Below the pieces are notes generated by a model. It worked only from the letters and a program-made list of their open reading frames with translations, did not search any database and was not told the DNA's origin. A DNA stretch of 64,000 nt from Branchiostoma floridae (taxonomy: Eukaryota; Chordata; Leptocardii; Amphioxiformes; Branchiostomatidae), in contig NC_049983.1 of NCBI RefSeq assembly GCF_000003815.2, positions 21,015,739-21,079,738 of the forward strand, in the 5' to 3' direction. Within the stretch, counting starts at the first letter, position 1. Each line of letters opens with the position of its first letter. Both the position numbers and the translations under genes were made by a program. This document shows positions 1-64,000 of the stretch, piece by piece.

Positions 1-28
1 ATCCCGTATATAGCAGTGTTCCCGCCAG

Positions 29-310
29 GGGGAGCGAAGCCCGCCTAAGGCTCTCGCATTTTAGACTATTCAGAAGGCTTTATATTGTATCAGTTCTTAG
101 GGGCATATCTATGATAATCGCAGCAGTCACTTAACTTCTCTTCAGGAGTTTAGCGTAACACTATTTCAGGTCAAACCGTCAAAGGCAACTAAAAACAAAC
201 TTTAACGTTACTGAGTTCAACAGTACTTATAACTTGTTATCCGAAGTTGAAACGCTAGCGATGGTATTTTCGCTGCGCTGTTAGCTCCGTGCGACTGTTG
301 TTGACGGTCT
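29..310. repeat. Dispersed repeat, copy 1 of a direct duplication
   Basis: This block aligns by eye with 752-1063 in the same orientation. Shared landmarks in order are cattttagactatt, agaaggctt, a gataatcg block, cttctcttcag, tcaaag-caactaaa, gttgaagcgct-like, cttcgctgcgc and gttgacggtct. Copies differ by many substitutions and small indels, so this is an old interspersed repeat rather than a recent duplication. No coding capacity is seen in it. Confidence 0.7.
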
Positions 311-751
311 TATAACGGTATATTTTGCACCCCTGTACCCTGGTATGAGTAACATTTGGTATAGATAGGCATAAGATAGTTGGTAAAATGATCCAAGTAA
401 AATTTTTGGCATAAAGTACTGTAAAAGGCTTAATTACAGCACTTTTTTTAGGGGAAATTGGTTAACTTTTCTTTCGTTCTCCATGCCATGACCACCCCAC
501 AGAGCCGACATCTACACCTGCGTCTAGCCGGCAGGAAGAGTTAATTCAATTAATGGTTCAGCCAATCAGCGAAGAGGAAAGCGAAGGCTAATTAATATTC
601 ATAAGCGGGACCACACAATACGTTAACTTGAAGACTCAGGCCGTACAGACTTCACGCCAGGATTTTTTCAAAGCGTCGGACAGGGGTCTGGGGGTCGCCG
701 AATGTCCCTGGCGGGGTCCAGGGGCAGGGCCACTGTGGGGGGGACCCAGGT

Positions 752-1063
752 GGGCGAAGCCCCCCCCCCCCCCCCGGAAGCTCTTGCATTTTAGACTATT
801 GAGAAGGCTTCTTTTATCAGTTTTTTTAAGGGCCATACCTACGATAATCGTAGCAGGCACTTACTTCTCTTCAGCAGTTTGACTTTAAAATATTTCGGGT
901 CAAAGCTTCAAAGACAACTAAAACCTCATAAACAACAAACTTTACTTAGCTCAACAGTATACAAAAATATTGTACGGGTTGCCATCCTTAGTTGAAGCGC
1001 TTATTTATAGCGCTAGTATCTTCGCTGCGCCGTTAGCCGCCGTGCGACTTTTGTTGACGGTCT
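752..1063. repeat. Dispersed repeat, copy 2 of a direct duplication
   Basis: Diverged direct copy of 29-310, preceded by a G/C-rich lead with C and G homopolymer tracts (about 690-775). The 441 bases between the copies (311-751) hold no recognisable gene. Short open frames here on both strands are a by-product of the homopolymer-rich sequence. Confidence 0.7.
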
Positions 1064-2513
1064 GATATCCCTACGTCGCCGCCTCGCTGATATTCCCACG
1101 GACATGTTTCAAGAAAAATACCCAGCAAAAAACGCTGTTCTGCGTCAAATTCTATTCTATAAAACATGTGGGACTCAGTGTTACAGTCTAAATATTTTGT
1201 AGAAGCACTGCTGTAGGAAAGAAGGTCCAAGCAATGTAAAACATCACGTAGCATGAAGTTCGCTGTCAACTGGCACACAGCACATGACTGTTTGAAACTC
1301 TAAGTCTAATCAACAGCCGTGTTTGATTGATAGCCGGCGGTCCTTTGATGAAGCCGGCGAAAGGTGCGTTAGTTAGAAAATCTGCGTTTAGTTTTGATAC
1401 GTAATTATAAGTTAGACAGTGGCGAGAATGATTATTTTCTCATCAATATTTCTCTTCAGAATTATTTGAACTCAATTGTACATCTAAACAAGCGTTCGCA
1501 GAACTCAACCTTCGTGAAATGGGTGAGGGTGTGGTGGTTTGAGGATGTTTTTATAGACATCTCAGGGGCTAGCCTAACAGTATATGATACGTCCGACTGG
1601 CAAAATTGTCCGGAATTCTACAGGATTTTTTCCGCGCCTATGTAGTTGCATCATCCCTTTGGAGTGGAATAATTGGAGTGGGATAAAGTACCAAAATGAG
1701 CAAATATATGGTGTTGTAGGCTAATGATTGTACTTGTACAAGTGACACTTGCGAGGTACCCAGGACTGTAGTTGTGGAACTTATTGGATATATAGAAGCT
1801 ATTAGTGTGCTTACCAACTTTGATGATGATGCCAGTCTACCACACTAGTGTCACTTTTACCACACCAGTACATGTCTTAAAAACGGGAATGAATGCCTTG
1901 TTGGCTCTGATGCCATGTTTTGTCCCTTTAATTCTTTTTACAACAGTCGTCACAACTTTATGGTGCCTATTTTTGAAAATGTAGCCATCTTGTTATTTTT
2001 ACCTATCTTGTTTTTTTCGCCCTATCGCACTATTTTTAAGTCTGCAGAGGATGTCATCCATAAAATTTACTTGCTGTGGCCTTGGTAAAAATTCCCGGAA
2101 TTTACACCAAGTCTTACGCGCGTGCGCAATTGCATCATCCCTTTGGAGGGTAATAACACGGGAAGGGTTGACGGATCGTCATGATTTTTGATCTCTAGAT
2201 AACTTGGGGAATGCCTTCTATAATCAAGTTCTATAAATGCAAACCATGGGCTAGTTTGCACAATGATTAATTCGCAGCATTTCATAACAGGACAGTCAAA
2301 CGTACATGTATTACATTTGTAACTGAAAAAAAGAGATATTGATAGATATTCATAGATACTAAATATGCAAATTGCTACCTAGCTCCGCAATGTAGTACGT
2401 TATATACTTCCAATGTGTATAATGGACTATCGAGATAAAACATGTCAATATTGACGACTTAATACATTGCATGGACGTTTCCACAAAGTAATATAGTTTT
2501 CTTGTACAACCCT
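1064..2513. other. Intergenic; one short diverged direct repeat
   Basis: No gene recognised. A diverged repeat of about 60-70 bases occurs at about 1609-1680 and 2093-2160, both containing ttgcatcatccctttggag preceded by a ccggaatt motif. The longest open frames are under 90 codons with no family resemblance. Confidence 0.5.
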
Positions 2514-2517
2514 TTAA

Positions 2518-3480
2518 CCCTCATCCGACCGTATGGGGTCATTTTTGACCCCAGGCCTATATTTTTATCTGTCATAGCAACATTTTTCATCGGAGAAAAA
2601 TTTCCTTCCATGAATTTGTTTGTATACATGTCTTACAACATCTACCAATTTTTCACCGAGCTTTGTCCATTATTTTATAAGCTATACTTGAAAGTTTGTG
2701 TCTGGTTCGGTGGTGTCAAAAATGACCACAGCCAATTATGAATCATTAATTACATAAATATCAAGACATGTCAATGAAATAACAGCCATTCCTCATCATT
2801 GCTATTACAGCAATACGTTAAAGTTCAGCTTAGATGATTAAACACCGAATATTTTGAAAGAAATTTGCCCTCAGGTAAGCTAAAGAAATTTAGTATTTTA
2901 GTCTGTGTAAATTTAAGCACAGTTTTTCGACATTCTGCGTAAATTATGATAATACGCACAAATTACCATTGCTAATGAAAATGAAAATGTTTCTAATTAA
3001 TTAAGAAACAATATATGGACCGAATGTGCCGAAGGAACCTATAAGAAAGATCTCTCNNNNNNNNNNNNNNNNNNNNNNNNNNNNNNNNNNNNNNNNNNNN
3101 NNNNNNNNNNNNNNNNNNNNNNNNNNNNNNNNNNNNNNNNNNNNNNNNNNNNNNNNTAGCATTATTATGCTATAAGTATTATGGCAGCATCAAAACCTTT
3201 GTTTAGAAATCTTAATTCAAACCTTGTTTAAGTAGGTTGAGTATGGTAGATTTTCAGAGCAAATGTGGTTTCTCCTCATTTTCTGCATAAATTATGATAA
3301 TGAGTAATAACTACTGACACCAAAACTTGTTAAAATGTTTGTCATAGATTGGTGAAACAGTAAATACATAGACATGACAAAATAAGCCAGCAGAAATATG
3401 TCTATGAGCAAAACAAGATGGGGTCAAAAATGACCCCATACGGTCAGATTCGTCGTAAAAATGTAACGGTCGGATGAGGG
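2518..3480. mobile_element. Non-autonomous piggyBac-like DNA transposon with TTAA target sites
   Basis: The element is bounded by TTAA at 2514-2517 and at 3481-3484. Its left end reads CCCTCATCCGACCGT and the right end is the exact reverse complement of those 15 bases. Just inside each end is a second inverted block, GACCGTATGGGGTCA continuing into TTTTTGACCCC; on the right it lies about 20 bases further in. A TTAA target and a terminal CCCT fit known piggyBac behaviour. No transposase is encoded: open frames are under 90 codons and a 100-N gap interrupts the interior. The length of about 963 bases includes that gap. Confidence 0.8.
3057..3156. other. Assembly gap (100 N)
   Basis: A run of exactly 100 N inside the piggyBac-like element; probably a placeholder of arbitrary size. 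Confidence 0.99.
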
Positions 3481-3484
3481 TTAA

Positions 3485-6153
3485 GTATAATATACAACTC
3501 CTGCAATACAGATAATTATTTTCGACTTGTTGCTTGCAACAATGATGATGTAACATTCTTTGTTTCACAACGCAGCCCACTACATTGTGTATTCCATATG
3601 TCTAATGTACAATCCCTATAAACAATCTCATCAATGACTACAAGTTACTGTGAAAAACAAACCCTGCTTTTTTCAACAATGTATTGTACCGGTAGTAACT
3701 GTTACATGATTGTACAACCCTTTTAAAACTTATAATATATGCCCCTGTATACAATATCATCATTGCAATTATTCTTGGTGTACAGATTATCAAATCTTAT
3801 GGGAAACATGTACACCCCACCATGTATAATGTACTGTCCCTGTATTACCATTTTGTTGTTGACCTTTGGGGTCACTTCCTGTGGAGACGGGGTAAGACTG
3901 CAGCCCACGCTGGTATCGGCATGACGTAATGCCACCTAAATATAGCACGATTGCGTAATACCCACACCACATACACTATTTTCCAAGTACAAACATCCCC
4001 TGCAAAACCGTCAAAAGCCACTAAACGAAAAAACGCCTCGTACGTTTCTTCTCCTTCTCAAGAACTACCCACATACCAAATATCAGAGCAATCTGTCCAG
4101 CCGTTCGCGAGCTTTTCTGTTCACAGACACGCACCATACAACGGTTTCCAAACATACCTATTGCATTCTGCTAATTACCTCCTAATTTGCATAACAATCA
4201 TACAATTATGTACATCACTACGTAAGCTATCTGCATACCTACAGTCATTCCGATCCATCGACCCCTAGCTGCTTGCATTATTCCTTCTCAAAACCTAACA
4301 CAAGAATGACTTTCACCGACCCAGCAAAACCCCTAAGTGCTCAAAACTTACACACCTTACTATTCATTTACACAGCTACCTACCACGTAAAAATCATCAC
4401 CCAAAAAAGTCCCGAAAAAAAAAATATCAAAACCGGAAGTTCTGCTGCAGTACAATAACACTCCGCTAGAACGCTCTGCCGTAACGCAATTCCTACCATT
4501 CCTTCCTCATGTCTAACCCTACCCACATACCAAATATCAAAACAATCCATCCATACCTTCCCCAGATATCAGGCTGACAAACGTCCCTCTCACACACAAA
4601 CAGCACTCAAAACAAACCCTTCGTTTCACGAAGGGAACAATTGGCTTACCTGTGCAATGTTTATATGATTAATGATCAGTGTACTGAAATCATGTGTAAC
4701 GTATGGCTCCTAGTCAATAGATCAGCATTTTCTCTATAGTGACCACCTGTCTATAGTGGCCACATTTCCTAGTGCTGTTGTTGTTTGACATAAACTTTGA
4801 ACATTTAAATTGTAAGTAACTTTAAACTGCCAGAGTTTCAGCCCAATAAAACACTCTCAGCGCCAGGGTATGAACAGACTGACCAGACAGACGAAAATAA
4901 ATCCTCGAACAAGGTTCAATCGTATCTTCCGGGTCTGGCAGGAAGTTGTTAAACTAAAATAAGAATAGGCTCGATGGCTGATTGCATACAAAGTAAAACA
5001 GTTTAACAGTTTTACAGCTTGAAGAAAACAAACGCTCCTACAGTGCCTGTACCTGCTTGATAATTATTAAATCGTATGCCCTACTTGAATAAAAAAAGTT
5101 CACTGCAATAATAAATGTACCCACATCACAAGGAGCTTATACTTTTTTAAACTTACACCTAGTTATCGTACTGAAAATTGTTAATGACATTACATGAAGT
5201 CATTCAACAATTTTCAGTCATGATGAAAATTTTCTGAATGGAAGGTGTGATTATTGTCATTTTATGAAAAATAGAAGCAATCTCTGTTTTTACCTGGAAT
5301 CAATTCACAATACCAGTCCACTTTGGGGGATAATGTACTGTTAAGATGATGTTCCATTTTTGCGCAGGGGTGATTTGGAACAGTCCAATGTTGCGTGGGA
5401 AGGGGTATGGCTGAAATATGCTGTATTTGCTCTTAAGCAAATGTCGGCCTTTCTAGTTTATTCACGACACTGTGTGATGTGTCCACCCTTCAAAATATGT
5501 CCTCCGTTTGTCGTCGCTAAGTGCTGGACCCCCCACCCATTCCCCATGGCCACTTTTTTCTTGGAAGAGAAAACTTAAGTTTGAGTGTATTATTCTTAAG
5601 GAGATATTTATTTCCTAAAGCTTCAGGTAGTAATCTTATAAGAGGCTTGTTGCCTAGTTCATGTTAATATTTAGAACGAACTGTTTCCTCACATTACCGT
5701 TGGCGACGTCACGTTCTGACCTTACCTGATCTGTTAATGTCCAGTCCAATCAAAAGACCAAACAACAAAATTCAGGGACTTTGACTCTAGACAGGATTGT
5801 GCGAGCGACAATAGCCTTGTCATCCAGCATTCCGCAGGATAGAGCCGTAAGAAGACCGGATAACAGCAAGAATGTAACCGTTTCACTCACTCTTGTAGCG
5901 TCTTTGTGTCGATTTCGTGAGAAAAACGGAGTTTTTGTCCTTTGGTATTTCGAACTATTTGTCAGCTTACGTTCGTAATCCCGCGACTCCGCCCTTGTCA
6001 AAGCCCGACATTTTGCCTGAAGTTAAACGTTAACCATTATCTGGAACTCAAACTCACCAGTATGTTTGTTCAAACTGTGTGTCACGCCCATCCCTCGCAT
6101 AATACAACGTGTACCTTTTTACTTTCCTATCTGAAGTCATGGTGGTGTGAGCA
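3485..6153. other. Intergenic; diverged interspersed repeat near 4.0-4.6 kb
   Basis: No gene recognised. Two related blocks lie at about 4060-4110 and 4523-4560. Both contain ctacccacataccaaatatc followed by an a-rich caatc motif, and sit in strongly A/C-biased sequence. This suggests two copies of an interspersed repeat, transcribed if at all from the minus strand. The rest (4621-6153) shows nothing supportable. Confidence 0.45.
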
Positions 6154-6295
6154 CTGTATACGTAACATGCCTTTACCAAGGGCAAAACCAAACCAGCGAT
6201 ACATGCGCTATACCAGGTCTCGAGCTGTATACGTAACATGCCTTTACCAAGGGCAAAACCAAACCAGCGATACATGCGCTATACCAGGTCTCGAG
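6154..6295. repeat. Perfect 71-bp tandem duplication (2 copies)
   Basis: Copies at 6154-6224 and 6225-6295 are identical by eye, each starting ctgtatacgtaacatgcc and ending ccaggtctcgag. The unit length is not a multiple of three, so the frame spanning it is not a coding repeat. Perfect identity implies a very recent duplication or an assembly artefact. Confidence 0.95.
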
Positions 6296-9200
6296 CTTGA
6301 TCACGTGTCCACTAGATTGCCACTGTGGATCGCGACATATCACCCCAATTACCCTGCTCATGTTCGGGGTGTAATCCCTAGCATAAACGCGCTCTTTATG
6401 GGACTGGAACCCGTGACCCTTCCAACCATAAATCTGTCTGAAATGTCCTACTTGTCTAGTTAGACACATTAGAGAAGAAAGTGATACGCGAGAGGCCATG
6501 TAATGCGAACTGGTCTAAATGATGAAGAATTGTTGTGCGGTTCGGGGGTTAATGCGTTAGTGTTTTGTGAAGCGTGTATGGCATTATCGTTTATCGTTAC
6601 CTGGGCTCTGTTCTCTGCGGAAACTTCTGTGTATTTGTCTTCAATACATTCTGTTCTGTTTGCTTGTGTTTTGTGTTTTTTTAGCAAACCTAGTAAAAGT
6701 CTTGGTTCAAAATAGGAAAGCGAAACGTGCCAATACGTTCACAAATGGACGACAGATGAGTATCCAAACTTATTTACAGTGTCAGTTGTTGCTGATATGA
6801 GTTACATTTTGCTTTTCTAAAACACTGATTGTTGGCGCTGGTCCAAGCTCGTCCAGATCGCCGCGTGACCTGTCCTTGGTGCTGAAAGAGAGATTCATTG
6901 GGAGGCGCTTCGGTAGAACTCCGACATCATGAAACAGTACAAAATACTTGATATATTTATGATCCCGAACACATGTACATGTACATGTACATGGTACGAA
7001 GACATGTAGACAGTGACATGGGTTACCTAATAGATGTACTTACACCGAAGGTTACTTCAGAGTACCCAACCTTGTGCGGCGACCCAAGTCCATTACCGAG
7101 TTGGTGTTGACAGTTTTGCGCTTCTAAGAGGAGTTGAATCGCGCCCGTGAGAGCCACAGTCCAGCCTACAGCTGTCCTGCCGCCGTATCGTTTACTTCAT
7201 CCCGTCACAGACCTGACGGTGTAAATCGTTCTCCTTGACCTTACTGTGACATAAACGTTCTTACGCAGTAATGTTGGGTATGGGTATCTGTTAGCAAGTC
7301 TCCCGTCCAAAAAACGTTAGCTTGCTCACACTAACAGAACACACGGACTGTCATACAAGCGTGTCGGCCAATAGATAGCTAAAATTATTCCGCATTGAAT
7401 GTCGGATTACACAAACGTCTGTGTGTTGTGAAAGAATGTAAGTTCACATTTTGTACACTGACCGTAACTGATATCAGACTTTTCAATACGATTGAAACAT
7501 ATGACTGTGATTCGACAAACAGACATAGACAATGTCCCTCAATTTGTCAATTTGAACTTTGCACGCTCCTGGCGAGTAAAGAACATTCCGGTGGTACTTT
7601 TGTCTCCTCCGTCTGTAACAGCTGTAAGATAGACCCACAGTTGTTAGGGGAGTTCTGGTCTAATCGTCAGGGAACCAAATATGACACGTTACGCGCCAAT
7701 GGGGCGGGGGCGCGGCGATGACAGGGCTAACGAGGTATGTCCTTGGCATCGTGAACTGGTAACAATGTAACATACTATTTATATGGATGTGTGTAACTTT
7801 GAACACACAATACAATATGATGTCTTCAATACCATTATCATGGTTGTTAGAATTTTGATTTGGTTAGCTGTTAGAAGAAGAAGAAGCGTACATTGGATTG
7901 CCACTAGTGGTATTTTTGCAGCCTAGATATGACTCAACACTCACGCCCGTAAAACCTGATAATCTATAACACACAGTCACACACCACTATTTTTGTTGTA
8001 TGAGTAAAAGGCACGGGTACACTTGTTGTTACCGCGATGAGCAATATGCTAACATCGCACAAAAGAGGAGGCTATTTTCTATGGCCATGGCATGACTACA
8101 CTACAACAGATGTTTTCTGTCCTAGTTTTGCAACGTGGCTAACGGACATTACGGAAACGTGTGTCAAACCCTATCATTGATATATTACTCGTCTTTAACC
8201 ATGGGAAAGATAAGACTAGAATCTACGACTTATTTTATTAATCAGCTCGGAGTAAATCAAAGAAAAAATAGATCATGTAGCCTAATAAGTCCAGTGGAGC
8301 CTGAACATCATTTCCGTTCTCCCGTGATGCGTTTCGCTACGCACTTGTGAACTTCAAGGCAAGAATGGCCGCCATGGCGTCTGTGCCTGGAGGCTATAGC
8401 CGGGCGTGTGGAACTCACACATTTGCCCCTTAAACTGTGTATCATCTTGACTGAAGTTGGTCATCTGGAGGAAGTGAGTTCTTTAAGGCAGGAAAGACCG
8501 GGAGGACGCGGTACGCCGCGGAGGATGTCACTGCTAATTCATTGAGATCGTGCTACATTTTCCAAGTGATGAAAGATATAGTGTTGCTTTGCCCCTAACT
8601 TCAGTTCAAACGTGTGAACTAATATTCCTGGAGAAATTCGTTTCTGTTTACCATTATAACACTTAGTTTGACGACATTGACGTTTGTCTTTTCTTCTACA
8701 CCGTTTTGATGGGCATACATTTTGTGATTGGCGATAGGTAGGCTTCGAGGCAAAAGTCTCCTGAGATCAAACCTTACTACAACAGGGATAATTGTTAGAA
8801 GAGTATGCCACTTGTCTGTTTTTAACCCACTGTCAACTAAAGGTCTTCAAACACGTAACTCTTATGTAACAGCTCTGCTCTCTGTCACCCGTTAGGGGCG
8901 TGAAATAGATGTTCCTGTCAAGGCCTTAAACGATCCTGCTTTGTCTTATTCAATTAGCCAAGAGGTTTGTCGGTCTATATATTCTTCTCTGTGGGTCTGT
9001 CTAATATCATATACGCTTGCAAAGGCTACCGTGTATTGTTCCGGTAGTCACAGTCACGCAATTGAAATCACGATAGAATTCTAACAGTAAAGCTGTAGTT
9101 AGAGAGATGAATATATCAAAACGCTTCTGTGGTGTGCCAACAGGACACAAACAATTTCACATTCCTGGAAGCTATCATGTCCCACACATCCTGACAGACT

Positions 9201-9889
9201 TGACCGCTGTGGTGATGTGCAGGTCAAGGGCTCGTCTGCAATGTGCTGATCTGGCATTCCTCAGGCTTGTCATGCAGGGGCCTGGGGCGGGGGGCTGTCG
9301 GCACTTTGAAGGAACATCAAGTGCGATGTTATCATGAGATATCGATGGTACGACGTACATGACTCTAAATGAATGGATTGATGACAAACGTATCTATATT
9401 CTAGGACCATGTTAGTCTGGTTTATGTAGAACCCACATAGAGAATAAGAATTCAAAAGATATACTAAGAGAGAATTCATTACCGTGGAGCGAATTTTCCC
9501 TGATGCTATGTTAAGATAAGGTTACGTAGTAAGTACAGTGGTTGTTGTCATGCGACCTATAGGGGCTACGTTAGAAGTTTGCCGAAGGCTTAGGACTTGC
9601 ACGAAGTGAAATAAACTGAATCGCTACCGATGATTTAATGAATCTCTTCACCAATTACAACGTACTGTAGTATATATTTGATAGGTTCGAAACATGAAAA
9701 AAAGAATTAAGGGCAAAATGTACAGGTGTCTCAAATATCCCTCAACCAACGAAATATTGTTTTGGAACACCATTGTGGTTTCGAACTATCTCATACCATG
9801 ATCATCCGTGTCACAAGGCTACATACAACCAAGACGTAGCTATTGTCTAAAGCCCATATCCTGGAGAACAAACCCAAACGAGGAAGACA
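6296..9889. other. Intergenic, no gene seen
   Basis: Contains a short palindromic microsatellite of ACATGT units at about 6971-6994. Open frames up to 108 codons (for example 7395-7721) have no recognisable motifs and no splice context. Nothing else can be supported. Confidence 0.5.
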
Positions 9890-10203
9890 AACGATTCGCA
9901 CGTGTTGGTTTGGGAGCCGAAATGGCTGATATCTTTCATCATCAGGACCGGGAAGGCGCAAGGTCAGGGCTGATGACGGCAGGGTCACGGGCGGGATGGG
10001 ATGTTGTGCGCAGGGCGGGCGAACTGGTCGGTTTAGATGGCCAGGATCTTGGCTCACTAGTATCGTACATACACAACACATGCTATATCCATATCAGTCA
10101 AGTTGTAATATGTTTAGATGGACTGAAGTCTATGCCGTGCTGATGTTGAAAGTATCACATAGCACTGCCCTAGTTCTAGAAATAAATGAATGAATGAATG
10201 AAC
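9890..10203 (+). mobile_element. Possible LINE 3' remnant with (AATG)n tail
   Basis: A G/C-rich stretch with a 111-codon open frame (9808-10143) runs into aataaatgaatgaatgaatg at 10182-10201. A degenerate coding end followed by a 4-base simple repeat is typical of 5'-truncated non-LTR retrotransposons. I cannot assign the residues to a named clade, so the call rests mainly on the tail. Confidence 0.3.
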
Positions 10204-13200
10204 TTAATTGCACGACAGTTATGCATGTTGTACAATGTATGCCTTCTTACAAAGCAATTAACATGGTAATAAGATTCAAAAAAAATGTGACTACAGACGG
10301 AATGGCGGGGTGTATGCTATACGTTATATCAAATGTATGTTATTGGCCTAAGAAGGCAGATGTGTAGTCAGGACATGACATGAGTTGAAAATCCCCGTAG
10401 AAACGACGGTTTTGAATGTCAAAACCACCCAAGGGTCTGGCGATGTTCTTCCCTGCCTATGAAAGATAATCGTCCTGATGAGACTGAAGACAGACCCCTG
10501 CCACGGTTACCCACCCTGAGATGGACCATGATGACACATCTCGTTCCCAGTAGTTACAGGAAAGCTAGCTCGGGTCAGGAGAAACCTGTTTGATGTTTAA
10601 AGGTTCATCAGTACCGTCTTGTTGCCATGGCAACCGGTCATGACTTAAAACTTCCGTGTGGGGATGAGCTCACCGTCGGAAGCACGCATGGGTCAGTTGT
10701 CTTAATGCGAGTCATTCTTACTTTCTTTGACTATCATTTGTATTGGCACCCTTAAAAGTCACTGGAAGTGGTCTGTGACGAATAGCTTTAACAGCAGAAA
10801 ACGATGCTAGTAAAGATTGTAATGTGTAGGTTGAGGTAGGTTCGAGGGGACCCGTTGCGAAGTTAATACTTCAAAGAGTATTCCATCCCACGGGTGCCGA
10901 CAAGCGAAACGAAGGAAAATGTGACAACCGCGTTGTTTCCTCTGGCTCTAATGTGATAACAGACGGCGCTGTAGGATTCCACTTCAAGTTCAAGATCCTT
11001 TGCACGAACGCAGGTCTCCAGTCGGCAGAGAACAAGCTCTCATTCATGTAACAGAGCCTTCCCGTTAGGTGGAAAGCTCCTTTATGTGTCTGCGTGCAGT
11101 AGGTAGTCTATTTGTGAATTAAGGACGTCTTTTTTTAGTGTCTACTCATCCACAAGTAGTAGACACAATTCCAAGCTGACAAAGAGGACTTGACCATGGC
11201 GATGAATGCAACAAGTGTGCGTCTTAGAGACATAACGAACTCTTTGTTTTCTGGTAAACTTTCTCAGACATCTCGATGTCTTATTGGTTATCGGATTAGT
11301 CTCCGTGAATCTGATGGTCAGGACCAGGTGTTAGCACGGAGATATTGCTGTGTACGGAGTGCGGGTTTTATATGGCACCTCCCACACCCACGGATGTAAT
11401 TTGACAGTAAACTAACCCTGTTTCAACAAGATGAAATTATGGAGCTACGATATTGTTTACCTAAGATAAGAATCTCTTTGTACACTACCGGTCATATGTT
11501 CTGACCGGTCAGTAGCAAGTTCATATGGGAGTGCAGGGAGGCTTTGGGATAGGATTATCATGGCTTAATCTTCGTGAAGGACCCTTATACAGTACGCTAC
11601 ATTGTGGTCTTTATTCCTGTGAAGTGTATGGCATTACGTGTAGACCTCAGGTTTGTAAGACATGGTGTATAGCATTACGTGTAGACCCCAGGTTTGTAAG
11701 AAGCGGTGTTCTCGTGTGTGGTTTGTGTGTCTGAGGTGATGATCCTGTCATTGATACAGCTCCCACCTGGCCGCTCAAAGGGCTGCCGTGGGTTTGGGGA
11801 TTACAGGAGAAAGGGCTGTGCTACTTGAGTGTTGTTTGGACAAATCCAATACTTATGTCGACCTAGAAGATAGTGAGATACCACTTCTCATCACTCTGTT
11901 GCAATGGTGCAGTGGGCACCACTCTATAAACTAACTGTAAACGTTCTGTAACTTAACCTTTATTGCAACTTCAGGGACCATGCCCGAAGGCTAATTGCAA
12001 GCAAAGCAAAGCAGTGGAATACAACGTGTGTATTCTTGTAACGTCCATTCATTCATTTCCTCAGACCCTTGGCAGCACCCAGTGGGCTAGTGCAGCAAGC
12101 TTCTTCGCTGGTTCTGTAGCAGGGCATATTTTACACAGGGATGGGCTGATACTACTTCTCCTTAAACATGCGGGAGCGGCGGGACCCCCATCTTACATAT
12201 CCCTTTCAACAGATAGATGCAAGCCCATTCGAGATGCCTGTCCAAGATTGAAGTGGGGTCTCCCAGATACCAACTGATGGGAACCAGGAGCTCAACCACG
12301 AGGCTTCTACATGATGAGCTACAATGATGCCTCACTTTACGTGCAACAGAGAGTGATAATGAAATACATAGATGAAGATGAATCAAAAGCCAAACGACAA
12401 CTACGTGATTTCCAAATCCATTTCTCTTTGCAGGGTGTAGTTTCAGCTTGTAGAAATATTTACAGTGTCACAGAATATATAGTATTCCTTTGTAGATTTT
12501 GATGAAGAGGAGAAAGTTTATGCTTTCCAAAACCAGACCATATCGCACATCACACCTGACACCTGGCTTCTGTTTATGCCGACTTGACTTCGGTTTCTCC
12601 CCGACATCCCAGCGGCTTTGATAACCCTGATCGGGTCCCTCCGGTAAAGTCCGGGGCTCACCTCGGTAATCCTCGCCTGGTCGCCAGAAAATTGCCAATT
12701 TCTGGTCTGTTAAGCCCTCCTCGCTACTATAGATCATCGTTTACACTAACGCTGTAAATTTAACAGCCACAAGGCACGCGTTCTTCACATGGTGGTACTT
12801 AAACACGTACGTTTCTTTGTCAATGTCTGCATTGGGTATTTCTGTCTACTAAAATCAGAAGACAGTAGTGATGTCGGTTGAAGATCTGCCATCGCCAGTG
12901 CCATGTTTTACATGTGGCATGGCTGCAGTCCAACATCGGTGCTTTGTCAAGAGTTTTGTGTGTTTTACGTACATATATATCAGTGTGTGTAGGAATGTTA
13001 AAGTGTCTCCCGCTTCCTTCAAATTTCCTGAGTTTTACATCATCCACTTCCCTTCCCCCTAACCGTAATTACAGAGCAGGGAAGTCTGTACGGGCCTGTA
13101 CAGACACACCTCACACCGTGCAGGTGAACCCGACCCGCTCACAACCACCCAAGTTCTACCTCGGAAGTGTGAACATGAGCTCGGGGACTCGTGAACGTAA

Positions 13201-16200
13201 AAACTCTACAGACCCTGACAAATTAAAGACTTCCTTCCTGAGAACTTCATGGCCGGCTAGAACCTCGTTTCTTTCTTCCGATAAGATATAACAAGTGTTC
13301 TCTCGAGGTTTCTTCACACATGTTAAAGTCTGTTACGACGCCTACCTGTCTCCCCTGTACAGACGCACCTCTCACTACCACATGTTTACGAGTGGGTCAC
13401 ACAGAACAAATTGGCTTATTAAAGTCCCCAGACCTCTTGTTGAAATCCTCAAACCTTGATGTCTGCGCAATGTCACTACTTTGGTGGCTGTTAAGCCGTT
13501 TGAAGGACAAAGAGGTCCAGACAGACCTTGAAGGAGTAATGAATGTTTCCAGCACACTTGTTGAGACGTTTGTGTGCAGCTCCGCCGGTGTTCCTGTTCC
13601 CTGTTAACTTGTACTTGTGTACCGTGTTACACAAATGTAATTAAAGTGTCTACTGTACTGTAGACAGTGAACGACTGGGGGCTGGCAAATTGTCTGGGTT
13701 CTATAAAGCCTCCATATAAGATTGTACAAGATGATACACAAACCCTACTGTTCTGCATGCACTATCATTCTCCGTCCCAGGGAAATGTGAAGGTTTCGTT
13801 GAACCATGCCAAAGACGGGACGACAGATGGCAATTGTGGCAGAAACTTTTATACTGATACCGAAAGCAGTAATATGAAAATATCCACAACAGCCAGTTTC
13901 TGTCTGCTTGTTGGAGGCGAGTATAGCGACCTTTTGCAAAGCAACAGGACACTTTTAAGTCTGTACAACCTGCCTCAAATTTCAAGATTGGCGCCATTTT
14001 TAATTCTCGTGACCATGACTTGGCCGTGGCCGATCGGCGCGGTGATCAGTCTTCAGTGCTTGTCAGAAGAACAAATCAATGAGCCGTACTTATATTTCCT
14101 TCCAGGGAAAGATGACAAACCTTTAAAGCTTTTCATATTTACACCACCACCATAACAGCAGCCTCTTGTTCTCCTATCCCAGTACCCAAACAGTTATTAA
14201 AAGGATGTGATATTAAGGTTCATTAATTAAGTGAAAAATAACAGCTTTTTTAACATAAGTTCAACGATCCACATTTGACTGCCTAACCCAAATACTGTAT
14301 CAGTATTCGTACTTGTTCGTTTACGTATATTCTTCATCGTCAGTTTACATTTTCCTTTTTACAATGGTGATGCTAATATTAGCAACTAGAGTTCATTGCC
14401 ATTGTTTCTTTTACTTTTTCAAGTTGATAGATTTAAGAAGACAAATGGGAACAGCGACATCAGGTCTGTGGCTGAGCCAGTTTAGCCAGTCTCCGGAGCT
14501 CCTGAGTCTATGACAGTTTGCCAGTTTGCCAGACGGTGTGTCAGTATTAAATGTGTTGGGTGTAGTTCAGGGTCGGACCTGACCCTAGCGACACGCCATT
14601 TCCGAACGCCTCCCGGTCTGTCGTCGGGCGGGCAGGCAGTGAGAGACACTGTCCAGCCGGGGAGCCTTATCAACAGTCTCGTGCCTTGGTTTCCTCAGCT
14701 TCTTCAACTTCAAGACTGTGAGGTGGGGGAGGTGTTTTCTTTAAGGACACGTGTTGGACTTGATCTACTGGTAGTTCAAGTGTTATGGGCTGCGTGGTCG
14801 TCAATTAGAGCTCCCATTTCAACACCTGGTCCGGCCGTCTTGTGTTATGTGAGAGAGAAAATAAACACAGACGATTATAAAGAGATATGGGAATGCAGCA
14901 TAAAATGTCTGATGCCAGCTTTAAATATTCTCTTTTCACGAGCGTGATGTCAACTCAGAATCGTGCACGATATTCAGTATGGTGTTATCCTGTCGTCCTG
15001 TGACGCGTCTCTCAGTGATCATCCCTTGTGCACTCAGAGTTCTAAACTTTGTGCTGACATTGGTCGCTCTCAATCAAATGATGAAAGAAACCACTTAACT
15101 AAGTATATAATGCAGCTTTCATCAGATTATTTCTTTGCCTGGATAGTCTTGCCGGACGCTTTCACCTTCGTCAAAACAGAGGTATTGTGTTCAGTCTTTG
15201 TGGTTGTCTGTTTGTATGTCTTGGTGTGTGTCCGCAGTGTGGCAGCGTATGAGGCTGATATTTGTGTAACGAATGACTCGTTTATCAATATAAACACATT
15301 TGAACGTGTAGTAAACCAGATATGCGATGACAGACATCTTATTGAATCACTACGAAATTCCCGTGGGAATCAGGACGACCCGTCCTACCTGTCAGGTGTG
15401 AGTGACAGGATGCTGGGGATCGTCACGTCCCCGGACCTGTAGGACGGGACACGCAGGCCGTGTCTGTCACTGTCCGACAGACAGGAGAATGTTTACCACA
15501 AACCCACGCGGCCAGGTAAACTGTTCCGGAGGAGGAGGCGGTAAACGTGACGTCATGCCCATGAACTATGAAGTGTGTGGTGACGGATTGCGTATGGACG
15601 ACGTACTTGTACATCGTTTGTAGACTATCCTGGTGTCTCGGACATCTTGTATAGCTGGACAAGGCAAGCTATGATATCACATGCCTCGAGGCCAAGTTCA
15701 TTATTCGAAGTAAGAACTCGATCGAAGTATGTATCAGGCTACAAGTCTTTTTTGTACATGGATTTATATCGGCTGGGAAGGGAAGTGGCCAAGGGGTGCA
15801 CTTGTCTGCATCGTTTTACGGACCATGTTGCCTCCACTACGCGGATGTTTATTCCAAGTATCCTCGTGTTAAATGCTACAGAGTAAAGTCATTGTGAAAT
15901 CTTTGAAGATAAACTCTTTACTGCCTTCCAAGATGTGTTCCGTCACTCGCAGTTCTGTCCCAAGTGGAATGTTGATTGTAGACCGTGGTGTTGAGTTTTT
16001 ACCGCGAGCTATAAACGTTTCTAACCGCACGTAACGTTACCTCACAGTTGGTTGTATCACGTAGTATAATGTCAACAACATACAGTTGTTGATGACTGGG
16101 ACAATGTACAAATTTACTCTCAAACTACACCTGCTTGCAAATGGTAGCTGAAGTCGGCCTTCATCAAGCGATCACTGATGAGCAAATTATTGTCATTTGA

Positions 16201-17960
16201 ATCGTCCGTAAACATGATTACCAGAGCCATTGCCAAAGGCGGGCGGAAACGCGAGTCCTGTCGTCCACCAGTGCGACAAAGTAGCCTCAAGTTTGGGCAA
16301 CAGAGAGGGGACAGTTCCCGGCCTCCGTCCCGCGTGCCTGCGCGCGCTTCAAAGTCACGAGCCGTGCGTGCAGACAACAGACGTTTGATCCTCGCTGTTT
16401 CCAAAACATAGCAGCCAGGAAACCTTGGGAGGAACACCGGCCGTCTGCGTACGGACTCGCCGTGTTGTGGCATCAAGTTGGGGACTTGCGGTGAAGTCAG
16501 AGTCAGACGGAATCACACTGCCAAGAGTCACAAACGATGAGACCGCATTTGCCACTAGTCATATCCTGTCTGAAGGACAAGTTCTAGAATACATTTACAT
16601 GTACATATCATCATATCCATTTGAAAAGACCTACGTTGAAAAAAAAGATAACTGTTTCATCCTAAACCTTTGAAGATTTAAGATTTCTCGGTTTCCTCTG
16701 ATGGTTCTGGTTCTCGATACGATTAAAAGGCGGAGCAGCACACGGTTCATAGCTCTCTAATCACATCCGACATTTGCAATTAAGGCTCGATTGAAACATG
16801 ATTAACTCAAGGGACGCCGCGCCGCTTGTTCTACCGATGTAAATCAGGGTGTCTCCGACCCCTCTTAACACGGTTTGCTATTAGGGAATGTGTCATATTG
16901 AGAATACAATAATTGTTCGACTGAAAACAATGATAACATCACAAAGGAAGGCTTTGCAAGAAGGCACCTGTGTCGCTCGTTTTCTCACTTCCAAGTGCTC
17001 CACCTAACACCTCTGTGAGCCAGTGACCGCAGATGTAGGGAAAGCAAGCTACCATGTCCACTGGCTTAATGTCTTACTATGCAGATTGCAAGAATTGATT
17101 TGCAGTACTTCAAAGCGTTCCACGTTTATCCCTTTCATTCCTTAACCTGCTACATCAACAACACACGTCTCAGACACCGTCGCTTCTTACGCCCCTACTT
17201 TCCCACGGAAAACCTTCAAAGTGTTAGGTCTTGTAATAATCCTAAAAAAGGGCAGCTTTCCTAATCGCCGCTATCTCGCAACTTAGCGTGTCGATAAGGA
17301 AGGAAATTGGAAACAAGTGAGAGACCTGCGGTCTCGGCCTGGTGGTATTACCTGCGCTTTGATCCGCCCAGTCCACGTGAGACGGGCCGGTAGATAACCT
17401 CGCCTGCCGGGCAACACGACACGTTTGTGTCTTCACCACGCGGCGATGATTTCCACCACATTCAGCAGTTATCTGACGGGAGCTCCGGGCGATCCCCGGC
17501 TACCTTAACACGAGAGGACCGGGGTTTGTCTCCCAGCTTAACCTTGTCTTACAGCCAATTTCGAACAAATGTAACGGCTTATTCATTAATGCTTTCAGTC
17601 AGCCACAAATTGAATTCCTACAAAAGAACATCTAGATCCAAAACAACATCTTATCACTGGACAGTGGAACCGAGAATGTAGACTATTCGACAGGGAAGGA
17701 TTTCCTAATTTCATTAGTGAAAAAATGTGAAAGAGGAAAGAAAACTTCCGTATACTCTTTAGTAGGACGGTATTTATCACCTGTTTCATAGTGTTTGACA
17801 ATTTTCAGTCATTTTAATGGGCTGCCTCGACATCATAGAAACAAGGAACTGCTTTGTCGTTTTGTCTTTCGTTGGTGTTGTTGTTCCGCTTGACATTCTG
17901 ACAATCTTCGGTAAATCGTTTGACCAGCAGCAGAAGTCGTTTGGGACCACCCTTGTTATA
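10204..17960. other. Intergenic, no gene supported
   Basis: About 7.8 kb without a convincing exon. It includes a two-copy tandem repeat of 41 bp at about 11624-11705 (unit beginning gtgtatggcattacgtgtag). The longest frames are 13667-14155 (162 codons), 14963-15442 (159) and 14510-14947 (145); all lack family motifs, conserved cysteine patterns or splice-flanked structure. Upstream Wnt16 exons could lie here but none was found by searching for the conserved Wnt cysteine and tryptophan motifs. Confidence 0.5.
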
Positions 17961-18943
17961 CCCCCTTCACATTAGGCGCGATTCGATCGGAAGACTACTT
18001 TACGAACTCTGAATGACATTTTCCTGAGTAAGACGTCCGGTGTTCTCACGATCATCTTGCGATTTTTACGGATCGCCGGCAGTTTTCAGGAGTCTTACGA
18101 CGGTCGGGGTGCAGCGAAACATGTTCTTAATACCCCCTTCACATTATATACGATCTTCGGACGTTCTTCGCGATCGCAGGAAGGTCGGCTGATTTTAAGA
18201 TCTTAAGATGGTCTTGCGTATTTTTCGCCTCAAAACTGTCCCCCTCACATATACGCGAGGCTCGTGAGATCGACGGTGAATAAATCTATGATAATAAACC
18301 TCCCATGACCTCTTGCACGCGGACAAGGTAACACAAAACGTTCCTAAAAAAAGGCAAGAGATCAATAAATGTTGCTTATTTTGTTGTCGTAATCTTTTTA
18401 AACAATGAATGGAATGCGCGGGCATAATAGAAATGACGCAAGAAAAGAAAGTGTGTCACAAAGTCAGCCTACATACTGCCACAGGGGCCACAATGTTAGA
18501 ATTACCCTCGCATTCCCAGAAATTCAATATTTGTAAACAAACGGAAGTCGGACGAACGTCGCCCGAACGTTGCCCAACTGACGGGCGTTCGCCATCCGAT
18601 TTACGCTCGATGATTAATAACTATGTCTTTGCTCGCCTATCGGTCTTCAATCGTTGGATTGACGCAAGACTATTGACCGATACCCTTGCAAGGTACGCAC
18701 GATTTGTACGCACAATCTGCGACTCGGTAACAGCTGTGCGATTTTGGAGATTTCCTTCGACTAGTCGCATATGTTAAGAACATGTTTCGCTGCACCGCGA
18801 CCGTCGTAAGACTCCTGGAAACTGCCGGCGATCCCTAAAAATCGCAAGATGATCGTGAGAACACCGGACGTCTTACTCACGAAAATGTCAATCAGAGTTC
18901 GTAAACTAGTCTTCCGATCGAATCGCGCCTATTGTGAAGGGGG
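17961..18943. mobile_element. Long inverted-repeat (foldback) element, about 980 bp
   Basis: Left arm 17961 to about 18130 begins CCCCCTTCACATTAGGCGCG and is the diverged reverse complement of the right arm (about 18774-18943), which ends in GTGAAGGGGG. Arms of about 170 bp share the cgatcggaagactac, agtcttacgacggtcg and tgcagcgaaacatgttctta blocks. Both ends abut TATA, so the target duplication may be TA or TATA. Inside the left arm a second start of the same motif, tacccccttcacatta, occurs at about 18131 and a third degenerate one at about 18237, suggesting nested copies. The 122-codon frame at 18409-18777 lies within the element and is not considered a gene. Confidence 0.75.
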
Positions 18944-21900
18944 TATAACATGTATTGAGCAATTTCCGAGAATTTGTTGCAGTAACGGTCCCACAGAAGA
19001 TGAGATGACCTGCTGCTGATCTCTCACGGTCTCTCCTTGTTAACACGAGAACTCCACAGGGTGGTGCCATCCTTCTTCCTCACCCATCCCGCACCGCTGA
19101 CACCTGTCCCACATAGTCTCTGTCCGTCCTCTCTTCACATCAGCATACCTCCTAAATACTTCCCAATCATGTGCAGAAGTGACCTGAATAGCCACATTTG
19201 TTTGTGCATATTGCTGCCCTGGGGCTATTGGGTGGGATACAAGTGTCCATCACAATCAAGGTTCAAGTAATGGAGTAGAAACGGTATTCTGGGATTTTTT
19301 GGAGGGGAAACCTGCTGTCTGGTCATTGATCTGAAGCCCTGATCCTTGGGATGTGCGAATATGTAATTGTGTCATGGTGTGTACTACTAAATCTATTTCC
19401 TAACAAACCGAATAGACTTCTATAACTTTTTAGAACATAAATCTAAGCATTTTTTAGAATCTTGAAGTGACTTTTTTCTCCTCTCCCTCTCGTTTTCTCT
19501 CAACCTCATTGACCAAAGAAAAACTTTCTACACGCCAGAGCACGCGGCATCAGTGATTAGCAGCCGACCTCTTGCCCCGTTATACGGGGACCGTGTGACA
19601 GGTCGCGCCACCGCGACTAATTCTTTTCAGGCCGTGCGCCGGCCGGCCGCACATTCCCCCGTACGTGTCACCACCTTTGCCGGGCACTTCCGATCCCATC
19701 CGTCTCGCCTGCTCCCTCATTCTTCACTTTCCCAAGAATGTCTCCTGCTCATCACCTGCCCACCTGGGGTTCATCTTCACGGAATATCTATAAGATAACC
19801 GAACGTTCCGTTTCCTCAGGGGCTCACTTATCGTTCAACAACAGGACTGCACTCAGTCCTTATATCAAGTAATTACGAAAATGTCTAAGTGCGTTTGACA
19901 GTGGCTAAGATGAAGATGAATTTGTTTGAACGTGTAGTGTTCTGTGCTAATTGCTTCCTTTCCTTGGCTGCCCTGTGCGAGTGTTAGGTCCTCCATCTCC
20001 CACCTGTTGTGTTGGTGTTAGAACAGGTATGTGGACAAACTCTGACAGTCTGAATCAAGAACACGGCGACTGTTTACACGCAGCTTAATTCTTTCCATAC
20101 CGCCGGATCGTTTTCTGTGCTGCCATGTCAGCTCCAAGGCGATTAACTGTCGAAAATCGGACCTCCGATCTTTCTGGCGTTTCTTCAGGCAGGCCAAACA
20201 CCAATTAGTAACGTGTAGTGCCTTGACATTTAGTAACAAGGGCGTGGGTCCGATTCCCGGCCTACCTGTCGGAGTTCGAACCCTGGAATGCACACTGGTG
20301 GGGGCTACAGTAACGGGGTACTGTCTTTCGCAGGGGGCATCGTTAGATACCTTTGATAACGGATACGATGGGTTTACGAAAGTCACATGTAGGAAGATTT
20401 GTGACAGTTGGTATCATACTCCCTGAAAAAAAGTGTCCTTGTGAAAATTCCTTCAAGGTTCCATTCTATCGGTCTGCTATGCGACTGTCGTTTCAAGGTC
20501 ACTGACCTAACCTCTCTTACCATAAAGCCCAGAATTCCTGATTGAGTCTGACATGGAAAATAGCGACGTTCCCGCCAGGTTAATTATTTTCATTCCTGCT
20601 TCATTTGAGAGAGCCTTGACCTGTTTACACTATCTGTCCAAACATGAAAACACATTAGGCAACGTTGGCGTCGCGGCAGTTCTGGGGTATGTTTTCACAA
20701 CATTCAGCGACACAGCATTTCGCGCATCGGGTCTACAATTGAATCTGTTTACCTGCTCAATACTTCTTTATGCTAATCTGAGCAAGGACGACCCCCTTGA
20801 TTTGAGCAGGCAACCAGAGAGTGTGTGTCTATTCAATTCTACATAACGTTACATGTATCACTTGGTTTGCTTGTTTAATGGTGTATACTTATAGGTTCGA
20901 TCATTGCGTATTTAATGCATAGCCATAGGCCGTTGGTTCATTGTTTGGTTGGTCGGTTGGCTGCTACCTTGTCCGTCGGTTGGTCCGTTTGTTGGTTCCC
21001 AAGCTTGGTCGATGTGTCCGCTATCTGCTTGGTCACCTCTCCTGTCACATGTAGATGTCGGACCTCCTAGTCTACTGTTCTATCCCTGTCCGCCGGTGGT
21101 CCCCTCATGTTTGTACTAAACACAGTCACAGGTTGACAGACACTGGGATGTCGTGTTCCCAACACAGGGCCTGGCTGTTCCAGGGACACGATAGGACAGG
21201 TCCCACCCTGATGGGGGCTGTGTCTGAGTGTGTCATTGTCGTTGCTAAGAAATCAACTCTTCTCGTTCGCCTGAAGTGCATACCTGCAAGGTTTAGAATA
21301 GAATTGTTTATATATCTTCTCAAAGTGTGGTCGGTATGGAAGTCCCTTGCATGATGTATATTGTGTCTATTTTGCAATATTGTCCGTCTGATATCGGTCT
21401 CACTTGGTGACATGTCGCCAGATCCACACGATGACACCTGCAATCCTCTGCTTCTGACGTAAGCATGTTTGCTAAGAACACAGACTTAAGGTATCTTAAG
21501 GGAATGTTTCTCAGGATGAACACCTTTGTCACGTATGCTTATTTTTGGCGTGGCTGTCTTGTTGTTTGGATGGCTTTGCTGACCTCGCCCTTGTACTACA
21601 GTCTGAATGCCGTAGTTTCAGCACTAACAATGTAGAAACCTGATAACAAAAATAGAATTCACCATCTTTAATGTATAGCACGGTAGCCATATAGGCTGAG
21701 TAAACAATGATGAAAAAAATATTCTTTTTGTCGCGCCATTAGTCTGTTGATTTCGGCAAATAACAACAAACAACCAGCATTTTTATCAAGGGATGAGTCT
21801 TCCTGGACATACCTAACATTCCTGCTAAAGTCTAACGTGTCAGAACCTCAGACATGAGGGTTATATGTGTATGCTGATTCCACCAGAACGCTGTAAAAAT

Positions 21901-22862
21901 AATAACATTGCTCTTTTCTCAAGCTTAACGTAAAGCCAACAAGGATCACGGCACAAGACCCGAGGGGGGTTGTAGAGTCTTGTAAATCTCAGCACAATCC
22001 GGGTGATCTGTTAGGTGGCATCATAACAGTCAGGCGTGTTGTAAATATGGCCTGAGGTGGCTCTATTGTTACCTTCTAGCTAACTTTTAATAGTGTTGAT
22101 GCCTAAGATCTCTACCTATTATGCTCGTTAGCCTAGGTATCTGAAGTTGTGGCCAAGTGTATTAGATTCCATAGAAATCATTGTATGTCATGACGCCCCT
22201 CCCCAAATTCCCATTGCAAATCTTATCTGTAGAGTTTACGGGAGAAATTGTTGTTCTTGTTAGGGAACGTCTCACACAATGAGGGGAAGATCCCTGCTAG
22301 AAGGGACAATTTTGTAGGGGAGGGGAACTCATTCTCCCGTCACACTAGTTGGAGATGCCTTCACAATGCCAGCGACTCCCAGATATTTGTAGTTATCCGA
22401 TAATGAGGTCTCGGGTAAATGTCGTTAAGCACGGTAGGCGTACGTTACTTCACAGTAGCCATGGAATGCCTTGAGGAAATCGAGTGCAGCACCATTGCAG
22501 TTCTCTTGTGAGTTGACAGGGGACGCTCTTCCACGTCAGCCTAGGTCGCGCACGCTATCATGACCACTCGACACTTTGTACTGAAAATCATTTGAACAGG
22601 GTACTTGAAAGTAGACATTGATACTCACAATCCCGACACACACCCGGATCTGATTGGGCGCGAATCTCTCTTGAAGCAGACAATATTTTGAGATGAAAAG
22701 TTATCGGTTATGTGCAAACGTTGTCTTTGTATGTAACTCCTATTGTCACAATACGTGCCATTGTGATAAGTGTGGCGACAAAGAGTAGGATTACTTTTCT
22801 ACCTGTTATTTTCGTTGATGAAGAGTACAGCCATGACATGTTGTTCTGTCGGTGTGTTTCAG
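18944..22862. other. Upstream of Wnt16 exons; no gene supported
   Basis: Presumed intron or upstream region of Wnt16. No 5' Wnt exon was recognised: there is no WGGC-type or RWNC-type motif in any frame that I could find. Two tRNA B-box-like strings occur near 20247-20285 but without a matching A box. Confidence 0.4.
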
Positions 22863-24201
22863 GCCATACAGGAGCAGATGTCGGTCAAGTGCAGGTGTCA
22901 TGGCGTGTCCGGATCATGCGCAGTAAAGACCTGCTGGAAAACGTTACCCAGCTTCAAACGGGTGAGTTAGGCATTTGACGAGCAACTATAGAATCCATTT
23001 TCTCTCTTTTGTAGACAAACACAAACAATCTAAGAAACAAACATCAATTCACCTGTATAGAATGAGCATGCCTGTGTGGTCATGTCACGATATCACCTGT
23101 TTGTGTATAAACTCTTCTCCGACTTTCATTCACAACACCACTTTTAAAAATACACTACTCTTCCACGTCTCCAGGTTGGAGATTTCTTGAAAAAGAAGTA
23201 CATGACGTCAGTCCCCATCCTCCGGAAGACGAGACGGAGGTTACGGCGGAAGCAGAAGATGCAGCGGAAGGTAACTGCCACTCAATACCCGCCCAATTTA
23301 GCTTTCCAAGTTCTAACATAGTAAGAGCGTTGTCATGTTCAAACCAGGGTATCCTTTCATTTGGGATGGAAAGGCACAACACCGTAATTAAGAATGATTT
23401 TTTTATAATTCACTACAAAGATAAAAGGACAATGTTTATGTGAATATGAAATATGCTTGCTGACAATTCCCCACCCCCATAGGTGCCCATCGGAGACGAT
23501 GAACTGGTGTTTCTTGAGAAGTCTCCAAACTTCTGCAAGTCCGACAAGAAACGCGGGATCTTCGGCACCCGGGGCAGAGAGTGCAACAGGTGTGAGGTTA
23601 CAACAGTTTGATAGAGGCTTTCTACACTATAGACGAGAGTTAGTTTACATGATGGTGTTAGATGTTGAAAGCAGGGAAATACACAATTATTTTCAAAAGG
23701 CAAGTTATGATTATTCCAGGGGAGAGCCCCGACGGAGGTTAGTGTATCATAACATTAACAGAACAGAACAGAACAGAACACATGATCATAGTGATAACAA
23801 AGCTTCAGGAAAATGGATGAAGCTGTATGAATAAATAGAAATCTTAACAATTGTAATGATCTAATAATGAAATCTATCTACAAATCTCAAATTCCTTCTT
23901 TGCCTAGTATACAACTATGTATACCACTGCTTGACTTTGTTTCGGGCATGAACTTGCAACGAAGTTGTTAATGTAATAATGCATGTGTTGAATGCAAATA
24001 ACAATGTCAGTAACGATAGTTCCCTCTGTTGTTATCAGAACGTCCACGGGCCCTGACAGCTGTAACCTGCTGTGCTGCGGGCGGGGGTACAACACGCAGG
24101 TGGTCCGGTTCGTGGAGCGGTGCGGCTGCAAGTTCGTCTGGTGCTGTTACGTCAAGTGCAACACCTGCGAGACCATCATAGACAAGCACACCTGTAAATA
24201 A
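22863..24201 (+). CDS. WNT16: Wnt16-type secreted Wnt ligand, C-terminal four exons (5' partial)
   Basis: Secreted, lipid-modified Wnt ligand that binds Frizzled/LRP receptors. Four exons are read: 22863-22961, 23175-23270, 23483-23589 and 24039-24201 (stop TAA 24199-24201), giving about 155 residues. All introns have AG and GT borders and the phases agree (0, 0, 2). Exon 1 holds the [10 protein letters not shown] motif, whose serine is the Porcupine palmitoleoylation site in Wnts, followed by AVKTCW. Exon 2 is a basic linker ([10 protein letters not shown]). Exons 3 and 4 carry [24 protein letters not shown] and the cysteine-rich end finishing HTCK. The KSPNFC/DKK/GRECN run and the [11 protein letters not shown] end fit Wnt16 better than other Wnt subfamilies. 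The signal peptide and N-terminal domain exons are missing from what I could identify. Confidence 0.9.
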
Positions 24202-25010
24202 CCACCTGCAAGAACACTCCTGTACATTCTACCGTGCCTTGCCGTGGCGTGAAGTAAAATCTGACTGTATTCAACCCTTCCAGAAATAGCATAAGACTTC
24301 GAAAGTCAGGATTGTATTGCAATTTATTGTCTTAAAGAAATATGTCTGTTGAATAACGTTCCAGTGTTCCACACGTAGTTGACTTTTAGTCCGCCAGTTT
24401 CCTTGTGCAAAAAGAAATGTCACTGCAGCCCCAGCATGTTTCCAGCGACCCCTAGCGAAAAATAATATTATTGCAGAACATGAGATTTCAACCCCTCCAC
24501 ACGAGGGACCCATGTGTGAAGCCTGTCATGTACAGAAGAAGGATCACAGAAAAACACAACGTTTGCAGACAACTATCAACCAAACGCCATTTCCTTTGAT
24601 AACTCTTGACCGAGCGAGACCAAGTGACGGGTCCACAAGACATCGTGAGATCGTCCTTACATTGTATCAGCTGATGACGTCACCACCCAATACTTCACAT
24701 TCGCAACTTCCCATAACTATGAATCTCAGGATGTAGAATGTACCATCTGTAAATAGAGTCAGGTATAACCACCAACAGTTCCTGCAGCGACCGTTCATTC
24801 CACGCCGAGGCACGCCGACCGTATAACGTAAGAAGTTCTGCTATTACTTCTGGTTCGTGTATGTAGAGATCCTTGCGACCATAAAAACAGATGTATTACC
24901 GTACTATATATAATTTATCATTGTATAGGAACTTCTTTCTTTCCATGTGTCATCGTCAAATGGCAGGTTAAATAGATATATGTATAAAATAAAGATTTCC
25001 TTAGAAAACT
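24202..25010 (+). other. Wnt16 3' untranslated region (predicted)
   Basis: Sequence after the Wnt16 stop, running to a canonical AATAAA at 24988-24993 with likely cleavage shortly after. No other gene is seen in this interval. The extent is inferred from the signal only. Confidence 0.5.
24988..24993 (+). promoter_or_regulatory. Poly(A) signal for Wnt16
   Basis: Canonical AATAAA about 790 bases downstream of the Wnt16 stop, on the same strand, with no other plus-strand gene nearby. Confidence 0.5.
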
Positions 25011-26274
25011 AGGTCTGTAGTTTAGCATGCCATCCAGAGACTCCAACAACACAAGGCTTGGCCGTCTCTGTGTTTCTGAATCGGGAACTTGTCATGAAAT
25101 TATGTATGACATCTATTTGTGTTGAAAACGATGTATATATTGAAGAGAGATAATGTATTTTGATGGCCGTCGGCCGATTATTAAACGCAAAGATACAACG
25201 AAAAATTACCAGTGCGTTTCTTTCGTACATATTATTGCTAGTGGCGTAGCCATACATGTAACGTTATGTATGTGTAGACAACAGAAAGCAGCAACAATCA
25301 GTACAATGACAAACAAATCGTCAGCAAAGGAACGATCAGGCGTATTACAGCAAAGGAAGAATTAGTATTGTGGGCTATCTGAAAGACACAAAGACCTGTC
25401 TCAGAATTCAGCTCAAGAAATGCTGCCTATTTAAAGGGCCATCTGTTTACGGTGCTTGTTTTCAAGGACAGTGACACTACCCAAAACTATATGGAAAACG
25501 TTGACTTATTTTCCAAAGCTAGGACAAAGAAAAAAAAAACAGTTCTGAAATACATCATACGTTTGATATCTGCTTTTTCTATACAGCGATATAAGCGCAT
25601 ACAAACACCGTGAAAGCATGGCATCTACGTGACTACATGTATGCAGTTCCTGTTTACACTGACATATTTCAGATAAGTGACCTTTACCGTTTATCTTACC
25701 GTGAATCCCCAGGAATGCATCGATGGCTTTCTAGAGGGATTTACTGGTAAAGTGTACAGAAAGACACGGCGGGTCACTGTGGGTTACATGCACCGACATG
25801 CGTTACTGTCTACACAGTAGCAGTACAGTTCCATACATTGTCAATCCGTGTAAAAAAAAAAGGTAGATGATGAGTCTCTTTATTCAATGACATACCAACC
25901 TGATGAAACTATTCACAGAATAGTTCATACATTATAAGGCATAAACTACGTATACACTACATCTGTAGTACATTGTGACCCTACCTCTTGACTATTCTAA
26001 CGTGTTGGTTGGTCGTCTTGTAATACGTTATATTAAGTGCGTGATTTAAGGTACAATGTATGGCAAAAGCAGCTGTTGTGCTACATGTACTATAATGTGC
26101 ATGTGGATACACTGATAACCGAGTAACCCTTTACATAGGGTGGATAAATGATTGATGATGATGATGATGAACAACCAAAGCAAACAACAACTGTCTGGAT
26201 AACTTTTGAGCATTGAAGACGTTTGCAATATACTGTAGTCCTAGTAATTCAATGCCGTGTTTTGATGCGGTCCT
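25011..26274. other. Intergenic between Wnt16 and the TRIM gene
   Basis: Converging genes flank this stretch. I see only low-complexity runs (poly-A near 25530 and 25853, a GAT trinucleotide run near 26154-26170) and no coding evidence. Confidence 0.5.
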
Positions 26275-26283
26275 GCAAATGTT

Positions 26284-26400
26284 TAGCCTGAGTATCATCC
26301 TCCGTAGTAACCGCTGGCTCACGACTTTCACTTGCTAATCCGTGGTTAGCAAGCGAAAGTCGTGAGCCAGCGGTTACTACGGAGGATGATACTCAGGCTA
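26284..26400. mobile_element. 117-bp palindromic MITE with 9-bp target duplication (Mutator-like)
   Basis: The left half, starting tagcctgagtatcatcctcc, is the almost exact reverse complement of the right half, ending gatgatactcaggcta. The arms are about 55 bases and the loop only a few bases around tccg. It is flanked by GCAAATGTT at 26275-26283 and again at 26401-26409. A 9-bp target duplication is the size made by Mutator-type transposases, so a MULE-derived MITE is the best guess; other superfamilies cannot be excluded. It lies 383 bases past the TRIM stop codon and could be transcribed in that gene's 3' UTR as a perfect hairpin. Confidence 0.85.
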
Positions 26401-26783
26401 GCAAATGTTAGGGTCGACAGGTAGGGATTTTCATTTAAATTTCACCAGAAAAGTACAACAAAATATTTGTAATGCCAAAATGTTGAAGATGTCAATATTT
26501 TCTACACTGCATTTCAATTATACAGATGTGATATCAAGCAGGTTGACAACAAAAGGGGACCTACGTCCGGTGGGTCAGAAATTAGGTGAACATGTTGAAA
26601 AACAATTCTATAGCGTTTCATCACTCAGACCAAAAATTATATGTCACTTGACAGCGGTCGACCAAAGAAAACAGGTCGACAGGCTTTTGGGTGACCGGAA
26701 GCAAAACTTTTCCGAAGCCTAATAAGTTTAATTTTCATCCACATGTCCATTCCTGTTGAAACTATTCCTTTAGTAAAACGTGT

Positions 26784-28805
26784 CTATTTGAGTGAGAAAA
26801 GTTTCATACGTCCATTTTTACTGTTCATGTCGCACACCACCATCTTGCCGTCCTGCATGAGTGAGAGTCCCCAGGGGTAGTGCAGTCCGTCCTCCCGGGT
26901 CAGCAGGTGCCTGACGAACAGCCCGTCCCGGTCAAACTGAGACACACGGTGGTTGTGCGAGTCGCACACGATGATGTTGTCGTCTTCATCCACGTACAGT
27001 CCCATGGGATGGTCCAGCTGCCCGTCCCCCGACCCGTGCTTCCCGAACTTGAACACGATCCCGTACTCCGGGTCGAAGACTTTGACGTTGTTGTTGCGCA
27101 TGTCGCTGACGATGACGTGGTTGCGGCTATCGGTGGCGACCCGGAGGATGTAGCCGAAGTCCCGATCTCCAAACTCGCACACGCTCGTCCCGTTCGGCAG
27201 CAGGACGAGGACCTGCCAGCCGACGGTCACCACGATCCGTCCGAGCCCGTCCACAGCGATCCCTCCTCCCACCGTGTCCTTCTCCGCGACGTTCTTCACG
27301 TGGATAACCCGCTTACCCGAACCCTCGCTGTTCATGACGTGAACCTTGGGTCCGTCTCCGGTCACTAACAGTTCGCCATTGTCTAATGCCGTCACACACT
27401 CCGGTTGGAACCCAAGGTCGATCTTACGCTTGAACCCTCCCTCCTTGTCGACCACCTGTAGACACTTGTTGCGGTAGTCAGTAGCCACGATGTCTTGTCC
27501 ACCTGTGATGGCGATGCACAAGGGCGAGTCAAACTCACCTTCTGCCTTCCCCGCCTTCCCTACAGCTTTGTACAGCTTGACTTCCTTGCAGTGACTGAGT
27601 GAAGCGTTAGCCTTAATCTGCAACCCAGCGACAGGAGGTATCGCGACTTCCACGTCTTTCTGTTTCAAATCGCCCATGAGTTTGGATATCTCTTCCTGTA
27701 TATTAAGAGAGGCTGGGTTGTAAGTTAGCTCTTTGAAACTTTTGGTCGAGGACAGGTTTGTACGCACGCTGTTGTCTGACCGTTTCATGAGCTCTTCTTT
27801 TACCCCCTCTGCAACAGTCATAAGCTCTACCGGGTTTCCATTCACCAACAGGTGCCCTACAAACTGGATGGTGTTCTTTGCCTGGGTCAGACTGGTATCG
27901 GCAGTGTTGATGGCAGACGCCAGCTGTTTCTGTCGTGCCTCGTGGAGAGAGCGAAGCTGGACGAGTCGCTGGTCTTTCAGCTTCTGGACAGCGACGATAA
28001 TGGCGTCCGCTTGCCTTTCGATGTCTCTCGTCATCTTCTTTACCTCTGACGCCCACTTTTCTCCACTTCCTCGCAGCTCGTCCAGCCACATGTCCTGTAG
28101 GATGGCGCCTCTTTTGACGCCCCCCAGAAGCCCTTCCATAGCACCTATCTCCTTCCCGGCCGCTTCCTCCACCTCCACATACTTGTGTTCCTTGTGCGAA
28201 GTCACCACGCAGTGTAGACATATCACCTGGCGGCACGTCTCGCAGTAGAACTTGTGAACCTCCTTGTGAATCGAGCACTTTGAAGGCTCGCCCGTTCTCG
28301 CCGACACTAAGACTTTGCCCGACTTCAAATCCTTCAGTGTGACCACCCGGTGTGATCGTGTAGGCTTAGGGCGACAATGGCTGGTGGCACAGTTCTGACA
28401 CAAGTAGTCTGGACAGTCTACACAGTACGATGTAGCGTGTACACCTGCCTCGCACGTCGAACAGCGAGCCTCTCCCATCCCCTCCTGTGCCGAGTCGGAC
28501 GTTTGCTTCATAACGTCACTCAGCTTTGTAACTAGGAAGTTGTCTTTCAGCGCGCGGACGCCATCTTTGGGAAGGGCTGCGTCCTGTCGGCAGGTGGGAC
28601 AGGAAAGTTTCCCCGGCCCGTCCGTAGATTTGGCCACCGGCAGCTTCTCCAAACACCCCTGGCAGAAGGTGTGCAGGCACGGCAGGATCTTAGGTCGATC
28701 GTAGTCCTCCAGGCATATCTGACAGACGAGAAACTCTTCGGTGATATGGGACAGAATGTTGGACGCCATCCTGTCCGCGTTACATATGATATGACCAGGT
28801 TCCAT
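26784..28805 (-). CDS. TRIM-NHL RING E3 ubiquitin ligase, intronless
   Basis: Predicted cytoplasmic RING-type E3 ligase with an NHL beta-propeller for RNA or protein binding. The 673-residue frame has a RING at about 28-72 (CQIC, PCLHTFCQGC, CPTC), B-box 1 at about 114-153, B-box 2 at about 177-212 (CSIHKEVHKFYCETC), a coiled-coil region at about 215-340 and about six NHL repeats from about 415 to the end (for example DHPMGLYVDEDDNIIVCDSH). No filamin domain lies between coiled coil and NHL, unlike TRIM2/3/71. The first in-frame ATG is at 28805, but the second (28769) begins MASNILSHITEEF, which resembles usual TRIM starts and may be the true one. The whole gene is one exon and more G/C-rich than its surroundings, which suggests either an ancient intronless TRIM expansion or a retrogene. 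Confidence 0.92.
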   Translation of the reverse strand: MEPGHIICNADRMASNILSHITEEFLVCQICLEDYDRPKILPCLHTFCQGCLEKLPVAKSTDGPGKLSCPTCRQDAALPKDGVRALKDNFLVTKLSDVMKQTSDSAQEGMGEARCSTCEAGVHATSYCVDCPDYLCQNCATSHCRPKPTRSHRVVTLKDLKSGKVLVSARTGEPSKCSIHKEVHKFYCETCRQVICLHCVVTSHKEHKYVEVEEAAGKEIGAMEGLLGGVKRGAILQDMWLDELRGSGEKWASEVKKMTRDIERQADAIIVAVQKLKDQRLVQLRSLHEARQKQLASAINTADTSLTQAKNTIQFVGHLLVNGNPVELMTVAEGVKEELMKRSDNSVRTNLSSTKSFKELTYNPASLNIQEEISKLMGDLKQKDVEVAIPPVAGLQIKANASLSHCKEVKLYKAVGKAGKAEGEFDSPLCIAITGGQDIVATDYRNKCLQVVDKEGGFKRKIDLGFQPECVTALDNGELLVTGDGPKVHVMNSEGSGKRVIHVKNVAEKDTVGGGIAVDGLGRIVVTVGWQVLVLLPNGTSVCEFGDRDFGYILRVATDSRNHVIVSDMRNNNVKVFDPEYGIVFKFGKHGSGDGQLDHPMGLYVDEDDNIIVCDSHNHRVSQFDRDGLFVRHLLTREDGLHYPWGLSLMQDGKMVVCDMNSKNGRMKLFSLK

Positions 28806-29349
28806 TATTCATCGAGGTCAAAAGTCACCGCGAGCGGAATTCCGTGAAGTGAACGGGTGTGAGTTACAGAAAGGGTTAGTGTTTGTTGTCACTCACGTGA
28901 AAATGCCAAGTGTCACTACAAACAGTCTACCGGTCATGTCCGACACGTAAACACTTTAAAACCAATTTTTCACTCTACAAAATGAAGATTTTATCTACAA
29001 CAGTCTCGCTTCAAGTAATCCCAACGCGAAAAATAACCACAACTAAGCCCAAAGGATTTTAAGCCTGTCGTATACAGCCCAGCGGAAATAGCGCAGAGGA
29101 AAGTTAACACCTGTATGACGTAACATACAAGTACTGGTGTTCAACTCCGTCGGTTGTGGCGTTGGTGAAACCAGAGGAAAAGCAGAAAACAACATATGTG
29201 TGTCTGTAGGGTGTCTGTAGGGCGGGTTTGAAGACTAGTAATTAGCATTAATAATTACAGGCTAGGCCTGGGGGTTTGTTTATATCTGTCCCATGGTAAC
29301 TAGTAATTGGGGTTAGTTCTGTTGGGCTATGCTAACCCTAGTTACTAGA
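28806..29349. other. TRIM 5' flank
   Basis: Upstream region of the minus-strand TRIM gene. No gene is seen. A small imperfect inverted repeat (ctagtaattggggttag against ctaaccctagttactag) lies at about 29300-29350. Confidence 0.4.
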
Positions 29350-29490
29350 AGCCGAACTTTTGTGTTAGACTAGATTTGTGATACTTTTATATGTATATAT
29401 CTTGACTTGTTGTGACCTGTACTTAGCTCGGTTGGGTAAAATTATACAATAAAGGTCTTCATTCATTCATTCATTCATTCATTCATTCAG
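29350..29490 (+). mobile_element. LINE 3' tail remnant with (ATTC)n
   Basis: The sequence tgacctgtacttagctcgg, then acaataaaggtcttc, then seven or more ATTC units to about 29489 is the layout of a 5'-truncated CR1/L2-like LINE end. No reverse-transcriptase residues remain, so the assignment rests on the tail. Confidence 0.4.
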
Positions 29491-29843
29491 TAATTAGTGC
29501 TACGACCGGTAGAGTGGAGCCCCATTCAGGATCACTCAGAAGCGTATCGTTTGTGGCGTAAAACTAAAAGTATGTGAGTTTTTTTTTTTTTTTGAAGATC
29601 GATTTGAATACATGGAAACATGGTTTGAATAGTTTAGGCATAGTTTAAATTTTCAGAGTGACCGTGCCGATCGGCTGTATTGAGATGTGAAGGAGGTGTA
29701 CTTTAACATGTACAAGTACAGTAGGCGCATCCTTACGTATATATACTAGATAGCTTCAAACAACATTTTAGGTCATATGTGCAAATGTTAATTAGGCGTG
29801 ACAAGTCAGTCAGTGTAATATAACTGCAAAGGATATAGATTAT

Positions 29844-30167
29844 ACTCTCCAAGAGGAAGGTTAGGCTCCGGCTGCTTTTTAACGTTTTTTTAATTCNNNN
29901 NNNNNNNNNNNNNNNNNNNNNNNNNNNNNNNNNNNNNNNNNNNNNNNNNNNNNNNNNNNNNNNNNNNNNNNNNNNNNNNNNNNNNNNNNNNNNNNNTCGT
30001 TTTTTTTAGTCGTTTTTATCGGGCTTTCTATTTTGTCATTTTTTTGAAGTATCCCACCCAAGTTAGGTTGGACACAGCAAAAAAATGACAAAATAGAAAG
30101 CCCGATAAAAACGACTAAAAAAAAACGTTGAAAAAACAGCCGGAGCCTAATCTCTGCTTGGAGAGTA
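29844..30167. mobile_element. Foldback (inverted-repeat) element interrupted by an assembly gap
   Basis: The left end (actctccaag) and right end (cttggagagt) are inverted, and the shared blocks run inward: taggctccggctg, aacgttttttt, agtcgtttttatcggg, ctttctattttgtcattttttt. The 100-N gap falls in the left arm inside a poly-T region with no matching extra sequence in the right arm. The loop is about 30 bases near 30050-30080. Similar gcgtgacaagt strings flank it at about 29797 and 30185, and tatagatta occurs on both sides, hinting at a target duplication. Confidence 0.75.
29897..29996. other. Assembly gap (100 N)
   Basis: A run of 100 N in the left arm of a foldback element, between two T-rich stretches. 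Confidence 0.99.
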
Positions 30168-30920
30168 CTGAGTATATAGATTAAGCGTGACAAGTGCCTA
30201 CGAAGCTGGTGTGTTACGTCCGAAGGGCGGTTATGCCGACTTTATTGATACAAATAACATTACATGTATGCGTTGGGCATGTAGAACAGGGTGTACACCT
30301 GTAATTTACACAGGTGGCGTCGTCTGGATCATTGTCATGTCATAATTGGATGTCACTCAAATTGTCGAGATGGTCTGATTTAAGAATGTATTGTTGTGTA
30401 TTCTTTATGCGGGTATGTATCATAGGTCGCAATGCAGATCGGCATAGAGTCAGACCAAAGATACTAGGGTCTGCGAGCGCTTGTTATACTACTCGCATTA
30501 ACTAGGTGTCCTAACTTCACCACACGATCATGTCAAGATCATTGCACTACCGACATGTTTCGCTAGTCCCAAGTTTAGACAAGTGTATACTCTCCGAAAG
30601 CAAGTCTTCTTCGCCCCCGTTTCAAATCTGATTTCCTTCCAATGGCCACTGTTAAAATACACTCCTCATAGTCGACACGAAAAACGTGTAAAAGGTAACA
30701 CTGTAAAAGCACAGAGGCACATAATAAAATTCACAAACAAGATGTCTTGTTACTTAAAACGACCAGGACATGCATATACAATGCAAACCCTATACACTTC
30801 TTGATATTTGATTTTACAACATGTACGCAATTTTGAATAGTTGAATGTGGGTTTGTTGTGGCTGTTGCATCCATGATAACCCCAACAAAACTAGGAACAT
30901 GCCCACTTCAGTAGCACAAC
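30168..30920. other. Intergenic, nothing supported
   Basis: No coding exon, repeat or RNA gene recognised in this stretch. Confidence 0.4.
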
Positions 30921-30986
30921 ATAGTATCCTATTTGTCCTGAATTAGTCCTCGGCCCCTCCGTTATGAAGTGATGCGGAAATCGTCT
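30921..30986. repeat. 66-bp direct repeat, left copy (putative target duplication)
   Basis: Identical by eye to 31195-31260, beginning atagtatcctatttgtcctg and ending gcggaaatcgtct. The two copies flank a truncated LINE tail, so they are most simply a long target-site duplication. Confidence 0.85.
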
Positions 30987-31194
30987 GGAGCCTAAAGTCA
31001 CCTATGCGCTGAGACGACCGCATTAAGCGGGCGTCCAAAAACCGCGCAAAGCAGAAAACTGTCGAGGGCTGGGCGGGTGGGTCGCTTCAGGCTCCAGACG
31101 TAGCCGGAGGGCCACAGGAGGACTGACAGTTTGACATCTCTTAGCATTGTGGGGTCAAAGGGCAACTTTCGGGACCAATGACTAATCAGGTTAA
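30987..31194 (+). mobile_element. 5'-truncated LINE tail, related to the LINE at 34.1-41.0 kb
   Basis: The last 83 bases (31112-31194, starting ccacaggaggactgacag and ending aatcaggttaa) are identical by eye to 40908-40990, the 3' end of the nearly complete LINE. Upstream the two copies diverge, apart from a gcgtccaaaa-acc match. A 15-base segment, cgcaaagcagaaaac, is present here in inverted orientation relative to 40855-40869. The insert is bracketed by a 66-bp exact direct repeat (30921-30986 and 31195-31260). Confidence 0.8.
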
Positions 31195-31260
31195 ATAGTA
31201 TCCTATTTGTCCTGAATTAGTCCTCGGCCCCTCCGTTATGAAGTGATGCGGAAATCGTCT
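31195..31260. repeat. 66-bp direct repeat, right copy (putative target duplication)
   Basis: Exact partner of 30921-30986, lying directly after the LINE 3' end. Confidence 0.85.
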
Positions 31261-31808
31261 TCCGCCTTTGCCCTCTCTGACTTTGGAGCCTTTCCTCTCC
31301 TGTCCCCTAATACCTCCCTACAATGATACTCCCCTATGGTATCTTCTCGCTCCTTTCCTCTCCCTGTCTACTCTTTCAAATCACTCCCTGTCTTTATCCC
31401 TCTCTCATCTTCCCATCCTTATCTTCGCTTTATCACCTTTCCTCTCCCCTTACTCATCTGATTCCTTTCTTACTCCTCTCGACTTGCCCCCCTCACTCAT
31501 CTTGCTCTTCTTTGAACTTTTATCACTAACGTTACATAAACCACACATTCCTAAGTATTCACTCTCGTTTTCCCAACACTTATCAAACCCACTCCAAATT
31601 TACACAGCGCTTCAAACATGACGGAAAACAGACATAACTGAACCGTGCTCTGTACTGCATCTGGTAAGTCATCACTGTGCGACACAAAATCATTTATACA
31701 CAGACGCACATCAGGCTGCTCACTTCTGTCCTCAATGCCCGTTTCCCGCGCACACCCTTTAGCCAGGCCTCAGTCCGGCGACGATACTTACGCACTTCCG
31801 CCTAGCAA
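31261..31808. other. Pyrimidine-rich intergenic stretch
   Basis: A C/T-rich plus strand at about 31261-31500 generates long but unconvincing open frames rich in S, L and P. No gene is called. Confidence 0.5.
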
Positions 31809-31811
31809 ATC

Positions 31812-32210
31812 ATCCAGCCTCCCGCGGAAACCCATCGCACTGGATTAAGGCACAAAATGTCATGGAAGAACGTACATGACTTCCCGAATCATTCAGCCTT
31901 CCGCGGAACCCCTTCGCGCTGAATGATGTCACAGCAAATCACGAAAAAATAAACGAGCACAATTTTTCGGATCGTCCAGCCTTCCGCGGAAACCCTTCGC
32001 GCTGGATAACGTCACACCGTACTGAAAATACGACTGCACACTTTTCGGGTCATTCAGCTTACTGCGGAACCCCGTCGCACTGAATGATAACTTGCTGTGC
32101 TATAAAAAAGGCGTCAAACCAAAGACGTTCTTGGTCAGACCAATCTCAAAACAGGGTTACTCGATTAGTTCCTAACCATCCAGCATCCCGCGGCACCCCA
32201 TCGCACTGGA
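31812..32210. repeat. Array of five 30-nt hairpin motifs with compensatory stem changes
   Basis: Five motifs begin at about 31814, 31893, 31976, 32054 and 32180 (steps of 79, 83, 78 and 126). Each is 30 bases from CCAG or TCAG to CTGG or CTGA. The middle is conserved as GC-two to four variable bases-GCGG-A/C-AA/ACCCC-NTCGC-A/G. The outer stem is CCAG with CTGG in motifs 1, 3 and 5 and TCAG with CTGA in motifs 2 and 4, so a base pair is preserved by a paired change. Motif 2 has a perfect 10-bp stem (atcattcagc with gctgaatgat). Spacers are A-rich and partly similar between units. The steps are not multiples of three, so this is not a protein repeat. Function and family are unknown to me. Confidence 0.8.
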
Positions 32211-34114
32211 AAACGACATGTCAAAATCCATCAAGAAAAATAGGGGAAAAAATGACTTACAGTCCGTTCCTTGAGCTGTCGGCGGGGTTAGCTGAACTGA
32301 CCGGCAGGGGCTGGGCGGTGTCGGGGACCGGAGCGCCAGTCGACCCTGATCCTCTGACCGCTGTCCCTTGCAGTACTGTGCGCCCTGAAGCCGCCTCCTC
32401 GGGTTCCCTGGTATTTATTATTTCACAACTTTATTCAGTACAAAGAAAACATGGTTCACAACATAAAACATCACAGCCTAACAGGTTCTCTGGCGCGTCT
32501 TGACCCCTCTCTGCTGCTAAAGCTTGTGCAGGCCACCAACGGGTCCTATCGGGCCGCACATCTGGCGAGGTTGATGATGGCGTGTCCCGGAGCTGGGTGG
32601 TGGTGTGTCCCTCGCATCCCTGTTGTTGGAGGGGGAGAGCGTTAGACCTGTATGAACAACACGTGAACCATGAGATAGTGGGGAGGGACGGGCGCCCGGC
32701 AACAGGTCCGGTCCCAGACAGACAAGTCTAAAACAAACGCATCTTCCACACCGCCCAGCCCCCCCACATGCGAGCGAGCCGCGTTACGTGGTGTAGGACT
32801 GGGTCACGCGCGCCCACAACATCCAAACGCGCCTTACAGGTACACACTCATACACATGCAAATCAAACTCCAAACTAAAGCAAAATATTAGCGGAAACCC
32901 CATCCACAGCCTCGACGTTCAATCTAGGAATGCAAAAGAAAATGCTACCTTGCCAAAACAAAAAAGACACCCAAATCGTACCGATTGCAGCCTTCGAAGC
33001 TCAGAGGGGTTGGCTGAACGCTACGCCAAGCTCTCTTAGCGGGGTGACGTAGGTCTGATCCTGAAAACAAAGAACCAGGGGGGGGGGGAAGAGGGGGGTC
33101 CCATCTTGCCTCCTGGAACATGCCCGTCGTCGTTCTCTGTTCCTGCCTGAAATATTCACGAAAATCAAAAAATGACATAAAAATCTGGAAACTCTCGTTC
33201 TGCTCCACAGCTCAGCATTAAAAGCCAACACCCACAGCTTTCCTTCGCAGAGGATCACTATGGATACAAAAACATGACGAAACAAAAGAAATTCGAGAGA
33301 ACCACCATCTGCCATGTGGGCACCAACTATCTGCTTGGAGTAGCTGTCGGACCCTGCTAAAACATTCACAAGGCACGAAAACACACAAGAATCAATCAGC
33401 TTCACGCGGAACAAAACGCCAGCCTGAACGAAAAAGGCGTCCTAAACTCGTCCCGGCCTAAAAATGGAAGAAAGGCTTGAAACTGTAACGAAAAATGGCG
33501 TAAATCAGTCACCCCTGCACTCCGGAACATTCCTCCCTCAAAAATCAAGTATTCATATGCAAAAACAACAGACAACGCAAGGATTAAAATGATATAGCTG
33601 GCAGCCGGAATTCCAAGCCGTGCTAGAAAGGAAACACAAACAGCGAGAACCATAATCAGTAAAGGCCGCTCCGAACCTAACGAAGCACACACAGGAGTAA
33701 CAAGAAATCTTTTTAAAAAAGCTGTGCCTTGCCGCGTATTTTATGTTATTTTGGTAAGTTAGACTAGATTCTACGCTTAAAAATCCCGAGTTCCACATGT
33801 CGCCCCCCCCTCATTATCATAATTTATGTCAGATGAATTATTGGCACATTAAACAGGTTTTGTAAAACTTTTTGACCCACAATGAATATGCATTATTTTT
33901 TATTACAAACTAAGTTCCTTCTGATGCAATTTGTGATATATATTTATATAAACATGGTGAGTTAAAGCGTAGATTTATTACGCTGGACCACATACAGTAA
34001 CATGCGTCTAGAAGAGCGTTTTAATACTCGCCTGGAATGTACCATTGTCTAACTAAGCCATGAAACTCGGCACGTTGATCACTTCATTGTGACAATGTGT
34101 TTTTGCCCGTATGT
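32211..34114. other. Intergenic, probable transposon-derived sequence
   Basis: Minus-strand open frames of 81 to 137 codons overlap each other in different frames (32945-33798) and show no recognisable domain. Poly-G runs occur near 33079-33100. The sequence could be the 5' part of the LINE that follows or an unrelated repeat; I cannot tell. Confidence 0.35.
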
Positions 34115-34479
34115 GGTTCGAAAGTCGGTCGAACTCTGGGCTTTGATGAGTTGATCTATTGGTTTGAAAGTCGGTTGAACTCTGGGCTTATTGAGTTGAT
34201 CTAATGGTTTGCAAGTCGGTTGAACTCTGGGCTTTAATGAGTTGATCTAAAACTGCAGAATCTAGTTGCAGCATTGTGGTTTACTTCTGCCCCCCGCCCA
34301 TTGCGTTGACTGGGCTGAGAGGGGCAGAGGTGGTTCATCCATTGTGGGGCGTTCGCCCTGTTTCGCATCTGCAAAATCTAGTTGCAGCATTGTAGTTTCT
34401 GCTGTCCCCCGCCCATTATATAGACTGGGCTGAGAGGGGGCAGAGGTCATCCATTGTAGGACGCTGCTCTGTTTTGCAT
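34115..34479 (+). repeat. LINE 5' tandem repeats (two unit types)
   Basis: Three units of about 46 bp occupy 34115-34251 (core aagtcggttgaactctgggc then gagttgatcta). Two units of 116 and 111 bp follow at 34253-34368 and 34369-34479 (core aatctagttgcagcattgt, then gactgggctgagagggg). Tandem monomers at LINE 5' ends often act as internal promoters, which is the likely role here by analogy. Confidence 0.8.
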
Positions 34480-34798
34480 TTCAAAGGTTGAGACAGACAG
34501 TGGTGTCCATTTTGTCTGAGTGGAAATTTCCACTTGGGCTTGCTCCTTGGCAAATTTAGCAATTTAGTTTGAGAACCAGTAGCGCCCGGAGAGGCTGCCT
34601 AGTTTATTGGTTCGTACTTGGTTGTTCTTTAAGCGTGTCAGTTTGGTTACACGCCTTCAGTTACGTTACGTTTTCAACCCTTGCTGCCCGTGGAGGCTGT
34701 CTGATTTACAGGTAGTGTTTTTCAGGGTCTCTGGCAGCTCTGTCTGCTCATATTTTGGTTCCTTTTTAGTTTTATTTGGTTCTAGTTAAAGCTGCATT

Positions 34799-36757
34799 AT
34801 GAAGCGTCCTCTTTCAATAAAAGTTGCCGTGTACCGTGATCGGTTAACGTATGAACAAGTGTTTACTTTGCTGAGCGAGGTTTCGGCTCCCATGAGCAGC
34901 ATTCAGGCTGTTCAGTCTCTGGGACCAAACTCATTCGACGTGTCATTTTCCTCGGTACACGAGCGTACATTGTATGCGGGGAAACTGTCTGGTTTAGACG
35001 CCGTGGATGTGTCATCTTACGCGGCGGCGGAGATAATTGTCACGGCCACAAGAATTCCGTATGAGCTCGATGACAACTATGTCAGGAACTGGTTAAATCA
35101 ATACTGTGCCGTCATCACGTCCCGTATGGTAACATACCGGGACAGACCGACCATCAAAAATGGGAACCGGCAATACAAAGTAGTTTTAAAGCCGGGATGC
35201 AATATCCCATCAGCATGGAAAATGTATGACGGGAGGATGGTTTTCTTTAGGTATGTGGGGCAGCCCCGTACCTGCTTGAGATGCAACCAGGAAGGGCATG
35301 AGTCGGCAAATTGTGCAGTAACATTTTGCAACAAATGCCAGTCCATTGGGCATTTGGCCATGGATTGTACCAACGATGTTGTGTGCCTCAGTTGCAGGGC
35401 AGAGGGACATACGGCTCGCCGTTGTCCCCTGTCCTTCGCAAACAGGATTAAGATGGGAGCCAGTTGGGCTAAGAGCCAAGAGCTCCCGGCAGGTGTGAGT
35501 CAGGTCCGTGAACACCATGATGGAGGGGTTCCTCAGGCTGCAAATAAGCCTGATCGGTCGGAACTGGCCCATGTTTCTGACGCAGAGTCTGGTGTATCTG
35601 ATCCTGTTTCGCCTCCAGGTCACCCTGGCAGTGTGGACCCGGGTACTTCTTCGGCTGTGAAGTCGGATGTTTCTTCTCCGGTCGCGGAGTCGGAGGCTTC
35701 TCCTCCGGTCGCGGTGGTTGAGCCGTCTGAGGACGTGCTGTCGGAGGCCGCTCCTTCGCTGACCAAGTTTTCTCCGGTCGCGGTGGTTGAGCCGTCTGAG
35801 GACTTGCTGTCGGGGGCCGCTCCTTCTCTGACCAAGTTTTCTCCGGTCGCGGTGGTTGAGCCGTCTGAGGACGTGCTGTCGGAGGCCGCTCCTTCTCTGG
35901 CCAAGCCTGGCCTTTCTTCCTCTTCTAGCGAGCAGGTACCCTCAACATCTGCTGCTCCGGTACCGGCCCCTCGCGCCCGGTCCCAGAGAAGGAGGCGTAA
36001 GGCGGCCAGTCCAATCCGACCTGTTACTCGTCGGTACATGTGTCAGGGTTGTGAGTTGGATTACACAATCACTCTGGAGGTGGTGTCTTGTCATCAGTGC
36101 AAGGCAGACATAACTCCAGAATCTGCTCTCCTTGCTTTCTGTGAGGGCCCAGTTTGTCAAAGCGATAATCGCCTCTTTCTTTGTCAGAGCTGCCATGATG
36201 GCAACTCTGATATTGCTGACAAAGATTCCAGGAAAAGGTGTAGGGGTGATTCCAGTGAGGGATCTGCCTCTGCAAAGACTTTGTCGAAAGGAAAAAAGAT
36301 TCGTAAGGAGCCGGATTCCGACTCCAGTCTTGTTATCGAGGAGTTTCCCTCGGAGAGTCTTCGTTCTGTGGACGGTAACGAGTCTGACTCTACTGTTGGC
36401 TCCAGAAGCCTCATCATTGATGAGGATACTTCGGATGCCTCTCAGGCTCCAAGTCCCGATTTGGTAGCAAAGGCGAGAGCCATTGTCATCTCCTCTGACT
36501 TGTACAAGAATAAGGCTGTCTTTGTGTGCAACCAGTTTATTTCTCATGGTTGTGACGAACTCTTGCATAGTTTTAGGTCTTTGAAATCCCACCTTGCAAA
36601 GGCGCATGGCATCTCCGGGGACGTTGTGCCTTGTAAGGTTGGTAATTGTTCGAGGTTTTTTAAAACCACGATGTTATGTCTCAAGCACCTCTACAATGTC
36701 CACCCCCAATTTGTTAACCGAATTGGTGTGGAAGGAATTGATGATCTGTACCACTAA
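34799..36757 (+). CDS. LINE ORF1: CCHC-knuckle nucleic-acid-binding protein with C-terminal zinc fingers
   Basis: Predicted RNA-binding partner of the LINE reverse transcriptase, 652 residues. The N-terminal 150 residues look like the RRM-like region seen in Tx1-type ORF1 and ZCCHC3 proteins, ending RYVGQPRTC. Three CCHC knuckles follow at about 159-172, 177-190 and 196-209 (CNQEGHESANC, CQSIGHLAMDC, CRAEGHTARRC). Next come a Ser/Pro/Glu-rich linker with three 23-residue repeats (about 302-370), a basic patch (RARSQRRRRKA), a cysteine-rich segment at about 416-465 (CQGC, CHQC, CQSC) and two C2H2-like fingers near the end (for example CSRFF then HLYNVH). ORF2 starts 14 bases after the stop in another frame. 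Confidence 0.85.
   Translation: MKRPLSIKVAVYRDRLTYEQVFTLLSEVSAPMSSIQAVQSLGPNSFDVSFSSVHERTLYAGKLSGLDAVDVSSYAAAEIIVTATRIPYELDDNYVRNWLNQYCAVITSRMVTYRDRPTIKNGNRQYKVVLKPGCNIPSAWKMYDGRMVFFRYVGQPRTCLRCNQEGHESANCAVTFCNKCQSIGHLAMDCTNDVVCLSCRAEGHTARRCPLSFANRIKMGASWAKSQELPAGVSQVREHHDGGVPQAANKPDRSELAHVSDAESGVSDPVSPPGHPGSVDPGTSSAVKSDVSSPVAESEASPPVAVVEPSEDVLSEAAPSLTKFSPVAVVEPSEDLLSGAAPSLTKFSPVAVVEPSEDVLSEAAPSLAKPGLSSSSSEQVPSTSAAPVPAPRARSQRRRRKAASPIRPVTRRYMCQGCELDYTITLEVVSCHQCKADITPESALLAFCEGPVCQSDNRLFLCQSCHDGNSDIADKDSRKRCRGDSSEGSASAKTLSKGKKIRKEPDSDSSLVIEEFPSESLRSVDGNESDSTVGSRSLIIDEDTSDASQAPSPDLVAKARAIVISSDLYKNKAVFVCNQFISHGCDELLHSFRSLKSHLAKAHGISGDVVPCKVGNCSRFFKTTMLCLKHLYNVHPQFVNRIGVEGIDDLYH
35702..35908 (+). 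repeat. 69-bp minisatellite inside LINE ORF1 (3 units)
   Basis: Units begin near 35702, 35771 and 35840 with an exact 69-base step, each encoding SPVAVVEPSEDVLSEAAPSL or a close variant followed by TK or AK. The step keeps the frame and the units are nearly identical, so the array expanded recently within the coding sequence. Confidence 0.9.
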
Positions 36758-36771
36758 TTCCTCACATTCCG

Positions 36772-39700
36772 ATGTTGTTTGACATTCCTTCTCTATGTAG
36801 CCTCATGGTTCTTATTGCTACACTCAATGTCTGTGGGCTCCGTAGTCCGCAGAAGAGGAGGCAGGTTTTCGGCTTTTGCCGTCAACATAAATTTGACGTT
36901 GTTTGCCTCCAAGAGTGCCATGTTTCGTCAACATCTGAAGCGGTGCTCTGGGAGAAGGAATGGGGAGGCCAAGCGTTTTGGGCATTGGGCTCCTCCCAAT
37001 CTAGAGGTGTGGGTATTTTACTCTCTCCATCTTTCAATTTTGATGTGGTTAAAAAGTCTTGTGACGATAGTGGGCGTGTTGTCTGTGTCGTCTTGTCCGA
37101 TGGTGTGCGTAATTTCAAAGTTTGTAACATGTATGCTCCTAACATTTCTGCGGAGCGTACTGGATTTTTTAAAAATTTGTATAAGTTTCTGTCGGGGGCT
37201 GAGCCCCTTATTTTGTGCGGTGATTTTAACTGCGTTGAAGATGTTGATATTGATAAGAGGGGCGGGAACCCGGCGCATGGTAGTGGCGGTTCCACCATTT
37301 TAAAAGACATTTGCGCCGATTTTAATGTGCATGACTCTTGGAGACATGAGAATCCTTCTAAAAAGGTCTTCACTTGGAGACAGCCGACCAAAGGTATTGC
37401 CTGTCGGCTGGACCGATTTTATTCGTCTAAATGCCTCGTCGTTTCAAACTACTGTTTTTTACCCGCATATTTTACAGACCATGACTGTGTGTCCTTGTCA
37501 ATTTTACCGGATGTGAAGAAGAAGCCTGGCTTGTGGAAATGTAATGTATCGATTTTAAAAAGAGACAAAGTTTTAAATGATTTTAAACTCGCTTTTAACA
37601 ATTGGAAGACTTTGAAACCAGGTTTTCCTTCTTTGCGAGCCTGGTGGGATGATGTAAAGGCTAGAACTCGCTCTCTCCTGATCAGAATTTCTTGTGAACT
37701 GGCTAGGGAGAGACGGGAGTCCATGTTTACCTTGAATAATGAACTTGTCGATCTCACCAACAAGATGAACGACGGGGCCTCTTCGGCGGACATCTTGCGT
37801 AGGTATGAATGTACTAAGTCTTCCTTGTCCGAGTTGTCCGCTGAGGAGGCTCGCGGTGCTTTTGTTCGGTCCAGAGTCAAGCAATTTGTCGAGGGGGAAA
37901 AATGTACCTCGTATTTTGTAAGCCAGGCCTCTTCCCGAAGTAGGCAGCGACGCATTTCTTCGGTCAGAGATTCTACTGGACGTATTGTCCAAGATGACGA
38001 GGAGATTTTAGATGTTTTTAAGCTATTTTATGAAGACCTTTTTAGTGCTGAGCCTATTGATAAGTGTGAGGCGAATAACCTTTGTAACAATTTAGAAGGG
38101 TCTTTGGATCCTGATGAAGTCTCTTCATTAGAAGGTCCTCTTTCATTGGATGAGCTTTGGGCTGCATTGCGCAGTATGGAGAATAATAAGTCCCCTGGCA
38201 GTGACGGTCTCCCGAAGGAATTTTATGTCGCTTTCTGGGACGTCATTGCCGGGGATCTCCTCTCAGTTTTTGAGGAAGTTTTTTCGTCTGGCGAGCTCTC
38301 TCAGAGCCAGAGTTTTGGTGTTATTACTCTCCTTCCAAAAAAAGGGGACCCTCTGGACCCGAAGAACCGTCGCCCAATCTCTTTGTTAAATTGCGATTAT
38401 AAGATTCTTGCAAAGGTTCTTAACAATAGGCTTAAGATGGTTGCCGCCTCGGTCATCAGTCCTGACCAGACATGCGGTATACCAGGCCGGTCGATACAAT
38501 GTAACCTACTTTTGATGAGAGATATCGTTACATATGTTAATATGAATAACTTTGACTGTGCGATCATTTCTCTGGATCAGGCCAAGGCCTTTGATAGAGT
38601 GAATATTGATTTTCTTCACTTGACTCTTGCGAAGATGGGTTTTGGCCCGGTTTTTCGCAAATGGGTTGCTATATTGTACCACAACATTACCAGTGCTGTT
38701 TCCGTCAATGGGTCGCTATCATCTTCTTTTTCTCTCTCAAGAGGTGTTCGGCAGGGGTGCCCTATGTCACCCCTGCTGTACGCAATTTCTTTGGAGCCAT
38801 TTGCCGCTACAGTAAGGGCCGACGCTGCGATTCACGGCCTCAGGTTGCCTGGTGGCCGTGAAGTTAAGATCTCGCAGTATGCGGACGATAACTCGGCTAT
38901 TGTTACAACCGATGAGTCGATCCGCCGGCTCTTTGCTGTTATTGACATGTATAACAGAGGTTCCGGGTCTCTTTTAAATCTTGACAAATGTATGGGTCTC
39001 TGGCTAGGTAGTTGGAGGAAAAGACTCGATTGTCCGAAGAATTTTAAATGGACATCTGTATCCATACGTTTATTGGGAGGTACTTTTGGAAGTGTTAATA
39101 TGCCTTTAGTCAACTGGAGGGAGAGGCAAGCTAAGTTTGAAGCGGTTCTGCGAAAGTGGGACAGCTTCTCTTTATCCTTCGCTGGCAAGGTTGTCGTCGT
39201 TAATAACCTTGCTTTCTCTACTTTGTGGTATATTGCTCCTGTATTTTCTCCTCCCGAGTCAGTCGTCAAGGACATTACGAGAGCCGTCTTTAAGTTTTTC
39301 TGGAGTTCTCGTGCAGAAATGGTCTCTAGACAGACAGTTATGCTACCTTTGGACAAAGGTGGATGGGATCTCATTGATTTTGGAGTGAAGGCCAATTGTT
39401 TTTATTGTCGGCCGTTTACCAATATTCTTGACCGGCCGGATCTTCCATGGGTCCAGTTGGCAAATATTGGCTGGGTTTTTTTGCCCGTCGTTTTGAACCA
39501 TCGTCGTGGTCTAACAGTTNNNNNNNNNNNNNNNNNNNNNNNNNNNNNNNNNNNNNNNNNNNNNNNNNNNNNNNNNNNNNNNNNNNNNNNNNNNNNNNNN
39601 NNNNNNNNNNNNNNNNNNNNNNNNNNNNNNNNNNNNNNNNNNNNNNNNNNNNNNNNNNNNNNNNNNNNNNNNNNNNNNNNNNNNNNNNNNNNNNNNNNNN

Positions 39701-40265
39701 NNNNNNNNNNNNNNNNNNNNNNNNNNNNNNNNNNNNNNNNNNNNNNNNNNNNNNNNNNNNNNNNNNNNNNNNNNNNNNNNNNNNNNNNNNNNNNNNNNNN
39801 NNNNNNNNNNNNNNNNNNNNNNNNNNNNNNNNNNNNNNNNNNNNNNNNNNNNNNNNNNNNNNNNNNNNNNNNNNNNNNNNNNNNNNNNNNNNNNNNNNNN
39901 NNNNNNNNNNNNNNNNNNNNNNNNNNNNNNNNNNNNNNNNNNNNNNNNNNNNNNNNNNNNNNNNNNNNNNNCGTGCGGTCGCTCTCTATGGTGTTATGTC
40001 GTCTACCCTGAAGAAGTGTAAGAGAGATGTCTGCACCTACATTTTGGCCGTCGCTCGGTCTAAGATTTGGTGGTCCAGGTGTCAGGCTCTCTTTGACAAT
40101 AATTTCGTATTTCACATTGAGCTGGTGTCTCTAATCAAGGAGGCTCTTAGGTTTAAACTCAAGATGGAGTTTGTTCGACTTGGTTCTGAAAGTTTCTTGG
40201 CTGAGTGGTGCCAATCTGTTAGATGGGCAAGTGTGCGGACGGGAGTTTTGGTTCTACGTTTTTAG
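36772..40265 (+). CDS. LINE ORF2: AP endonuclease and reverse transcriptase (interrupted by a gap)
   Basis: Catalyses target-site nicking and target-primed reverse transcription. The endonuclease spans about residues 14-240: IATLNVCGLRS, CLQECH, LILCGDFN (about 150), ACRLDRFY and FTDHDCV. The reverse transcriptase includes NNKSPGSDGLPKEFY, PKNRRPISLLNCDYKILAK, the fingers-palm RGVRQGCPMSPLLYA and the catalytic YADD at about 703. The downstream AGKVVVVNNLAFSTLWYIAPV segment is typical of the L1/Tx1 clade. A run of 452 N (39520-39971) separates the body from a C-terminal part ending at 40265, which is read in a different frame; the recorded gap length is therefore probably not exact. The usual start is uncertain: ATG at 36772 is the first in frame. 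Confidence 0.88.
39520..39971. other. Assembly gap (452 N)
   Basis: N run inside LINE ORF2; the reading frame changes across it, so its true length differs from 452 modulo three or the copy carries an indel. Confidence 0.99.
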
Positions 40266-41184
40266 AAGTCCTTGTCGTAGTAGTCTTTGTTTGGTGCTAC
40301 AGTCTGTCTTTGCTATTGGTGGATTGTCTGTTAGATGTTCAGTGTGTGTGCTCAGTCCTTCACTATGGTGTTCCCCTTCTACTCTCTAGTCCTCTTTATA
40401 ATTTCCAGTTTGCTTTGATGTGTCGTTTCTTGGCAGAAGGTTGGGCGGGTGCAAGTCTGCCTCGGGTGGAATGGCACATCATTTTTCTTTGTTTCCATTC
40501 ATGAGTTGTTTCTTCTTATATTATGATGGTTTTCAGTTTGGTCTCTGTCTGTATTACTAAAACTGTTTGTATACCCAAAATAACAAAGGGCCTTTGGAAG
40601 GGGCTTTGGAAGGGCTGGGTTAAAAGGTCCGTCCATTGATCCATGGAAAAAAGCTGGCGTAAAGCCTTGCCTGGCGGCAAGGCAAAAATACGAGAGAAAC
40701 ACACGAAAAAGTACCAACCGACCGCGGAACCAAATCAAACCTTCCGTGGAAAGAACGTGTCCTCCCGAGGGTAATCAAAACGTGACCGCAGAGGCCTCGA
40801 GCTGTACTAGCGTGCTTCCCTGCGGCGTCCAAAACCAACATCACCGCTGGGCAGGTTTTCTGCTTTGCGTGGTGAGCAGAAGTGGAGGGGTCCGTCGTGG
40901 ACGAGGACCACAGGAGGACTGACAGTTTGACATCTCTTAGCATTGTGGGGTCAAAGGGCAACTTTCGGGACCAATGACTAATCAGGTTAAATAGAATGTA
41001 GTTCTTAGCACCATTGTACTTTTCTTTATCATACGTGTTGTACTTGCAATTAACCCTCGAGCATGAACTTGCAATAAACATTGTTATTATTATTGTATCA
41101 ATATATTACCTGGTACCGCGGATCTACCCACATATATGTTGGTCTTACGAATCTACTTTTTCACTCTTATCAAGGGAAACCCTG

Positions 41185-43132
41185 TTATAATTTTGGTGGT
41201 CTTAGTACGGTAGGAGGGAGAGAACAACTTCGTGATAGTTCAGGAAAAGTGATTTTCTTGAATTCCTCGTATTGCTTAGCGCTGATGTAACCTTCTCTGT
41301 AGAAATGAGCCAGGTAGTCCTCCTTGTTACACCTGATCTTTAGTTTACAATAGTTACAGTAACGGTTCAACTCCCTTTCTACTTCATTTCGCGTACCCTG
41401 CTGCAGTTCTCTGCTCCTGATACCTAAAGCCTTGGTCAGCCTTTCTGCCTGTAATGTAAAATGGCACCTCAGCCCCCTCCTTGCCAGCAAGCAGAACTCT
41501 CTATCTACGGTAAAGCCCGGTCCCCACTGCGTGTCGCTAACTTCAAGTGTAGCCCCGTACCGAGAACACGGCTGACTCTTCTGTATGAGAGCGGTGCAGT
41601 GGTCTCGCATTTTCTGGTTCACCTGTTGGAAGAACGCGACTTCCTCCCGGAAGCTGTTGCCTGTCTCGCTCACCTTCTGCCAGAAAGTCTTGTTGAAATG
41701 GTCATAGAGGGCGTAGTCCACGTAATTCCACTCCTCGTGTCTGTCTTTGTCTTCCCCCTGGATTTCAACATGCTTGTACGAGTACCGCTTGGAGTTGACG
41801 CTGTAATAGAGAATGTCCTTCATGGACCAACACATCATTCGTCGTAGGAGAACCAAGGATTCATCGAAATATTCCATGATCATAACAAACGGGAAGTCTT
41901 CTTGGATTTTCCGCACAAACGCTTGAGCCATTGCCTTTCTCGCCTTGCTGCTTTTTAGTGATTGAAGTTTTTGATTGTCCTTCAGCAGAAAGCCTAGATC
42001 GGCGGCCATGGAGTTCTGTGTGAAGCACAGCGGTTCGTGTGAGCCATGTCCACAGATCGGGTCGTACTTGGCTGGTTCCTGCAGGAACATTAGAATAGAG
42101 TCTATTCTAGTCGTTGGGATGCCAAATTTCTTCCTCAGCTGGTAATGGTTCCACACGGACTTGAAGTGAGTTAGTGGATTCCTTAAGATGGTCAAGAAGA
42201 CGGTGTCTTCGGGAAAATACTCCTTGAAGACGTTTCTCTCGAAGACCGCATGGTGTACCCAGATGTCGTAGGTTTTGTTGGGAGGACGGCCTATGACTGT
42301 GTTCTGGTTAAGATTGTACGGATAGGCTAAACTCGGAGCAAAGTTTCTTGGAATGAGGAAAGTTAGATTTTTGTTGTAGCCATAACGGTTCAGGATGTTC
42401 TTGACGGTGTCCCCTCCCACCTTGTGATTCTTCAACAGCGCAATCCGCTTCTTCTCCGTGCACCGGGGGTAAGGCTGGTGGTCGGCGACATTGATGGGTG
42501 ACAAGCTTGGGATTGGCTGACTCTCCGGACGCACCTTTTTGTGGATAGAATGTTTTCTAGACGATCTGTGCCCGTGGCTGAAATAATGATGAAATAAACA
42601 GAAAACGTTTTACTTACGCAAGAGTTAAAAAAAACTTGCTCACGCACGTCAATCGCAATGTTAGGTTCGCAAAGGTCAAGTTATGATTATGAGCTGTGAA
42701 AAATATACATGGCTTTACTACTGCACTTGATTGGCGAGTATTCAACAAGTGCAACCCTACTTCTGCTGTGAAAAGGGCAAACTACCTACGTCACGGGTTG
42801 GTTCATACCGATCTGACCTTTGTCCTCAATATGGAGTTTGACTTGTCAAGTCGTCACTGTCTGTCGTCCGACCGGTTTCGTCCAGTAACTGCAGCTTAAC
42901 AAGCCGTGCACTCTATGTACCACATTTACTGCATAAGTAAACTACATGTAACTCAGAATCACCCTTTATCACCTAAATACCCATATCGTGCTCAATATCA
43001 CTGTTCACAAATTTTGGTACATGCAATTACTTACCTTTTGGGCTGACTCAATATGACCAGGTACAGAGATATACACATGACCATGAAGATCATGAGAAAG
43101 GAGAAAAATTTCAGGTCTCTTTTGCGCGCCAT
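41185..43132 (-). CDS. Galactose-3-O-sulfotransferase-family enzyme, paralog 1
   Basis: Golgi type II membrane enzyme expected to move sulfate from PAPS to the 3-OH of galactose on glycolipids or glycans. Exon 1 is 43035-43132 (MARKRDLK, then a membrane segment FFSFLMIFMVMCISLYLVIL). Exon 2 is 41185-42577. The intron borders are AG and GT with phase 2, and together they give 496 residues. The 5'-phosphosulfate-binding motif KNHKVGGDT is at about 82-90 and the 3'-phosphate-binding motif LRNPLTHFKS at about 164-173. The length is slightly above the usual 420-490 of vertebrate GAL3ST proteins. An upstream acceptor (ttttaacag) before the ATG and a donor-like site near 43783 suggest a noncoding first exon. 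Substrate cannot be assigned from sequence alone. Confidence 0.88.
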
Positions 43133-44836
43133 TGTGGTGACTGGGATACGTCAGTAGTCATACAACCTGTTAAAAGATACATGTTATTCAGTGGCGCAGG
43201 ATCAATACACGTGGACACCAACCATGCCAACTTGTCATACAAAAATCCTTATCGTATTAAAGACTCAACGTTACAAATCTTGAATGTTGAAGTCCACTAA
43301 TACGAGGCTAAGGAAGTGTACATGTATACACACTCTTTTTCACAAATTTTCCTATTTGATATGGTATATTTGCCTTAGACTGGGAGTCTGCCCTTTTAAA
43401 CGACTTCCAGTCTACATTTAATACCGCTCCCATCCCATATCGTGAATTGCAAAACATGTTAAGTTCCAAGGTCATAGTAATGGCGCTCCCGAGGTTGTGC
43501 CCGCTCTGACACAGATACGAATGTTAAAATGTCTGTACACAGAAACAGTTGTCAGTCGGCTTCAGAAGAATTCTGTGGAAAATGAAATGGCGTATTTAGT
43601 ATTGTATTGTCCTCCGAACTCACCCGACCGGTCTTAACTTAATCCTTCACATATTTAGCGACAGAACAAGACAATGTCGCCGCCCATGTTGTCCTGTGCT
43701 TGCAAGACGGCTGGCTGTTTAATATAGGCCGAGTCAGCTATAGAAAATAGAATTCACGCCATTGAAAAATAAAGTTCTTACCTATAGGCCAATGCTTGGG
43801 CCGGCGGCGAATAAGATAATACCAATATCGTCCAGATCGGGGACACCCTGGGCGAGACCAAGGCTGATCACTGGATCGTGTCTTCATTTACAGCTGATGT
43901 GACGTCAGCAACTGCCCCGAAGACAGTCTAGGCGTGGTGGTTTGTTCGTGTCTGGTCTGTCTATGATATGTTGTTGACGTAGCATGCGGAATTTTGTCTC
44001 ATTTTGTGAAACATGATTTTCTGTTTTCGGTTATCCAAAACCCTGTGAAAACCTGCAGACATTGGACGCTAATTATCCCGCTACGTATGCCCAACTCGTG
44101 TACTTTCTGTTGACGCTAACTTGCCCCTCAAAAAACATAACCACCAGGGCTTGTAGAAGGCGGAGGAGGCTACACGCCAGTGTTTTCAGACGCCATTGCC
44201 CACTCAACCGGTTGGTCTCCATGGTGACGGACTGTGTCATTACATTGCGTTATATAACCAACTTACCTCGTCTAAAGTACGATGTAAGTGGCAAATCTCC
44301 AAATCCACTTTCCACCTTTCATGCAATGTTAGAAATGATTCGTCGACATTTTTGACTGCGAGAAAAAACACTCTGAGTCTGAGACCACAGACCTCTTGCT
44401 CAATGATTTACTAGTACTTTATTGTAATCAAGTCAGGGAGTGGCTTAGATACTAGTAATTATTGTGCGGTCTGCACATCAACCGAAATGGTTATAGTGTC
44501 TACATTTGAGATGTTCATGTTTGTATGATCCACGCAGACGCACGTGTAACGCCAGACTTAAAAGCTTTTAACGCAATTCACAATCTTATATCCTATGCGA
44601 CACTGACATATGTACACTAGAACTCTATAGATATTTTAATATACAGTATGATATAAAAAGAGTCCTGAAAAAAGATATATATGAGCTTGTTGTTTACAAA
44701 TCTGATTAATCTCCTATATTTGGAGACACACACGACAATGAGGCCGTCAAGCCGGTCGGACCGGTTAGAAATTTCAGATCAGAACTTTGGGGAAACTTTT
44801 TGTCAACATAAAAACACAACATGGTTCTACTTGTCC
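43133..44836. other. Spacer between sulfotransferase paralogs 1 and 2
   Basis: Holds the probable 5' UTR of paralog 1, with a donor (ctatag then gtaagaac, minus strand) near 43783. A TGACGTCA octamer lies at 43900-43907. Open frames here are short and unsupported. Confidence 0.4.
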
Positions 44837-44842
44837 TTTATT
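44837..44842 (-). promoter_or_regulatory. Poly(A) signal for sulfotransferase paralog 2
   Basis: TTTATT on the plus strand (AATAAA on the minus strand), about 330 bases past the paralog 2 stop codon. Confidence 0.45.
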
Positions 44843-45168
44843 TTATGAGGGCCACAGCTTTACATTTCAAAAACACTAAGACTCAGTGTAATGCATTTGA
44901 TGCTGTAAACTTTCAAGTATGATGACTAATTTGACTCTTGTTTTTCTTCCTTTTGTTCAAACCTCATGCCAGTCTCGCGTACAGATGAATGCAATAAGAT
45001 CCAAGTGAGACTTAACGCAATGTAGCTTTTCAATTTCCATAGCACCATAAATGCACATGTCCATCTCAATAAATAATTGCAAAAGCCCGTGCTAATATTT
45101 CAATTGAAAATGGCTACCCAAACACTATTTACATGTACGCCAATGTCATGGTGTTGTTAGCGTTTGGT

Positions 45169-46884
45169 TTAAAGGTTACATTTCCTGACGAAGTTTGGAT
45201 ACTCCCTATTCACGATACTACTATAGGTGGCGCTGTTGACATACCCGTCATAGTGAAGGTGCGACAGGTGGTCCAATGATCCACAGTCTCTCAACTTGCA
45301 GTTGACGCAATTTTCTAATATCACATCTATTGCCTTCACTGTTGTTCGTCCTTTTCTCGATTTTGCAGCCTTTTTGAAAGATTCCAAGTTGACTTCTGAA
45401 TACAGTGTAATGTTGCGGCGGTTCAGTTTCAGTGCCTTTGCTGCCCTTTCAGATTCAAGCAACAGATAACAGCGAAGACTTCTCTTTGCCAGCATACAGA
45501 AGTTCCTATCTACCGTAAAACCTGGACCCCACCTTGACTGCTTAAAAGTTAAGGTAGAGATAGAGCATGGTTTGCTTGCCTTGTAATTATCACATAGTTC
45601 TTTCATTTGCTCATTAACATGCTTAAAATACCTGACTTCTCCCCAGAAGTCGTTACCTGCTGAATTTATCCTTCTCCAAAAGCTTTGATTGAATTGATCA
45701 TAGAGCGCATAGTCCACATGGCTCCATTCCCTGTGATTCTGATGGAGTTTGGGAGGGATTTGTTTCTCTTTACTTACATAGCTACGAGTGTTGGTCTTGT
45801 AATAGAGAATGTCTTTCAAAGACCAACACATCAGCCGCTTGAGCAGAACTAGCGACTCATCGAAGTACTCCGTCATCATGACCAAATCAAAATCGTCTTT
45901 GATGATTTTCAGGAATTTCTGTGTAATTATCTCTCTCTCGTCCGTGTCACATCCGGGACCTACTCGCTTGTTTGTAGATGCCGGGAATCCAAGGTCAGTG
46001 GAAATGGCATTCTGGGTAAGACAGTAGGGAACATGGCGGCCATGGCCACACTTTTTGTCATATTCCCCTGGGTTTGCCAAAAATGTTAGAATCGGGTCTT
46101 CTCCGTTCTCTTCGATATGGAACTTTTTCTGTAGTTTGTAGTAGTTCCAGGTGGACTTGAGATGACTTAGGGGTTCACGAATAATAGTCAGGTATACTGT
46201 ATCCTTTGGGAGGATTTCTCTGTACCGTGCCCTTTCGTACACGGTGTGGTACACCAGCATGTCAAAGCTGTGGTTCTGAGGCGGAGGCAGATAGGACTTA
46301 GGGTGCAGCTGGTACGGATACATCTTGCTGACCACCAGGGAGCGCGGCAGGACGAAGTTGAGTTTCCTGACATACCCGAAGCGATCGAAGATTCTCTTTA
46401 CGGTGTCACCTCCTACTTTGTGGTTCTTAGCAAAAGCAAGACGTCTTCTCTCCGTACACGTCGGCCGCGGTCTTGATGACGAAGATGGCCGCGATGACGT
46501 AGGCGGTTGTGATGACGCAATTACCTGTGATGACGTTGGGGACCGTGATTGGTTGAAGGGTGAAGATGGGTTTTCTCTGACCATGCCCATTAGCCGTCTT
46601 GCCAGTGAATGATTTCGGTCGTGATGTCTATAAAATAAAAGTCATTGAAACAAGTAGCGTCATTGCAAAGTTAGCAAAACTTATCATTGAAGCATTTCCT
46701 TATCGTGATTTGATGCCATCTTGTGATATCTTAATGTACAAGTTTCAAGCGAGCGGTTGAAGAATAGCAATCGGCGACAATAAGCAGTTTCTTACCTTGT
46801 AAACAGGGTTCGCGAGTAAAGCAGTGTGCTGACAGCAGTTACAATCAGAAGGACAGCAAAGGTTCTGCGACTGTGACCCAACAT
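45169..46884 (-). CDS. Galactose-3-O-sulfotransferase-family enzyme, paralog 2
   Basis: Same predicted Golgi PAPS-dependent activity as its neighbours. Exon 1, 46796-46884, encodes MLGHSRR and a membrane anchor (TFAVLLIVTAVSTLLY). Exon 2, 45169-46627, carries the stem and catalytic domain. The joint is phase 2 with good AG and GT signals, giving 515 residues. The stem is unusually rich in Ser, Pro and Arg. PAPS motifs are KNHKVGGDT (about 97-105) and IREPLSHLKS. The family signatures CGHGRHVPYCLTQN and SRWGPGFTVDRNFC are present. It is closer to paralog 3 than to paralog 1 by eye: IIREPLSHLKS and CGHGRHVPYCLTQN are shared by 2 and 3 but differ in 1. Confidence 0.88.
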
Positions 46885-46930
46885 GTCTGCTGAACGAAGC
46901 TATCGTAAACAATATTAGTATCATATAGTA

Positions 46931-47230
46931 CAAAGCTAATACTGAAACTTTCTTCCAACACAAAGGTATACACGAATCAAATTTTCAACGACCAATGTCG
47001 CCTTCTTCAGGATCAACACTGATGACCAATCACTCGCAAGAGTAATACAGACGTGGTCTTACTAACACGAGGTGTCATGGATACGTGACGTCAGCAATTG
47101 CTCAATCGTGCCAGGAAGTTAATAACGCCCCGACATTGTGATGGCTAGAGTACCCTGATGTCAGACAGTGGTCGTTGAACATTTGATCCCTGTACACCTT
47201 ATTGTTGGAAGAAAGTTTAGCATTGCTTTG
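46931..47230. mobile_element. 300-bp inverted-repeat MITE just upstream of paralog 2
   Basis: The left arm 46931-46994 and right arm 47169-47230 are diverged reverse complements. They share caaagc, actttcttccaaca, a gt-tac motif, atcaaat-ttcaacgacca. The core carries TGACGTCA at 47086-47093. A half copy lies at about 52579-52710. The element ends 47 bases before the paralog 2 ATG, on the upstream side, so it sits in the promoter, 5' UTR or 5' intron. Confidence 0.7.
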
Positions 47231-48861
47231 ATAACCACCAACACAGATGAGCTTTCATGATGATATTGGGATTTCATTTACCAAAATACAAATAGTGGGT
47301 AGGTTTTCTGAAGTTGTCAGAAGTGCATTTCCTTCACGATTGACGCTACCATGTATATCCCCTAACCTTAAGGGTTCCCCAGATAACACACTATAAAATA
47401 CAATGCAGGTAGACATTGGGTCAAAAACGGGGGTGTGAATGGTTGTACACATAAATCAGGTCAGCAAGAGGGTGTTCGTTTTGCTGTACATGTATACGTT
47501 GATAACGAATATGTGATTGTATTTTAGGTAGTATATCATAAAATGATAACGTTGTACCAATCATCGAAGAATACAGTGATTTACAGGTGGTCAAACAGCA
47601 CGTTGTTTTTCTATGTAATGTCTGTATAGTCTACTGTGTATATCATAACAAACACGCATGGATTAACTATGTGTTTGGGTTTATCATATTTGGAGTAAAG
47701 CTGTGGTTTGTGTAAGCAAAGTCCTGACACCGATAACATGTCACAATTGATGAAAGTCACCAATATCTACCAAACATAACCTGATCACATGTGTTCAGCA
47801 CAAACAAACAAAATGGACGACACAAAAGGCAACTGACCTAGAATTTTCTAGATTGGGTTCTTAGAAGACCGCTCTTATGCCCCAATTAAAACAAAACAAA
47901 ACAACAGTTTTGCTAACGTAGAAGAGAATCAGATACTTACCAGTTTACGTCAAGACACTGGTGCAGTCCACAAACTCTCAACATGTACTGGACGAGGCCA
48001 AAGTCAACAAACCCTTCATGAGCGTGAGGGTCGTGTGTGTGACTGGGTGTCTCCTATCACCGGTACCGCCTGGGGGTCCACAGCTTTAGTCGTGCAGAGG
48101 CTCCGGTGTGCACACGCTCAATACGTACATGTATTCACAAATCAATTCAACTCTGTCTCTTGCTGTGTTCAAGTGTGAAAGTTTGTACAATGCACTTCTG
48201 TCATGAAGACTGGATTCACAACGAACGAAGATATCAGGTTGTGGAGTTCAGAACATAGATTAAATCTAACCACAATTTGTGAGCACAGTTTTTTTTTTGT
48301 AATTTTCTTAAACCCATAACCTAACGTTACATATGTTCACGGTTTAGTGTGATTCTAGACTACTACTCACCCATGGTGCTACTCACCCGACCGGTATACC
48401 CGTCTCCATGGCGACAGGTGAGGTGGAAAAACTGCCTCCGGCACATTATATCTGTACCCTATTCTGTTATCAACACTTTTGTCTGTTACGTATCTGAGAC
48501 CCAGGAGGACCGAAGATCACATTTACCGAAGATTGCAGTTACACTGCGGTCGATTTCATGCCGATCTGATAGTGATAGTAGGTGTTGCTGCTGATATGGC
48601 GGCTCCGGGAGGGTAATTACCTGTAGCTTCTTAAAAACGCCCGAAGCTGCAACATTTCCCCTATAATATGTGTTGGTTTGACAGCTGAATAAAAGCTCGT
48701 TAATTTATTACAAATCCACCACAATAAGTAATAATTGACAATAAATAAAGGTTCAAACAAACCGTGAACAAACAGTGCAACGAACTCTGTTGATACTATA
48801 TCACTTGACACTGGACAAATCACAAATCCCATCTAGTGGAGGGCAACTGCAAGACCGACAT
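47231..48861. other. Spacer between sulfotransferase paralogs 2 and 3
   Basis: A minus-strand donor-like site (aactg then gtaagtatc) at about 47942 could end a noncoding first exon of paralog 2. No other gene is seen. No clear poly(A) signal for paralog 3 was chosen: the plus-strand TTTATT near 48706 is a candidate. Confidence 0.35.
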
Positions 48862-50634
48862 TTACGGAAGTGTTAGGTTCTTCATGTTACATCGTTCGGC
48901 AATTTTTTGGTTGATTCTTCTCATGACGGTCCGATAGCTGTCGTTGCTGATATGCCCATCCTTGTAGAAATGGGTCAGGTAGTCGAACGGTCTACAGTTA
49001 GCCAGGTTACAGTACAGACAGTGCCGTCCCACCACGTCTTTTCCACTCAGTTTGTGTACCTTTACATCATACATTGCATCTTTTCTGCTTTCCGTTTCGG
49101 TCCACCTTTTCAATTGTGATATAACTGCAGGCCTAGGTCCCCCACCCCCATACAAGTGGATGTTGCTATGGTTTAGTTTCAGCGCTTTTGCTGCTCGCTC
49201 AGCTTGGAGGGAATAATAACAATCAAGGTCTCTTTTCGCCAGTAAACAGAAATCACGGTCTATTGTAAATCCCGGACTCCATCTTGTATCATTCACGACC
49301 ACAGTTGTTGGTGAGACTGGGCACGGGTTCGGACGTGACAGGCTGTCGCACAGTTCTCTCATTTGATGATTGACGCGTCTGAAATATCTCACCTCTCCTA
49401 AAAAGTCATTGCCGGCTGCATGTACCCTCCTCCAGAAGGTTTGGTTGAAGTGGTGATAGAGAGCATAGTCCACATAGCTCCATTCATTATGGATCTGTCT
49501 GACGTCTGGTGGGATGCGCGTCCTCTTGGTAGCATAATGGCGCACATTGGCCTTGTAGTAGAGTATGTCCTGTAAGGTCCAACACATCAGCCGCTTCAGC
49601 AGCACCAGCGACTCATCGAAGTACTCCGTGATCATCACCAGGTGAAAGTCGTCGTGGATCTTCCGCAAAAACGTCTGAGAAATCACTTCTCTTTCTTCCC
49701 TGTCACAGCCCAGAGTAACGCGCTTGTTGTTTTGTGCAGGAAATCCAAGGTCGACCGACATGGAATTCTGGGTGAGACAGTAGGGAACATGGCGGCCGTG
49801 CCCACAACTTTTGTCATATTTTTCTGGATTATTGAGAAACGTCAAGATCGCATGTTCGCCATTTGATCTGATAAGAAATCTATTCTGGAGCCCGTAGTAA
49901 TTCCATATGGACTTGAGGTGACTTAAGGGTTCGCGGATGATGGTAAGGTAGACAGTGTCCTTGGGGAGGACTTGTCGGAAACGTGTTCTGTTGTACACGG
50001 TGTGGTACACCAGCATGTCGAAGGTCTGGTTCGGAGGTACTGGTAAGTAGAATTCTGGGTAAAGACTGTATGGATACGTCATACTAGCCACGAAGGGGTG
50101 AGGGAGTAAAAAGTTGAGTTTCCTGGTGTAGCCATAACGGTTGAGAATGTTCTTCACAGTGTCTCCTCCTACTTTGTGGTTCTTAACGAAAGCAACACGC
50201 CTTCTCTCTTTGCATTTTGGCCACCTAATGGATGACGTGGCACCAGATGATTGGCTGTTGTCCACAGCTCCCATCAGACGGCGCGGATAGCTTTGACCAG
50301 TGCTATTGTAGAAATGGATTTATCAGAATGAATGTTTGATACTGAAAGTCATACGAACCTACTTCAAATGTAGTCAGTAGATAGAAATGTCTTACACCAT
50401 TGTTCAGAGTCCTTGATCAATTGAAGATATATAATGGTTGCTCTCTAATGATTGATAAATTGAGAGTTACGGTTACTATTCATTTGCGACGTTTCACATA
50501 AAAAAGTCAGAGAATAAATTCTTACACACTGAAAGTTTTTCTTACCCTTTAAATAGGCCGTGGGAACAGATGATCGTACCAACTGTGGTGATTACAGCGC
50601 ATGCGGCGAAGGCCTGGTGGCAGTATCTCAACAT
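48862..50634 (-). CDS. Galactose-3-O-sulfotransferase-family enzyme, paralog 3
   Basis: Third member of the tandem set. Exon 1, 50546-50634, gives MLRYCHQ plus a hydrophobic anchor (AFAACAVITTVGTIIC). Exon 2, 48862-50302, holds the catalytic domain. The intron is phase 2, exon 1 is 89 bases exactly as in paralog 2, and the total is 509 residues. PAPS motifs are KNHKVGGDT (about 70-78) and IIREPLSHLKS; CGHGRHVPYCLTQN and RWSPGFTIDRDFC also match paralog 2. A possible 3' acceptor (ttcctgtag) just before the ATG suggests an upstream noncoding exon, and a TGACGTCA octamer lies at 50659-50666. Confidence 0.88.
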
Positions 50635-51950
50635 CACTGGAAGCGAGGCTACAGGAAATGACGTCAAAAGCTACATTCCTCTTTTCATCCAAATGGTGCC
50701 TGACGGATAAGCTGTTATGAGATTGCACAGGTAGATTTGTACTGAAACACAGAGCAAATGCACAATATTGTAGGCTAATGTCTACATAGACATTTTCGCT
50801 CATGTAATCGAACATTTGTAATTGTCGTATTTCCAACACCGAGATTTGCCAGTTTCGGAGAAACGGATTTCAATCGCCCTTTCATGGATTCATAATAAGA
50901 GAGAAAACGCTTTGTTGGAAAAATATGTTAATACGTCCTTTATTGTGCTCATATCAACACGAAAGTATCTACATTTGCATTTGTATTGGTACTTAATATG
51001 GTAGAGAGCCATAACTTCCCACACAATAAGAAAGTGCGTCAAATCCTCCACTGGTATATTGCAGTCTCCATGTGTCCTCTTCGTCAGGTTAAGTTAGATT
51101 CTATATGTAAGATGTTGCGGAGGAAAGCATTACAAGAGTACGTAAATGACTAATGGACAATGACAACCTAAGCATTAGACTCACCTGCTGTGTACTTTTC
51201 ATAAGCTCCCGCGTTCAGTGTCGCACTATGCACAACAAAACATTGAGCACAGGAAAACGTTCCGGTAGAATCTTACGAGGAATACGTGTCAGACTGCAGG
51301 AAAACCAAACGTCATTCCCCGATAACATGCTGGTTTTTACTTAATTATTAATCGAACTCTTGCTGTCACAGTGAGAGCAACAAAGAGACATGTCACCACC
51401 GATTTGGGGTCAAGAATATTTCGTTCATATCGAACAGCCGTTCGTCGTTACAGCAGCAATGACTCATTCTTATGCCACATCACGCAACCGTGCTTGTGTC
51501 CGCTTATTCGGCGCTGCGTTCCTTTATAAATAAATAGCATTGACATCGAATTTATCATTTTACATTTATATGTGAGCTTCTTCACCATTAGGTCATACAT
51601 CAGAAAATTGTGATTGATTTCTTGTGTCTGCATGCTGTTGACGATCATGTGATCATGGACACCTGTGAAGTTGGCCATCATACAGCATAGCAACGTAGAG
51701 AATTGAAAAAGGGAGGGGGAGTATTGACACTACATCCACTTGTTACCACGATGGCACGTACAAGGGCCACTAAGGGGTCATTGAAATATCGCACATTTTC
51801 CTGTACATTTTATGTGTCTACATGTTCTCAATGAAACCATCATTGAGGCAAAATATGCACTATAAACGTCCTGCTGTAATCTTGCACTGTAAATTGTACT
51901 TGTTCGCGACCAAGAGTCATAACGAATTTACTGCATGCTGAAAGACACAC
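50635..51950. other. Spacer between paralog 3 and the MARCH gene
   Basis: Contains presumed regulatory sequence of paralog 3 and the 3' flank of MARCH. No coding exon recognised. Confidence 0.4.
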
Positions 51951-51956
51951 TTTATT
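51951..51956 (-). promoter_or_regulatory. Poly(A) signal for the MARCH-type gene
   Basis: TTTATT on the plus strand (AATAAA on the minus strand), about 120 bases downstream of the MARCH stop codon. Confidence 0.5.
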
Positions 51957-52073
51957 CAATGATATAGAGCAGTCACAAAGAGAATACATACATCATGGTT
52001 CTGTCACAAGATTTGTTCTAAAACGTATTGCACAATATGGCATTTATAGAAAGGCGACGTCACAGTTTTTGCC

Positions 52074-53978
52074 TTACAACTGCACGACTTCGGTGAGCTC
52101 GTGTCCCAACTCCGATTCTCTTGTCTTGGCCGTTAGGCGTCTTCCGATTTCAGCTGCAGTTGCCTTTAAGCAGAAAAACGCCACCACAAGCATAGACATC
52201 GACAGCACAATGCACAGCACCACCGATAACATTGACAGCCAGTCAATGTTTTTCGGAAAATAGCAGATGAGAATGAACAAAGTGTATCCTAGCAACGACA
52301 GGGAGAAGAACGAACAGAAGAGCAGGATGGGTATGCCTACTCCACCGAGAGAAGCATCTTGAGTCTGGTTGATTCCGGTTTCTGAGGAAGACTCGCTTGT
52401 TTCCGCCAAGGACTGGCATCGCTGTTGGAAAGGTACAACAAGTAGACAATTATTAAATGGCGTACAGTTCATGCTAGCTTTGTAGCTATTGTGTATCATT
52501 TTTTTGGCGGATGATCGATGAAGGGGGGGAATAGGTCCAAGTTCAACTACATCCGAAAGAAAGAGCTTTAATCAGATGAACACGTGATCTTACGGATACG
52601 TGACGTCATGAAGGTGGTCAAACGTGGCAGGAATAACGCCCCGTGAAAACGGTCGTTGAAAAGTTGATCCGTGTACATCTTAGAGTTGGAAAAAAGTTTA
52701 GCATTGTACATTGTACATGTAGATTGGTAAAGATACGAATCGAATCATGCAATAAGAAATATTGCAGATCTTTTATTCCCTACGCTACTTATCATTGGAA
52801 TAAACTGACTCTGGCCGATCGCTCCTTGAGCCTTCCTCTGTTCAGAAAAAAATTGACCAAATCTGTGCGCCCCGTCCTTGTTTCGTACTTTGCGTCAGGT
52901 CCCCGTTACCCCTGCGCTTTAATCACACGTTTTCGTCTTGGAACCCATAGTTTAAATCAAAGTCTATTTACCCGTAAACTTGTTGTTAGTCCAGCTTGTT
53001 CTTGCGGTTATCCATGTGAAAGTATCAGCCTTTTCATGTTACACTGCCCTAACTACAATCATCAGAGATCTTCCCTCTTCGGCAATTTGAGAAGACTGGT
53101 AGGTTTTGATATGGACAATCTATCCGACGACAATTTAGTACAAATGCTTTTAAATGGATCTTCTTTTCTGTCCTCTGCAGACAACTCCAAAATATTAATG
53201 TTTGTGCAGACTTTTTTAATAGATACCAATCGCTTCAATAATGACTAAACATCATCCTACCAGTCTTAAAGGACTTAGTTAATCATCATATTCTCAGTTT
53301 ATATCTTTGAATCTTCATTTGTTGTTTTTGCTTCAGTGCTTTGCCTACTTGTTATTTTGTTATCTTGTTTTGTTATCTTGTATTTATCTATCCATGTATT
53401 TGTATTCTTTTGCGGTGGCGGCATGAATATAAGTCACGACTTGAGTGTGCCATCACCATGTCTTGTAAATATATGTTGCAACAATAAAAAAATAAAAAAA
53501 TAAGAAATATTAGAAGCCGACCTCACCTGTATCACGTCATCATCAAATTTCGTCTTGCAGACTTCACATCGATCGCTAGGTGCATCCTTGTTTCTGAGCC
53601 ACTGAGACAGGCAGCCCAAGTGCGTAAACTGTATGGATCCTGAGCATGCGCATGGGGATACTAGCGGCCTACCGGAAGAAGAAAAGTTTCATTGAAAAAC
53701 TCATAGTTAACAATTAAAAGCGATAGATTTTGCAAGATACTGTACTGACGCATAGAAGACAAGAAAACAAGTTGTACAGTGAAGAAGAACTCAGAGAACG
53801 TTGTATTTGTAAGATGTTTGAGATGTTTTGCTGCTGTTTTACGCAAACACCAACTTGTGACACTAGTTGTTACCTACTTGAAGTTTGTGAGGTCCTCCTT
53901 GCTGTGGCAGATACGGCAGATTTCTTCGTCAATAGTGGTGCTAGAAGGCGTAGTCTCTATCCCTGGTTCCTGTGCCAT
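52074..53978 (-). CDS. MARCH-type RING-CH membrane E3 ubiquitin ligase
   Basis: Membrane-associated E3 ligase that ubiquitinates membrane cargo in endosomes, ER or plasma membrane. Three exons: 53878-53978, 53527-53668 and 52074-52421, with phases 2 and 0 agreeing, giving 196 residues. The RING-CH ligands are Cys21, Cys24, Cys40, Cys42, His50, Cys53, Cys68 and Cys71, a perfect C4HC3 series (CRIC, PCACSGSIQFTHLGC, CEVC) with the WLRNK helix between. Two membrane segments follow at about 109-135 and 144-166 (LLFCSFFSLSLLGYTLFILI and VVLCIVLSMSMLVVAFFCL). The compact RING-CH plus two-TM layout resembles MARCH2/3/8-like proteins; I cannot choose among them. Intron 2 (52422-53526) contains a truncated LINE. 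Confidence 0.9.
52579..52710. mobile_element. Half copy of the paralog-2 MITE in a MARCH intron
   Basis: Aligns with the right half of 46931-47230 in the same orientation: ggatacgtgacgtca, gtggcaggaa (gtgccaggaa in the other copy), taacgccccg, ggtcgttgaa, ttgatcc-tgtaca, gttgga and aagtttagcattg. The left arm is absent. It also carries TGACGTCA (52601-52608). Confidence 0.6.
52764..53498 (+). mobile_element. 5'-truncated LINE 3' fragment in MARCH intron 2
   Basis: The open frame to 53248 carries the end of a non-LTR ORF2: RSFIPYATYHWNKL, FRKKL, SPACSCG and FMLHCPNY, which is a common C-terminal signature (zinc-knuckle-like CxC...HC). It is followed by a UTR and an (AATAAAA)n-type tail at 53482-53500. 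AATAAGAAATATT occurs at 52751-52763 and again at 53499-53511, a 13-bp target duplication. The insert is antisense to MARCH. The family is not the Tx1-like LINE at 34 kb. Confidence 0.85.
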
Positions 53979-54157
53979 TGTCACCGAAGCGCAGACCGAC
54001 GGCTAAACGGTTTAAACAACATCAAACAACATTGATATCGTTATAATTTATAATAAGCATGATCGCGGACCGACTAACTTCGCTTGGAGGCGGGGCCATT
54101 AGACTACTAACAACCACGGAGAGTGTGTGTTACACAGGCTAAATACTGCTCAGAAAC

Positions 54158-54430
54158 TACAGCCGCGTGGCGCGTTGGTGCACCCGATCCCTCGATCTCG
54201 GAAGTTAAGCAACGCGCGGTCCGGACAGTACTTGGATGGGAGTCCCCCAACCAAGGACGTCCGGATTGCTGTAGCCTCACCAAGCTTTCCACGAAATCGT
54301 CTTCCGGGAGGGACGAAAAACGGGGGTCCCGTGCTCGAGGAGGTGCCTCGACCACGTTAAACAGCCTCATTACCCACACTTTGGTTACCTACTGGCTGTA
54401 AAATACGCCCGATATTATATTATATTATAT
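54158..54430 (+). mobile_element. 5S-rRNA-derived SINE
   Basis: The first ~120 bases (54158-54277) look like 5S rRNA: cccgat, gatctcggaag-ttaagc (A box about 54201-54215), gtacttggatgggag (box C about 54228-54242) and a final tgctgtagcct. The middle and 5' part have diverged. An unrelated body follows (aagctttccacg through gaggtgcctcgaccacgtta), then a short ATATT simple repeat at about 54411-54429. A Pol III-promoter head plus body plus simple tail defines a 5S-type (SINE3) element. I do not call it a functional 5S gene. Confidence 0.8.
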
Positions 54431-54559
54431 CAGAGAAAAAAGGTTGGAATACAATTGCCAAACAAAATGTGAACCTGCATAGTGAAATATTACGAAGCTA
54501 CACACAGTGAAGATGAGATGCTGCTAGTCACGCATACTACCATGAGGGTCTGCATGCTC

Positions 54560-55650
54560 TTTTCCGTAAGGCGTAGGCAGGCCTTTTCATTTCGCGTAAT
54601 TCGTAGGGAAGCTATTTTATTTCACGTAATTCGTAGTGACGATGGAAAATTTACCGTAAAGCGTAGCCAGTGTATTTCACGTAAAGCGTAATGGAGCCTA
54701 AAAATTTCACGTAAAGCGTAATCTAGCCTAAAAATCACCCGTAAATCGTAGCCTGGTCTCCCAAATTTCGTAAGTCGAAGGGTAGTCTACCAGTAAATTT
54801 AGCCCCTCAAAACACGGAAAATTGCGTTTCAGAGGATCAAGATTTCAAAATTTCGCCGGACCTCCCTTGCTAAACTTTTCACATTCGGTCATCGGCATGG
54901 CAAAAATATGTATCGGGGGCCTCGCCCTCACCTTTTTTGTCGTTAATACGAATGGTATTGTAGTTAGCTAGCTTAGTCTGGCAGCAAAATTTGCCTATGA
55001 AAATGCAGGAAATGTCATTTTAGAGGTTCAAGATGTCAAAATTTCCATGGTCCTCCCGTTGCGCCGCCTCGCTCCTTTGGCGCTCGAAATGCTGAAAAAC
55101 TTATGATGTTGGGGGATGTGACGTGTCAACCTCAAACACCATTTTTTGCTGATAGACATGTCAATAAATTTAGCTTTATATGATATCCATCAAATCAAAA
55201 TTTTGTCTTAGAAAAACTCAGGACGTGGCGTTTTAGGGGGTCAGCCCGGTCAGGATTTCAACAATTTTCCGGACTTATTGCGACGCCTCACCCTTTCGGC
55301 GCTCGACATGGCAAAAAAAAGTTGTGTGGCATCACCCTCAAAAGCTTACGCTGAACCCCTGGGAATCTTTAATCAGATATGCCATTTAACTCAGCTTTGT
55401 CTGCCAGCGAAAATTTACCCTCAAAATTCAGGAAATAGTGTTTCAGAGAGTCAAAAAAGACTCAAATTTTAAACCTTCCCAGCGGAGCATGCTCCCGCCT
55501 CTGTCGAGTCACGGTTGCTAGCCTTCTAGAATTTAGCGTAACTCGTTGCCGGCCTTTCTGAATTCAGCGTAAAACGTTGCCGGCCTTCGTGAATTTAACG
55601 TAAATCGTTGTCGACCGTCCCGAATTTAGCGTAAAGCGTTGTCAGGACCC
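54560..55650. repeat. Repeat-built element: 30-bp terminal arrays around four ~200-bp internal units
   Basis: The left array has eight units starting near 54564, 54593, 54623, 54653, 54678, 54708, 54738 and 54767, with the core CGTAAAGCGTA or variants at about 30-base steps. The right array has four units at about 31-base steps near 55536, 55565, 55597 and 55628 (core AGCGTAAA-CGTTG then CCGGCC). Between them, four diverged units of about 190-215 bases start near 54825, 55013, 55228 and 55437. They share tttcagag, tcaagat-tcaaaattt, ccggacctccc, cctc-cctttcggcgctcgacatggcaaaaa. No reading frame is kept, so it is a non-autonomous transposon or satellite. Confidence 0.75.
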
Positions 55651-56079
55651 CCAATGCAGACCCTCTACCATACGTTACATTTTCACAAAATGTATTTGAC
55701 AGAAATTGTATTTCTGGAGTTATGACATACTTTGTTGATAACGCTGTCCAGTCCATTGGTCGTCCATACTGCTGTCTCCATGTGTGCGCGAGATGGTTTC
55801 TCCTTGAAGACTTATAACGTTAGAACTCGTGTCTTGCAACGATCCGGAACTGCCGTGAAGAATCCCTGGGCCCCCCAGGGCCGTTGGGGCAAGACGTGCG
55901 ACTCAGTAAATTAAACCCGTGGGAGAGGGCCCACTGTGATTTGATTTATTGTGACGTAAGAAACCTTTCAGTGATTATGTCATATTTGTTACTGCGGTAA
56001 TGACAGTAATACCTTACAACAGCGTCACAGTCAACCAACTACAAAGCCCTCGTGACGTAGCACGCCATCATGACGCAAC
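55651..56079. other. Spacer, nothing supported
   Basis: No gene, repeat or RNA element recognised. A possible upstream exon of the CUB gene could lie here or further on but none is supported. Confidence 0.35.
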
Positions 56080-56083
56080 AGTA

Positions 56084-57471
56084 CAGTCGAACCGCAGAGC
56101 TCTATGCGCATCCGTTCTGCGCAGCCCTCTCTACGACAGGTCATACTCCGGAACACAGTTTGTCCTGGCATGACCCCGCTGCATGGGTGTAAGCAAGTGC
56201 CCGTTGTGCAGCAAAAAGACCTCAGACCTACATAATGTTTGTTCTTTCTTACATCTACAGGCTTTGCCCAGTACAGCCATATAGATATTTCATGCATTGC
56301 AAAATGACAGCGAACACTGTAGCTTTCGAAACATTGGCAATTTTTGCCAGTTTATTTGTGGTTGTCTTTTTTGCAGTTCACCATCATCCCATAAGCTAAC
56401 CCCACCACGTGATAGCCCACTTCCTCACCTGAACATTGATACCAAACTTTCTTGTTTAATTTGAGGAGCAACGGGTTTGCCCCGAAATTATCTTCTAACA
56501 TGCGCAAATCACGGTGGTGAAGTTTCGGTCTAGTTGTAGCAGGCCATGCACACTACCCTGCGTTTTGATCGTATTTTCATACATTTCGCATGGTGTCACA
56601 GGCCTCATTTCTTGGTACGAGAAGCTGAATGGGTCCGACTGTCAGATGCAATATAATAAGTGACATGATGATAGACAAGTACACATAGACACAGGGTTTC
56701 AGTACAAAGTCAGACTTTTTAAAAAACATCAGATTTTGAGTCAATCTGTTTCGAACTCCTGGTCCGAATCTGGGTTCGAACGATGGAACCCAGCCGGTAC
56801 GTTCCATTTTCCGTGTCGTGGGGGTCAGGCGAGTTCAAGCCTAATGTTGCAGCGTTTGGAAAAGTTGATAAAACTTACGGCTCAGGATTTGCCGTCGCAA
56901 ATAGACTTCTTAAAACCCACCGAAATGAAACTGACATTAACCAGAAGCCAGAATAAGTGGGATTCATGTGCAAGCATACTGATATCAATACTTCATGTCT
57001 GAGATTTGTAAGGATAGTGAAAGATCAGTGTGTGCGGTTTCACGTTCGAAAAAAGATGCCGGGAAATTCGACATGTTGTCACATAATTTCGGGGCAAACC
57101 CGTTGCTCTTCAAATTTCCCCGGGAACTTAGGTATCAATGAAAAGGTGAGGAATTGGACTTTCGCGCTGTGGATTTATCTCGAGGGATGAAGTTGAAATG
57201 TAAAAAAGACCAGCAAACATAATCTTACCAAAAATTGCTTATGTTTCAAAGCCAACAGCGTTCGCTGCCGTTGGGCAATGCACGAAATATCTACATGGTT
57301 GTACTGGGCAAAACCTGTAGATATGCAAAAGTATAAACATCATGTAGGTCTGAGGTCTTTTTGCTGTACAACAGGCAGTTATAAACACCCATGCAGCTGG
57401 GTCAAATCGGGTCGCGTCAAAAGCCGTATCTTAGAGAATAACGCGTTCTAGGGTGACCTGCGGTTCGACTG
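56084..57471. mobile_element. Long inverted-repeat transposon, arms about 430 bp
   Basis: The left end CAGTCGAACCGCAG (56084) is the reverse complement of the right end CTGCGGTTCGACTG (to 57471). The arms match inward over gcatgggtgt, agcaaaaagacctcagacct, ggctttgcccagtacagcca, tatttcatgcattgc, agcgaac-ctgt, and gagcaacgggtttgccccga, with an estimated 75-80% identity. The AGTA at 56080-56083 repeats at 57472-57475. CAGT ends resemble Tc1/mariner or pogo elements, but the 4-base flank does not fit a TA duplication, so the class is open. The interior (about 56520-57040) has no transposase. Confidence 0.75.
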
Positions 57472-57953
57472 AGTATTCCAAGCGATTTTCGGCTCGTTAT
57501 TGTTCGGAAATAGGCTCTTTCGCTTTCGGTCCGGTGTTCTATAGAACGCCATTCTTGTTGTTCTAACAACATGCCGCAGAGGCACAGTTGCCCTTGTAAC
57601 TAACTATGCAGTCAACAATTTAGCCTTCAAATGATGACTTCTGACAACAACTGCTGGTACACCAGTGAAGATGTAGACCGCTGTCCTGAGAAATGGAAAA
57701 AGCCTGTATCTTAGGTAATGTTGATGAGTAATAGGGACAGTGCAATTTAGTTCCTGAATGGTTCCTTGGCGTCAGGTCGTCAAATGTACTTTTCCCCGGA
57801 CTCTCAACCGGATCTGTGTGTCAAGGTTATTTGTAGTTATTGATCACAATATTATAGCCTGAGATCACAATTTGTGGCACCTCAAACTTATGTATGATTA
57901 CAGTGTAGTGTTCATGTCTCTACTGTACTGTTGGTGTGTTGGGTAACCTGCAG
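57472..57953. other. Upstream of the first identified CUB-gene exon
   Basis: Presumed intron. The first exon found starts after a good acceptor (taacctgcag) with two bases completing a codon, so an upstream exon with the start codon must exist but was not located. Confidence 0.4.
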
Positions 57954-60900
57954 GAGTGCTGCTAGTGCTGTCCTGGTACCAGTGTGTCCCCGTGATCGGT
58001 CAGACCTGTGGGCAAACCAGCTTCTCCTCAGGCCAGGGGACAGTCACTTCTCCCAACTACCCCAGCAACTATCCCAACAATTTTCTCTGTAACTATGACT
58101 TCACGGCGTCTGGTGGTGAGTGCGATGTTCCTTACCACTCGTATGTACACCCTCGTAAAGACGACGTTTTCTCTATTAACGTTATATCAATACAACGTTA
58201 TCAATGAACGCCACGACCAGTACAATCACAATCACCGTCCTAAGGTGGCCCAGAAAGACATATATTTGCTTTCGCCTCGCTCTTTTTCTGGAAAAATTGA
58301 ACACAGAAAAAAATCATAATGCTGAACACTTCCTTGTCCTTGGTGCTGATTTGCCTTCACATCCACACAACACATTCTTACTGCTTCAGGGTGCTTAATA
58401 CTCATTGAAATGATTCCGTCACTGTACAGAACTTTGATTCTTAAGTTGTATTGTCCACCACAGATGACCGTGTATGGATCAGATTCACGGACTTCCACCT
58501 GGAAGACGCCCCGTCGTGTGTGTGGGACGACGTTCAAATCTTCGACACCTCGGTCACTCCTCGCGCGCGAATTGGAGAGAAGTACTGCGGCACGGACACA
58601 CCTCCGTATGTAGTGTCTCCCGGACAGACTCTGCGCGTCAGCTTCCATACTGACTACAGTGTAACAGCCAAGGGGTTCTCTTTCGACTACTCGTTTGAAA
58701 GCATAGGTAGGTGAAATATATCCCTTTTGTCTAATCAGGGATCAACGATAGAGTCGAGAGGGAGCGCTCTTTTATCAGGATGTCTTTAAAAAGATTTGTT
58801 CATGCGTTTCGTTATCTCTTACTACACTGAAATTGTGATGAAAACTATGCCTATGTTATTTTCCCAGCCGGCCTGGGAGACTGTGGGATGACTGCTACCA
58901 TAAGTAGCGGTTCTGGTGCCATTACCTCCCCCAGCTACCCGAGTGCGTATTCCGACAATGAGAACTGTGTGTATGAACTAACAGCCGCCAATGCGAACGA
59001 TGTCATACAGGTCAGTTCTGTCATACACGTTGTGATACGAGGTCGTATTTCCTATCAAGAAACCAGAAGTCCTGCTAGCTTGCTTACAATCGTGGCCAAT
59101 GACAATAAGGTTAAAAGGGATGAGGTAACACTATCCCTCTTTGTTAGTCATACTTTACTTTTACAACTTACTAGTAAACAACATCCCTCTGCTTCTGGTC
59201 CTAGCTCTTCTTCGTGCAGTTCTCTCTGGACTCGGCAGGAGGAGACTCCCTGAGGATCGTCACCACAGGAGCCCACCACGCCGGGGATACCGTGCACACA
59301 CGGGACGATGCAAACTTCCTCCATGTGGCGGGCACCAGTCTGACCTTGACCTTCACCTCCTCATCTGGATCCCCCAATGGAGATGGGTTCCTGGCCACTT
59401 ATTCGGTCCTCACAGACGGTCAGTCAGGCAAATGATTCAGCGATTTTTACTGCATTGAAGTTAGTCGTGTTTTCTTCACTCAATTACATTGAATGCTGGT
59501 TTAAAGCGTAAACACATTCTACAAGACGGACTCTGTCATGCTACAGTTGAAGTGAAGTTAGCCCTTCATCATTTTTGTCAATATGTAACCTATGGTAGCA
59601 TACGTAATAAACAGGGTCTTCACTGTGTGTAGATTATCTTCTCTGATACAATTCCGTTTCCGTAGGTGCTATTCTGGGTATGTGTGGAGGGACATACACG
59701 TCAGACACCGGCACGATCACCTCCCCAGGGTACCCTGGGAACTATGACAACAGTGCCGACTGCGACTACTCCATCACAGTCAGCGCCGGGAACGTTGTTC
59801 AGGTAGGTCCCAGGGCCTCCCTGAAAAGCAGTGCTTGTCACTGATGGGAGCTTACCCTGGTAAAACAATACGGAAATAAATGAATAGGTTAGCCTAATGC
59901 GTCATTCTGCTGCTTTGCAGCTCCAGGATTATGATGATCATAGTACGGGCTGGAAAGTAATCTTTGCCACTTTGTTTAGTCTGGAGTCCAGCTTTGTATG
60001 CTTTCGTCCGCTCCCGATGGTCGCTACCCTGCCAACAAGGAGCGAACCAAAGCGAACAAGGATGGACTCCAGGCTAGGTTGTGTTTGCAGTTTTTCTTTG
60101 TCATAATTAAGACGCGATTTGACACTTCTGTCTTTTCCAGCTTGAGTTCAGCACGTTTCACGTCGCAGGCTACTGTAACGGGGACTCCCTCTCCATCTAT
60201 AACGGGGACAGCGCGTCTGCACCGATGATAGCGCACTACTGCGCGGAGGGATTCCGGGCTGACTACACCGCTATATCCAGCGGTGCGGTCCAGCCAACAA
60301 CTGTGTCGCCAGCGGGTAGGTGTTTCAAGATCTGACCAATGCCACTCAAAGGTCCGTTGTCTGAGTTGTTATGTTTCCTCTTGCTTCCCCCTTTTCCTCT
60401 CAACAAATCCCAAAAGGCCTTCGAAGGAAAAATTAGGGTCCATTTTTCGTCCCCCCAATAGGTCCACGGAGGAGACCCCTTCAGACGGTATACCCAGTAA
60501 GTATGGCGCCTTCTTCTTACAATTTACACATGGGCTGATTTACAGCAGAGTTAATCATATTGGGAATCACGTATTTGAACAAACTTGTAAAAATGTTACC
60601 AGCATTTCCAAATTTGATAGTACCACATGATTTTCAGTCTGTGACACCCGCTTCCTGAGTGACCCCACCGTTCCTGTAGTATCACACAGCGGCTACTCCT
60701 CCGGCACCAGCTACAGCGCCGATACCTCCTGTACGGTCGTCCTGACCACCGACCACGATCTCAGGATCGACATGTGGATATTAAACATGAACATACAGGA
60801 ATGTGAAGGGCAATGTAGGTTCCTTTAGTTTCTTTGTGTCATAAAAACTGCTGCAGAACGTTTTATGCCATCGTAACCTGGAAGCCAACTACCGCATTCA

Positions 60901-61561
60901 TGGGATTGTAACCGTTAAGACTTTTTGCAAAAATGATTGAACACCTGTCTCGGCTCTCTTTATTTTTTTAACTGCATTTACATTTTCCCACAGCATGCAC
61001 TTGCGACTACTTGGAATTTCAAGGTGTTGAAGGGGACGACTCTCTTCGCTTCTGTGGAGACTTGGACCATCCTAGCTTTCTGTCCTCGTCCGGACACATG
61101 CTGGTAGTGACCTTCCACACGGACAGCAGTGTCCAGAACTCCGGCTTCAAGATAGCTTGGAACACTTATGATCCTGGATCAGGTGAAGACTGGCCAATTT
61201 TCTACCCAAGAGAGCAGATTTTTTTTCAAAAGATCCTACATTATCTCCACACAGTTACCACTGGATCGTAACGATGTACCAAGTGGGGTGTATATACGGT
61301 AATTACTGAGACGACCAATGTTGAACCAATGGTACTTGGAGAGTTACCATTGGAACATATTATGTACTAAGTATGGTCTATATAAGGTAAAAACTGAGAC
61401 AAGCGAGGTCGACCATACACATTGTATTGATGGTAAACACGACCGATAACCCTAGTGTAAGGAACGACGCGCAGCCCATTGTTGACCAACGTTCCGTCTC
61501 TTGTCTTGTTATAACAGCAAAGGCGGCGTCACAACAGTAAGCAACGACAAGGTAAATACAG

Positions 61562-61636
<75 letters not shown>

Positions 61637-62227
61637 ATTAGGCAAATCCAAATGTAATAGCAATGACTATTTCTACTTTTCTCTACCCTGTTCTCTACTG
61701 GTTTCTCCGTCAGACGAGGGCGGCTGCACAGGGTTCTGGTGTTCTGCAGACTCCATGTGTATTCCCCACAACTGGGTGTGCGACGGTGTGGTCCACTGTT
61801 CGGACATGGCAGACGAATTCTGTAAGCAGACTAACCGCATCTAGTGATATGTTTTCCAGTTCAAAAACTTTTCCCCTTAGAATGATTGCAATATCATCAA
61901 ACCCTACGTCTTTGTTTTCCACTATTAACTTGAGTATTTCGTATCACCAGGATTTACCACGAAATGTTTTACGGACAATTTTATTCCTAAAAGATACATG
62001 CAAGTTTAACTTCCATTTTGACTTTTGAACTTTTAATGAAACCGTATTAACGTTTCAGGTGACGGGGATGATCTACTGACCACTGACCAGATCATGATGA
62101 TCGTCTTCGTGTCAGCTGGAGCCATTGTTGTGATCGCTGTTCTTGTGCCCATCATGCGCTACTGCTGCCGCCATCCTCAGCAGGTTCACGTCATTGTGCC
62201 ACAAGGAGTGGACCCCGCCTACTACAG
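57954..62227 (+). CDS. CUB4-LDLa-transmembrane receptor-like protein (partial at both ends)
   Basis: Single-pass cell-surface protein. Ten exons: 57954-58115, 58464-58706, 58868-59010, 59220-59418, 59666-59802, 60141-60315, 60638-60814, 60994-61182, 61714-61821 and 62059-62227, about 567 residues. Exon 1 ends a signal peptide (LLVLSWYQCVPVIGQ). CUB1 has CGQTSFSSGQGTVTSPNYP, CUB2 CGMTATISSGSGAITSPSYP, CUB3 CGGTYTSDTGTITSPGYP and CUB4 CDTRFLSDPT through FHTDSSVQNSGFKIAW. Exon 9 is an LDL-receptor class A module (CTGFWCSADSMCIPHNWVCD then CSDMADEF). Exon 10 has the membrane span (IVFVSAGAIVVIAVLVPIM) and RYCCRH. CUB3 is shortened and lacks part of the C-terminal strands. NETO proteins have CUB2-LDLa-TM, so this is NETO-like in order but longer. 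The start codon exon and cytoplasmic tail are missing. Confidence 0.87.
61566..61635. repeat. (CA)n microsatellite in a CUB-gene intron
   Basis: About 70 bases of uninterrupted CA dinucleotide between exons 8 and 9 of the CUB gene. Confidence 0.98.
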
Positions 62228-62338
62228 GTCAGTGATAGGCCGGATACAAGGTTAGAAATAAGGGTAAGAGGAAAAGAGTATCGGTGGTGTTCAAGCGCCA
62301 CCAACTGACCAGCCTAACTGGTCCGGACTAGGGCTGGG

Positions 62339-62506
62339 TACCGGTGTGACAGAGATCTCGCCCCCCCGTGATCTCGCCCCCCCGGGGGCGAAATCACTAG
62401 CGATCTCGCCCCCCCGGGGCGAAATCACTAGCGATCTCGCCCTCCCCGGCTAGTGATCTCGCCCCCCTACCTCGCCCCCCTTTAGCGATTTCGCCCCCCC
62501 CCCCCA
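62339..62506. repeat. C-tract array GATCTCGCCCCCC, left
   Basis: At least six units of (g)atctcgccccccc or its reverse complement (gggggcgaaatc), spaced by ctagcg/ctagtg. It starts with taccggtgtgacag, which is exactly inverted at 63484-63497. It ends in a 14-C run at about 62493-62506. Confidence 0.85.
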
Positions 62507-63393
62507 TAAAAAACGGGTTTACATGACATTTTAGAAGTTGATTGGTATAAATCACAAAATGTAGTTTCAGAATGATATAAGTACACGAGTTTGATACATA
62601 ACTCCATTCATAGTATCAATATTAACGTAATTACATGGTAATAAGATAGTTGAACTTGTTTCAGACAAGGAGGGTTTGGTCCCTTGTATTCCCATTATTG
62701 CATATACCTGAGTCTTGACATAAGATGTATTTCATTGTATTTACCTGTCCTCAAGCAACCTACATATCTCCAATAAGAAGTCTCTACCATGAAGTGACCA
62801 CAAAAGAACTATATAATGTCTTTATTAATTATGCAAATATTAGGTATTAATTAGAATAGCGCACATTTTGGCATATGCACCTGGCCAAGGGATATCTTCA
62901 CCTCCAACAGGACTGTTTTTTCTAGTATTTAGGAACTGATGCATTTACCCGTGTTTCTTAAGACTGGTACTTTACCAGTGTTTGTATAGCATTTAGCAAC
63001 AGCTAGATCAACTTGCGCGTAGATAGTGTTTATAATGAGAAACTATTATTCACGTGTGTTTTTGTTAGCGCTTTGGAAATGTTTCCAGCACAAGAAATAA
63101 AACAATGTAACAAATTGAAAACATATAGCTGACGTATTCCGTACCATAGACGGTGTTGATTTATACGTTCGCAGTAGCACTGTTTTTATGCCACCTCAGC
63201 TGCAAAAATTGTCTTTTTCATTTCAATGTCATGTTTGCACCGAACAATATAGTATCGACTTTCGAGGTATTACATCTTACGGTACGGTAATAAGGTGCCA
63301 TATAGGTACCAGGTAACACACCATATACGTTACTCCCCAGGTGCAGTATAGTACCAGGTAGCGCACCTGTAATATGTAGTAGCCAGATGCTCT

Positions 63394-63497
63394 GGGGGGG
63401 GGGGGGCGAAAGCGCTAAAGGGGGGCGAAAACGCTAGTGATCTCGCCCCCCGGGGGGGCGAGATCGCCGGGGGGGCGAGATCGCTGTCACACCGGTA
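63394..63497. repeat. G-tract array, right, inverse of the left array
   Basis: Begins with a run of about 13 G, then ggcgaaagcgctaaag, ggggcgaaaacgctagtgat, ctcgccccccgggggggcga and a second gatcgccgggggggcgagat unit, ending ctgtcacaccggta. G-runs of four or more recur at close spacing, so G-quadruplex formation is possible. Confidence 0.85.
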
Positions 63498-63507
63498 CAG
63501 AAAATTC

Positions 63508-63580
63508 AGGTCCAGGTCCGGTTCAGGTCCAAAGGATCAGGTCCAGGTCCGGACCTGAACCTGGACCTGATTCAGTATGA
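63508..63580. repeat. CAGGTCCAGGTCCGG repeats with an inverted partner
   Basis: Direct repeats of aggtcc (caggtccaggtccgg, ttcaggtcc, caggtccaggtccgg) run into gacctgaacctggacctga, which is the inverse of the same motif, giving a hairpin within the hAT-like element. Confidence 0.8.
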
Positions 63581-63928
63581 CTCATACCAATTGTCCATTT
63601 CACTACAAAGAAATCTGTTTGGCGGAGTATTAGACTTACACTGACGTTTTAAAATCCTACAACGCTAACTGCACCTGTACGATTGACTGTAAACCTTGGT
63701 AGAAATTACTATAAACTCTACTCTACTTCACTCTTGTCATTTTCTTCCAACTGCAAGCGCCAAAACGTGTGAATGCCTGATAAAATAATATGTTAATTTT
63801 CTAATCGGTCCAACATCCGGTCCACCTAATTTTTTCAGGTCCGGTTTTTCTGGACCGGTCCAATAAGAAAAACCGGTTTTGTACCGGTACGCTGTACCGA
63901 TACCCAGCCCTAGTCCGGACCTTTTCAA

Positions 63929-63970
63929 TGGCCTAGAGGTTAAAGCGTTGGGTTCGTGAGTCTGGAAGAC
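63929..63970 (+). mobile_element. Possible tRNA-derived SINE head
   Basis: tggcctagaggttaaagcgt followed by tgggttcgtgagtctggaag resembles the A-box half of tRNA-derived SINEs. No B box follows before the window end, and the region after it is not tRNA-like, so it may be truncated or degenerate. Confidence 0.35.
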
Positions 63971-64000
63971 AGACAACTTAAAAGTAAAACAAAACACACA

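Follow-up and report, generated by a model that had tools for sequence, protein, structure and literature searches.

A tandem array of covarying hairpins in a mobile element of amphioxus with split direct repeats

The hairpin array and its surroundings

The window analysed here is a 64,000-nucleotide stretch of the Branchiostoma floridae genome (NC_049983.1, positions 21,015,739 to 21,079,738). On its minus strand lie a 674-aa ORF (26784-28808) that by eye is RING/B-box/NHL-like, of the TRIM-NHL type, and three similar tandem ORFs (41185-42609, 45169-46641 and 48862-50319) that by eye are sulfotransferase-like. A 5S rRNA match on the plus strand (54155-54277, 44.8 bits, cut-off 38) was the only one above threshold when the whole window was scanned with 4227 Rfam families, and it may be a gene, a relic or a 5S-derived repeat. 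Repeats of the GATCTCGCCCCCCCG type are present at 62354-62449 and 63450-63484, apparently in opposite orientation. Positions 30925-40994 are occupied by a mobile element, hereafter the hairpin element, which carries an array of five hairpins and has the plus-strand order A1 - x - B1A2 - array - body - B2 (Table 1). Its length is about 3.1 kb without a LINE-type element that has inserted into it.

Table 1. Window coordinates of the hairpin element, its repeats and its hairpins (a slash within a sequence marks a junction)
Feature	Position	Strand	Remark
A1 repeat, 5′ end of element	30925-30986 (identical stretch 30921-30986)	+	100% identical to A2, no mismatch
x, between A1 and B1: large hairpin, stem about 16 bp	30982-31099	+	fold z -5.8 on plus, -5.1 on minus strand
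B1 repeat, internal copy	31107-31198	+	one mismatch to B2
A2 repeat	31195-31260	+	B1/A2 junction AAATAG/TATCC at 31198/31199
Hairpin 1	31813-31844	+	
Hairpin 2, 10-bp outer stem	31892-31923	+	
Hairpin 3	31975-32006	+	
Hairpin 4	32053-32084	+	
Hairpin 5	32179-32210	+	
Conserved noncoding domain	32285-32790	+	arms 32307-32321/32748-32762 and 32319-32332/32707-32720
LINE-type element, insertion foreign to the hairpin element	33701-40683	+	Pfam; absent from sister copies L031-L033
B2 repeat, 3′ end of element	40903-40994	+	ends in GGTTAAATAG

A preliminary description of this DNA had pointed out five motifs, and these were confirmed at 31813-32210, as the pattern CAGCNTNCYGCGGNAMCCCNTCGCRCTG matched five times without gaps in the window (starts at 31815, 31894, 31977, 32055 and 32181) and gave no match in 100 dinucleotide shuffles of it. 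In the 513-Mb assembly (431 contigs), with up to three mismatches allowed, 314 matches were found, compared to one for the reversed pattern. The hairpin consists of a 5-bp outer stem, a 6/1 internal loop, a 3-bp inner stem and a 9-nt loop, GAAMCCCNT. Both the alternation of C:G and T:A in the outer stem and the 10-bp stem of the second motif were as described. Start-to-start steps were 79, 83, 78 and 126 nt, so the reported spacing of about 80 nt is valid for four motifs, and fails for the fifth, 126 nt on. The steps are indeed not multiples of three and also vary between copies; protein coding of the array was rejected on these steps and on copy-to-copy differences. That the hairpin belongs to no named family holds as far as Rfam goes: in the scan of the whole window no family exceeded its gathering threshold in the array, and in 31700-32260 nothing appeared at E ≤ 10 except a 16-nt match adjoining the array (E 9.5).

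A mobile element with split direct repeats

Searching the genome with a 451-bp query round the array gave at least 41 matches including the window, at 75-100% identity (62 candidates, 40 scored). Alignments started at (A)G/TATCCTATTTGTCCTG in 28 of 30 loci, one of which, L018, starts at the second copy (A2). The 3′ end is GGTTAAATAG, and another subfamily ends in AATAAATAG. Five intact copies measured 3,077-3,194 bp, and two copies, L032 and L033, are 99% identical, which indicates recent movement of the element. Tandem satellites with units of 194, about 67 and 56 bp enclose or adjoin the copies L031, L033 and L034. A search with the array pattern added a further relative, L082 and L083, with nine and six hairpin matches, some of them degenerate; visual inspection of one strand of L082 revealed no gene-like ORF, and L083 is an incomplete stretch. 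Of 20 further loci, 13 had hairpins and seven (L062, L064-L069) did not, L062 being shortened and the other six matching none of the references compared.

The element appears to be noncoding. A single stop-to-stop ORF of at least 130 aa is present in L036, an intact copy; it has 134 aa and crosses the array. The longest ORF in the window copy (33001-33441), the one element ORF scanned, matched no Pfam family. Judged by these two copies, the element encodes no gag, RT/RNase H or YR. Coding in 32440-32800 was rejected, since the variable columns showed no codon period (30/24/23). The conserved domain that overlaps this region has long-range complementary arms and a fold z of only -1.8 on the plus and 0.1 on the minus strand, and by energy it is not clearly structured. 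Hairpin x had fold z values of -5.8 on the plus and -5.1 on the minus strand, and three of its four full 25-nt bins were 80-88% invariant among five copies, the fourth 36%. The inserted LINE-type element has, according to Pfam, a zinc-knuckle ORF1 and an endonuclease-RT ORF2; at its 3′ end a short run of A comes after a GC-rich palindrome.

The repeats of the hairpin element are split direct repeats, A1 ... B1A2 ... B2. A1 and A2 were identical within each of six copies (window, L031, L032, L033, L035 and L036), even though L035 and L036 differ by at least 20% from the remaining copies. B1 and B2 were 96-99% identical in the same six, most differences falling at the inner edge, and only 86% identical in the older copy L034. 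With internal and terminal junctions sorted by hand, the internal B1/A2 junction read AATAG/TATCC in 27 of 30 copies, whereas the 5′ terminal junction varied with the target, with 19 different pentamers in 41 copies, a constant G and a preference for A-rich sequence. For one copy, L031, which is inserted in the 194-bp satellite, the empty site GGACAATAGGGTGG was found in a neighbouring unit. Comparison of the target (..GGACAATAG^GGTGG..) with the element (ATAG/TATCC..TTAAATAG) showed that the two are joined without gain or loss of bases save for a shared AATAG core, and thus without target duplication at this one site. The lack of duplication and the shared core are a signature of tyrosine-recombinase (YR) elements, and we consider the hairpin element very probably to be a mobile element of YR type.

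Partial copies were also found. Among ten loci with a single terminus (L070-L079), six (L070, L072, L074, L075, L076 and L079) contain a complete solo A1-x-B1 with both flanks; L073 extends to the B end across a gap, L071 and L077 are without B end, and L078 is no clean solo. One body-only insertion, L018, has foreign sequence directly before A2 and is without A1-x-B1. Both forms are expected if the B/A junctions are recombination sites.

Three other assignments were tried and rejected. DIRS1-like elements have inverted terminal repeats and an internal complementary region, and the repeats here are direct, the terminal inversion being imperfect and only about 30 nt long. Helentrons and Helitrons insert at a fixed T-T or A-T site, and the bases flanking the 3′ end of the hairpin element vary. 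The tandem arrangement of Penelope-like elements does not apply, because self-comparison showed that x, which precedes B1, is not repeated before B2. The preliminary description had proposed a transposon terminus as one setting of the hairpins. The transposon part of that suggestion stands, but the array is not at the terminus of a DNA transposon; the internal A2 precedes it by about 0.55 kb, and the ends of the element, its LINE-type insertion and its gene-bearing relatives had been overlooked.

In Ngaro, PAT and VIPER elements, split direct repeats have the published form A1-[ORFs]-B1A2B2 (PMC6681497, PMC9210276, PMC8547959, PMC4157794). The Ngaro superfamily, YR retrotransposons of the order DIRS, shares with the hairpin element the split direct repeats, the solo A-B copies and the absence of target duplication (one site for the hairpin element), and unlike Ngaro the latter has no observed coding capacity. 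A further difference is the position of B1A2, which in Ngaro is downstream of YR (PMC4157794, PMC9210276, PMC8547959) and here is near the 5′ end. An amphioxus Ngaro-like element with a split-repeat arrangement unlike others in the genome was noted earlier (PMC2632668). The satellite insertion of L031 resembles integration of DIRS1-like elements, for which a circular intermediate, a short identical core and no duplication are described (PMC3266345). The nearest parallels found in print are SIRE, a short VIPER relative of Trypanosoma cruzi built of the A2-B2 repeat region (PMC6681497), and the isolated AB repeats of Ngaro in Cafeteria burkhardae (PMC8547959). The solo A1-x-B1 copies are of the same kind as SIRE, whereas the 3.1 kb element differs from it in its long conserved noncoding body and its hairpin array; the Cafeteria repeats are likewise solo A-B insertions, attributed to recombination of the 5′ with the 3′ repeats, and the amphioxus solo carries the x hairpin in addition. 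A Repbase entry for the hairpin element may exist.

Covariation and folding of the hairpins

A first covariation model, R1, was built from 11 hairpins, and the set was then enlarged to 92 unique hairpins from 54 loci; 47 loci had four or more hairpins, the copy number in these arrays ranging from 4 to 9. Pair 0:29 was C:G in 73 of the 92 hairpins, T:A in 15 and otherwise in 4. Watson-Crick double changes on the same branch of one tree were found at 0:29, 1:28, 11:23 and 12:22 in all three reconstructions, and at -1:30 in two of the three. The other 771 column pairs had 16-18 such changes in total, and a control with slid partners had 0-1. By our own arithmetic, double changes in at least four of nine pairs would occur by chance in about 3 of 100,000 cases. 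Compensating changes thus occur in at least four of the nine proposed pairs and in both stems, and the former estimate, in essence a single pair that clearly covaries, fell short. The double changes of the inner stem derive from diverged copies, part of which are degenerate.

Of the 703 column pairs, 0:29 came out on top under a home-made tree-based null (p 3e-4 to 5.5e-4); multiplied by 703 it was nonsignificant (0.15 in the smaller and 0.2-0.4 in the larger set), and it was significant when multiplied by the nine proposed pairs only. Pairs 1:28 and 12:22 reached p values of about 0.04-0.05, and the remaining six were nonsignificant. Pairs 2:27, 3:26 and 10:24 are almost invariant and say little on covariation, and standard pairing was found in 66 of the 92 hairpins at the outermost pair, -2:31, and in 79 at -1:30. 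In three shuffle tests the observed covariation score was reached by none of 500 shuffles each time, while the number of covarying pairs was reached by 166, 265 and 252 of 500.

Single hairpins folded moderately better than shuffles, with z from -0.7 to -3.6 on the plus and from +0.2 to -2.9 on the minus strand. For the whole array, the plus strand did better than the minus strand relative to shuffles in all five copies of the hairpin element tested (window array, z = -2.9 versus -0.9); in L082 the strand preference was weak, with a plus-strand z of only -0.36. It is only this shuffle-relative comparison that favours the plus strand for the window array, since its raw folding energy is lower on the minus strand (-143.5 versus -115.6), and wobble pairs pick no strand (14 fit plus, 8 fit minus). 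Between the window and L036, the most distant copy compared, 145 of 160 bases were retained in hairpin cores, compared to 160 of 259 in spacers. The contrast was small in nearer copies, with hairpin and spacer retention of 0.94 and 0.87 in L034 and of 0.92 and 0.84 in L035. In all likelihood the hairpin is conserved as a folded single strand. Of the tandem structured RNA array suggested beforehand, the structure is supported by covariation in both stems and by the plus-strand fold in five of five copies, and the folded strand may be RNA or DNA.

Gene-bearing relatives and a possible role in trans-mobilisation

Two of the four YR loci examined, the joined stretch L039+L037 and L048, have the layout of the hairpin element plus genes, in the order A1-[GDSL-type ORF]-B1A2-leader-gag-RT-YR-B2. 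The repeats lie at 567-860, 1886-2179, 2179-2472 and 8025-8318 of L039+L037 and at 1395-1638, 2640-2909, 2908-3151 and 8741-9010 of L048 (reverse complement), so that in both relatives, as in the hairpin element, the internal B1A2 is near the 5′ end and not downstream of YR. In L039+L037, a GDSL-type hydrolase ORF between A1 and B1 is followed by a gag-like ORF, recognised by eye from its Cys/His motifs, and by RT and YR. Phage_integrase was above the Pfam cut-off in both families; L039 alone passed it for Lipase_GDSL_2 and L048 alone for RVT_1, and an RNase H match (RVT_3) was below it in both. With RT, YR and GDSL-type hydrolase matches, some below cut-off, and a gag-like ORF, these amphioxus relatives are like Ngaro. 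No sequence similarity was found between the hairpin element and either L039+L037 or L048, and the link to these families therefore rests on layout. The other two loci showed no split repeats, L038 within the 7 kb and L049 in the stretch examined. In L049 (C10:5808000-5817500) a 344-aa YR ORF is bordered by a 204-bp satellite whose units share about 98-99% identity. Among eight more loci near YR matches of 331-333 aa, five align over the L039+L037-family leader and are too alike to count as independent evidence, and the stretches of L040, L041 and L046 do not reach the leader. Tandem repeats of about 100 nt occur between YR and B2 in both families (L039+L037, 7527-8025; L048, reverse complement, 7846-8633).

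Hairpins also occur in the leaders of these relatives. The L039 leader, from A2 to gag, has four tandem copies of about CCTGTTAGACCYGCTAGGAGGGTTAACRCAGG, 67-68 nt apart, each folding into a stem of 5-6 bp, an internal loop, a 5-bp stem and a 7-nt loop; both strands of this array beat shuffles. The L048 leader has about five 65-nt units of two small hairpins each, and its array folds better on the antisense strand. L039+L037 has in addition eight dispersed GGTRNGYTRCC tips on the sense strand and none on the other (joined 940-7370), against a chance expectation of 0.06 and a largest count of 2 in 300 first-order random sequences, for a motif that was defined only after copies had been seen. Flanking stems of at least five pairs, differing in sequence, were present at six of the eight tips, compared to 11% of random places; the other two tips have four pairs. 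The motif is absent from L048 and from the hairpin element. Some of the tips contain a GGTAAGT-like 5′ splice consensus.

A helper carrying both genes and the ends or the array of the hairpin element was not seen among the matches listed, which comprised 51 YR matches (100 candidates scored), 100 of 111 and 100 of 162 terminus matches, and 100 of 314 hairpins. The YR match nearest to a terminus among those listed, compared by eye, was 24 kb away. The helper may be rare, extinct, or divergent at the ends searched, and we consider it rather likely to be of Ngaro type.

The position of the array, the layout of the element and the two gene-bearing families make a leader RNA element used in trans the most likely reading of the array. 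We tentatively propose that a noncoding, trans-mobilised Ngaro-like retroelement carries the hairpins in its 5′ leader as sense-strand RNA elements, which are bound by the Gag or RT of a helper, a reading that could well be right and is held with less than even confidence. A family-specific protein such as Gag or RT fits best with hairpins that are repeated, family-specific and constant at the tip. According to this proposal, the element would be transcribed from the plus strand, several tandem hairpins would be bound at once by helper Gag or RT, and the RNA of the element would thereby be packaged or chosen as template. The simplest role of the hairpins, packaging or template recognition, is put forward with somewhat more reserve. 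The cDNA would be formed into a circle, with the B/A junction AAATAG/TATCC as recombination site, and the helper YR would insert it at an AAWAG-like site without target duplication. We infer the RNA stage from the homogenisation of the repeats and from the layout.

Other readings were weighed against trans-mobilisation by leader RNA. A DNA transposon or satellite-like element moved by YR as DNA, with no RNA stage, would agree with the lack of an identified RT partner and with the terminal inverted repeats, which are imperfect and short (about 30 nt); it appears improbable, given that split direct repeats are a described mark of YR retrotransposons (PMC6681497, PMC9210276) and that two elements of identical layout have RT matches. 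The hairpins themselves might be no more than passive tandem duplications of a GC-rich unit with unselected structure, as the tandem units, their variable copy number at 47 loci, the degenerate copies in L082 and the slight advantage of hairpins over spacers in nearer copies could suggest. The cores of the distant L036, conserved far above its spacers, and the restoration of pairing by double changes make this very improbable.

Two further readings accept the structure and give it another function. As DNA, the hairpins could be inverted repeats for a recombinase or transcription factor, or cruciforms in circle formation; movement of the element is by YR-type recombination, its hairpins have inverted repeats as outer arms, the core TTCCGCGGAA is palindromic in some copies, and both the antisense fold of the L048 array and the raw energy of the window array point the same way. 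We regard this as unlikely, since stem bases switch pairwise at four or more of the nine pairs, many positions in the loops vary as little as those of the stems (six, 5, 7, 14, 16, 20 and 25, do vary), the array is about 0.6 kb away from the recombination junction, and the fold relative to shuffles favours the plus strand in all five copies. Slightly more credit, although still little, is given to RNA elements for nuclear export, dimerisation, stability or translation control: hairpins at the equivalent leader site of two gene-bearing families would fit any leader function, but a noncoding element offers no obvious target for translation control, and the hairpin differences between families would suit a family-specific protein better than a host export factor.

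RNA viruses have dispersed packaging-signal hairpins, many of them short, with a constant tip and variable stems. The amphioxus arrays resemble these, with the difference that here the carrier is a transposon and the hairpins are candidate protein sites. To our knowledge, the way in which YR retrotransposons select their RNA and package it is not established. Literature searches on Ngaro and DIRS with amphioxus, nonautonomous elements, packaging and hairpins, with most subscription journals outside their scope, returned no paper whose title or opening abstract lines describe such an array, and a search for tyrosine recombinase retrotransposons with packaging signals found no paper.

An array that covaries, together with split repeats and a junction that are kept while spacers drift, points to cis elements for movement. 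It is conceivable, if rather doubtful at present, that Ngaro-like retrotransposons of amphioxus select their own RNA by repeated family-specific hairpins and that noncoding parasites persist by keeping such arrays. Such selection would, on an equally guarded view, work through tandem leader hairpins, in one family also through dispersed constant tips on changing stems, and be akin to the multi-site packaging signals of viruses. The hairpin array thus provides a concrete RNA for tests against the Gag, RT and YR of the gene-bearing relatives.
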